Assembly (NCBI GenBank): GCA_025928655.1
Contig: JAICJC010000020.1
Coordinates: forward strand, 1 to 39,089
From: Thermoleophilia bacterium
GTDB taxonomy: Bacteria > Actinomycetota > Thermoleophilia > Gaiellales > JAICJC01
Reading direction: 5' to 3'
Length of the DNA: 39,089 bases
A model generated the notes under the pieces. The model was not told where the DNA came from, did not search any database, and saw nothing but the letters and a program-made list of their open reading frames with translations. Position 1 is the stretch's first letter; every line of letters starts with the position of its first letter. The translations under genes and the position numbers were made by a program. This document shows positions 1 through 39,089 of this stretch, one piece after another.

Positions 1-18
1 CAGGGGGAGACGCCGTAG
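1..18 (+). CDS. 3' end of an upstream gene (frame 1 reads Q-G-E-T-P-stop); by context possibly the sugar-binding protein of the ABC system
   Basis: cag ggg gag acg ccg tag immediately precedes the permease start; identity inferred only from typical operon order. Confidence 0.35.
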   Translation, partial: QGETP

Positions 19-20
19 CC

Positions 21-1016
21 ATGGGGGCGGCGGCCGCCGCCATCCCCGCGCGCCCGCCGGCCGAGCGCCGGCGTGCGCGGCGGCGGGGGGCGCTGCGCAA
101 GTACGCCACGGTATTGGCGTTCCTCTCGCCGTGGATCGTCGGCTTCGCGCTCTTCACGGCGTGGCCGATGGTGCTGTCCCTGTACTACTCGTTCACCCAC
201 TACGACCTGCTGACCGCGCCGAGCTGGGTCGGGCTCGACAACTACCGCTTCATGTTCGGGATCGGGACGATCCACGGGCAGCACGAGTCCGACCCGTACT
301 TCTGGCGCGCGGTCAGGAACACCGCCTGGATCATCGTGGTCTCGGTGCCGCTGCGGGTCGTGGTCGCGATGCTGACCGCCATGCTGCTCACGCGCCCGAA
401 GCGGGGCGTGAACGTCTACCGGACGCTCTTCTTCATGCCGTCGCTGGCGCCGACGGTGGGAAGCGCGCTCGTCTTCGTCTACCTCCTGAACCCCACGACA
501 GGGCCGGTCAACCGCGTCCTCTCGACCATCCCCGGCCTGGACGCGCCGCTCTGGTTCTACGACCCGACCTGGGCCAAGCCGGCGCTGATCGTGCTCGGCC
601 TGTGGGGCATCGGCGACGCGATCGTGATCTACCTGGCGGGGCTGCTCGACGTGCCCCGCGACCTGTACGAGGCGATCTCGATCGAGGGCGCGAACGCGTG
701 GCAGCGGTTCCGGCACGTCACCCTCCCGATGATCACGCCGGTGATCTTCTTCACGCTCGTGATCGGGGTGATCGACGGGTTCCAGTACTTCGACCAGGCG
801 TTCGTGTCGTCGACGACGGCCGGGTCGTCGCCGGGTGACCCGCAGGGGTCGCTGCTCTTCTACGGCGTCTGGCTCTACCAGCAGGCGTTCACGTACTTCC
901 ACATGGGCTACGCGGCGGCGATGGCATGGGTGCTCTTCATCGCCACGATGGCGACGACGGCGATCCTGTTCGCGACGGCCCGCAAGTGGGTGCACTACGG
1001 CGGGGGGATCTCGTAG
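21..1016 (+). CDS. Carbohydrate ABC transporter permease (MalF/UgpA-like)
   Basis: 331 aa, multiple TM segments, EAA-type loop 'DLYEAISIEGANAWQRFRHVTLPMITPVIFF'. Confidence 0.92.
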   Translation: MGAAAAAIPARPPAERRRARRRGALRKYATVLAFLSPWIVGFALFTAWPMVLSLYYSFTHYDLLTAPSWVGLDNYRFMFGIGTIHGQHESDPYFWRAVRNTAWIIVVSVPLRVVVAMLTAMLLTRPKRGVNVYRTLFFMPSLAPTVGSALVFVYLLNPTTGPVNRVLSTIPGLDAPLWFYDPTWAKPALIVLGLWGIGDAIVIYLAGLLDVPRDLYEAISIEGANAWQRFRHVTLPMITPVIFFTLVIGVIDGFQYFDQAFVSSTTAGSSPGDPQGSLLFYGVWLYQQAFTYFHMGYAAAMAWVLFIATMATTAILFATARKWVHYGGGIS

Positions 1017-1900
1017 CGGCCGTCGCCCACACCCGCCGGCTCCCGCCCGCCGTCCGGCGGAGGCGGCTCCTGCTCGCGGTCGCGAACCACGCCGTCCTGA
1101 TCGCGGTCTCGCTGGCGTTCGCGCTGCCCGTCCTCTTCATGCTGCTGACGGCGCTCATGACCGACCGGCAGGCGCTCTCGGCGAACGTCATCCCCCACCC
1201 GTTCGTGTGGTCGAACTTCAAGACGGTGTTCACGAGCATCGACCTGTTCCGCTACACGTGGAACTCGTTCCTGTACGCGGGGCTCTCGACGGTCGGCGTC
1301 GTCGTCTCGTCGGTGCCGGTTGCCTACGCCTTCGCGCGCATCGAGTGGCGGGGCCGCAACGCCGTCATGCTGCTCGTGCTGGCGACGCTCATGATGCCGC
1401 CGCAGGTCACGTCGGTGCCGCTCTACATCCTGTGGTCAAGGCAGTACCACGACTGGACGCACATCCAGTACATCGGCACGCTGAAGCCGCTGATCATCCC
1501 CGGCTTCTTCGGCGACGCCTTCTCGATCTTCCTGCTGCGCCAGTTCTTCATGACGATCCCGAAGGAGCTGACCGAGGCGATCCGCGTGGACGGAGGGGGC
1601 CACCTCGCGGTCCTTCGCAAGGTGATCATCCCGCTCTCGAAGCCGGCGCTCGCGGCCGTTGCGCTCTTCAACTTCATCTACTCGTGGAACGACTTCTACG
1701 GCCCGCTCGTCTACCTGGCCGGGAACACCCAGTCGCAGACGCTGTCGGTGGCGCTGGCGTCGTTCCGCACCGTGCACCACGTCGACTGGAACCTGACGAT
1801 GGCCGCGGCCCTCGTCTTCATGCTCCCGGTGATCGTGATCTTCTTCCTCGCCCAGCGCGTCTTCATCGAGGGGATCACGCTGACGGGCGTGAAGGGCTAG
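986..1900 (+). CDS. Carbohydrate ABC transporter permease (MalG/UgpE-like)
   Basis: TM-rich; EAA loop 'ELTEAIRVDGGGHLAVLRKVIIPLSKPALAAVALF'; ends 'FIEGITLTGVKG'. Start uncertain (ORF opens at 926; a GTG at 986 is likelier). Confidence 0.9.
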   Translation: MGALRRGDLVAAVAHTRRLPPAVRRRRLLLAVANHAVLIAVSLAFALPVLFMLLTALMTDRQALSANVIPHPFVWSNFKTVFTSIDLFRYTWNSFLYAGLSTVGVVVSSVPVAYAFARIEWRGRNAVMLLVLATLMMPPQVTSVPLYILWSRQYHDWTHIQYIGTLKPLIIPGFFGDAFSIFLLRQFFMTIPKELTEAIRVDGGGHLAVLRKVIIPLSKPALAAVALFNFIYSWNDFYGPLVYLAGNTQSQTLSVALASFRTVHHVDWNLTMAAALVFMLPVIVIFFLAQRVFIEGITLTGVKG

Positions 1901-1909
1901 CCGGAGAGC

Positions 1910-1922
1910 GGGGACAGTCCCC
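1910..1922. repeat. Palindromic repeat family 1: GGGGACAGTCCCC
   Basis: Read directly; lies between convergent stops at 1900 and 1925. Confidence 0.85.
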
Positions 1923-1924
1923 AC

Positions 1925-3121
1925 CTACGAGCCGGTGGTCACCGTCACGGGGGCGGCGCCGTTCAGCACCCTGCCCGAGCCGTGCTCGAAGAAGTGCAGG
2001 CGGGCCGGATCGACCGAGAGCCGCACACGCTCACCGGCGCGGGCGCGGGTGCGGGCGTCGACGCAGGCCGTGCACACCGTCGTGCCGGCGTCGGCCACCA
2101 GCGGCACCTGCGCCTCCTCGCCGCCCTCCTCCTGGGGGGTGCGCCCGTCGGCGGAGTCCGAGGCCGGCCGGGCGTCCAGCGTGAAGATCACGTTCGCCTC
2201 CGCCCCGAGCTCCTCGACGACGCTCACCGGCACCTCGAGCACCGTCCGCGACTCGTCCCGCCACACGTCCGCGTCCTCGAAGTCCGAGGGCCGGATGCCG
2301 ACCACCACCGGCCCGGACCGGCCGGCCAGCCCGCCCGGCACCGGCAGCCGGTGCCCGCCGAACACGACGTGGCCCTTCTCGATCGTCGCCTCGAAGAGGT
2401 TCATGGACGGCGAGCCGATGAACGCCGCCACGAACATGTTCACCGGCTGTGCGTACAGGTTCTGGGGCGTGTCCAGCTGCTGGACGACGCCGTCGCGCAT
2501 CACCGCCACGCGGTCTCCGAGCGTCATCGCCTCGACCTGGTCGTGGGTGACGTAGATCGTGGTCGTGCCGAGCTGATCGCGCAGGCGGGCGAGCTCGGCC
2601 CGCATCTGCACCCGCAGCTTGGCGTCCAGGTTCGAGAGCGGCTCGTCCATCAGGAAGGCGTGCGGCTCGCGCACCATCGCCCGGCCCATCGCGACCCGCT
2701 GGCGCTGGCCGCCGGAGAGCTCCGACGGCTTGCGGCCGAGCAGCGGCTCGAGGCCGAGCACCCGCGCGGCGGCGCCGACCTTCTCGGCCACCTCCGCCTT
2801 CGGCCGCTTGCGCAAGCGCAGGCCGATCGCGATGTTCTGCGCCACGGTCATATGGGGGTAGAGCGCGTAGTTCTGGAACACCATCGCGATGTCGCGGTGC
2901 TTGGGCGCGAGGTCGGTGACGATGCGGTCGCCGATCACGACCTCGCCGTCGGACACCTCCTCGAGCCCGGCGATGATCCGAAGCAGGGTCGTCTTGCCGC
3001 ACCCGGACGGCCCGACGAGCACCATGAACTCGCCGTCCGCGATCTCCATCGAGACGCGGTCGACCGCGACCACGTCCCTGCCGAACCGCTTCGTCACCTC
3101 CTGGAGAACGATCCGCGCCAT
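1925..3121 (-). CDS. ABC transporter ATP-binding protein, MalK/UgpC/MsmX type
   Basis: Walker A 'GPSGCGKTT', signature 'LSGGQRQRVAMGRAMVREP', Walker B 'FLMDEPLSNLDAKLR', C-terminal TOBE-like region. Confidence 0.95.
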   Translation of the reverse strand: MARIVLQEVTKRFGRDVVAVDRVSMEIADGEFMVLVGPSGCGKTTLLRIIAGLEEVSDGEVVIGDRIVTDLAPKHRDIAMVFQNYALYPHMTVAQNIAIGLRLRKRPKAEVAEKVGAAARVLGLEPLLGRKPSELSGGQRQRVAMGRAMVREPHAFLMDEPLSNLDAKLRVQMRAELARLRDQLGTTTIYVTHDQVEAMTLGDRVAVMRDGVVQQLDTPQNLYAQPVNMFVAAFIGSPSMNLFEATIEKGHVVFGGHRLPVPGGLAGRSGPVVVGIRPSDFEDADVWRDESRTVLEVPVSVVEELGAEANVIFTLDARPASDSADGRTPQEEGGEEAQVPLVADAGTTVCTACVDARTRARAGERVRLSVDPARLHFFEHGSGRVLNGAAPVTVTTGS

Positions 3122-3131
3122 TGGCTCCTCC

Positions 3132-4139
3132 TCACCGTACCGCGCCGTTCGGGGAAAACCGGTCCGCGACCAGGGTCTCGCGCAGCTGCGCGCCGGCGCC
3201 GTCGGGGGCAGCCAGCTGATCGAGCGCGAGCAGGGCCGCCCCGACGATCGGGAGATCGTCGACGACCGTGATGCGGGCCTTCGGGGCGCAGGCGCCCACG
3301 CGCTCCTCGAGCCGGCCCATGAAGACCGGGCTGCGTGCGCGGGCCACGCCGCCGCCGAGCACGACGTCGGCGTCGGTGCGCAGCAGCCGCAGCCGCCGCA
3401 GGGCCGTGCAGACGAGCACCGAGGCCTCCTCGGCCTGGCGCTCGACGATGCCGACCGCGACCGGGTCGCCGTCGTTCGCCGCGGCGAGCACGACCGGGGC
3501 GAGGTCGTACAGGCGCGAGCTGTCCAGCTTCCCCGTGTGCAGTCCGACCATCACCTGCCGCGGCGTGCGCAGGCCGAAGTACGCGGGCACGGCCCGCTCG
3601 AGCACGCTGTGCGGGCCGCGGCCGTCGCCCGCGCGCACGCAGGCGCCGACGGCCTCGATACCGATGGTCGCGCCGCCGGCCCAGTCGCCGGAGATCAATC
3701 CGAGCGCCGGGAACCGCACCACCCGCCCGTCCGGGCCGACGCCGGTGCAGTTGAAGCCCGCGCCGCAGACAACGGCGACCCCCCAGCCGCGCGTCGCACC
3801 CGCCCGCATGACGGCGAACGTGTCGTTGCGCAGCACCGGGTCGGGCACAAGACCCAGACCCCGGAGCGAGCGCAGTATGCGGCGGTCGTCCGCCGGCAGG
3901 TCGGCGCCGGCCAGGCAGAACACGCCGGCGTCCGCCACCGGGAGGCCCTCGATGCCCGCCTCTGCGGCGGCCGCGCGCACCGACCGCTCCAGGGCGGCGA
4001 CCGAGCGTTTGTGGTCGGCCGGCGTGAACGACGCGCCCGGGCCCCGGTGCGTCCCCAGCACCCGGCCGCTCTCGTCGAGGATGGCGACGTCCGTCTTCGA
4101 GTTGCCACCGTCGACCGCGACGACCCGGCGGCCGCTCAC
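3132..4139 (-). CDS. BadF/BadG/BcrA/BcrD-type ATPase, probable N-acetylglucosamine-type kinase
   Basis: N-terminal phosphate-binding motif 'VAVDGGNSKTDVAILDESGRVLG', 'GAGFNCTGVGPDGR', 'LGGGVARARSP'. Confidence 0.85.
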   Translation of the reverse strand: MSGRRVVAVDGGNSKTDVAILDESGRVLGTHRGPGASFTPADHKRSVAALERSVRAAAAEAGIEGLPVADAGVFCLAGADLPADDRRILRSLRGLGLVPDPVLRNDTFAVMRAGATRGWGVAVVCGAGFNCTGVGPDGRVVRFPALGLISGDWAGGATIGIEAVGACVRAGDGRGPHSVLERAVPAYFGLRTPRQVMVGLHTGKLDSSRLYDLAPVVLAAANDGDPVAVGIVERQAEEASVLVCTALRRLRLLRTDADVVLGGGVARARSPVFMGRLEERVGACAPKARITVVDDLPIVGAALLALDQLAAPDGAGAQLRETLVADRFSPNGAVR

Positions 4140-4738
4140 GCCGTCACCTCGTCCAGCCCGACGAGGCTCGCGCCGCCGGCGGCGAGCCCCTCCAGGATCG
4201 CCGGCAGCGCCGCGATCGTCGCAGGCGGCCAGCTGTGGAGCAGGACGACGGCGCCGTCACCGTGGGCGAGCGCGCCGTCGATCACCAGCCGTTCGAGGTC
4301 AATTGGCGTTCGCTGTGGACGCCAATCGTCCGGCTCGACGTCCCAGTGGTGGTTGCGGTATCCGGCCCGCTGCACCGCGGCCAGCACCCGCTGGTCGTCA
4401 TGGCCGTCGCCGAACGGGCACCGAAACCACGGCCGCGGGTCGACGCCGGCGTGCTCGCCGATCGCCTCCTGCGCCTCGGCGAGGTCGCGCTCGATCCCGG
4501 CGTCGGTGAGGAGGCTCATGGGAGCGTGGTGGTGGGAGTGGTTTCCGACCAGGTGGCCCTCGGCGGCGATCCGGCGGGCGCACGCAGGGTAGGCGGTCGC
4601 CCACCGGCCCTGGAGGAAGAACGTCGCCCGGACGCCGGCCCGGCCCAGCACATCCAGGATCCGGTCCTGCACGTCGGGGGTCGACGGATGGCTCCAGTGC
4701 TCGGTGTCGAAGGTGAGCGCCACCCGGGGGCTACTCAT
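4136..4738 (-). CDS. Polysaccharide deacetylase (NodB-like, CE4)
   Basis: 'VALTFDTEHWSHPS', 'VGNHSHHHAPMSLL' (H-x3-H), 'WFRCPFGDGHDD'; overlaps both neighbours by 4-8 nt. Confidence 0.88.
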   Translation of the reverse strand: MSSPRVALTFDTEHWSHPSTPDVQDRILDVLGRAGVRATFFLQGRWATAYPACARRIAAEGHLVGNHSHHHAPMSLLTDAGIERDLAEAQEAIGEHAGVDPRPWFRCPFGDGHDDQRVLAAVQRAGYRNHHWDVEPDDWRPQRTPIDLERLVIDGALAHGDGAVVLLHSWPPATIAALPAILEGLAAGGASLVGLDEVTA

Positions 4739-5759
4739 GCGTGGTCACCTTGGAGGCGATGGTATAGGTGCCCGGCGCGAGGCCGCGACTGCGCGCGAGC
4801 GCCCAGGAGAGCAGCTGGACGGGCACGATCGAGACCGCCGAGCTGATCCCCTCGGCCAGCTCGCCGGTGGCGATGCCCGCGGCGCCGTCGGGCGCGGCGC
4901 CGTCGGGCGAGATCACGAGCACGCCCGCGCCGGCGGCGACCAGCTCGCCGGCGAGGCGGATGTCGAGCGACCGCGTGGGCGCCTCCGAGGCGAACACGAT
5001 GGCGGCCAGCTCCGGGCCGGCGAGCTCGAGCGGCCCGTGCCGGAACTGGGCCGCCTGGAGCGACTCGGCGGGGAAGCGGGCGGCCTCCTTCAACGTTAGC
5101 GCCCCCATCTCGGCGGCGGCGCGCGACTCGCCGCGGCCGAGCAGCGCGAGCACGGGCCGGTCGCCGAGCCACCCGGCCAGCGACCGGGCGGTGTCCTCGG
5201 GGTCGGCCAGCAGCCGCTCGGCGGCCTCGGCCGCCGCCTCGGCATCGGCGGCGGGCGCCGGCTCGCGGCCGGCCAGCGACCGGGAAAGGGCCGCCATCAC
5301 CACCAGCGTGGCCGCGAAGGTCATGGTCGACGGGCCGTGCTCCTCGCCGCCGCGCGTGTCGAGGTTGCGGTCGGCCAGGCGCGCCAGCGTGCTCGCGGGC
5401 CCGTTCGTGACGGCGGCGATGAACGGCCGCTCGCCGCGGTCGCGCAGCTCGCGCACGACGCGGACCGTCTCGGCGCTCTCCCCCGACTGGCTCACGCACA
5501 CGAGCAGCGTCTCCCGCCCGAGTGCGTCGAGGCGGAAGTGCAGGAGCTCCGCGGCATCGACCATCGTCGCGAGCACGCCGGCGGCGGCCAGGCGGGTGGC
5601 GGCCGGATAGCACGCGTCGTAGGAGCTGCCCATCCCGGTCAGGACGACCCGCTCGCGCACGCGCAGCTCATGGCCGAGGGCGGCGACGACACCCGCCTGG
5701 TCGGCGGCCGCGGCGGCCGCCCTGCGGATCGCCTCGGGCTGGCCCGCGATCTCCGTCAT
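4731..5759 (-). CDS. SIS-domain protein, GlmS-isomerase/AgaS/NagB-II-like
   Basis: 'VVLTGMGSSYDACYPAATRLA', 'LLVCVSQSGESAETVRVVREL', 'LTLKEAARFPAESLQAAQFRHGPLEL'. Start placed at ATG 5759 (MTEIAGQPEAIRRA); ORF extends to 5798. Confidence 0.85.
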   Translation of the reverse strand: MTEIAGQPEAIRRAAAAAADQAGVVAALGHELRVRERVVLTGMGSSYDACYPAATRLAAAGVLATMVDAAELLHFRLDALGRETLLVCVSQSGESAETVRVVRELRDRGERPFIAAVTNGPASTLARLADRNLDTRGGEEHGPSTMTFAATLVVMAALSRSLAGREPAPAADAEAAAEAAERLLADPEDTARSLAGWLGDRPVLALLGRGESRAAAEMGALTLKEAARFPAESLQAAQFRHGPLELAGPELAAIVFASEAPTRSLDIRLAGELVAAGAGVLVISPDGAAPDGAAGIATGELAEGISSAVSIVPVQLLSWALARSRGLAPGTYTIASKVTTHE

Positions 5760-5765
5760 GAATAT

Positions 5766-5784
5766 GTCAGGAAAGTTTCCTAAC
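5766..5784. promoter_or_regulatory. Palindromic operator candidate GTcAGGAAA-G-TTTCCTaAC between divergent SIS and GH4 genes
   Basis: 8 of 9 positions per arm are complementary around one central base. Confidence 0.7.
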
Positions 5785-5802
5785 GAATGCACTGCCATAG
5801 AT

Positions 5803-5808
5803 TACAAT
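5803..5808 (+). promoter_or_regulatory. Candidate -10 hexamer TACAAT for the GH4 gene
   Basis: One mismatch to TATAAT, about 9 nt before GTG 5817; would fit a leaderless transcript. Confidence 0.45.
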
Positions 5809-5816
5809 CTCGCGCC

Positions 5817-7106
5817 GTGGGTGAGAACCCCAAGATCGCGGTCGTCGGCGGAGGCAGCACCTACACCCCGGAGCTGATCCAGGGGCTGGGCCTGCGGGCG
5901 GCGCGGCTGGGCATCGGGGAGATCGCGCTGCACGACATCGACCAGGGCCGCCTCGACGTGGTCGGCGGCCTGGCGGAGCGGATCCTGCGCCGCCAGGGGT
6001 TCACCGGACGGCTGCTGTCCACGACCGACCGGGCCCGGGCCATCGACGGCGCGGCGTTCGTGCTCGTGCAGCTGCGGGTGGGCGGCCTGGCGGCGCGGCT
6101 GAAGGACGAGACCATCCCGCCCCGGTTCGGGTGCCTGGGCCAGGAGACCACCGGCGCGGGCGGCTTCGCCAAGGCGCTCCGCACGGTGCCCGTCGTGCTC
6201 GACATCGCCCGCGACATGGAGGCGGGCGGGGCCGACGGCGCCTGGCTGCTCGACTTCACGAACCCGGCGGGGCTCGTCGCCCAGGCGCTGATCGACGCCG
6301 GCCACCGCGCGATCGGCCTCTGCAACATCCCGATCGGCTTCCAGCGCCAGCTCGCCGACCGGCTCGGCGTGACGCCCGACCGCGTGACCCTCGAGCACGT
6401 GGGCCTGAACCACCTCTCCTGGGAGCGCGGCGTCCACGTCGACGGCGTCGATCGCCTGCCGGGGCTGATCGAGACGTTCGCCGACCAGCTGGGCGAGGAC
6501 GTCGACATGCCGGGCGACCTCGTCCGGCTGCAGGGGGCGATCCCCTCCTACTACCTGCGCTACTTCTACTTCCCGGAGCGCACGCTCGCCGACCAGGCCG
6601 ACCACCCGACCCGGGCCGAGGAGGTGATGCGGATCGAGGCCGACCTGCTCGAGATGTACCGCGACCCGGCGCTCGACGTGAAGCCGAAGCTGCTCGAGAA
6701 GCGCGGCGGCGCCTTCTACTCCGAGGCCGCCGCGATGCTGCTCGAGTCGCTCGCCACCGACCGCGGCGACACCCAGGTCGTGAACGTCGGCAACGACGGG
6801 GCGATCCCGAACGTCGACGCCGGCGCCGTGGTCGAGGTGCCGTGCCGGATCGACGCCGCCGGCGCCCATCCGCTGCCCCAGCGCCCGCTCCCGCCCGACA
6901 TGCTCGGCCTCGTCGAGGAGGTGAAGGCCTACGAGCGCCTGACCGTCGCGGCGGCGATCTCGGGCGACCGCGACACGGCCGTGCGGGCGCTGATGGCCAA
7001 CCCGCTCGTGCGCAGCTTCGACACGGCCCGTCCCCTCCTCGACGCGCTGCTCGAGGCCCACCGTGAGCACCTGCCGCAGTTCTTCCCCGGTAGGCTGCCG
7101 TCATGA
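5817..7106 (+). CDS. 6-phospho-beta-glucosidase / GH4 family
   Basis: N-terminal 'KIAVVGGGSTYTPELIQGL', 'CLGQETTGAGGFAKALRTVPVVLDIARDM', 'WLLDFTNPAGLVAQAL', 'GLCNIPIGFQR', 'GLNHLSWERG'. Confidence 0.92.
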   Translation: MGENPKIAVVGGGSTYTPELIQGLGLRAARLGIGEIALHDIDQGRLDVVGGLAERILRRQGFTGRLLSTTDRARAIDGAAFVLVQLRVGGLAARLKDETIPPRFGCLGQETTGAGGFAKALRTVPVVLDIARDMEAGGADGAWLLDFTNPAGLVAQALIDAGHRAIGLCNIPIGFQRQLADRLGVTPDRVTLEHVGLNHLSWERGVHVDGVDRLPGLIETFADQLGEDVDMPGDLVRLQGAIPSYYLRYFYFPERTLADQADHPTRAEEVMRIEADLLEMYRDPALDVKPKLLEKRGGAFYSEAAAMLLESLATDRGDTQVVNVGNDGAIPNVDAGAVVEVPCRIDAAGAHPLPQRPLPPDMLGLVEEVKAYERLTVAAAISGDRDTAVRALMANPLVRSFDTARPLLDALLEAHREHLPQFFPGRLPS

Positions 7107-7903
7107 CGGTCGCCGAGCGCCGGGCGCGGTTCCGGGAGCTCCACGCGCGGGAGGGCATCTTCGTGATGCCGAACGCGTGGGACGAGGGCTCCGCCCGGCT
7201 GCTGGCGTGGTCGGGCTTCGAGGCCGTCGCGACGACGAGCGCCGGGTTCGCCTGGACGCTCGGGCGCAACGACCAGAACGTCACGCTGGACGAGCTCGTG
7301 ACGCATGTCGAGCGGCTCGCCGCGGCGACCGACCTGCCGCTCTCGGTCGACAGCGAACGGCTCTTCGCCCCCGACCCGGAGGGCGTGAAGGAGTCGGTGC
7401 GCAGGCTGGCGGCGGCGGGGGCCGCCGGGTGCTCGATCGAGGACTGGGACCCGGCCTCCGGCCGGATCGACGCCGTCGGCGTCGCGGCGGAGCGGGTCAA
7501 CGCCGCCGCCGCGGCGGCGCACGAGGACGACCCGATGGTGCTGACCGCGCGGGCCGAGAACCACCTCCACGGCGTCGACGACCTGGACGACACCGTCGCC
7601 CGCCTGGTCGCCTACGCCGAGGCGGGGGCGGACGCCGTCTACGCGCCGGGCCTGACCGACCCGGCCGACATCCGGGCGGTCGTCACCGCCGTGGGCGTGC
7701 CGGTGAACGTGCTCGCGCTGCCCGACGCGCCGCCGGTCACCGAGCTGGAGGCGCTGGGCGTGCGCCGCGTCTCGACCGGCTCGCTGCTCGCAAGCGCCGC
7801 GTACGGGGCGCTGCTCGCGGGCGCGCGGGAGCTGCGCACCCGCGGCAGCTCGGAGTACGGGCGCGCAGGCCTGCCGCCGGACGTGCGCACCGCCGCGTTC
7901 TGA
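7103..7903 (+). CDS. Isocitrate lyase / PEP mutase family protein
   Basis: 'FVMPNAWDEGSARLLAWSGFEAVATTSAGFAWTLG', 'LPLSVDSE', 'GCSIEDWDP', 'VLTARAENHL'; 4-nt overlap with GH4 gene. Confidence 0.88.
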   Translation: MTVAERRARFRELHAREGIFVMPNAWDEGSARLLAWSGFEAVATTSAGFAWTLGRNDQNVTLDELVTHVERLAAATDLPLSVDSERLFAPDPEGVKESVRRLAAAGAAGCSIEDWDPASGRIDAVGVAAERVNAAAAAAHEDDPMVLTARAENHLHGVDDLDDTVARLVAYAEAGADAVYAPGLTDPADIRAVVTAVGVPVNVLALPDAPPVTELEALGVRRVSTGSLLASAAYGALLAGARELRTRGSSEYGRAGLPPDVRTAAF

Positions 7904-7917
7904 GTGCGACAGCGGGT

Positions 7918-7994
7918 GGGGACTGTCCCCGGCTTCGGTGGGGACAGTCCCCGGCTTCGGTGGGGACAGTCCCCGGTTCGCGGGGACAGTCCCC
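7918..7994. repeat. Array of four family-1 palindromes (7918-7930, 7940-7952, 7962-7974, 7982-7994)
   Basis: GGGGACTGTCCCC once then GGGGACAGTCCCC three times; period 22, 22, 20 bp; spacers GGCTTCGGT / GGTTCGC. Confidence 0.95.
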
Positions 7995-8041
7995 GTTCGC
8001 ACGGGCCTCAACACGCGGCCCGCCCGCCCGATAACCCGGAT

Positions 8042-9451
8042 GTGAACACCCACCGCGTCCGCCGTCTCGGCCTCTTCCTGCTCGCCTTCTTCCCCGCCGT
8101 CGGGTACACGCTCGTGCGCACGGACACGGTGCCCGTCGCGGGCGCGTTCGTCTCACCGCCGACGCACGTGCTCGCCGTGGGCGGCGCGGCGCTCGCCGCA
8201 CTGCTCGCCGCGATGCTGATGGTGCGGGTCGCGATGCGCGAGAACGACATCCGCGGCGGCCTGATCGGCGTCGGCTTCCTCGCGATGGCCGGGCTGCTCA
8301 TCATCCACGCCTCGGCGACGCCCGGGTTCATCCTGGGGGAGTACGGGCGCAACGCCACCATCGGCCTCGCCGGCGCCCTCGCCGTGCCCACGGGGGGGAT
8401 CCTGTTCGCCGTCGCGCTGCTCGTCCCCGTCCGCGTGATGGACGCGCCCCGCCGCATCCTGCAGGCGACCGCCGTCACCGTCACGACGCTCCTCGTGTTC
8501 GGCGCGATCGGCCTCGGGCATCCCGCCCTGATCCCGCTGATCCCGGTCAACGTCTCGCCCGGCGTCTACATCCTGCTCACTCCCGCGTGCGTCGTCTACG
8601 CCTGGCTGGCGTGGCGGACGTGGCAGACCTACCTCCTCACCCGGCGCCCGAGCGACGCCGTCGTCGCCGTCGGCCTCGTCTGGCTCGGCACGTCGATCCC
8701 GACCTACCTGCTCTCGCCGGTGTGGTCGTGGACGTTCTGGGCCGGCCACGGCCTCGAGGCGTCGGGCTTCCTGGCGGTGGCGGCCGCCGTCACCCGCGAC
8801 CTCACCCGGCGCGCGCCCACCTACGCGCTGCGCCGCCGCACCCGGGCGCAGGACCTGCTCGACTCCGAGTCCGAGCTCCTGGGCGGCTACGTCAAGTCGC
8901 TCAAAGCCGACCTGCACCACCACGATCCCTCGACGCTCGTCCACTCGCAGAACGTCGCCATGCTGGCCGTCGCGGTCGGCGAGCAGCTCTCGCTCCCGGC
9001 CCCGGCCCTGCGGCGGCTGGCCGTCGCCGGGCTGCTCCACGACATCGGCAAGCTGCGCATCGCGCCGGAGATCCTGAACAAGCCGGGCAAGCTGACCGAC
9101 GACGAGTACGGGACGATCAAGACGCACCCCCAGGCGGGCGCGAACATCCTCTCGCGGGTCGGCAGCTTCGAGGAGGAGATCCCGATCGTGCTCGCCCACC
9201 ACGAGCGCGTCGACGGCCGCGGCTACCCGCACGGCCTCGCCGGAGAGGACATCCCGCTCGAGGCCCGGATCCTCTCGATCTGCGACGTCTTCGACGCCCT
9301 CACGAGCTGGCGCGCCTACCGCGAGCCGTGGTCGCACGAGCGCGCGCTCGACCTGATCAAGTCGGACACCGGGACGGCCTTCGACCCGGCCTGCGCCGCC
9401 GCGCTCCTGGCCGTCATCGGCGCCGACGCGGCCGCCGGCATCGCCGCGTAG
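8042..9451 (+). CDS. Membrane protein with C-terminal HD-GYP (c-di-GMP phosphodiesterase-type) domain
   Basis: About eight hydrophobic segments, then 'LLHDIGKLRIAPEILNKPGKLTDDEY', 'HHERVDGRGYPHGLAGEDIPLEARILSICDVFDALTSWRAYRE'. Start at GTG 8042. Confidence 0.9.
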   Translation: MNTHRVRRLGLFLLAFFPAVGYTLVRTDTVPVAGAFVSPPTHVLAVGGAALAALLAAMLMVRVAMRENDIRGGLIGVGFLAMAGLLIIHASATPGFILGEYGRNATIGLAGALAVPTGGILFAVALLVPVRVMDAPRRILQATAVTVTTLLVFGAIGLGHPALIPLIPVNVSPGVYILLTPACVVYAWLAWRTWQTYLLTRRPSDAVVAVGLVWLGTSIPTYLLSPVWSWTFWAGHGLEASGFLAVAAAVTRDLTRRAPTYALRRRTRAQDLLDSESELLGGYVKSLKADLHHHDPSTLVHSQNVAMLAVAVGEQLSLPAPALRRLAVAGLLHDIGKLRIAPEILNKPGKLTDDEYGTIKTHPQAGANILSRVGSFEEEIPIVLAHHERVDGRGYPHGLAGEDIPLEARILSICDVFDALTSWRAYREPWSHERALDLIKSDTGTAFDPACAAALLAVIGADAAAGIAA

Positions 9452-9494
9452 ACCACCAGCGCTCACCCCGGCGGGCGTCTGGTTGACTACGGGC

Positions 9495-10403
9495 GTGGCA
9501 ACGTCCGCGGCGATCGACAGCATCTCGCGATCGCAGCATCGCCGCGGCCAGACATACGTCGCCCTCGCCGCCCTGGCCTGGTCGACCGCCGGCGTGCTCC
9601 AGCGCGAGCTGCACGTCGGGCTGGGGACGCAGGTGGCGGGGCGGGCGCTGTTCGCCTTCGTGGCGCTCGCGCTCTTCGTCGCCGCGGGACAGTGGCGCGA
9701 CCCGGCCTCCCCCATGCGCGGGAGCGGTTGGGCGATGGTCGGCGTGAGCGTCTCGACCGCCCTCGCGTCGGGCTCGTTCATCGTCGCCCTGAACTACTCG
9801 ACGGTCGCGAACGTGCTCTTCCTGCAGGCGGCGGCGCCGATGGTGGCGGCGCTGCTCGCGTGGCTCATGCTGAGCGAGCCGGTGTCGCGGCGCTCCTGGA
9901 TCGCCATGCTGATCGCGCTCGCCGGCGTCGGGGTGATGGTCGGCGCGCCCGGCAACGGCGGGATCCTGGTCACCCTGCTCACGATCGTGATCCCGCTCTC
10001 GTTCGCCGTCAGCATCGTGATCACGCGCCACCACCGGCACATGTCGATGGCGCCGGCCACCGCCCTCGCCCAGATCCTGATCCTCGTCTGCGCGGCCCCG
10101 TTCGCCCATCCCGGCTCCGTGAACGAGAGAAACCTCGTCCTGCTGATCCTGCTCGGGGCGGGCCAGATCGGGCTCGGCCTCGCGCTGCTCTCGATCGGGG
10201 CGCGGCTGCTGCCGGCCGCGGAGATCGCCACGATCACGCTGCTCGAGGTCGTGCTGGGCCCGCTGTGGGTGTGGATGGCCGTGTCGGAACGGCCCGCGTC
10301 GGCAACGCTCGTCGGCGGGGCGGTCGTCACCGCCGCCGTGCTGCTTCAGGCGAGCGCCGAGCCGCCCGCCCCGGCGGCCGAGATCAGCCCGCCCCCACCG
10401 TGA
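9495..10403 (+). CDS. EamA/DMT family transporter
   Basis: About ten hydrophobic segments; 'ALAWSTAGVLQREL', 'AAAPMVAALLAWLMLSEPVSRRSWIAMLIALAGVGVM'. Confidence 0.85.
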   Translation: MATSAAIDSISRSQHRRGQTYVALAALAWSTAGVLQRELHVGLGTQVAGRALFAFVALALFVAAGQWRDPASPMRGSGWAMVGVSVSTALASGSFIVALNYSTVANVLFLQAAAPMVAALLAWLMLSEPVSRRSWIAMLIALAGVGVMVGAPGNGGILVTLLTIVIPLSFAVSIVITRHHRHMSMAPATALAQILILVCAAPFAHPGSVNERNLVLLILLGAGQIGLGLALLSIGARLLPAAEIATITLLEVVLGPLWVWMAVSERPASATLVGGAVVTAAVLLQASAEPPAPAAEISPPPP

Positions 10404-10436
10404 CGGCACCGCCGGGCCCACCGCTCGGCGCCCACC

Positions 10437-10499
10437 GGGGTCCGACCCCGAACGTCGGGCGTTGCACATCTGGGGCCGTGCCGTTCGGGGTCTGACCCC
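10437..10499. repeat. Inverted pair of family-2 palindromes (10437-10449 GGGGTCCGACCCC; 10487-10499 GGGGTCTGACCCC)
   Basis: First reads CACCGGGGTCCGACCCCGAACG; reverse complement of second reads CACCTCGGGGTCAGACCCCGAACG, so shared flanks face inward. Confidence 0.9.
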
Positions 10500-10510
10500 G
10501 AGGTGGGGCC

Positions 10511-11947
10511 TCAGTCCGCAACCACCTTGAACGAGCCCAGGGAGGAGTCGGTGGCGTAGGAGATCCTGGCGCCGTGCGCCGCCTCCGTCCGCAGCCGCTC
10601 CCACAGCTCCGCCCCGATCACCTCGCCCGGCGCGAGGGCGGGGATCCCGGGCGGGTAGGGCACCGCGAACTCGGCCGCGACCCGGCCGACCGCGTCCGCC
10701 GCGGCGACCCGCTCCGTGGGCGCGAACGCCGCCTCGCGCGGCGTCATCGCCTGCTCCGGGTTCGTGCGCCACGAGGTCGCCACGGGGGGCGGGTCGCCGA
10801 CGCTGCCGCGGTGCTCGTCGACGGCGGCGCGCAGGATAGGAACGAAGGCGTCGACGCGGCTCGCGTCGTCGCCGACGGTGATGTGCGGGATGAGCACGCG
10901 CCGGTCGGCACCCTCGACCTGGACGCCCCGTGCCCGCAGCGAGCGGTCGACGGCGATGCCGTCGGCGTGCGCGCCCGCCAGGTCGACGACGAGCTTCAGC
11001 GGGTCGCGGGCCAGCACGGACGGATGGCCGAGGACGGCGTCGTCGCCGATCACCCGCAGGCCCTCGATCGTCTCCACCCCCTCGCGCGCGCGTGCGTAAA
11101 GCTCGACCGCGGCGCCGATCAGCCGTTCGCCCTCGGCCTGCATCCACGCCCGGGTCTGGTCGATCGTGCTGTAGATCATGGCCGACGGGCTCGTCGTCAG
11201 CAGCATGTCGAAGGCCGCGCCCAGCCGCTCGAGGTCGATGCGGCCCGTGTCGCGGGCGAGCAGCAGCGCGCCGGGCGTGAGTGACATGAGCGTCTTGTGC
11301 GTGCTGAGCGCGATGGCGTCGGCGCCGAGCGCGAGCGCGTTGCGCGGGACGCTGCTCGCGAAGCCGAAGTGGGCCGCCCAGGCGTGGTCGCAGACGAGCG
11401 TCACCCCGCGCGCGTGGCAGGTCTCGGCGATCGCGGGCAGGTCGGAGAGGACGCCGACGTAGGACGGCTCGGTCAGGATCGCGGTGCGGATGCCCGGCTC
11501 GGCGTCGAGCGCTGCGGCAACCCGGCCGGCCGGCGTCCCGAGCGGGATGCCGAGCTCGTCGGAGACGTCCGGCGAGAGCCACACCGGCCGCGCCCCGGCC
11601 AGGATCAGGCCGGAGTAGACCGACTTGTGGCAGGTGCGGTGGACGAGCACCGGCTCCCCCGGCCGGGTCGTCGCCAGGCAGAGCGCCTGGTTGGGGTGAG
11701 TGGAGCCGTTGTGGCTGAACCGGCACATGTCGGCCCCCCACGCCGCCGCCGCCAGCGCCTCGGCCCGTTCGAGCACCTGGTGGTCGTTGCGCAGCGTGTC
11801 GGCGCCGCCGTGGTGGGGGATGTCCGAGAGCAGCAGCGACCCCTCGCCCACGAGCGCCGGGTTGCGCTTGTGCCCCGGGGTCGTCATGGGCGTCGGGACG
11901 TCGCGCAGGTAGGCGGCAACCGCGTCGGCGAAGGGGGTCTCGGTCAT
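10511..11947 (-). CDS. Orn/Lys/Arg decarboxylase-family PLP enzyme
   Basis: 'TPGHKRNPALVGEG', 'ADMCRFSHNGSTHPNQAL', 'HRTCHKSVYSGLILAGARPVW', 'LVCDHAWAAHFGF', 'ALSTHKTLMSLTPGALLL' (candidate PLP lysine). Start at 11947; ORF upstream of this is a shadow. Confidence 0.88.
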   Translation of the reverse strand: MTETPFADAVAAYLRDVPTPMTTPGHKRNPALVGEGSLLLSDIPHHGGADTLRNDHQVLERAEALAAAAWGADMCRFSHNGSTHPNQALCLATTRPGEPVLVHRTCHKSVYSGLILAGARPVWLSPDVSDELGIPLGTPAGRVAAALDAEPGIRTAILTEPSYVGVLSDLPAIAETCHARGVTLVCDHAWAAHFGFASSVPRNALALGADAIALSTHKTLMSLTPGALLLARDTGRIDLERLGAAFDMLLTTSPSAMIYSTIDQTRAWMQAEGERLIGAAVELYARAREGVETIEGLRVIGDDAVLGHPSVLARDPLKLVVDLAGAHADGIAVDRSLRARGVQVEGADRRVLIPHITVGDDASRVDAFVPILRAAVDEHRGSVGDPPPVATSWRTNPEQAMTPREAAFAPTERVAAADAVGRVAAEFAVPYPPGIPALAPGEVIGAELWERLRTEAAHGARISYATDSSLGSFKVVAD

Positions 11948-11970
11948 GCCGGGCGAGTCTACGCGCCGGC

Positions 11971-11993
11971 GGTTGCACCCGGCCCGGGCAACC
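11971..11993. promoter_or_regulatory. Inverted repeat GGTTGC-N11-GCAACC in divergent promoter region
   Basis: Perfect 6-bp arms between starts at 11947(-) and 12011(+). Confidence 0.4.
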
Positions 11994-12010
11994 CGCGATG
12001 ATCCGCCTCC

Positions 12011-13489
12011 ATGCCGCAGACGATCCCGGAGCTGTTCGACGAGGCGGTCGCCGCGGCGCCCGACAAGGTCTGGCTCGTTGCCGGGGACGAATCGTTCACC
12101 TATGCGGAGGCGCGCGCCCGGATCGGGCGAGCGGCGGCGGCGCTCCGCGCGGCCGGCCTGCGCCCCGGCGAGCCCGTGCTGGCGACCATGCGAAACACGC
12201 CGGACCACCTCTTCACATGGCTCGCGTCCGCCTACGCCGGCACCATCCTCGTCACCGCCAACCCGCGCAGCGCGGAGGCCGAGCTGGCGGGGCTGGTGGG
12301 CCAGGTGCGGCCGCGGCTGGTCGTCTCCGACGCTCCGCTTCCGGGCGCCGTCGCGGTCGAGCGCCTGTTCGAGGAGGAGGCGGGATTCGACGGGACCGGG
12401 CCCGCCGGGCCGGACGACGCCGCCGTCCTGATCCCGACATCGGGGACGACCGGCCGATCGAAGCTCGTCACGCAGACCCACCGCGCCTACGTGATGGCGG
12501 GCGAGGGCTTCCCGTGGTGGATGGAGCTCGGCCCCGACGACCGGCTGATGACCTCGCTCCCGCTCTTCCACATCAACGCGCCCACCTACTCGATGCTCGG
12601 GTCGGTCGCCGCCGGCGCCAGCCTGGCGCTCCTGCCCGGCTTCTCCGCCAGCGGGTTCCTGGCCTCGGCCCGGAAGCACGGCGCGACCGAGTTCAACGCG
12701 ATCGGGGCGATGCTCGAGATCCTGATGCGCCAGCCCGAGCGCCCCGACGACGCCGACACGCCCCTGCGCCTGTGCTACACGGGGCCGGCGCCGCCGAAGG
12801 AGCGCCACCTCGAGATCGAGCGCCGCTTCGGCCTGCGGATCGTGTGCGGGTACGCGATGTCGGAGACGCCGTACGGCACGATCTGGCCCCGGCGGACGCG
12901 CCCGTTCGGGACGCTCGGGAGCATTCGCCAGCACCCGACGCTGGGCGTCGTCAACGAGGGCCGGGTGATGCAGGACGGCGGCCCGGCCGGGCCGGGCGAG
13001 GTGGGCGAGCTCGAGCTGCGCAACCCGGCGGTGATGAAGGGCTACTGGGGCATGCCCGAGGAGACGGCGAAGGTGCTCTCCGACGACGGCTGGCTGCGCA
13101 CGGGCGATCTGGTGACGGACGACGGCGAGGGCACCTACACGTTCGTCGGCCGCGTTAAGGAGGTGATCCGGCGCCGGGGCGAGAACGTCGCGCCCGCCGA
13201 GATCGAGGAGGCGCTCGTCGACCATCCGGCCGTGTTCGAGGCGGCCGTCGTCGGCGTGCCGTCCGAGCTGTCCGAGGAGGACATCAAGGCGTTCGTCGTC
13301 CTCCATGACCCGGCTGCCGACCTCGCCGCCGTGCGCGACCATGCGGCGGGGCTGCTCGCGCCGTTCAAGGTGCCGCGCTACATGCAGGCGACGGCCGAGC
13401 TCCCGCACACGCCGACCGGCCGGGTGGCCAAGCATGAGATCACCCGCGAGCGCACGCCCGACGAGATCGACTTCGAGAGGAGAGCATGA
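12011..13489 (+). CDS. Class I adenylate-forming acyl-CoA synthetase (CaiC/FadD-like)
   Basis: 'LIPTSGTTGRSKLVTQTHRAY', 'GYAMSETPYGTI', 'DGWLRTGDLVTDDGEGTYTFVGRVKEVIRRRGENVAPAEIEEAL', 'LPHTPTGRVAKHEI'. Confidence 0.93.
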   Translation: MPQTIPELFDEAVAAAPDKVWLVAGDESFTYAEARARIGRAAAALRAAGLRPGEPVLATMRNTPDHLFTWLASAYAGTILVTANPRSAEAELAGLVGQVRPRLVVSDAPLPGAVAVERLFEEEAGFDGTGPAGPDDAAVLIPTSGTTGRSKLVTQTHRAYVMAGEGFPWWMELGPDDRLMTSLPLFHINAPTYSMLGSVAAGASLALLPGFSASGFLASARKHGATEFNAIGAMLEILMRQPERPDDADTPLRLCYTGPAPPKERHLEIERRFGLRIVCGYAMSETPYGTIWPRRTRPFGTLGSIRQHPTLGVVNEGRVMQDGGPAGPGEVGELELRNPAVMKGYWGMPEETAKVLSDDGWLRTGDLVTDDGEGTYTFVGRVKEVIRRRGENVAPAEIEEALVDHPAVFEAAVVGVPSELSEEDIKAFVVLHDPAADLAAVRDHAAGLLAPFKVPRYMQATAELPHTPTGRVAKHEITRERTPDEIDFERRA

Positions 13490-14259
13490 GCACGAGCGAC
13501 TGGCTACGCACCGACATCGGCACGACCACCGCCGACGCCATCACCATCCGCGGGCACGACCTGGCCGGGGAGCTGATGGGCCGGGTCACGTTCACCGAGC
13601 TCGCATTCCTGCTCGTCCAGGGCCGGATGCCCGCGGAGGGCGAGACGATGCTGCTCGACGCGGTGCTCGTCTCGCTCGCCGACCACGGCCTCACGCCGAC
13701 CGTGCTCGCGGCGAGGCTCACCTACACCGGCGCACCCGAGTCGCTTCAGGGCGCCGTCGCGTCGGGGCTCCTGGGCGCGGGGACGGTGTTCCTCGGCGTC
13801 GTCGAGGACGCGGCCGTGTTCCTGGCCGGCATCGTCGCGGGGTCGCAGGGCGACGTGGACCTGAACGCGGCGGCCGATGCGGCGGTCGCCGCCAGGCTGG
13901 AGTCGGGCCGGCGGGTGCCCGGCCTCGGCCACCCCATCCACAGGGTCGAGGACCCGCGCACGCCGCGCATGTACGCGATCGCCGAGGAGGCCGGCGTGCT
14001 CGGGCCGCACCTGCGCGCGCTCGAGCTGGTGGCGGCCGCGGCGGCGAAGCGGACCGGCCGCAGCCTCCCCATCAACGGCGCCGGCGCGGCGGGGGCGGCG
14101 CTCGCCGACATCGGCTTCGCGCCCGAGATCGTGCGCGGGTTCGCGCTGCTCGCGCGCACCGCGGGCGTCGTGGCGCACCTGGCGGAGGAGATGGAGCGGC
14201 CGCTGGGGATGCCGCTCTTCCGCTACGTCGACGAGCGGCTGGCGGAGGGACGGCGGTGA
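13486..14259 (+). CDS. Citrate synthase-fold protein, citryl-CoA lyase-like
   Basis: 'PGLGHPIHRVEDPRTPRMYAIAEE', 'LPINGAGAAGAALADIGF', 'ARTAGVVAHLAEEMERPLG'; too short for a full citrate synthase; 4-nt overlap with ligase. Confidence 0.8.
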   Translation: MSTSDWLRTDIGTTTADAITIRGHDLAGELMGRVTFTELAFLLVQGRMPAEGETMLLDAVLVSLADHGLTPTVLAARLTYTGAPESLQGAVASGLLGAGTVFLGVVEDAAVFLAGIVAGSQGDVDLNAAADAAVAARLESGRRVPGLGHPIHRVEDPRTPRMYAIAEEAGVLGPHLRALELVAAAAAKRTGRSLPINGAGAAGAALADIGFAPEIVRGFALLARTAGVVAHLAEEMERPLGMPLFRYVDERLAEGRR

Positions 14260-15038
14260 GCGGCCGGGTGCAGGGCAAGACGGTCGCCATCACGGGCGCG
14301 TCCTCCGGGCTCGGCCGGGCGATGGCGCTGCGGTTCGCGGCGGAGGGCGCGCACGTGGTGTGCGCCGACGTGCGCAGCGACCCGCGTGAGGGCGGCGAGC
14401 CGACCGTCGACGTGATCGCCGCGTCCGGCGGGAGCGGCGAGTACGTCGAGGCCGACGCGTCCCGCTGGGACGACATCGACCGGCTCGTCACGACGGCCGC
14501 CGCGCACTCCGGGCGGCTGGACGTGATGGTGAACAACGCCATCGTCGCCGGCCCCCACTCCAAGGGCCTGCTCGAGACGGAGGAGGACGACTGGGACGCG
14601 ATCATGGCCGTCGGCCTGCGCGGCGTCTTCCTGTGCTGCAAGCGGGCCGTGCAGCAGATGCTGACCCAGGAGCCGGTGGCCGAGGCCCGTGGCCGCATCA
14701 TCAACCTGTCGTCGCAGCACGGCATGATCGGGGCGCCCGGGCACGTCGCCTACTGTACGGCCAAGGGCGGCGTGGTCAACCTGACCCGCCAGGTGGCGGT
14801 CGACTTCGCCCGGCGCGGGATCATCGTGAACGCGATCGCGCCCGGCAAGATCCTCACCCGCCCCGCCGACGAGCCGGACACGCCCGAAGTGCTCGCCTAT
14901 TCGCACTCGCGAACGCCGTTCTCGCGCCTGGGCCGCCCGGACGACGTGGCGGCGGCGGCGCTCTATCTGGCCTCGGACGAGTGCTCGTACGTCAGCGGCA
15001 CGAACCTGCTCGTCGACGGCGGCTGGATGGCCTACTGA
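14256..15038 (+). CDS. SDR-family oxidoreductase
   Basis: 'AITGASSGLGRAMALRFA', 'NLSSQHGMIGAPGHVAYCTAKGG', 'LLVDGGWMAY'; GTGA overlap start at 14256. Confidence 0.92.
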   Translation: MSGRVQGKTVAITGASSGLGRAMALRFAAEGAHVVCADVRSDPREGGEPTVDVIAASGGSGEYVEADASRWDDIDRLVTTAAAHSGRLDVMVNNAIVAGPHSKGLLETEEDDWDAIMAVGLRGVFLCCKRAVQQMLTQEPVAEARGRIINLSSQHGMIGAPGHVAYCTAKGGVVNLTRQVAVDFARRGIIVNAIAPGKILTRPADEPDTPEVLAYSHSRTPFSRLGRPDDVAAAALYLASDECSYVSGTNLLVDGGWMAY

Positions 15039-15760
15039 CGCGACCGCGGCTCATCTGGGTCGATCCGGTGGGCACCGATTTCGCCGGGACGGCCATCGAG
15101 GCTTTCGCCGAGCGGCTCCGGGGCCAGGTCGACGTGACGGTTCTGGGGCTCCGCGCCCGGGGCCTGGCCCCGGGTGAGCCGTACGGGATGCACCTCGAGG
15201 TCGCCGCCGTTGCCGAGGCGGCGGGGGCCGGGCCCGTGCATCTGGCCGGGTTCTCCGCGGGGGCGACCGTCGCGCTGGCGGCGGCGCTCGCGCTCGGCGA
15301 CGCGGTGCGGAGCGTCGCCCTGCTCGAGCCGGCGTTCATCGGCGACGACGACTGGGATCCCGCCGAGGCGCGGTGGCGGGCGGCGATCGGGTCGCTCGGC
15401 GCGGCCAGCACGGCACGGGAGGTGGAGGCGTTCCGGGCCATGCTGATGGCTCCCGGCGCGACGACGCCGCCGTCACGCGGCCCGCCCGCCTGGGACTTCC
15501 GCGACGATCTGCTCGGGTCAATGCTGAGCGCGCACACCGGCTTCGAGAGCTCCGATCTGGCCGCGATCCGGGCGCCGGTTCTCCTGATCCGCGGCGGCCG
15601 CAGCACGCCGCGCTTCGGCCTCGTCGCCCGCCGGCTCATGGCGGTCTGCCCGCGGGCGTCCGAGCACGTCTTTTTGACCCTCCACCACTTCGCGCCGCCG
15701 TACCGGGAGCAGCCGGAGGAGCTCGCCGGCCTCCTGCTCGGCTTCTGGGGCGCCGCGTGA
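15035..15760 (+). CDS. Alpha/beta hydrolase
   Basis: Nucleophile elbow 'LAGFSAGATVALAAAL', late 'APVLLIRGGRS'. Start codon uncertain. Confidence 0.7.
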   Translation: MTRPRLIWVDPVGTDFAGTAIEAFAERLRGQVDVTVLGLRARGLAPGEPYGMHLEVAAVAEAAGAGPVHLAGFSAGATVALAAALALGDAVRSVALLEPAFIGDDDWDPAEARWRAAIGSLGAASTAREVEAFRAMLMAPGATTPPSRGPPAWDFRDDLLGSMLSAHTGFESSDLAAIRAPVLLIRGGRSTPRFGLVARRLMAVCPRASEHVFLTLHHFAPPYREQPEELAGLLLGFWGAA

Positions 15761-15791
15761 GCCCGTGCTGCCGTAACGCTCGCGCCCGCCG

Positions 15792-16403
15792 GTGCGTTGT
15801 GTAGAGGTGGCCCGTCTCGTGCTCCTCGGCGCCGCCCTCGCGGCGGCGGCCGCCGCGCTCGCGCCGTCGAGCGCGGCCGCCGACCCGCCGACGCTGCGCA
15901 ACGCCGTGGTGAACGGCGGCTTCGAGCGCCCGCTGGTGCCGCTCGGAACCTCGCACCCGTTCCCCGCGATCCGCGGGTGGCGGCTGGCGTTCGGTCCCGA
16001 CATCGAGATCCAGAACCACGTCGCGGGCGACCCGGAGAGCGGCCGCCAGTTCGTGGAGCTCGACTCCGACGCCTCGAGCGGGATCTGGCAGAGGGTGCCG
16101 ACCCGGCCGGGGCGCCTGTACCGGCTGCAGCTCTTCTTCTCCCCCCGGCCGGGCACATCGGCGGCCGAGAACGTCCTCGTCGTGCACTGGCGCGGCTTCG
16201 TGGTCGGCCGGATCAGCGCCGACGGGCGCGGGCTCAGGAACACGGCCTGGCGGATGTACGCGTTCAAGGTGCGCGCGGCCCGCACGAGCACGCGCATCGA
16301 GCTCGCCGACGGGGGCATCTCCGACTCGGTCGGCACCGAGGTTGACGCGGTGAGCGTCACGCCCTGGCGCGGCCATCCGTTCGGGGGATCGTCTAGCAGG
16401 TGA
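15792..16403 (+). CDS. Secreted protein with DUF642-like / galactose-binding-like beta-sandwich
   Basis: Signal-like 'LVLLGAALAAAAAALAPSSAAA' then 'NAVVNGGFERP...RGWRLAFGPDIEIQNHVAGDPESGRQFVELDSDASSGIWQRV...YRLQLFFSPRPG'. Confidence 0.65.
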   Translation: MRCVEVARLVLLGAALAAAAAALAPSSAAADPPTLRNAVVNGGFERPLVPLGTSHPFPAIRGWRLAFGPDIEIQNHVAGDPESGRQFVELDSDASSGIWQRVPTRPGRLYRLQLFFSPRPGTSAAENVLVVHWRGFVVGRISADGRGLRNTAWRMYAFKVRAARTSTRIELADGGISDSVGTEVDAVSVTPWRGHPFGGSSSR

Positions 16404-16989
16404 TCTGGCGACGGGTCAGGTTGCCGCGCCGCGCGCGGTGCCCGTCGATGCGCGCGGTCGCGGCGAAGGGGCCGGGGCGGCCACAGGTATAGACGTCCGG
16501 CAGCGAGAACGTGCGGTACTCGCCCGGCCGGTACTCGCCGGCGAACCAGGCGATGTCATCCCAGTCACCGATGATCGCCCCGCCGCGGGCACGGATCGTG
16601 AACGTGAACGCCGACCCGCCGTAGCAGCGCCGGCGGCTGACGTTCCGCAGCACCACGGTGGCGACCCGGTGGTGGGGCGGATGCGGGTACGCCCCCGCCC
16701 GCGCGAGGAAGGACAACCCGTGCCGGAGGTGGACACGGGCCCATTCGGGGCCGGACTCCTGCGTGGCGGACGACCGGCGAACCTCGACGGCCATCGTCAT
16801 GTCACGGAGGGCGCAATGTGGCACCCCGGGCCCGAGGCCGGTGTTGCTCGGTGGCGCCGGTGTGGCAGGGGACGCCCCGTGGCCCGAGGAGAGCCGCCCG
16901 CCCACGACGGCGACCGCCAGGAATGCGACGACTCCGACGACGAGGAGCCTGTCCGTCCACCGCCGCAGCCCCTGTGCGCGAACCGTCAC
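16393..16989 (-). CDS. Membrane-anchored or secreted protein of unknown function
   Basis: GTG start 16989; one N-terminal TM 'LLVVGVVAFLAVAVVGG', Pro/Ala linker, then extracellular domain with four Cys including the C-terminal residue; overlaps 3' end of preceding gene by 11 nt. Confidence 0.6.
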   Translation of the reverse strand: MTVRAQGLRRWTDRLLVVGVVAFLAVAVVGGRLSSGHGASPATPAPPSNTGLGPGVPHCALRDMTMAVEVRRSSATQESGPEWARVHLRHGLSFLARAGAYPHPPHHRVATVVLRNVSRRRCYGGSAFTFTIRARGGAIIGDWDDIAWFAGEYRPGEYRTFSLPDVYTCGRPGPFAATARIDGHRARRGNLTRRQITC

Positions 16990-17011
16990 GGAATCTGCAC
17001 GCCCACCGTTC

Positions 17012-17024
17012 GGGGTCAGACCCC
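17012..17024. repeat. Family-2 palindrome GGGGTCAGACCCC
   Basis: Flank CCGTTC matches the 10487 copy; overlaps stop codon of the 17016-18056 gene. Confidence 0.85.
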
Positions 17025-18056
17025 GGGTGTCAGCAGCACGCGGCCGTAGTGGTCGCGGGAGGCGAGCAGGGCCTGGGCGTCGGCGGCGCGCTCCAGGGGG
17101 AGCTCCGCCGAGATCGGCGGTGGGGCCACCCGGCCCTCGGCCAGCAGCCGGAACACCTCGTGAAGCTCGCGGCGGCTGCCGTCGCTCGAGCCGATGATCG
17201 ACACCTGGCGGGCGAACACGTCGACCAGGTCGATCGTCGCCTCCGACCCGGACGACGCGCCGCACAGCACGATGCGGCCGCGGTTCGCGAGCGCCGCGAG
17301 CGCCCCCGGGAAGGCGGCGCGGCCGACGTGGTCGACGGCGACGTCGACGCCGCGGCCGCCCGCGAGCGCCCGCACCTCGTCCGGCCAGCCGGCGGCGGTG
17401 TAGTCGATCGCGTGCTCGACGCCGGCCGCCAGGAGCCGCTCCCGCTTCGCCGCCGTGGACGCGGTCGCGATCACGCGCGCGCCGGCCATCCGCGCGAGCG
17501 CGATCGCCGCCCCGCCGACGCCCGAGCCGCCCGCCGTCACGAGCACGGTCTCGCCCGGGCGCAGCCCCGCCCGCGCGAACAGCATGTGGTAGGCGGTCAG
17601 GTACACCGACCCGGCCGCCGCGGCGACCCGGGCGTCGAGCCCGCCCGGGAGCGGGAAGACGTTGCGGGCCGGGGCGAGCACCAGCTCGGCGTAGCCCCCA
17701 TCGCGCTGGACGCCCATCACCTCGTACCCGGCGCAGGCGGCCTCGTCGCCCTCCAGGCAGTAGGCGCAGCGGCCGCACGAGTAGTCGTAGTGGACGTAGA
17801 CGGCCTCGCCGACCGCCACGTCGGAGACGCCCTCGCCCACCGCGGCCACCGCGCCCCCGACGTCGTACCCGGGGATGACGGGGAGCCGGGCGGCGTAGGC
17901 ATGGCCGACGTCCTCGCGCACCCAGATGTCGAGCCGGTTGACGGCGACGGCCCCCACGCGCACGACGACCTCGCCCGGGCCCGCCTGCGGGTCGGGCCGC
18001 TCGACCAGCTCCAGAACCTCCGGCCCGCCATACCCCGACATCACGACCGCGCGCAT
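17016..18056 (-). CDS. Zinc-type alcohol dehydrogenase / MDR oxidoreductase
   Basis: 'YDYSCGRCAYCLEGDEAACAGYE' zinc site, 'VLVTAGGSGVGGAAIALARMAGARVIATAS'. Confidence 0.92.
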   Translation of the reverse strand: MRAVVMSGYGGPEVLELVERPDPQAGPGEVVVRVGAVAVNRLDIWVREDVGHAYAARLPVIPGYDVGGAVAAVGEGVSDVAVGEAVYVHYDYSCGRCAYCLEGDEAACAGYEVMGVQRDGGYAELVLAPARNVFPLPGGLDARVAAAAGSVYLTAYHMLFARAGLRPGETVLVTAGGSGVGGAAIALARMAGARVIATASTAAKRERLLAAGVEHAIDYTAAGWPDEVRALAGGRGVDVAVDHVGRAAFPGALAALANRGRIVLCGASSGSEATIDLVDVFARQVSIIGSSDGSRRELHEVFRLLAEGRVAPPPISAELPLERAADAQALLASRDHYGRVLLTPGV

Positions 18057-18060
18057 CCGG

Positions 18061-18825
18061 CTAGTACGCCATCCAGCCGCCGTCGACCATCAGGTTCGCG
18101 CCGCTCGTGTAGCTCGCCTCGGAGGCCATGTAGGCGACCGCCGCGGCCACGTCCTCGGCCCGGCCGAGGCGCGAGAACGGCGTCCGCGACCTGACGTAGG
18201 CAAGGCCGGCCTCGTCGGCGCTCAGATCGCCGGGGGTGCCGGTCACGATCTTCCCCGGCGACACGGAGTTGCACAGGATCCCGTCGGCGCCGTGCTCGAC
18301 GGCGATCTGGCGCGTCATCTGCAGCAGCCCGCCCTTGGAGACGGCGTAGGAGAAGTGGCCCGGCGCCCCCACGAGGCCGTGCTGGGAGGTGATGTTCACG
18401 ATCCGCCCGCGCACCTCGTCCCGGGGCGGCTGCCCGAGCATCTGCCGCACCGCCGCCCGGGAGAGGATGAAGGCCCCGCGCAGGTTCACGGCCATCACGG
18501 TGTCGAAGTCGGCCACCTCCGTGTCGACGAGCGGCTTGGAGTGGCGGCCCGCGATGGCCGCGTTGTTGACGAGCACGTCGAGCCGGCCGGCCCGGTCGAC
18601 GGCGATCGCGACCAGCCGCTCGCAGTCCTCGGGAAGGGCGACATCCGCGGCGACGTGCAGCGCCTTCCCGCCCGCCGCCGCGATCACGGCCTCGGTCGGA
18701 TCGCCGCCCGTGATCGGATCCCTGCGGACGTCGGCGCAGACGACGTCGAAGCCGTCCGCCGCGAGCCGGATCGCGATCGCGCGGCCGATGCCCGACGAGG
18801 CGCCGGTGATGACGGCGCCGCTCAC
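18061..18825 (-). CDS. SDR-family oxidoreductase (paralog of 14256-15038)
   Basis: 'VITGASSGIGRAIAIRLAADG', 'NITSQHGLVGAPGHFSYAVSKGG', 'LMVDGGWMAY'; GTG start 18825. Confidence 0.92.
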   Translation of the reverse strand: MSGAVITGASSGIGRAIAIRLAADGFDVVCADVRRDPITGGDPTEAVIAAAGGKALHVAADVALPEDCERLVAIAVDRAGRLDVLVNNAAIAGRHSKPLVDTEVADFDTVMAVNLRGAFILSRAAVRQMLGQPPRDEVRGRIVNITSQHGLVGAPGHFSYAVSKGGLLQMTRQIAVEHGADGILCNSVSPGKIVTGTPGDLSADEAGLAYVRSRTPFSRLGRAEDVAAAVAYMASEASYTSGANLMVDGGWMAY

Positions 18826-20159
18826 CCGCCCACCGCCAGGTAGGCGCCGCGATGCTCCTCGCCGATGAAGGTGCCGTCCTCGACGACGTGCACGCCCCGC
18901 GCCAGCACGTGCCGGATCCGGCCCGGCAGCTCGAAGCCGTCGTACGGCGTCCAGTCGAGCCCGTCGCCGAGACCCTCGAGCGTGATCGCGCTGGGCGCCG
19001 CCGGGTCCCACACCACCAGGTCGCCGTCGTTCCCCGGGGCGACCGCCCCCTTGCCCGGGAGGCCGAAGATCCGGGCCGGCGCCGCGCAGGCGACCTCGAC
19101 GAGCCGCTCGACCGTCAGCCCGTCCTCGCCCGCGAGCGCGAGCCCGATCGGCAGCCGGGCGGCGATGCCCGGGACGCCGGTCGGCACCCTGGTGAAGTCG
19201 TCCGCGACGGGCACCTTGTCGCGGTCGAGGCGCAGGTGGCAGTGGTCGGAGGCGTACGTGTCGAGCCCGCCGCGGACGAGCCCGCCCCGCAGCGCCGCCC
19301 GGTCGCCGGGCGAGCGCAGCGGCGGCGTCATCACGTAGCGAAGCGCGTCGTCGCCGTGGTGGCACGACTCGTCGAAGAGCAGGTGGTGGACGCAGGCCTC
19401 GCCGTACACCGCCTGGCCGCGGCCGCGCGCAGCGGCGAGCTCCTGCATGGGGCGGCTGCCGGTCACGTGCACCACGTAGGCGGTCGATCCCGCCACCTCG
19501 GCCATCGCCAGGAACCGGTGCACGCACTCGGCCTCGAGCGCGATCGGGCGGCTGCGCGGGAGCGACCCCAGGCCCATCTCGCCGGCGGCGACGAGCTCCC
19601 GGGTGAGCACGTCGATGACCCGGCCGTTCTCGCAGTGCGCGAGCACGACCATGCCGAGCGCCGCCGCCTCCTGCATCACCGCGAACGCCACGTCGTCGTC
19701 GGCCATGATCCCGAGCTCGATGTAGGCCAGCCACAGCTTCACGCTGCCGACGCCGAGCGCGTGCACGTCGCGCATGTCGCCGGGGCGGTAGGCCTCCGGC
19801 TCCCAGATCACCGTGTGCAGGGCGACGTCGGCGTGCGCCTTCGGCAGCTCGTCCGCGATCGTGCGGCGGGCCGCCTCGACCGGGCGCTCCCCCGGCTCGG
19901 CGTCGACGAACGCGAGCATCGAGGTCGTGCCGCCGAGCAGGGCGGAGCGGGTGTCGTCGGCGACCGCGCCGAAGATGTGCGTGTGCACGTCGATCGCCCC
20001 CGGCAGCACCAGACAGCCGGACGCGTCGACGACCTCCGCGCCCGTGCGGTCGACCTCCCCCACCGCGGCGATCGCGCCGTCGCGGACGAGCACGTCGCCC
20101 GCGACCGAGCCCGACGGGGACACGATCGTCCCCCCGACGACCGCCGTGACCGCGCTCAC
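18822..20159 (-). CDS. Dihydropyrimidinase / D-hydantoinase-like amidohydrolase
   Basis: 'GAIDVHTHIFG', candidate carboxylated Lys 'GVGSVKLWLAY', 'VVLAHCEN', 'VVHVTG', 'TYASDHC', 'KGAVAPGNDGDLVVWDP'; GTG start 20159. Confidence 0.88.
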   Translation of the reverse strand: MSAVTAVVGGTIVSPSGSVAGDVLVRDGAIAAVGEVDRTGAEVVDASGCLVLPGAIDVHTHIFGAVADDTRSALLGGTTSMLAFVDAEPGERPVEAARRTIADELPKAHADVALHTVIWEPEAYRPGDMRDVHALGVGSVKLWLAYIELGIMADDDVAFAVMQEAAALGMVVLAHCENGRVIDVLTRELVAAGEMGLGSLPRSRPIALEAECVHRFLAMAEVAGSTAYVVHVTGSRPMQELAAARGRGQAVYGEACVHHLLFDESCHHGDDALRYVMTPPLRSPGDRAALRGGLVRGGLDTYASDHCHLRLDRDKVPVADDFTRVPTGVPGIAARLPIGLALAGEDGLTVERLVEVACAAPARIFGLPGKGAVAPGNDGDLVVWDPAAPSAITLEGLGDGLDWTPYDGFELPGRIRHVLARGVHVVEDGTFIGEEHRGAYLAVGG

Positions 20160-21952
20160 AGGGCGCCGTCGGGGAGGCAGGGAGCCGCGGCCAGCAGCCG
20201 CCGCGTGTAGTCGTGGCTGGGCTGCGCCAGCACCTCCGACACCGTCCCGGTCTCGCACAGGGAGCCACGGTCCATCACCAGGACGGAGTCGGCGATGCAG
20301 GCGACGACGCCCAGGTTGTGGGTGATGAAGAGCATCGACAACCGCAGGTCGCGCTGCAGCTCCTGCAGCAGCTCGAGCACGGCCGCCTGCACCGAGACGT
20401 CGAGCGCCGAGGTGACCTCGTCGCAGACGAGCAGGTCGGGGCGGGCGGCCAGGGCGCGCGCGATCGCCACCCGTTGGCGCTCGCCGCCGGAGAGCTCGAC
20501 GGGGAAGCGCTCGCCGAGCCGCGCCGGCAGCTTGACCCGCTCGAGCAGCTCGCCGACCTCCCTCTCCGCCTCGGCCCGCGACAGGCGGCGCAGGACCCGC
20601 AGCGGCCGGATGATCGACGAGCGCACCCGCTGGCGCGGGTTGAGCGACTCGAACGGGTTCTGGAACACGATCTGGATCCGCCGCCGCACCTCGAGCGGGC
20701 GCCTGCGGGCGGTGCCGGCGATGGGGACGCCGTCGAAGCTGATGGTGCCCGCGGCCGGAACGTGCAGGCCGGCGATGCAGCGGCCGATGGTCGTCTTGCC
20801 GCTGCCCGACTCGCCGACGAGGGCGACGCAGCGGCCCTGCTCGACCGCGAACGAGACATCCGCGACGGCCGGGGCTCCCGACCGGCTCGACCGGTAGCGG
20901 GCCTCCAGGCCCGACACCTCGAGCAGCGGCGCCGACTCGACCGCGACCCCCGCCGCCCGGCCGTTGCTGCGCTCACCGGCCTGCAGGTCGAGCTCCATCC
21001 ACCGCAGGCAGCGGACGTGATGGCCCGGCACCGTCTCCTCGAGCACCGGCACGGTCTCGTGGCAGCGCGTCTGCTCGTAGGCGCAGCGGGGCGCGAAGGC
21101 GCAGCCGTTCGGCCACTCGCCGACGCCGACCGAGACGCCGGTGATCCCCCGCAGCGCCCGCGGCTTGCGGAAGTCGGGGATCGCCTCGACCAGCGCGCGC
21201 GTGTACGGGTGGCGGGGCCGCTCGAGCACGTCGGACGCCTGGCCGTTCTCGACGACGCGGCCGGCGTACATCACGGTGATGCGGTCGGCGCGCTGCGAGA
21301 CGACCGCCAGGTCGTGGGTGACGTAGACCATCGCCATGCCGTCCTCGTCCCGCAGCCGCCGCAGCTCGGCCAGGATGCGGTCCTGGGTGAGCACGTCGAG
21401 GCCGGTGGTGGGCTCGTCCAGGACGGCGACCGGCGGGTCGCACACGCACGCCATCGCGATCGTCACCCGCTGCTGCTGGCCGCCGGAGAGCTGGTGCGGG
21501 TAGCGGCCGGCGAAGCGCGGATCGCGCCCGAGCTCGACCCGCTCGAGCGCCGCGCGCACGGACTCGGCCGCCGCCCCGCCGCGGCGGTGGGCGCGCAGCA
21601 CGTCCAGGATGGCGTCGCCGACCCGCATCGACGGGTTGAGCGCGCCGCCCGGGTCCTGGGGCACGTACGACACCGTGTTGCCGCGCAGGCCGCGCAGCGC
21701 CCGCCGGTCGCGGCCGAGCACGCTCTCCCCGCCGACCTCGACGGTCCCGCCCCGCACCACAATGCCCCGGCGGGTGTAGCCGAGCAGGGACAGCGCCGTG
21801 GTCGTCTTGCCGCTGCCGGACTCGCCGACCAGCCCGACGATCTCGCCCGGCCCGACGCTGAAGGTGACGCCGTCGACGACCGGCTCGCCGCTCTGCAGGC
21901 CGAGACACAGGTTCTCGACCCGCACGACCGGCTCCACGGCCACGGCGCTCAC
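20156..21952 (-). CDS. Fused dipeptide/oligopeptide ABC transporter ATP-binding protein (DppD-DppF type)
   Basis: Two NBDs: 'GESGSGKTTTALSLLG'/'LSGGQQQRVTIAMA' and 'GESGSGKTTIGRCIAG'/'LSGGERQRVAIARAL'; Cys-rich oligopeptide tail in the middle. Confidence 0.94.
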   Translation of the reverse strand: MSAVAVEPVVRVENLCLGLQSGEPVVDGVTFSVGPGEIVGLVGESGSGKTTTALSLLGYTRRGIVVRGGTVEVGGESVLGRDRRALRGLRGNTVSYVPQDPGGALNPSMRVGDAILDVLRAHRRGGAAAESVRAALERVELGRDPRFAGRYPHQLSGGQQQRVTIAMACVCDPPVAVLDEPTTGLDVLTQDRILAELRRLRDEDGMAMVYVTHDLAVVSQRADRITVMYAGRVVENGQASDVLERPRHPYTRALVEAIPDFRKPRALRGITGVSVGVGEWPNGCAFAPRCAYEQTRCHETVPVLEETVPGHHVRCLRWMELDLQAGERSNGRAAGVAVESAPLLEVSGLEARYRSSRSGAPAVADVSFAVEQGRCVALVGESGSGKTTIGRCIAGLHVPAAGTISFDGVPIAGTARRRPLEVRRRIQIVFQNPFESLNPRQRVRSSIIRPLRVLRRLSRAEAEREVGELLERVKLPARLGERFPVELSGGERQRVAIARALAARPDLLVCDEVTSALDVSVQAAVLELLQELQRDLRLSMLFITHNLGVVACIADSVLVMDRGSLCETGTVSEVLAQPSHDYTRRLLAAAPCLPDGAL

Positions 21953-22797
21953 GACGTGACGCTCCGGGTCGTGCGCGGGACGTAGGAGCGGCCGAGGCTG
22001 CGGGCGATCGCATCGCCGGTCAGGTTGATCCCGATCGTGAGCAGGCCGATCATGGCGGCGGGCACCAGCACCGAGAACGCGTTCAGCTGGATGTAGGTGC
22101 GGTTCTCGCTGATCATGAGCGCCCAGTCGGAGTTCGGCGGCTGCAGGCCGAGGCCGAGAAAGTTGACGGAGGCGATGATCAGGATCGAGTACGTGAACCG
22201 CAGGCCGGCGTCCACGAGCACCGGCGCCAGGATGTTCGGGAGCACCTCGCGGCCGACCACCGCGAACGCGCGCTCGCCGCGGGCGATGCCCGCCTCGACG
22301 TAGCCGCGGGTCGAGACCTCGAGCGTGGCGGTGCGCACGATGCGGCTGATGGCGGGCGCCTGGATGGCCGCGACGCCGATGATCAGCACCGTGATGCTCG
22401 TCCCGGCGCCGGCGATCAGCACGAGCAGGAACAGCAGCGGCGGGAAGGCGAGCATCACGTCGACCGTGCGCATTAGCACCGGGTCGACCATCGAGCGGGT
22501 GTACCCGGCGATGAGCCCGATGGCCATCCCGACGAGGTAGGCGAGCACGGTGGCCGCCGCCGCGTACCCGATCACCGACCGGCCGCCGTTGAGGACGCGG
22601 CTCAGCACGTCGCGGCCGAGGAAGTCGGTGCCGAGCCAGGCGTGGCTCGAGGAGCCGGTCAGGGGGATGCCGACCGGCGCGGTCGGGTCGTGCGGCGCCA
22701 GGTAGGGCCCGAGGGCGGCGACGAGCACGACGAAGAGGACGATTCCGCCGCCGATGGCGCCGGACGGCGTGCGCAGAAACCTCAAGGCGTCGCTCAC
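21949..22797 (-). CDS. Dipeptide-type ABC permease (DppC-like)
   Basis: 'LGTDFLGRDVLSRVLNGGR', EAA loop 'YVEAGIARGERAFAVVGREVLPNILAPVLV'; GTG start 22797. Confidence 0.92.
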   Translation of the reverse strand: MSDALRFLRTPSGAIGGGIVLFVVLVAALGPYLAPHDPTAPVGIPLTGSSSHAWLGTDFLGRDVLSRVLNGGRSVIGYAAAATVLAYLVGMAIGLIAGYTRSMVDPVLMRTVDVMLAFPPLLFLLVLIAGAGTSITVLIIGVAAIQAPAISRIVRTATLEVSTRGYVEAGIARGERAFAVVGREVLPNILAPVLVDAGLRFTYSILIIASVNFLGLGLQPPNSDWALMISENRTYIQLNAFSVLVPAAMIGLLTIGINLTGDAIARSLGRSYVPRTTRSVTS

Positions 22798-23804
22798 GCC
22801 GGCTCCCGCAGCTTGGGGACGAGCAGCATCACGACGAGGTCGGCGAGCAGGTTGAGGAGGACGTACACCACGGCGATCAGCATCGCGACCGACTGGACGA
22901 CGGTCACGTCGCGGTTCTGGACCGCGTTCACGAGCGCCGTCCCGATGCCCGGGTAGGCGAACACGCTCTCCGTGATGATGATGCCGCCGATCAGCCACTG
23001 CAGGTTCTGGGCCAGCACCTGCACGCTCGGCGCCAGGGCGTTGCGCAGCGCGTAGCGCCACAGCACCCGCCGCTCGGCGACGCCGTTCAGGCGCGCGGTC
23101 TGGACGTACTCGGTCTGCAGCACCTCGGTCATCCCCGCCCGCACCATGCGCACGCCGGCCGCGAGCGAGGCGAACAGCAGCGTGAGCACCGGCAGCACCA
23201 GCTCGGAGGGGTTGTCGAGCGGGTTCGCGCCCGGCGGCACGATCGCGACCGGCGGCAGCCAGTCGAGCCCGACGAAGAACACGCCGATCAGGAGCGACCC
23301 GGTCACGAACTCGGGCAGCGCGATCGCCCCCAGCGACAGGATGGAGATGGCGTGGTCGACCGCCTTGCCGGAGTAGATCGGGCCGATCACCCCGAGGCCG
23401 ATCGAGAGGGGGATCATGAAGAGGGCCGCGATCGCCGCCAGGATGGCCGAGTTCTTGAGCGGCCCGGAGATCTGGTGCCAGACCGTCTCGTGCTGGCCCT
23501 GGGCGAGGCTCACCGCCGAGAGCCCCAGGTCGCCGTGCAGGAACCCGCCCAGCCAGTCGGCGTAGCGGGCGGCGGCGGGCCGGTCGAGCTGCATCCGCTT
23601 CGTCAGCACCGCCTCGGCCTGCGGCGTCGCGTTCCGGCCCAGGATGACGCTGGCCGGGTCGCCCGGCAGGACGTTCAGCGCCGCGAAGATCAGGATCGAG
23701 GCGACGAAGAGCGCGACGAGCCCGCCGAGGAGGCGGCGGCCGAGGAACGCCAGCACCGGCGAGGTCTCTCGCCGGACGACCCGCGGCTCCGCTGCCGCGG
23801 TCAC
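22794..23804 (-). CDS. Dipeptide-type ABC permease (DppB-like)
   Basis: 'LNVLPGDPASVILG', EAA loop 'YVQTARLNGVAERRVLWRYALRNALAPSVQ', 'IIITESVFAYPGIGTALVNAV'. Confidence 0.92.
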   Translation of the reverse strand: MTAAAEPRVVRRETSPVLAFLGRRLLGGLVALFVASILIFAALNVLPGDPASVILGRNATPQAEAVLTKRMQLDRPAAARYADWLGGFLHGDLGLSAVSLAQGQHETVWHQISGPLKNSAILAAIAALFMIPLSIGLGVIGPIYSGKAVDHAISILSLGAIALPEFVTGSLLIGVFFVGLDWLPPVAIVPPGANPLDNPSELVLPVLTLLFASLAAGVRMVRAGMTEVLQTEYVQTARLNGVAERRVLWRYALRNALAPSVQVLAQNLQWLIGGIIITESVFAYPGIGTALVNAVQNRDVTVVQSVAMLIAVVYVLLNLLADLVVMLLVPKLREPA

Positions 23805-23823
23805 CGGCCTGCTGCGGTCGTCG

Positions 23824-25440
23824 TTACGTGAGCCACGCGTTCATGAAGAGGTAGTTGCCGAGCGCGCCGGCGGCGTGCGGCTTCAGGCCCTGGACGTTCT
23901 TGGACACCGCGTCGACCCAGTCGGCGTTCACCCACTGCAGGTAGCCGCCGGTGTCGTACTGGATCTGCTGCACCTGGTTCCAGTAGTTCTGGGCCTGGGT
24001 CTTGTCGAGGGCGCCGATCGCCTTCGCGAGGGCGTCGCTGAAGGCGGCCGACTTGAAGTGCGTCTCGTTGTACGGCGCGTTGGACGAGAGCGCCTGGAGG
24101 TAGAAGTACTTCAGCGAGAGCATCGGCCACTGCGTCTCGGCGAACGCCATCTTCAGGTAGAGCAGGCTCGGGTTGTAGTACGAGTTGGCCGGCTCCTGCT
24201 TCAGCTTCACCGTCACGCCGGCCGCCTTCGCCTGCTGCGCGAAGAGCGTGGCCGACTCGACGAAGCCCGGGAAGATCTCCGACGTCTGGAACTCGACCGT
24301 CAGGTTCTCCTGCCCGGCCGCCTTCAGCAGGCTCTTGGCCTTGTCGATGTCCTGCACCCGCTGCGGCAGCGACTCGTCGTAGTACGGGAGGCCCTTGCCG
24401 ACGGTGTCGTTGCCGACGGTGCCGAAGCCGGAGATGGCGCTCTCGATCAGCGCCGGCCGGTCGGCGATCAGCCGGAAGGCCTGCCGCACCCGGTTGTCGG
24501 AGAACGGCGCCTTCTGCGTGTCCATGTAGAACATCATGGCCTGGGGCGAGGGGGCCACGAGGACGTTGATGTCGCCCGACGCCTGGTGGGCCTTGGCCTC
24601 CTGGAACGGGAGCTGCGCCAGGCCGTCGATCTGGCCGGCGACGAGGGCGTTCAGGCGCGCCGTCGGGTCGGTGATCGAGGTGATCTTGAGCGAGTCGACG
24701 TACGGCTTGCCGTCGACCCAGTAGTTCGGGTTGCGCTTGAAGACGCTCTGCTGGCCGGGCGTGAACGACTCGAAGGCGAAGGGGCCGGTGCCGATCGGGC
24801 TCTTGTAGTCGGTCTGCCGGGCCGGGACGATCCACGTGTTGTAGTAGGTGAAGTTCGCCGCCAGGTCGCCGTCGGGCGTCTTCAGCGGGATCCGCACCAG
24901 GTGCTTGTTGATCGCCTTCATGTTGGCGACGTCGATGCCCGACACGAACGGGTAGGAGCCGAAGTTCGCCGGCTTCGCCATCTGCTGGATCGAGTAGATG
25001 ACGTCGTCGGCGCCGAAGGACTTGCCGTTGTGGAAGACCACGCCGTCGCGCAGCTTGACCTCGTACACGGTCCCGTCGGAGTTGGGATTCCACTCGAGCG
25101 CCAGCCCGGGCGACGTCGTGAGGTCGGGGTTCACGATCACGAGCGGGTCGTACAGGTTCTGGATCCGGCCCTCGTCGATCGGCGTGACGCCGATGAACGG
25201 GTCGACCGTCTCGGCGGTGCCGCCGCTGACGAAGCCGAGCTTCAGCTGGCCGCCGCGCTTGGGCGCGCCGGCCGACGTCGAGACGGGGGAGCTCGCGCTC
25301 GCGCCCCCTCCGCAGGCCGCGGCCAGGAGCGGCGACATGCCGATGCCGAGCGCGGCGGCGCCCTTCAGGAGGCCTCCGCGGGAGAAGCGGCCGTCGAGGA
25401 GGTCGGGCCCGTTGGGTTGGTCGTCTGAGCGGTCGGTCAC
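23824..25440 (-). CDS. ABC transporter solute-binding lipoprotein, family 5
   Basis: Lipobox-like 'LLAAACGGG'; 'YDPLVIVNPDLTTSPGLALEWNPNSDGTVYEVKLRDGVVFHNGKSFGADDVIYSIQ'. Confidence 0.92.
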   Translation of the reverse strand: MTDRSDDQPNGPDLLDGRFSRGGLLKGAAALGIGMSPLLAAACGGGASASSPVSTSAGAPKRGGQLKLGFVSGGTAETVDPFIGVTPIDEGRIQNLYDPLVIVNPDLTTSPGLALEWNPNSDGTVYEVKLRDGVVFHNGKSFGADDVIYSIQQMAKPANFGSYPFVSGIDVANMKAINKHLVRIPLKTPDGDLAANFTYYNTWIVPARQTDYKSPIGTGPFAFESFTPGQQSVFKRNPNYWVDGKPYVDSLKITSITDPTARLNALVAGQIDGLAQLPFQEAKAHQASGDINVLVAPSPQAMMFYMDTQKAPFSDNRVRQAFRLIADRPALIESAISGFGTVGNDTVGKGLPYYDESLPQRVQDIDKAKSLLKAAGQENLTVEFQTSEIFPGFVESATLFAQQAKAAGVTVKLKQEPANSYYNPSLLYLKMAFAETQWPMLSLKYFYLQALSSNAPYNETHFKSAAFSDALAKAIGALDKTQAQNYWNQVQQIQYDTGGYLQWVNADWVDAVSKNVQGLKPHAAGALGNYLFMNAWLT

Positions 25441-25502
25441 CGTGTCCTCCCGGTCGGGTAGCGTGGAGTCAGTGGACGAGGGGACGGTCGTCGCCGTGGG
25501 CG

Positions 25503-25518
25503 CATACGGGCGAGTATG
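25503..25518. promoter_or_regulatory. Everted repeat CATAC-N6-GTATG upstream of the ABC operon
   Basis: Read directly; 63 nt upstream of the 25440 start; related half-sites to the GntR-type motif but opposite polarity. Confidence 0.4.
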
Positions 25519-25618
25519 GCGGATGACCCGCTGCGAGTGAAGACTGCGATCGGCCTGCTGCGACCGGCGTCACATCGAATCCCCTTCTCGGCGGGCGGAC
25601 ATCGCACCCGCCCGATCT

Positions 25619-25634
25619 GGTATGCGATCATACC
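25619..25634. promoter_or_regulatory. Candidate GntR operator GGTATGCGATCATACC (site A)
   Basis: Perfect 6-bp inverted repeat, 4-bp centre, 20 nt upstream of ATG 25654; shares core with sites at 31478 and 35438. Confidence 0.75.
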
Positions 25635-25653
25635 GGACTCCCCCGACGAAAGG

Positions 25654-26529
25654 ATGTTCGCCGTGGACGCAACGCTTCTGGCCTCCGGCCTCGGGTTTCC
25701 CGAAGGTCCCGTCGTCATGCCCGATGGCGCAATCGTGTTCTGCGACGGGAACACCGGCGAGCTGCGCAGCTGGAAGGACGGCGCGCTCGGCACGTATGCC
25801 GTCACCGGCGGTTCACCGTGGGGCGCCCTGCTCGGCACCGACGGGGCGATCTACGTTACCCAGGGCGGCAACGTCCCGGGCAGCGGCGATGAGAGCGCCG
25901 TCTGCGGCATCCAGCGCGTGAACGCCGACGGGTCGGTCGAGCTGCTCGTGTCGAACATCGGCGACCACGACCTGGCCGGGCCCAACGACCTCGCGTTCGG
26001 GACCGACGGGCGGCTGTGGTTCACCGACTCGGGCACCGAGCAGGACGACCGCTTCGCGCCCGAGGATCGCGCTCCCGGGCGGCTCTTCGTCCTCGGCCCC
26101 GGCGGCGAGGGCGAGTTCCTGATGGAGCGGCCGAACACCTACCCGAACGGCATCGCGTTCGACGCCGACAAGCGGCTCTACTGGACGGAGTCAGCCGCGC
26201 ACCGGGTATGCCGGCTCGACGACGGCGAGGCGACGACCTGGTGCCAGCTCTCCGACGGCCACGTGCCCGACGGCATGGCGTTCGCCGCCGACGGCCGCGC
26301 GTTCGTCTGCACCACCATCTCGGGCGGCGTGACCGTGATCTCGCCCAACGGCGAGGTGCTCGAGGAGATCAGCCTCGACCAGCACGCGACGAACTGCATC
26401 TTCGACGGCTCGGCGCTCTACGTGACGGCGACGGCGACCGCGGAGATCCACGCCGACGAGCGCACCGGCACGTTCTGGCGGGTCGAGACGGACGCCACCG
26501 GACTGCCGCTCATCCCCGGCCGGCTCTAG
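25654..26529 (+). CDS. SMP-30/gluconolactonase-like beta-propeller hydrolase
   Basis: 'LLASGLGFPEGPVVMPDGAIVFCDG', 'GPNDLAFGTDGRLWFTDSG', 'NTYPNGIAFDADKRLYWTES', 'PDGMAFAADGRAFV'. Confidence 0.9.
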   Translation: MFAVDATLLASGLGFPEGPVVMPDGAIVFCDGNTGELRSWKDGALGTYAVTGGSPWGALLGTDGAIYVTQGGNVPGSGDESAVCGIQRVNADGSVELLVSNIGDHDLAGPNDLAFGTDGRLWFTDSGTEQDDRFAPEDRAPGRLFVLGPGGEGEFLMERPNTYPNGIAFDADKRLYWTESAAHRVCRLDDGEATTWCQLSDGHVPDGMAFAADGRAFVCTTISGGVTVISPNGEVLEEISLDQHATNCIFDGSALYVTATATAEIHADERTGTFWRVETDATGLPLIPGRL

Positions 26530-27560
26530 CCCGGGGACAGTCCCCGCCCGGGGGCTGTCCCCACTTCCACCTCGCCGCCCGTCGCGATCGCCGACTCGCA
26601 GGCGAGCGCGACCGCGAGCGTGCCGAGCGCGTCGCGCGGCGTGCATACGACGGCGGCCGCGTCGCCGCGCCCGGCCGCGGCGAAGAAGCGCTCGTGGGTG
26701 TGCAGGCGGGCGTCGAGAGTGTCGGCGGCCACGATCGTCCGGCCCTTCGCCCGCCCTCTCAGCGTGGGTGCCTTGCCCAGGTCGAGCGCGAGCGTCGCCT
26801 CCGAGGCGAGCACATCGAGGGTGTAGACGCTCGGCGAGCCCTCGGCCGACCAGCCGACGTGGATCGCCCCGATGCCGCCGTCGCGGAAGCGCAGCGTCGC
26901 CGAGACGGCGTCGTGGCGGCCGGCGGGGTCGCGGCCGGCCAGGGCGAGCCGGCCGGCGCCGGCGGTCGCCTGCACCGCCGCGACCTCCCCGGCCAGCGCC
27001 CGCTGGACGTCGATGTCGTGGCTGCCGAGCTCGAACAGGATGCCGCCGCTCTGGCGCGGGTCGGAGAACCACGATCCGGCCGCGGCGGCGCTCAGATCCC
27101 CGCGCGCGGGCTCGGTGCCGCCGAAGCTGCGGCTGACGAGCAGGCCCGGGGCCGACCCGGCCAGCGCCTCGCGGGCGGCCGCCACCACGTCGAGGCTGCG
27201 CCACTGGTAGCCGATCGCGCACACGCATCCCGACGCCTCCCAGGCGGCCACGATCTCACGGCCATCGTGGAGCGAGCGGGCGAGCGGCTTCTCCAGGTAG
27301 ACCGGGATGCCGCGCTCGAGGGCGGCGCACGCGGGCGCCGCGTGGGTCGCCGGCGGGGAGCAGACGAAGAGCGCATCCATGCGAACGGTCTCGAGCATCG
27401 GACGCCAGTCGGCGTGCACCTCGGCGCCAATCGGCGCGGCCAGCGCCCGGGCCCGCTCGGGCAGCGGGTCGCAGGCGGCGACAACCTCGTGGCCGAGCGC
27501 GCCCAGGTGCTCGAGGTGGGTGCGGGCGATCGCGCCCGCACCGACGATCGCGACCCTCAC
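26526..27560 (-). CDS. Gfo/Idh/MocA-family oxidoreductase (paralog 1)
   Basis: 'VAIVGAGAIARTHLEHL', 'FVCSPPATHAAPACAALERGIPVYLEKPLAR', 'GGILFELGSHDIDVQRAL'; GTG start 27560. Confidence 0.9.
   Translation of the reverse strand: MRVAIVGAGAIARTHLEHLGALGHEVVAACDPLPERARALAAPIGAEVHADWRPMLETVRMDALFVCSPPATHAAPACAALERGIPVYLEKPLARSLHDGREIVAAWEASGCVCAIGYQWRSLDVVAAAREALAGSAPGLLVSRSFGGTEPARGDLSAAAAGSWFSDPRQSGGILFELGSHDIDVQRALAGEVAAVQATAGAGRLALAGRDPAGRHDAVSATLRFRDGGIGAIHVGWSAEGSPSVYTLDVLASEATLALDLGKAPTLRGRAKGRTIVAADTLDARLHTHERFFAAAGRGDAAAVVCTPRDALGTLAVALACESAIATGGEVEVGTAPGRGLSPG
26533..26562. repeat. Two adjacent family-1 palindromes (26533-26545 GGGGACAGTCCCC; 26550-26562 GGGGGCTGTCCCC variant)
   Basis: Read directly; lies within the last codons of the minus-strand Gfo/Idh gene. 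Confidence 0.85.
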
Positions 27561-27952
27561 CGCTCCGGCCGGCGCAGGAACTGATACTGCACCCCGCCGC
27601 TCGTGGCCGCGTCCGTCCAGATCATCATCGCGTCGCCGGACGGGAAGGGCGGCCAGGTGATGTCGACGCCGCGCCCGGTCAGGGTCCGGTGCACCGCCTC
27701 GAGGTCGTCCACCTCGATCGCGATGTGCTCGATGACGGCGTCGGCACCGTCCGGCAGCCGGCGGGCGCGGGCCTCGTCGTCGTGCACCTCGATCAGCTCG
27801 ATGCTGGCATCGCCGCAGGGGAAGTAGTGACCCGTGCTCTCGTCGTTGCGGTTCGCGCGCGCGAGCTCCAGGCCGAGGGCGCCGAGCAGCTCGGCCTGGT
27901 CGCCCAGCCCGCGCACGACGATGCCGACGTGATCGATGCGCCGCAGCTTCAT
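27557..27952 (-). CDS. VOC/glyoxalase-superfamily protein (methylmalonyl-CoA epimerase-like)
   Basis: 'RRIDHVGIVVRGLGDQAELLGALGLEL', 'IEHIAIEVDDLEAVHRTLTGRGV'. Confidence 0.85.
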   Translation of the reverse strand: MKLRRIDHVGIVVRGLGDQAELLGALGLELARANRNDESTGHYFPCGDASIELIEVHDDEARARRLPDGADAVIEHIAIEVDDLEAVHRTLTGRGVDITWPPFPSGDAMMIWTDAATSGGVQYQFLRRPER

Positions 27953-28935
27953 GGGACCGAGACGACCGTCCCGCTCTCGAGCGCCCGCTCGCAGGCGAGC
28001 GCCACCCGCAGCGTCCCCAGGGCATCCCTCGGCGTGCAGGGGACGGCGCCGGGGTCGCCGCCGCGCACCGCCTCCAGGAACCGGGCGATCGACCGGTGCA
28101 TCGGCTCGCCGTACTCGGCGGCGAGGTCGCGGCCGCCCGCGCGACCGGTGATGCGGAACCGCTCGGGGCCGAGCTCGAGCGCGATCGTCGCGTCGGCGGC
28201 GAGGATGTCGACCGCGTAGAGCTCGGGCTGCCCGTCGCGCGACCACGCGGTGTGCACGCACCCGAGCGCGCCGCTCGCGAAGTGGAACACCAGGGTGATG
28301 GCGTCCTCGATGTTGCCGCGCGGCCCGTCGGCCTGGGCCAGCCGCACCGATGCGGCGGTCGCCTGCACGGCGGCGATGTCGCCCGCGATCGCCCGCTGGA
28401 GGTCGATGTGGTGGCTGCCGCGCTCAAGCAGCTGGCCGCCGCCCTGGGCCCGGTCCATGAACCACGGCCGCCCGCTCACCGGGCCGAAGTTGCGGCCGAC
28501 GAGCATGCCGGCCCGCTGGCCCTCGAGCGCCCGGCGGACGTCGGCGAGCAGCTCGGTCGCGTGCCACTGGTAGCCGACCGCGCAGACCGTCCCGGGGGCC
28601 GCGGCCGCCGCCGCGACGATCGCCTCCGCGTCGCCGACCGTGCGGGCGATCGGCTTCTCGAGGTAGACGTGGATGCCGCCTTCGAGCGCCGCCAGGGTCG
28701 GGGCGCGATGGTGCAGGGGCGGGGTGCACACCCAGACGACGTCGAGCTCCTCGCGCTCGTACATCTCCTCCCAGCTCGTGTACGCGCGGCCTCCGCGCGG
28801 GCCGGCCAGCGCCTGGGCGCGGTCGAGCTCGATGTCACAGACGGCGACCAGGTCGACGCCGTCGGCGGCGTCGATGGCCGGTGCGTGGACGCGGGTGATC
28901 CAGCCGCCCCCGATCATCCCGGCCCGCAGGGACAT
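27949..28935 (-). CDS. Gfo/Idh/MocA-family oxidoreductase (paralog 2)
   Basis: 'GMIGGGWITRVHAPAI', 'GGIHVYLEKPIARTVGDAEAIV', 'ERGSHHIDLQRAI'; shares 'CTPRDALGTLxVALACExA' with paralog 1. Confidence 0.9.
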   Translation of the reverse strand: MSLRAGMIGGGWITRVHAPAIDAADGVDLVAVCDIELDRAQALAGPRGGRAYTSWEEMYEREELDVVWVCTPPLHHRAPTLAALEGGIHVYLEKPIARTVGDAEAIVAAAAAAPGTVCAVGYQWHATELLADVRRALEGQRAGMLVGRNFGPVSGRPWFMDRAQGGGQLLERGSHHIDLQRAIAGDIAAVQATAASVRLAQADGPRGNIEDAITLVFHFASGALGCVHTAWSRDGQPELYAVDILAADATIALELGPERFRITGRAGGRDLAAEYGEPMHRSIARFLEAVRGGDPGAVPCTPRDALGTLRVALACERALESGTVVSVP

Positions 28936-29912
28936 CAGCCGCCCCGGTCGGCGAGGTCGAGCAGCACCTTCCCGAACTTGCCCGGAGCGCGGACGTAGTC
29001 GAGGGCGGCGACCGCCTCGTCCAGCGGGAAGGCCCGGTCGACGATCGGCCGCACCTTGCCGGCGGCCATCGCCGGCACGATCCGGCGCCCAAACTCCTGC
29101 ACCAGACGCGCCTTCTCCTCCAGCGGCCGCGTGCGCAGGGTCGTCCCCATCAGGCGGCCGCGGCGGCTCATCAGGTCGCGCAGGACGATCGTCGCCTCGT
29201 CGCCCGGCTTGGCGCCGACGACGATGATGCGCCCGCCGCGGGCGAGCGACGCGACGTTCCCGGCCATGTGCGGCGCGCCCACGAGCTCGAGCACGACATC
29301 GGCGCCGCCCTCCTCCTGGACGTGCGCGAACGCCTCGTCGGCCTGAAGGGCGGTCGCCCCCAGCTCGGCGACGCGGGGCCGCAGCTCCTCCGAGCGCACG
29401 TTGGCCACCACCCGCGCGCCCAGGTGGACGGCGATCTGCACCGCCGCCGTCCCGACGCCGCCGCTGGCGCCGTTCACGAGCAGGGTGTCGCCCGAGCCGA
29501 GCCCGGCCTGGAGGCAGATGGCGTCGAACGCGGTCAGGAACGCCTCCGGGGCGGCCGCGGCCGCCTGGTCGTCGAGCGCGTCCGGCACGGCGAAGAGCTC
29601 GCGCTCGTGCGCGATCACGCGCCCCGCGAGGCCACCGCCGCTGACGAGGCCGAAGGCGCGGTCGCCCTCGGCGAAGGCGGTCACGCCCTCGCCGCACGCG
29701 ACCACGCGGCCGCCCACCTCGAGCCCGGGGACATCCTTCGGCGTGCCGGCCGGCACCGGGTGCTTGCCCTCGCGTTGGAGCACGTCGGCGGGGTTCACGC
29801 CCGCGTAGGCGGGCTCGATCGCGACCTCGAACCGGCCCGGCACCGGGTCGGGCCGCTCCTCGATCGCGACCACCTCGGGCCCGCCGACCCCGTGATAGAC
29901 GACGCACCTCAC
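28935..29912 (-). CDS. NADPH:quinone oxidoreductase-like MDR protein
   Basis: 'YAGVNPADVLQREG', 'LLVNGASGGVGTAAVQIAVHLGARVVANV'; no structural zinc Cys cluster seen; GTG start 29912. Confidence 0.9.
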   Translation of the reverse strand: MRCVVYHGVGGPEVVAIEERPDPVPGRFEVAIEPAYAGVNPADVLQREGKHPVPAGTPKDVPGLEVGGRVVACGEGVTAFAEGDRAFGLVSGGGLAGRVIAHERELFAVPDALDDQAAAAAPEAFLTAFDAICLQAGLGSGDTLLVNGASGGVGTAAVQIAVHLGARVVANVRSEELRPRVAELGATALQADEAFAHVQEEGGADVVLELVGAPHMAGNVASLARGGRIIVVGAKPGDEATIVLRDLMSRRGRLMGTTLRTRPLEEKARLVQEFGRRIVPAMAAGKVRPIVDRAFPLDEAVAALDYVRAPGKFGKVLLDLADRGG

Positions 29913-30823
29913 GCCGGCGGATAGTGGTCGAGCCACCACCGGGCGATGTCCGCCCGGCGCATGAACTTCACGCCCGGGATGCCCTGGGCGTGCTCGATGA
30001 ACCGGCGCACGACGGCGGCGCGGCCGGCCTGGCCGCTCCAGCGGGCGTGCACCGCGAAGGTCATCAGCGACGGCCGCTCCTGCCCTTCGCGGGCCAGCTC
30101 GTCGATGCCCCAGACGGCGGTGTCCAGGAAGTCGCGCGGGCTGGAGAAGCCGGGGCTCATCAGGTACCGGGAGTCGTTGTAGGTCTTCGAGTAGGGCACC
30201 ACCAGGAACGGCTTGCCGCCGATCGGCTCGTAGTAGGGCACGTCGTCGGAGTAGCCCTCGGAGTGGTACAGGAAGCCACCCTGCTCGAGCAGGAGCTCGC
30301 GCGTGTTCTCGCTCGGCCAGGAGCGGGAGTTCCACCCCTCGGGCGGCCGGCCGAGCACGCGCTCGTAGGTCTCGACGGCGCGGCCGATCGTCTCGCGCTC
30401 CTCGTCCCGGCTCATCGTCCAGGGCTCGTTCCAGCGCCAGCCATGACCGAGCAGGTCGTGGTCGTGCGCGCGCATCCACTCGGCCACCGCCGGGTTCAGC
30501 TCGAGGGCGACGGCCGCGGCCGACACCGTCACCGGGACGTTCGCCGCGTCGAAGATGCGCGCCAGCCGCCACACGCCGGCCCGGCTGCCGTACTCGTAGT
30601 GCGACTCGGTGCCGGGGTCGCGGTGGGGCGGCTGGACGCCGGGGTCGGCGTACTCGCCCCAGCCGTCGTTGCGGTCGTCGCCCCAGAGCACGGAGTACTC
30701 GGACCCCTCCTCGTACACGAGCACGAGGTTGACGACGACGCGGGCGCCGTCGGGCCACTCGAACCGCGGCGGGCTCGGGCCGTACCCGACCAGGTCGCGC
30801 CCCCGTACCGGCTCCGGGATCAC
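29909..30823 (-). CDS. Polysaccharide deacetylase-family protein, PuuE/allantoinase-like
   Basis: 'RVVVNLVLVYEEGSEYSVLWGD', 'HDHDLLGHGWRWNEPWTMSRDEERETIGRAVETYERVLGRPPEGW'; GTG start 30823. Confidence 0.85.
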   Translation of the reverse strand: MIPEPVRGRDLVGYGPSPPRFEWPDGARVVVNLVLVYEEGSEYSVLWGDDRNDGWGEYADPGVQPPHRDPGTESHYEYGSRAGVWRLARIFDAANVPVTVSAAAVALELNPAVAEWMRAHDHDLLGHGWRWNEPWTMSRDEERETIGRAVETYERVLGRPPEGWNSRSWPSENTRELLLEQGGFLYHSEGYSDDVPYYEPIGGKPFLVVPYSKTYNDSRYLMSPGFSSPRDFLDTAVWGIDELAREGQERPSLMTFAVHARWSGQAGRAAVVRRFIEHAQGIPGVKFMRRADIARWWLDHYPPA

Positions 30824-31449
30824 GCCGGCCCCATCTCGGAGAAGGCCGGCCGCGCCGTCACGGTGTCGCGCAGGAGCGCCACCTTCGGCCACGGCTCGAA
30901 GGAGAGCGGCATCTTGTACCACCGCCACAGCACCGGCGCGAAGGCGATGTCGGCCAGCGTGAAGGTGCCGACGACGGTGCCGTTGTCGGCCACGAACGAC
31001 TCCATGATGTCCCACTTCGGCCGGGTGGTATCGATCGCGGCGGCCAGCTCGTCCTGGTCGGCGTCCTCGGGCCGGCTCCCGCCGTCGTCGATCGGCGTGG
31101 CCATGAGCGCGATCCGCTCGGCGGGGAAGAACGCGCCCCGAAACTGCGTGCTCCACGCGTCGAGGCCCCAGTCGACGGCAGCGCGCGCCTCCGGCTCGGT
31201 CGGGTACAGGTCGGTGCGGCCCTCGCGGCCGGCGAGGTAGCGCAGGATCGCGTTCGACTCGCCCAGCTCCAGGTCGCCGTCCTCGAAGAACGGGACGGTG
31301 CCGAACGGGTAGCGCTCCCGGTACCAGCCGGGGCGGGGATGCGCGAGCGGGACGTGCCGGCGCTCGTAGTCGAGGCCGAGCTCGGCCAGCAGGAACCGGA
31401 CCTTCATGGCGTTCGACGAGGCCGGATTGTCGTAGAGCACGATCCCCAT
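30820..31449 (-). CDS. Glutathione S-transferase-like protein
   Basis: 'IVLYDNPASSNAMKVRFLLAELGLDYERRHV', 'FGTVPFFEDGDLELGESNAILRYLAGR'. Confidence 0.85.
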   Translation of the reverse strand: MGIVLYDNPASSNAMKVRFLLAELGLDYERRHVPLAHPRPGWYRERYPFGTVPFFEDGDLELGESNAILRYLAGREGRTDLYPTEPEARAAVDWGLDAWSTQFRGAFFPAERIALMATPIDDGGSRPEDADQDELAAAIDTTRPKWDIMESFVADNGTVVGTFTLADIAFAPVLWRWYKMPLSFEPWPKVALLRDTVTARPAFSEMGPA

Positions 31450-31477
31450 CAGCCCTCCCGGGGCGGGTCACCCAACC

Positions 31478-31493
31478 GGTATGCCATCCTACC
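31478..31493. promoter_or_regulatory. Candidate GntR operator GGTATGCCATCCTACC (site B)
   Basis: One mismatch in the right arm; 29 nt upstream of the GST start. Confidence 0.65.
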
Positions 31494-31517
31494 TGGTCGC
31501 GGCGGCCGGGCACGCGG

Positions 31518-31949
31518 TCATACGGGGATGACGTCTGCGGTGACGTGCAGCGCCACCGTGCCGGAGATCGCCTGGCACACGGGGCAGTGGCGGCCGGCAT
31601 CGTCGACGAGCTTGCGCACGTCGTCCTCACGCGCCGGCGTCGCGATCACGGCGTGCAGCGTCGCGTCGGAGAGGTGATGGTGGGCGTCGTCGTCCCACGC
31701 GAGCTTGGCCGAGACGGTCGTCTCGATCTCGGCCAGGTCGACTCCGCGCGCGCGGGCCATCCCGGTCAGGGTGGACGTGAAGCAGTTCGCGAGCGCCGCC
31801 GAGAAGAGCTCCTCCGGGTTCGACTCGCCGCCCGGCCCGCCCAGCTCGGACTGGGTGGCGGTCGCCACCGAGAGCGCGCCCGAGCCGCCCTCGATGCGGC
31901 CGCGCAGTCCCTCCCACCGAAGTGTCGCGGTGGCGCTGAGCGATTCCAT
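31518..31949 (-). CDS. OsmC-family peroxiredoxin-like protein
   Basis: 'ESNPEELFSAALANCFTSTLTGMARARGVDL', 'DAGRHCPVCQAIS'. Confidence 0.9.
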   Translation of the reverse strand: MESLSATATLRWEGLRGRIEGGSGALSVATATQSELGGPGGESNPEELFSAALANCFTSTLTGMARARGVDLAEIETTVSAKLAWDDDAHHHLSDATLHAVIATPAREDDVRKLVDDAGRHCPVCQAISGTVALHVTADVIPV

Positions 31950-32014
31950 CGCCCGAGTTTAGCCCGTGGTAGGTTTGCCGCATCGAGCCCCAGGAGCACA
32001 CCGACCATGCGAGC

Positions 32015-32722
32015 GTGTTCTCGGCCGTCGATCGGGACGCGCGGCTGTCGGACAAGGTGACCGAGGCGATCCTGCAGACGATCGTGTCGAACCGGCTCAA
32101 GCCGGGCGACGCGCTCCCGCCGGAGCGTGAGCTCGGGAAGCAGTTCGGCGTGTCGCGCACCGTCATCCGGGAGGCGATCCGGGCGCTGCACGCGAAGGGG
32201 CTGCTCGAGGTCAGGAGCGGCAGCGGGGTGCGGATCGTCGCCGTCGACGCGAAGACCGTGCGCGAGTCGATGCGCCACTTCGTCAAGGGCAGCATGCTCG
32301 AGTACGCGAAGGTGGACGAGGTGCGGCGGGTGCTCGAGGTGGCGGCGGCCGGGATCGCCGCCCAGCGGGCGACGCCCGAGGACCTCGAGCGGATCGACGC
32401 CACGCTCGCGCAGATGGGCGACAGCGTCGACGACCTGCCCACGAGCATCGAGGTCGACCTCGCCTTCCACCGCGCCATCGCAGCGGCCACGCACAACGAG
32501 CTCTTCAACGTCCTCCACGACTCGATCGGCGAGATGCTGGTCGAGGTGCGGCGGCGCAACCTCTCGCTCGGCCCCGACGAGCGCCGGCGCGTGATCGACA
32601 TGCACCGCGCCATCCGCGACCGGGTCGCCGAGCACGACCCGGCGGCCGCCCAGCAGGCGATGCACGACCACCTGGACCACGTCCAGGCGACGTATGGCCG
32701 GCAGGCGCCCGAGCTGGCCTAG
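32015..32722 (+). CDS. GntR-family transcriptional regulator, FadR/FCD subfamily
   Basis: N-terminal wHTH 'LSDKVTEAILQTIVSNRLKPGDALPPERELGKQFGVSRTVIREAIRALHAKGLLEVRSGSGVRI'; C-terminal helical FCD with 'DLAFHRAIAAATHNELF' and 'HRAIRDRVAEHDPAAAQQAMHDHL'. Confidence 0.95.
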   Translation: MFSAVDRDARLSDKVTEAILQTIVSNRLKPGDALPPERELGKQFGVSRTVIREAIRALHAKGLLEVRSGSGVRIVAVDAKTVRESMRHFVKGSMLEYAKVDEVRRVLEVAAAGIAAQRATPEDLERIDATLAQMGDSVDDLPTSIEVDLAFHRAIAAATHNELFNVLHDSIGEMLVEVRRRNLSLGPDERRRVIDMHRAIRDRVAEHDPAAAQQAMHDHLDHVQATYGRQAPELA

Positions 32723-32739
32723 CGCTGATCGCTCGCGGC

Positions 32740-33447
32740 ATGAGTCGATCCGTGGTCGAACGTCTGGCGCTGGATGCAGGGATCGGCATGGGCGCGCGGG
32801 CGGACGAGAAGGGCGGACTCCGCAAGCTTGGCGAGAAGGCCGATCTGGAGCCGGTCGTCGTCGACGTGCTGCGAGCAACTCTTCCTGACTGGCACGTTGA
32901 GAAAACGCGGAAGACGAGAATCCCGCGCTGGAGTCGCGCGGGCACCGTCGACGTCCGCGTGCGGCAGGAATTGGGGTCAAGCGCCCTCCTGCTTGCAGGC
33001 GAGCTCAAGTGGTGCGGAGCGGGCCAGATGTATGAAGCCATCTGGGACCTGTTCAAGATGGCTCTGCTTGCACTGCGCGAGGATGCCGGGACGACCTTTC
33101 TCCTGACCGGTGCACCGAGCTCGAAGTGGCAGGCGGACCCATGCCGCGACCTTTTTGAGGACCGGATTCACGAGCCGCTGGAGCTGTTCGACCGTCGCTT
33201 TCCGACCGGCAAGGGCCGCCTGATGTGGGACGACCTGCTCGAAGGCGGCTATGACCGCTACCCTGACGCGGTACCTGCCCGCATTCGCACAGCGGTGATC
33301 GCGGACGAGCCGATCGAGCATCCCGCGGGTGACTGGGCCATCCGCGCGGTTGAGGTCACGCCCCTCGAAGGCTTCATCCCGATTCGAGCTGGCTGGCCGA
33401 ACGGCGAGAGGCCCGCGGATGCGACCCGCCCACTCGCGAAGCCGTGA
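32740..33447 (+). CDS. Uncharacterised protein with PD-(D/E)XK nuclease-like motif
   Basis: 235 aa; 'GTVDVRVRQELGSSALLLAGELKWC' gives D71-x16-E88-L-K90 with flanking beta-strand-like segments; no other family recognised. Confidence 0.55.
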   Translation: MSRSVVERLALDAGIGMGARADEKGGLRKLGEKADLEPVVVDVLRATLPDWHVEKTRKTRIPRWSRAGTVDVRVRQELGSSALLLAGELKWCGAGQMYEAIWDLFKMALLALREDAGTTFLLTGAPSSKWQADPCRDLFEDRIHEPLELFDRRFPTGKGRLMWDDLLEGGYDRYPDAVPARIRTAVIADEPIEHPAGDWAIRAVEVTPLEGFIPIRAGWPNGERPADATRPLAKP

Positions 33448-33782
33448 CCAACGCCTGGGCGAGCGCCGGATGGACACGCCCGATCCGCTCGGAGATGATC
33501 CCACTGGGAATGGATCGATTCGAGCTGGGGGTACCGCCAGACGTTCACGGCCCCGCACCTGTTCAAGGGCAGGGCCGCTCCCGAGGCTGGCGACGGATGG
33601 CCCGCGGCCGCATCCGCTGGTACGACGACGGGGTGGTGCGCGACTGGCCGGGGAAGTGGCGCATCAGCTTCCGCGAGGGCCTCACCGCGTCCGTCACCGC
33701 GGAGCACGACGCGGACGGGGACCCCACCGGGCATCCTAGTCCCCGCGGCCCAGCGCCAGCTCCGGCTCCTCGTGCGTCATGA
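33444..33782 (+). CDS. Small ORF of uncertain status, coupled to the PD-(D/E)XK-like gene or a decayed fragment
   Basis: GTGA overlap with the preceding stop; overlaps the 3' end of the TPP gene by 47 nt; no family recognised. Confidence 0.3.
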   Translation: MTNAWASAGWTRPIRSEMIPLGMDRFELGVPPDVHGPAPVQGQGRSRGWRRMARGRIRWYDDGVVRDWPGKWRISFREGLTASVTAEHDADGDPTGHPSPRGPAPAPAPRAS

Positions 33783-35376
33783 CCTCGAGCAGGGCCGTCC
33801 GGCCTGACTCCACGGCCTTCGCGCAGCGACCGATCGCGGCCCGCAGCTCGGCCGCCTCGGCGACCCGCTCCGTGTAGGCGCCGAGGGCCGCCCCGACCGC
33901 CGCGTAGTCGCCGCTCATGCGGTGGGCGTCGTAGCGCTCGACGGCCCGCGGCATGTACTCGCCGTACCCGCCCATGAGCCCGTTGTTCATGACGATCGTC
34001 AGGATCGGGATGCCGCAGCGGACGGCCGTCTCGACGTCCATCCCGACCATTCCGAAGGCGGCGTCGCCCATGATGTTCACCGCCAGGCGGTCGGGCCGGG
34101 CGAGCCGCGCGCCCATCGTCAGGCCAAGGCCGGTGCCGAGCTGGGTGGACTTGCCCCAGCCGAGATAGCCACGTGGCACGAGCGTCTCGTAGAAGGGCAC
34201 GATCTGGTCGCGGGGATGACCCGCATCGTGGGTGACGACCGTGCGCGAACGGTCGACCGCGGCCATCAGATCCCACACGACCCGGTAGGGGCTGATCGGG
34301 CCCGCGTCCGACGTTAGGCGCGGCATCCACCGGTCGAGGAACCCCGAGCGCACCCGGGCGACCTCGGGCGCCGGGTCGCGCGCCGGTGCCGCCTCGGCGC
34401 CGAGCCGGTCGAGCATCTGGCGCAGGACGACCCGGGCGTCGCCGACACAGCCGAAGGCGACGTCGTACCCGGTACCGAGGTCGCGCGGATCGGCCACGAT
34501 CTGCCCCAGGGTGGCCGACTCCGGCAGCGGCGTGATGTAGAGCGAGCGGGTAAAGCTCGTGCCCACCCCGAGCACGACGTCGGCCTCGCCGAGGAAGCGG
34601 TCGACCGTCTCGGGGCGGGTGCGGGCGGCGGTGCCGAGCGCGAGCGGATGATCCTCGGGGAACGCGCTCTTGCCGTTCAGCGTCGTCGCGACCGGCGTGC
34701 CGGTGCGCTCGGCCAGGGCGACGAGCTCGTCGGTCGCTCCGGCGTAGAGGACGCCCTGCCCGGCCAGGATCACGGGCCGGGACGCCCCCGCCAGCATGCG
34801 CAGCGTCTCGGTCACGTCCTGCGGGTCGGCGGCCGAGAGCCGTCGCGGCCCGGAGGCGACATCCCACCCGGCCTCGCCGGCGGGCCCGCACATGACGTCG
34901 TGTGCGACCGCGACCAGGACCGGGCCCTCGCGGACGCAGCGCAGCCGGTGGAGCGCCCGCCGGAACACCTCTGGCGCGCGGGCGGCGTCGTTCACCGTCG
35001 CGGCGAAGCGGGTGACCGGCGCATATGCCGTCTCGGCGCGGAGGTTGGGCGGCTCCTGGGCCCCCCGGTCGTGCTCACCCGGGATGAGCAGCACCGGGCT
35101 GCGGTCGCTGTGTGCCTGGGCGACGGCCGCGAAGGCGGCCTCGACCCCGGGGCCGTACTGCGTGACGCAGGGTGCGATCCGCTCGCCGTTCGTCGCCCGG
35201 GCGAAGCCGTCGGCGATGTTGACCGCGACCCGCTCGGTGCGCGTGACGATCGGGCGGATCCCCAGCGCGGAGGCGGAGTCCAGCAGCCGGTTCTCGGGGA
35301 ATCCGGCCACGAACTCCGCCCCCTCACGCTGGAGGAGCTGCGCGATCCGGTCGGCGACGAGCGTTCCAGGTTCCAA
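33736..35376 (-). CDS. Thiamine-pyrophosphate-dependent enzyme (acetolactate synthase-like large-subunit family)
   Basis: 'RTERVAVNIADGFARATNGE', 'GPGVEAAFAAVAQAHSDRSPVLLIPGE', 'NIMGDAAFGMVGMDVETAVRCGIPILTIVMNN' (GDG-like TPP motif). TTG start at 35376 with upstream GAGGTG; ORF open to 35427. Confidence 0.9.
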   Translation of the reverse strand: MEPGTLVADRIAQLLQREGAEFVAGFPENRLLDSASALGIRPIVTRTERVAVNIADGFARATNGERIAPCVTQYGPGVEAAFAAVAQAHSDRSPVLLIPGEHDRGAQEPPNLRAETAYAPVTRFAATVNDAARAPEVFRRALHRLRCVREGPVLVAVAHDVMCGPAGEAGWDVASGPRRLSAADPQDVTETLRMLAGASRPVILAGQGVLYAGATDELVALAERTGTPVATTLNGKSAFPEDHPLALGTAARTRPETVDRFLGEADVVLGVGTSFTRSLYITPLPESATLGQIVADPRDLGTGYDVAFGCVGDARVVLRQMLDRLGAEAAPARDPAPEVARVRSGFLDRWMPRLTSDAGPISPYRVVWDLMAAVDRSRTVVTHDAGHPRDQIVPFYETLVPRGYLGWGKSTQLGTGLGLTMGARLARPDRLAVNIMGDAAFGMVGMDVETAVRCGIPILTIVMNNGLMGGYGEYMPRAVERYDAHRMSGDYAAVGAALGAYTERVAEAAELRAAIGRCAKAVESGRTALLEVMTHEEPELALGRGD

Positions 35377-35437
35377 GCGATCACCTCGGGGTCGCACAGG
35401 CCGGGCCCGCGGACGAGGCGGAGCCACGACCGGTATA

Positions 35438-35455
35438 CCGTATCATGGCATACGG
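35438..35455. promoter_or_regulatory. Candidate GntR operator CCGTATCATGGCATACGG (site C), next to GGTATACC (35432-35439)
   Basis: Perfect inverted repeat CCGTAT-N6-ATACGG; reverse-complement core GTATGCCATGATAC matches sites A and B; lies between the 35457 stop and the 35376 start. Confidence 0.75.
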
Positions 35456-35456
35456 A

Positions 35457-37769
35457 TCACGGCCGTCTGCGCCGGAGAAACCGGCGCGGCGACGGCTCGG
35501 CGAGATCGGCGAGCACGCGAGAGACGATGGTGGGGCGCGGCGGGTCCGTGAACACCCGCGGCCGCTCCTCGATCTCGTCCTCCTCTGGCGGGTGCGAGAA
35601 CGCAAACACGTCGGTGCTGAACACGAGGAGCGCCGTGCGCTGGTCCGGGAAGACGCCTGCCAGCGATCGCGCGACACGCCGAAGCGCCATGGCCTCGTCC
35701 CGTGCCACCTTGCCGGCGAGAACGCGGGCGTCCACCGCGAACAGCTCCCCCACGAGACCGCTCAGCGCAGCCGGAACGCCGAATCGCTCCAACGCGGCCG
35801 GGTCGTATTGCCGCAGGATGTCGATCAACGCCGTCCACGACTCGAGCGCCGCGACGCCGGACGGCGACGCGAGGTTCAGGCCGCTGGTCGGGACGAGCTC
35901 GATCCAGAGGCGTGCGACGTCCGGGGCAGGGGGCGCCGCCTGCACGAGAGCGGCAAGGCCGTACCACTCCTGCAGCAGCACGAGCCCAGCCGGGTCGAGG
36001 TCGGCAGGAAGGATCCGCTCGAGGAGCCGCCCGGCGAGTGCATCGAGCTCGGCCACCGCATGCCGGTCGTCGACGCGCTTGCGGTCGTGGACGGCCGCGG
36101 AGACCTGGCGCAGGATGCGGACGCGATCGGCCAGGCCGAGATCGGCGACGAGCGCGCCGGCGTGACCCAGGAGGGCGTCCCAGTCGGCGTCCCCGGCCAG
36201 GAGCGGCAGGTGGCGTTCGCCGGCGGACCCGCCGCGCACCGACAGGGCCAGAAGAGCCCCCTCGACCCCGCAGCGGCCCAGGAACCCGCATCGCCCGACC
36301 GGGTCGTGCCCGAGCTGCTCGATCACGAGATCGCGCCAGCTCGGGTGCACCCACGTCACGGCTGTCGGCGGTACGCGTCGCAGGAAGTGATCCTCCAGCC
36401 GGTCGACGAGGGCCGCAACCGGCTGGGCGAGCTCGTGCCGGTGGCGCCTGACCGCAGCGGCCAGGTCGCGCTCGGGCACCGGCCCGGGCGGCGCGTCGAG
36501 CATCGCGACGAGGATGTCGCGGTGGTCGGCGTCGAGCGCGGCGAGCGAGGCGGCCATCGCGTCAGTGGGACTGCCGATCTCGAACGCGATGCTCTCGGCG
36601 ATCTCCGCGCCGGGGGCGTCGCCCTCGAGCTCCGCCAGCCGCCCGGCGACGAGTCGCCGGATCCGCTCCGGGGTGAGATAGGGATCGCTCACGATGTTCG
36701 CGGCCTGCGCCCGGATCACCCGGCGGGGGCCGGCTCCGAGCCCGGCGGCGACCGCGTGGCGGAACAGCATCAGCGCCTTCTCGCCGTCCGTCAGGTCGGT
36801 CGCGTCCACCATGACCTCCCCCGGCCTGGGGAACCGCTGGAGGCCGTTCTCGCGATGGATGCGGCGGAGGGCGGCATGGAGGGGAGCGGGCCGGGACGTC
36901 CAGACGAGGACGTGCCGATCGTCGAGGTGCTGCAGGATCCGGTCGAGGTCGAGCGCCCACCGCTCGGCCGCGTCCGCGCGGTACTCGGTCGAGCCGAACG
37001 CATCATCGGCGATGAACATCTGCCGGCCGTCGCGGCGATACGCGCGCCAGAGCGCGTCCGGATCGGTGCACTCGCATACCTCCCACCCCTGGCAGAGCCG
37101 CACCAGCCCGAGCATCCGGGCGGCCGCGGTCTTGCCCATCTCGGGCGGCCCCGAGAGCACCGCGAAGCGGTGCCGCCCGACGACGTCGCAGCAGCGCTGG
37201 TAGGCGCCGGTCGCCACGAACGTCGGAGCCAGCGCCCGCGCGGCGCCAAGATCGAACGTCGAGTCGCGGCCCGCATCGGCCCCCACGAGGTCGTCGAGGC
37301 CGCGCACCCCGAGGACGGCCGGCACCCTGAGCCAGAGGTCGGCGCGATCGTCGATCAGGCGGCCCAGCTCGGCCCGGCCGAGCACGACGATGTCGGCCTC
37401 GCCCGGGAGATGCTCCGAGGCGAGCGAGCACAGGTCGGCGTTCCCGGTCGCATTCGTGAGCACGATCACGCTGCCGCCGGGCTCTGCCTCGATGCCGCCG
37501 CCCAGCGCTTCGGCGAGGCGGTTACGCGCATCCCAGTTCGTGGTGGCCCAGCGCGGGAACCACACCACGCAGGCGACGGTCGGCCCGGCAACGGGGCGGC
37601 GGGCCAGCGCCTGCGCGGAGTGCGCCGAGATCGTCGCCCACCGGGTGGTATCCGCCTCCCCCAGCCACGCCTCCGGAGCGACCCCGTGCGCCGCCAGGAG
37701 CTCCGTGCACACGAATTCGAACTGCAGCCAACCGAGCGCGGTCAGGTCATAGCGGGTCACCACGACCAA
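35457..37769 (-). CDS. Large P-loop NTPase, putative nSTAND (nSTAND3-like), with N-terminal restriction-endonuclease-like segment
   Basis: 770 aa; Walker A 'LSGPPEMGKTAAARML' (37128-37151), 'MFIADDAFGSTEY' Walker B/DDxFG-like (36993-37019), 'VLVWTSRPAPLHAAL' sensor-like; N-terminus 'YDLTALGWLQFEFVCTELLAAHGV'; long helical C-terminus. Confidence 0.65.
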   Translation of the reverse strand: MVVVTRYDLTALGWLQFEFVCTELLAAHGVAPEAWLGEADTTRWATISAHSAQALARRPVAGPTVACVVWFPRWATTNWDARNRLAEALGGGIEAEPGGSVIVLTNATGNADLCSLASEHLPGEADIVVLGRAELGRLIDDRADLWLRVPAVLGVRGLDDLVGADAGRDSTFDLGAARALAPTFVATGAYQRCCDVVGRHRFAVLSGPPEMGKTAAARMLGLVRLCQGWEVCECTDPDALWRAYRRDGRQMFIADDAFGSTEYRADAAERWALDLDRILQHLDDRHVLVWTSRPAPLHAALRRIHRENGLQRFPRPGEVMVDATDLTDGEKALMLFRHAVAAGLGAGPRRVIRAQAANIVSDPYLTPERIRRLVAGRLAELEGDAPGAEIAESIAFEIGSPTDAMAASLAALDADHRDILVAMLDAPPGPVPERDLAAAVRRHRHELAQPVAALVDRLEDHFLRRVPPTAVTWVHPSWRDLVIEQLGHDPVGRCGFLGRCGVEGALLALSVRGGSAGERHLPLLAGDADWDALLGHAGALVADLGLADRVRILRQVSAAVHDRKRVDDRHAVAELDALAGRLLERILPADLDPAGLVLLQEWYGLAALVQAAPPAPDVARLWIELVPTSGLNLASPSGVAALESWTALIDILRQYDPAALERFGVPAALSGLVGELFAVDARVLAGKVARDEAMALRRVARSLAGVFPDQRTALLVFSTDVFAFSHPPEEDEIEERPRVFTDPPRPTIVSRVLADLAEPSPRRFLRRRRP

Positions 37770-37793
37770 GGGTACGCCCGCCGAAGTGGGAAT

Positions 37794-38525
37794 TCATGCC
37801 CCGGTGGGGCTGGCCATCCCGGTGTACGGGATGCGCTCGGGCGCCGCGTAGGTGCCGACCTTTGCGGTCGTGATGCCGGTCCGCCACAGGCCGTACGCGA
37901 GCATCGCGCCGAACCCGACGCCGTCGCAGACCGGCACGCCGACGGCGTCCTGCACCGCCCGGGCGACGTCCGCCATTCCGCCGCAGGCGAGGATGAGCGA
38001 CTCGGCGCCGCGCTCCTCGACCGCCCGCCGCGCGGCGGCCACGATCGCCGTCGTGGTGTCGGGATGGTCGGCGCCCTGGTCGGCGACCGGGATGTCGAGG
38101 GCGAGCACGCCGGCGCAGCGGCGCAGGACCCCGCGGGCGTCGATCATGTCCTCGAGCGCCGGGATGCCGCGGGGCAGGGTCGTGATCACCGCGAACCGCC
38201 CGGAGACGAGCCCCGCAGCGAGGAACGCGGCCTCGCCGATGCCGATCACCGGCGCCGCCGTCAGCTCGCGGGCGGCGTCGAGCCCGGGGTCGCCGAAGCA
38301 CGAGATCAGGTAGCCGTCGAGGCCTGCGTGGGCCTGCACCATCGCCGCCACCTCGCCCACGGCGACGGCGGTGTCGGCCGCGCTCTCGATCGAGCTCGGC
38401 CCCCGGGCGGCGGTGACGGCCACGACCTCGCACCCCGCCGGCAGGGCGGCGTGGGCGACGCCGGCCATCGCGTCGGTGTGGCGGTGGTCGGTGTTCGGGT
38501 TGAGGAGGCCGAGGCGGAAGCTCAC
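37794..38525 (-). CDS. Asp/Glu/hydantoin racemase-family protein
   Basis: 'LGLLNPNTDHRHTDAMAG', 'YLISCFGDPGLDAARELTAAPVIGIGEAAFLAA', 'LILACGGMADVARAVQDAVGVPVCDGV'; GTG start 38525. Confidence 0.88.
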   Translation of the reverse strand: MSFRLGLLNPNTDHRHTDAMAGVAHAALPAGCEVVAVTAARGPSSIESAADTAVAVGEVAAMVQAHAGLDGYLISCFGDPGLDAARELTAAPVIGIGEAAFLAAGLVSGRFAVITTLPRGIPALEDMIDARGVLRRCAGVLALDIPVADQGADHPDTTTAIVAAARRAVEERGAESLILACGGMADVARAVQDAVGVPVCDGVGFGAMLAYGLWRTGITTAKVGTYAAPERIPYTGMASPTGA

Positions 38526-39089
38526 GCCGTGACCCCGGCGGCGGCCGCCGGCGCGGCCGCGAAGTCGTCGTGCACGGAGAGGAACCGGCCCGTACCGGGC
38601 GGGACGACGATCTCGCCGTCGCGGTGGACCGTGATCCCGCGCACGAGGGTGCGCACGCACCGGGCGCGGCTGGCCCGGCCGTCGAACGGCGACCACGGGT
38701 TCTTCGAGTGCTGCTGGCTCTTCGCGTCCACCGTCCACTCGTGCTCGAGGTCGAACAGGGCGAGGTCGGCGTCCGCGCCGGGCAGGATCGTGCCCTTGCG
38801 CGGGTAGAGGCCGATCGTGCGCGCGGCGTTCGTCGAGCTGAAGCGGGCGAAGGCGTCGAGCGGCATGCCGCGCCGGTGGTAGGCCTCGTCGAGCACGAGC
38901 GGCACCGTCTCCTGCATCACCTGGCATCCGAGCGGCGCGGCGAAGATGTCCTCCCAGCCCGGCTCCTTCTCCTCGATCGTGTACGCGCAGTGGTCGGAGA
39001 CCAGGCTGTCGAGCGTGCCGTCCAGCACCCGCTCCCACATCCCCTCGACCAGCTCCCGCGGGCGCAGCGCCGGGGCGCAGCGGCCGTAC
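38522..39089 (-). CDS. Allantoinase/dihydroorotase-like amidohydrolase, C-terminal part (5' end outside window)
   Basis: 'DSLVSDHCAYTIEEKEPGWEDIFAAPLG', 'KGTILPGADADLALFDLEHEWTVDAKSQQHSKNPWSPFDG'; 4-nt overlap with the racemase gene. Confidence 0.85.
   Translation of the reverse strand, partial: YGRCAPALRPRELVEGMWERVLDGTLDSLVSDHCAYTIEEKEPGWEDIFAAPLGCQVMQETVPLVLDEAYHRRGMPLDAFARFSSTNAARTIGLYPRKGTILPGADADLALFDLEHEWTVDAKSQQHSKNPWSPFDGRASRARCVRTLVRGITVHRDGEIVVPPGTGRFLSVHDDFAAAPAAAAGVTA

Follow-up and report, generated by a model that had tools for sequence, protein, structure and literature searches.

Three similar palindromes in a 39,089-nucleotide stretch of a Thermoleophilia genome (GCA_025928655.1, JAICJC010000020.1:1-39089; hereafter the window) lie in the promoters of three catabolic units. 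We consider it very likely that they are operators of the FadR-type GntR regulator encoded in their midst, and that the units together form a single degradation pathway. The regulon proposed in the original prediction was thus largely supported by sequence comparisons, namely the rarity of the motif in the genome, its conservation in promoters, and its association with this particular GntR. The genes and sites concerned are listed in Table 1.

Table 1. Predicted genes and putative operators of the three units and their regulator (positions in the window).
Feature	Position	Strand	Evidence or context
SDR dehydrogenase, unit 1 divergent operon	18061..18831	-	
Hydantoinase/dihydropyrimidinase-like amidohydrolase, unit 1	18822..20201	-	TIGR02033; D-hydantoinase structures
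Double ABC ATPase, unit 1 divergent operon	20156..21952	-	
ABC permease, unit 1 divergent operon	21949..22869	-	
ABC permease, unit 1 divergent operon	22794..23804	-	
Substrate-binding protein SBP_bac_5, unit 1 divergent operon	23824..25440	-	
Operator 1 (putative), GGTATGCGATCATACC	25619..25634	+	Between SMP-30 gene and divergent SBP/ABC operon
SMP-30/gluconolactonase-type lactonase, unit 1	25663..26529	+	PF08450
Gfo/Idh/MocA oxidoreductase, unit 2	26526..27614	-	
VOC/glyoxalase-fold protein, unit 2	27560..27961	-	
Gfo/Idh/MocA oxidoreductase, unit 2	27949..28998	-	
Quinone-oxidoreductase-like (QOR) protein, unit 2	28935..29966	-	
PuuE-like polysaccharide-deacetylase-fold hydrolase, unit 2	29909..30820	-	57-58% to Paracoccus and Rhizobium proteins
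GST-like protein, first gene of unit 2	30820..31449	-	
Operator 2 (putative), GGTATGCCATCCTACC	31478..31493	+	Upstream of GST-PuuE operon
GntR regulator, FadR/FCD subfamily	32015..32722	+	PF00392, PF07729; nearest solved relative NanR
TPP enzyme, PRK06154 family, unit 3	33736..35376	-	NF004807; 49-50% to Paracoccus/Rhizobium protein
Operator 3 (putative), CGTATGCCATGATACG	35439..35454	-	Upstream of TPP enzyme; then GGTATACC (composite)

The three palindromes quoted in the original prediction are present in the window exactly as given and where they had been placed, with 14-mer matches at 25620-25633 (+), 31479-31492 (+), and 35440-35453 (-). They can be extended to the 16-mers of Table 1. In full, the site measures about 16 bp and has the consensus GGTATGCNATCATACC, which corrects the shorter core described initially. 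As claimed, each lies in a promoter, just upstream of a predicted start (start codons are our reading of the sequence): operators 1 and 2 are 28 bp away from the GTG of SMP-30 (25663) and from the ATG of the GST gene (31449), respectively, and operator 3 is 62 bp away from the TTG of the TPP-enzyme gene (35376), which has AGGTGA before it.

The motif is rare. Allowing two mismatches, GTATGCSATSMTAC matches the window at the three sites only, when 0.46 matches are expected by chance. To measure rarity genome-wide we used pattern searches, with the reversed pattern as a control. With at most one mismatch, the 14-mer pattern occurs in the 3.69-Mb genome at the three sites only, and the control has no occurrence, so that the scan suggested along with the prediction revealed a near absence of the motif outside the cluster. 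The 16-mer has no match outside the cluster better than two mismatches, and the number of those with two is close to that of the reversed pattern. Because the pattern had been drawn from the sites themselves, we also computed a generic statistic on triples of palindromic 14-mers (5-bp arms with at most one mismatch, at least six A/T, mutual distance of at most 2). Exactly one such triple, formed by the three sites, exists in the window, and any triple was found in one of 200 Markov shuffles. These sites are confirmed as real and non-random.

To what extent are the sites kept in relatives? The GntR has an orthologue in four genomes of the family, counting that of the window, with identities of 100, 94, 75, and 71%. 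The genomes compared differ in completeness, those with named records being MAGs: G000 is the window's own genome, G002 is a close relative, and G004 belongs to another genus and has a rearranged gene order. When one mismatch is allowed, the pattern occurs 11 times in the four genomes, and 10 of these occurrences are inside the cluster; by our count, the 57 other relatives average roughly 0.4 occurrences per genome. Sites are found in G004 between SMP-30 and SBP, before PuuE, and before the TPP gene, and in G001 between SMP-30 and SBP and before the TPP gene; the counterpart of operator 2 was sought at the OsmC-GST-PuuE unit of G001 and is absent. A matrix trained on the window's three sites alone detected a site in all five orthologous promoters of G004 and G001, with scores of 18.4-22.0 that were reached in 0 of 500 shuffles each. 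Scores were 2.4-9.5 for the gntR/osmC intergenic regions and for seven further regions upstream of window genes. Hence, the expected conservation upstream of orthologues holds in the diverged relatives G004 and G001, whose GntR proteins are 75% and 71% identical to that of the window.

The 16-mer of operator 1 is identical at 16/16 positions in G002, 15/16 in G004, and 14/16 in G001, and that of operator 2 at 16/16 in G002 and 14/16 in G004. The flanks around these two operators are 60-74% identical in G002 and 36-55% in G004 and G001. An upstream extension of the SMP-30 frame would include operator 1, but this extension lacks conservation at the protein level in G004, and the identity of operator 1 is therefore a nucleotide-level one. 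The TPP promoter region has the composite GTATGCCATGMTACGGTATACC in G000, G002, and G004, and in G001 its site is displaced by several bases and has the opposite orientation. The matrix scan found no site in the gntR promoter of the window, nor one for autoregulation of gntR in the organism's family, and osmC (31518-31949), the gene that separates unit 2 from gntR, likewise lacks one. The proposal that the regulator controls all units is supported, with the qualification that the G001 GST/PuuE unit, gntR, and osmC have no site.

The 235-aa regulator was correctly recognized as a FadR/FCD GntR protein, with 82 bits for PF00392 and 93 bits for PF07729, both above the cut-offs. A structure model and a fold search agree with these profiles on an N-terminal GntR winged helix and a C-terminal FCD domain. 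The latter has the metal-ligand set D-x3-H, H, H (D148-H152-H197-H219), a pattern and spacing that we take to be those of TM0439; across 12 homologues D148 and H197 are invariant, and H152 and H219 nearly so. The window genome encodes 15 further GntR-type homologues. The regulator itself is narrowly distributed: homologues at E < 1e-45 were found in only nine of 129 genomes from the order, and a phylum-wide sample has none at E < 1e-40 besides the window genome. Directly 3' of gntR there is a 235-aa frame (32740-33447, +) that belongs to no Pfam family and is not matched in the stretches of G004 or G001.

Comparisons across genomes support the view that the motif accompanies this GntR and not just the enzymes. 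PuuE-like clusters without a close GntR orthologue nearby (G006, G029, G247, G283, G269, and G055:C246, with PuuE-like proteins 74-77% identical) have no strong site, the best score being 14.3, compared with 23.7-27.9 at the sites used for training. Upstream of gntR homologues with 41-54% identity, the window matrix scores higher than in the same regions of control genes, whose GntR proteins are less than 40% identical (Mann-Whitney p=6e-4). Most of these homologues adjoin different genes; the motif reads, for example, GGTACGCCATCGTATA in both G310 and G207. In G021 (GntR 51%) there are sites before gntR (5/500 shuffles) and before the SBP operon (0/500), and in G369 (GntR 48%) GGTATGCCATCATATC occurs in the divergent promoter adjoining gntR. 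The latter genome also has the perfect palindrome GGTATGATATCATACC upstream of an SDR gene, between it and a divergent gene (L151:9089-9104), with GGTATACC upstream nearby and a sugar-type ABC transporter close. One perfect 16-mer was found in a genome without a GntR orthologue, G003, between SBP_bac_8 and S15 peptidase genes (L069:7657-7672). Two symmetric variants, GGTATGCCGGCATGCC (L141:6416-6431) and GGTACGCCGGCATACG (L143:11326-11341), occur in PuuE-like clusters without a close GntR nearby and are perhaps recognized by another regulator.

A distance of 2-3 nt between GT and AC is common but not universal in FadR/FCD regulators, NanR and BioR being exceptions. The original prediction relied on the habit of the group of binding short palindromes with GT...AC half-sites. 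The half-sites are indeed present in GGTATGCNATCATACC, but GT and AC are 10 nt apart (GT-N10-AC) and not 2-3 nt as in most FadR-subfamily sites (PMC4494728), and this argument is therefore weaker than it sounded. The comparison with FadR, LldR, PdhR, GlcC, and VanR is similar: they share the GntR and FCD architecture, a GT...AC palindrome near promoters, and a local catabolic regulon, but differ in this spacing (PMC4494728). The centre of the site (C7, A9, T10) is conserved yet asymmetric. By sequence (E 1.8e-23) and by fold, the closest solved structure is that of NanR, the FCD GntR regulator of sialic acid in E. coli, which binds direct repeats of GGTATA, has a 32-residue N-terminal extension, and is proposed to contact bases through Arg59, Arg69, and Arg73 (PMC8012715). 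These arginines align with R38, R48, and R52 of the window GntR, and the half-sites are of the GGTAT type in both. The two systems differ in that the window half-sites are inverted, the proteins are only 29% identical, no sialic-acid genes are under the window sites, and the extension is missing here (the alignment begins at residue 10 of the window protein and 31 of NanR). The window GntR is also below the cut-off of the NanR family NF003011 (152 vs 260 bits). We favour a site made of two inverted NanR-like half-sites, GGTATG, that would be about one helical turn apart.

One may ask whether the sites are instead operators of another transcription factor encoded elsewhere, with the GntR gene merely adjacent and perhaps inherited together with the pathway. 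The spacing departs from what is typical of FCD regulators (PMC4494728), gntR has no site in the window organism's family, the perfect 16-mer of G003 occurs without a GntR orthologue, and paralogous regulators are many. Yet, GntR homologues with different neighbours have the motif at their own promoters, clusters of the same enzymes under other regulators lack strong sites, and the half-sites match those of NanR (PMC8012715), which makes this explanation unlikely in our view.

A core promoter element of co-expressed genes, such as an extended -10 or an alternative sigma site, would fit the distance of 28 bp to two start codons and the TANNNT-like hexamers inside the motif. Such an element should recur genome-wide, whereas only three near-matches were found, and the motif is an inverted repeat present in both orientations relative to transcription; we rejected this very improbable reading on these grounds. 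The possibility that three AT-rich palindromes look alike by chance, in a window rich in GC, deserved attention, given that the pattern was picked after the sites had been seen and that some such triple arises in 1/200 shuffles. It was discarded as having almost no probability, since the sites are rare in the genome and conserved in orthologous promoters (5/5, with 0/500 shuffles each), including those of a different genus, which were not used to define the pattern.

A single alphaproteobacterial operon with many of the same enzymes lends independent support to the claim that the GntR-associated units belong to one degradation pathway. This operon, present in Paracoccus aminophilus pAMI1 and Rhizobium leguminosarum, has counterparts from all three units, in the order GlxA regulator-SBP-permeases-ATPase-MFS-hydA-SDR-oxidoreductase-PuuE-TPP-dihydroorotase-SDR, and because parts of all three are joined there, units 1-3 would be one pathway. 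Besides the PuuE-like and TPP proteins (identities in Table 1), the SDR is 51-54% identical and the hydantoinase and ABC parts are homologous. The genes differ in being in a single operon beside a GlxA-type regulator gene and not GntR, and SMP-30, GST, and VOC had no match in the searched Paracoccus/Rhizobium stretch.

The profile scores make the amidohydrolase hydantoinase-like, as it is below the equivalog cut-off of TIGR02033 (324 vs 393 bits), and the PuuE-like protein is likewise below that of the PuuE allantoinase TIGR03212 (264 vs 425 bits); the TPP enzyme is above the cut-off of NF004807 (699 vs 607 bits). Upstream of the TPP gene, G004 encodes a member of the hydantoinase/carbamoylase amidase family (TIGR01879, with a score above the cut-off), and G000 and G002 encode another hydantoinase-like protein and a putative racemase-like one. 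The hydantoinase-, PuuE-, and N-carbamoylase-like enzymes suggest that the substrate may be a cyclic ureide or hydantoin-like compound, with ring-opening followed by decarbamoylation as the suggested chemistry. Searches of a collection of open-access papers on the motif, on hydantoin together with GntR, on GntR regulons of Thermoleophilia, and on the PuuE-TPP cluster returned nothing relevant.

Other genes in these neighbourhoods deserve mention. In G000 and G002, a 770-aa nSTAND3-type ATPase (35457-37769, - in the window) is encoded between the hydantoinase/racemase-like genes and the TPP gene; it is 70% identical between the two and has no match in the corresponding G004 and G001 stretches. 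The nSTAND3 family is better known from defence or signalling. Genes for an AMP-ligase-like protein, a citrate-synthase-like protein, and an SDR (12011-15038, +) have no site and possibly belong to a related metabolism; the regulon SDR of unit 1 shares 59% identity with the G002 counterpart of the SDR encoded here. The PuuE cluster of G247 contains a gene for a TudS-related putative desulfidase (L141:10346-10897), and that version of the pathway may therefore handle a thio-substituted ring.

We infer direct binding, repression, an effector, and a substrate as follows. The GntR would bind GGTATGCNATCATACC at, or close to, the transcription start of the three units and repress the SMP-30 gene with the divergent ABC transporter-hydantoinase-SDR operon, the GST-PuuE-QOR-Gfo/Idh-VOC-Gfo/Idh operon, and the TPP-enzyme gene. 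Repression is suggested by the habits of the family and by the position of two operators, each 28 bp away from a start codon. The GntR would be released when an intermediate of the pathway, probably a carboxylate, binds its metal-containing FCD domain. The controlled genes would import and degrade one compound, the core chemistry being the opening of a cyclic ureide or hydantoin ring. More broadly, we lean towards the idea that a Thermoleophilia FCD subfamily, with relatives in Chloroflexi MAGs, uses inverted 16-bp NanR-type GGTATR half-sites (GT-N10-AC) as a new operator architecture, to control a cross-phylum, uncharacterised cyclic-ureide/hydantoin-like pathway with lactonase, Gfo/Idh, and TPP-enzyme steps.

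An uncultured soil lineage thus gains a candidate regulator-operator pair. Much of the membership of the pathway is fixed, and its counterpart operon in Rhizobium and Paracoccus is genetically workable. If binding by the GntR is true, the range of operator spacings in FCD regulators would be widened and the prediction of regulons in GC-rich actinobacterial genomes would be aided.

What the first reader, a model, noticed from the sequence alone, without database searches (positions are those of the whole stretch)
35457..37769. Putative nSTAND-type NTPase with an apparently degenerate nuclease-like N-terminus inside a metabolic locus
Seen: Walker A GPPEMGKT, MFIADDAFGS and VWTSR motifs, plus a helical C-terminal half. 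This order resembles nSTAND3-type NTPases, which are often fused to N-terminal restriction-endonuclease-like domains and linked to anti-phage defence. Here the N-terminal ~150 aa looks like such a fold ('LQFEFVCTELLAAHGV', 'VIVLTNATGNADL'), but where D...ExK residues and a V-x-C-K-like strand are expected I read 'VACVVWFPRW'. So the effector may be catalytically dead or a different activity. The gene sits between a racemase and a TPP enzyme, not in an obvious defence island.
Basis: partly seen in the sequence, partly recalled or inferred. Interest (0 to 1): 0.72.

Follow-up and report, generated by a model that had tools for sequence, protein, structure and literature searches.

The report
STAND immune-type switch with dead nuclease
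This soil-type actinobacterial gene makes an ATP-driven sensor protein of the kind used against viruses, but the DNA-cutting part it inherited has lost its cutting residues in a whole family of relatives while being kept by selection, so it probably signals in some way other than cutting DNA.

Summary
Window 35457-37769 (-) encodes a 770-aa nSTAND3 protein (PF20720, E 3.9e-25). Its N-terminal ~155 aa are homologous to the Mrr-type nuclease domain of REase-nSTAND3 proteins (hhalign 97-98%; shuffled controls <=0.9%). In 16 of 16 relatives from Thermoleophilia the Q-x-K of the active site is gone, and in 15 of 16 so is the catalytic Asp; all three are present in 12 of 12 comparators. One tree branch (96/97) holds all nuclease-dead members. 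Their sister (L025/L072) keeps the active site and sits at a tRNA-Cys beside a CBASS pair (CD-NTase + Cap15). Dead members sit among ordinary genes, with no recognisable defence neighbours in 12 loci. The window gene lies between a racemase and a TPP enzyme that belong to separate loci in relatives lacking it, so it is not part of that pathway. The dead domain is still under purifying selection. Best reading: an Avs-like ATP-driven switch, descended from a defence nuclease, whose effector now works without cutting, probably by docking a partner. Partner, trigger and any phage protection are unknown. In Solirubrobacter the gene is split into two overlapping ORFs.

The parts
35457..37769 (-). 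CDS, 770 aa, nSTAND3 protein with nuclease-dead N-terminal REase-like domain (TTG start at 37769; GTG at 37766/37763 also possible)
37305..37757 (-). N-terminal Mrr/REase-like domain, aa 5-155, catalytically dead
   Evidence: hhalign to intact REase domains 97.4-98.4% with controls <=0.9%; AF2 alone pLDDT 88 with an element order that fits a PD-(D/E)XK core
37638..37640 (-). W44: column of the catalytic Asp of GRD
   Evidence: D in 12/12 intact, 1/16 dead
37563..37571 (-). C67-V69: column of Q-x-K
   Evidence: Q and K in 12/12 intact, 0/16 dead
36756..37220 (-). nSTAND3 NTPase domain, aa 184-338
   Evidence: PF20720 E 3.9e-25; same span
37128..37151 (-). Walker A GPPEMGKT, aa 207-214
   Evidence: nearly invariant in family
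36990..37019 (-). Walker B MFIADDAFGS, aa 251-260
   Evidence: ADDAFGSTEY invariant in family
36891..36905 (-). sensor-1-like VWTSR, aa 289-293
   Evidence: WTSR invariant in A1
36366..36749 (-). helical/winged-helix-like region, aa 341-468; ends where the gene is split in Solirubrobacter
35460..36365 (-). C-terminal helical (presumed sensor) region, aa 469-770, beginning with VTWVHPSWRDLVI
   Evidence: position equivalent to NPSVxDFL of intact nSTAND3 proteins
37794..38525 (-). context only: Asp/Glu/hydantoin racemase
   Evidence: PF01177 E 2.6e-49
38522..39088 (-). context only: amidohydrolase (hydantoinase-like), cut by the window end
   Evidence: PF01979
33736..35376 (-). context only: TPP-dependent enzyme
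   Evidence: PF02776/PF00205/PF02775

Best explanation
The gene encodes a one-protein STAND switch: C-terminal helical sensor, central nSTAND3 ATPase, N-terminal effector. Shown: the effector has the sequence profile of an Mrr-type PD-(D/E)XK nuclease, its catalytic residues were lost on the branch leading to a Thermoleophilia clade, and the domain has been kept under purifying selection since. Inferred: ligand binding to the C-terminal half lets the ATPase assemble into an oligomer, as in Avs5; the clustered pseudo-nuclease domains then act without cutting, most likely by docking a partner protein. Also inferred: the trigger is still invader-related, since the gene behaves like a defence gene (patchy, fast-evolving ends, sitting at a rearrangement junction) although it no longer lies with other defence genes.
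For: nSTAND3 E 3.9e-25. Intact-nuclease relatives: Mrr_cat above cut-off in L063; hhalign of the dead clade alone against them 97.4%, E 1.2e-11, or 75-88% if the bridging sequence L069 is left out; shuffled and unrelated controls <=0.9%. Catalytic Gln and Lys lost in 16/16 and Asp in 15/16, one branch 96/97. Domain kept: 53 aa changes against 74.8 +/- 3.7 expected at random between window and G398. All NTPase motifs kept. Top fold matches are Avs5 filaments. Intact sister beside CD-NTase, Cap15, PIN and tRNA-Cys. Patchy: 11 of 399 class genomes; 70% identity against 89-93% for flanking genes; not found in relatives where the flanking genes sit apart. The dead domain is more acidic than the intact one, which disfavours DNA binding.
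Against: No defence gene is recognisable beside the dead members. Fold search with the N-terminal model alone found nothing significant; only weak PD-(D/E)XK entries such as XPF, Mus81 and Can2 appear. Partner and trigger are unknown. The sister in the defence island is a single locus in one fragmented genome. The charge difference may partly reflect base composition.
Confidence: 0.5

Rival explanations
1. Domesticated, non-defence version: the pseudo-nuclease STAND protein was exapted from a defence gene to a chromosomal signalling or stress role in Thermoleophilia.
For: Dead members lie in housekeeping loci, are syntenic within genus g1 and, to judge by the flanking genes, within Solirubrobacter, and the only intact relative found in the class sits in a defence island.
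Against: Patchy presence and fast divergence of the N- and C-terminal parts relative to flanking genes are unusual for a housekeeping role.
Confidence: 0.28
2. The domain is still a nuclease with a relocated active site.
For: D40 (14/16) and R43 (15/16) are conserved, and E or Q18 is present in 15/16.
Against: D40 is also in all intact relatives and R43 in some, where the catalytic D, Q and K are separate and complete; no conserved Lys and no second conserved acid in the core replaces them, and the dead domain has 0-2 lysines.
Confidence: 0.1
3. Pathway-specific regulator of the racemase/TPP catabolic genes, like STAND regulators of the MalT type.
For: Same strand, 24-30 bp behind the racemase; same place in G398.
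Against: Relatives G397 and G400 have both flanking genes in separate places without it; homologues have unrelated neighbours; no HTH domain found.
Confidence: 0.06
4. A decaying remnant of a defence gene without function.
For: Dead active site; some relatives have frameshifts (L012, L026).
Against: Most of the 16 relatives are full-length down to ~40% identity, all NTPase motifs are kept, and every domain shows purifying selection.
Confidence: 0.06

Closest known systems
REase-nSTAND3 proteins (PADLOC candidate PDC-S73; Mrr_cat + PF20720, annotated 'restriction endonuclease' on plasmids)
   Same: Same order: REase-like N-terminus, nSTAND3, helical C-terminus of similar length; profile-level homology over all of the N-terminus
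   Different: Catalytic D, Q and K all lost in the window protein; PDC-S73 model matches only its NTPase part (158-339) but aa 1-519 of the intact sister
Avs5 (SIR2-nSTAND3; PMC12931631)
   Same: Tripartite effector-nSTAND3-helical sensor; best fold matches 9jap and 9nc9
   Different: Effector is a dead REase-like domain, not SIR2; low sequence identity (10%)
Inactive-effector conflict systems (Kaur et al. 2020, PMC7159879)
   Same: Precedent for catalytically inactive enzyme domains as effectors of NTP-dependent conflict systems
   Different: Those are vWA-MoxR ternary systems; no vWA-MoxR pair was noted directly beside this gene

Membership tests
nSTAND3 (PF20720) | match above Pfam gathering score over the domain | tested here: met
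   88.8 bits against 27.2, profile 1-152/155
nSTAND3 (PF20720) | intact Walker A and Walker B | tested here: met
   GPPEMGKT, ADDAFGS nearly invariant
REase-nSTAND3 / PDC-S73 | N-terminal domain homologous to Mrr-type REase | tested here: met
   hhalign 97.4% without the intact sister; controls <=0.9%
REase-nSTAND3 / PDC-S73 | D...Q-x-K catalytic residues | tested here: not met
   W44, C67, V69; Q and K 0/16 in clade
REase-nSTAND3 / PDC-S73 | PDC-S73 profile over N-terminus and NTPase | tested here: not met
   match 158-339 only; intact sister 1-519
Avs (AVAST) | tripartite effector-STAND-helical sensor | tested here: met
   AF2 model and Avs5 as top fold match
Avs (AVAST) | recognition of a phage protein and phage protection | not testable with these tools
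   needs experiment
Defence-island gene | known defence genes within 10 kb | tested here: not met
   118 neighbours in 12 dead-clade loci: only generic kinase, hydrolase and similar matches among the 25 of 34 families shown

The most novel reading that the evidence does not exclude
A clade of STAND immune switches in which the nuclease effector became a pseudo-nuclease once and was then kept as a non-catalytic signalling domain, in one genus as a two-polypeptide system: a STAND immune mechanism whose output is assembly or recruitment rather than enzymatic killing.
Probability: 0.35. Interest if true: 0.75.

Novelty: new variant of a known kind. Interest (0 to 1): 0.5.

Why it matters
STAND defence proteins are understood as sensors that switch on an enzyme. 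A clade that kept the sensor and ATPase but uniformly lost the nuclease chemistry, with an active-site-intact sister in a CBASS-bearing island, is a natural experiment: it asks whether a STAND switch can act by assembly alone, or has left defence for signalling. Pairing the dead protein with its intact sister makes this directly testable.

Tried and rejected
Fold search with the N-terminal model alone: no significant match, so the REase assignment rests on sequence profiles. Profile search of the solved structures: nothing useful. NCBIfam: nothing. Viral contigs: no relative. Plasmids: only distant relatives, none over 80% of the length. YN00 dN/dS failed and the IQ-TREE codon run printed no omega value; replaced by a substitution-shuffling test. 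A DNA-binding effector was considered and lowered because the dead domain is net acidic (mean about -4 against 0). Pathway regulator rejected by the arrangement in G397 and G400. Partner role for an intact paralogue lowered: no other strong nSTAND3 gene in G000 or G398.

Full report
WHAT IS THERE. The 770-aa ORF at 35457-37769 (-) is real. Pfam gives one family, nSTAND3 (PF20720), E 3.9e-25. Its genome (G000) holds one copy and no other nSTAND3 match. Full-length relatives at 40-48% identity occur in Thermoleophilia, and a 70% orthologue lies in the same genus, G398. In a class sample 11 of 399 genomes have it; in the wider phylum sample only distant nSTAND3 proteins were found besides the window itself.

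N-TERMINUS. The AlphaFold2 model is good (pLDDT 84.7 whole, 88.2 for the N-terminus alone) and the order of elements in the N-terminus fits a PD-(D/E)XK core. A fold search with that domain alone is not significant, so I rely on profiles. Against ten REase-nSTAND3 N-termini (nine from plasmids and L002; Mrr_cat above cut-off in L063) hhalign gives 98.4%. That alignment contained the intact sister L025; without it the value is 97.4%, E 1.2e-11, and 75-88% when the bridging sequence L069 is also left out. Sixty column shuffles reach at most 0.9%, the reversed profile 0.6%, unrelated families 0.4% or less.

LOSS OF THE ACTIVE SITE. In the MAFFT alignment the catalytic Asp, Gln and Lys are present in 12 of 12 intact proteins. 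In the 16 clade members Gln and Lys are absent in all, and Asp in 15. In the window they are W44, C67 and V69. The replacements differ from member to member, which is what a site freed from catalysis looks like. A tree of the NTPase region puts all 16 on one branch (96/97), with the intact L025 as sister. One sister sequence is thin support for a single loss.

NOT A RUIN. Between window and G398 the N-terminus has 53 amino-acid changes where random placement of the same substitutions gives 74.8 +/- 3.7 (minimum 62 in 1000 trials); the other domains are also constrained. Mean pairwise identity within the clade is 34% for the N-terminus, 66% for nSTAND3, 52% for the winged-helix region and 40% for the C-terminus. 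The nSTAND gene evolves faster than its flanking genes (70% against 89-93%).

CONTEXT. The intact sister (L072, G593) lies 1.6 kb from a tRNA-Cys, with a CD-NTase (PADLOC E 4e-85), Cap15 (PF18153), a PIN protein, a PDC-S16 match and a second nucleotidyltransferase within 4 kb, in DNA of lower GC. Several intact plasmid relatives neighbour HEPN, NACHT or Abi-type genes. Dead members do not: among 118 genes around 12 loci PADLOC matched mainly generic Ser/Thr kinases, hydrolases and the like (25 of 34 families were shown). In the window the gene is 24-30 bp behind a racemase and 80 bp before a TPP enzyme. In G397 and G400 the racemase is followed by an alcohol-dehydrogenase-like gene and the TPP gene is preceded by an aminotransferase-like gene (these two names are read from the sequences, not from a profile search). 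The two loci are separate there, and joined, with the nSTAND gene at the joint, in the window and G398. Contig ends limit how far this can be followed, and G397 is only 81% complete.

MECHANISM. Shown: domain order, intact NTPase motifs, dead effector, purifying selection. Inferred: an Avs-like switch, since the top fold matches are Avs5 filaments and Avs5 is a tripartite SIR2-nSTAND3-repeat protein (PMC12931631). Inferred: output by partner docking. Inactive enzyme domains as effectors in NTP-dependent conflict systems have been described (PMC7159879). No paper in the library names PDC-S73, and a pseudonuclease STAND effector was not found in the searches made.

GENE SPLIT. In two Solirubrobacter species (four assemblies: L015, L017, and L115/L116 from G806/G807, which appear to be the same two species) the gene is two ORFs overlapping by ATGA, cut just before the VxWVHPSWRD motif. 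The ORFs are 64% and 54% identical between the species, so the split is old and kept. It fits a sensor half that works as a separate chain.

Noticed in passing
L015:9992-12042; L017:10031-12201; L115; L116: In Solirubrobacter the gene is split into two ORFs overlapping by ATGA at the winged-helix/C-terminal border.
   Followed up: yes
L014:3030-6576 and 11101-14323: Two copies of the nSTAND gene, each divergent from a copy of a phosphomannomutase-like gene: a duplicated two-gene unit.
   Followed up: partly
L072:3567-11499: Island next to tRNA-Cys with intact REase-nSTAND3, PIN, DUF2188 (PDC-S16), CD-NTase, Cap15 and a second nucleotidyltransferase that weakly matches CBASS cyclases.
   Followed up: partly
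L119, L120, L131, L098/L103: Large proteins (open frames about 960-1300 aa where the contig allows) carrying a related intact-looking REase N-terminus (GRDGGRE...QAKF) on a different body, in Actinomycetota.
   Followed up: no
L012 near 11720; L026: Frame breaks in two MAG members (L012 in the C-terminal half; L026 several), either errors or decay.
   Followed up: no
L021:516-2765: The most divergent dead N-terminus: the GxAD..R motif itself is lost.
   Followed up: no
L069:1261-5244: An intact relative on a Bradyrhizobium plasmid directly behind an AbiEi/AbiEii toxin-antitoxin pair, spaced like an operon.
   Followed up: no
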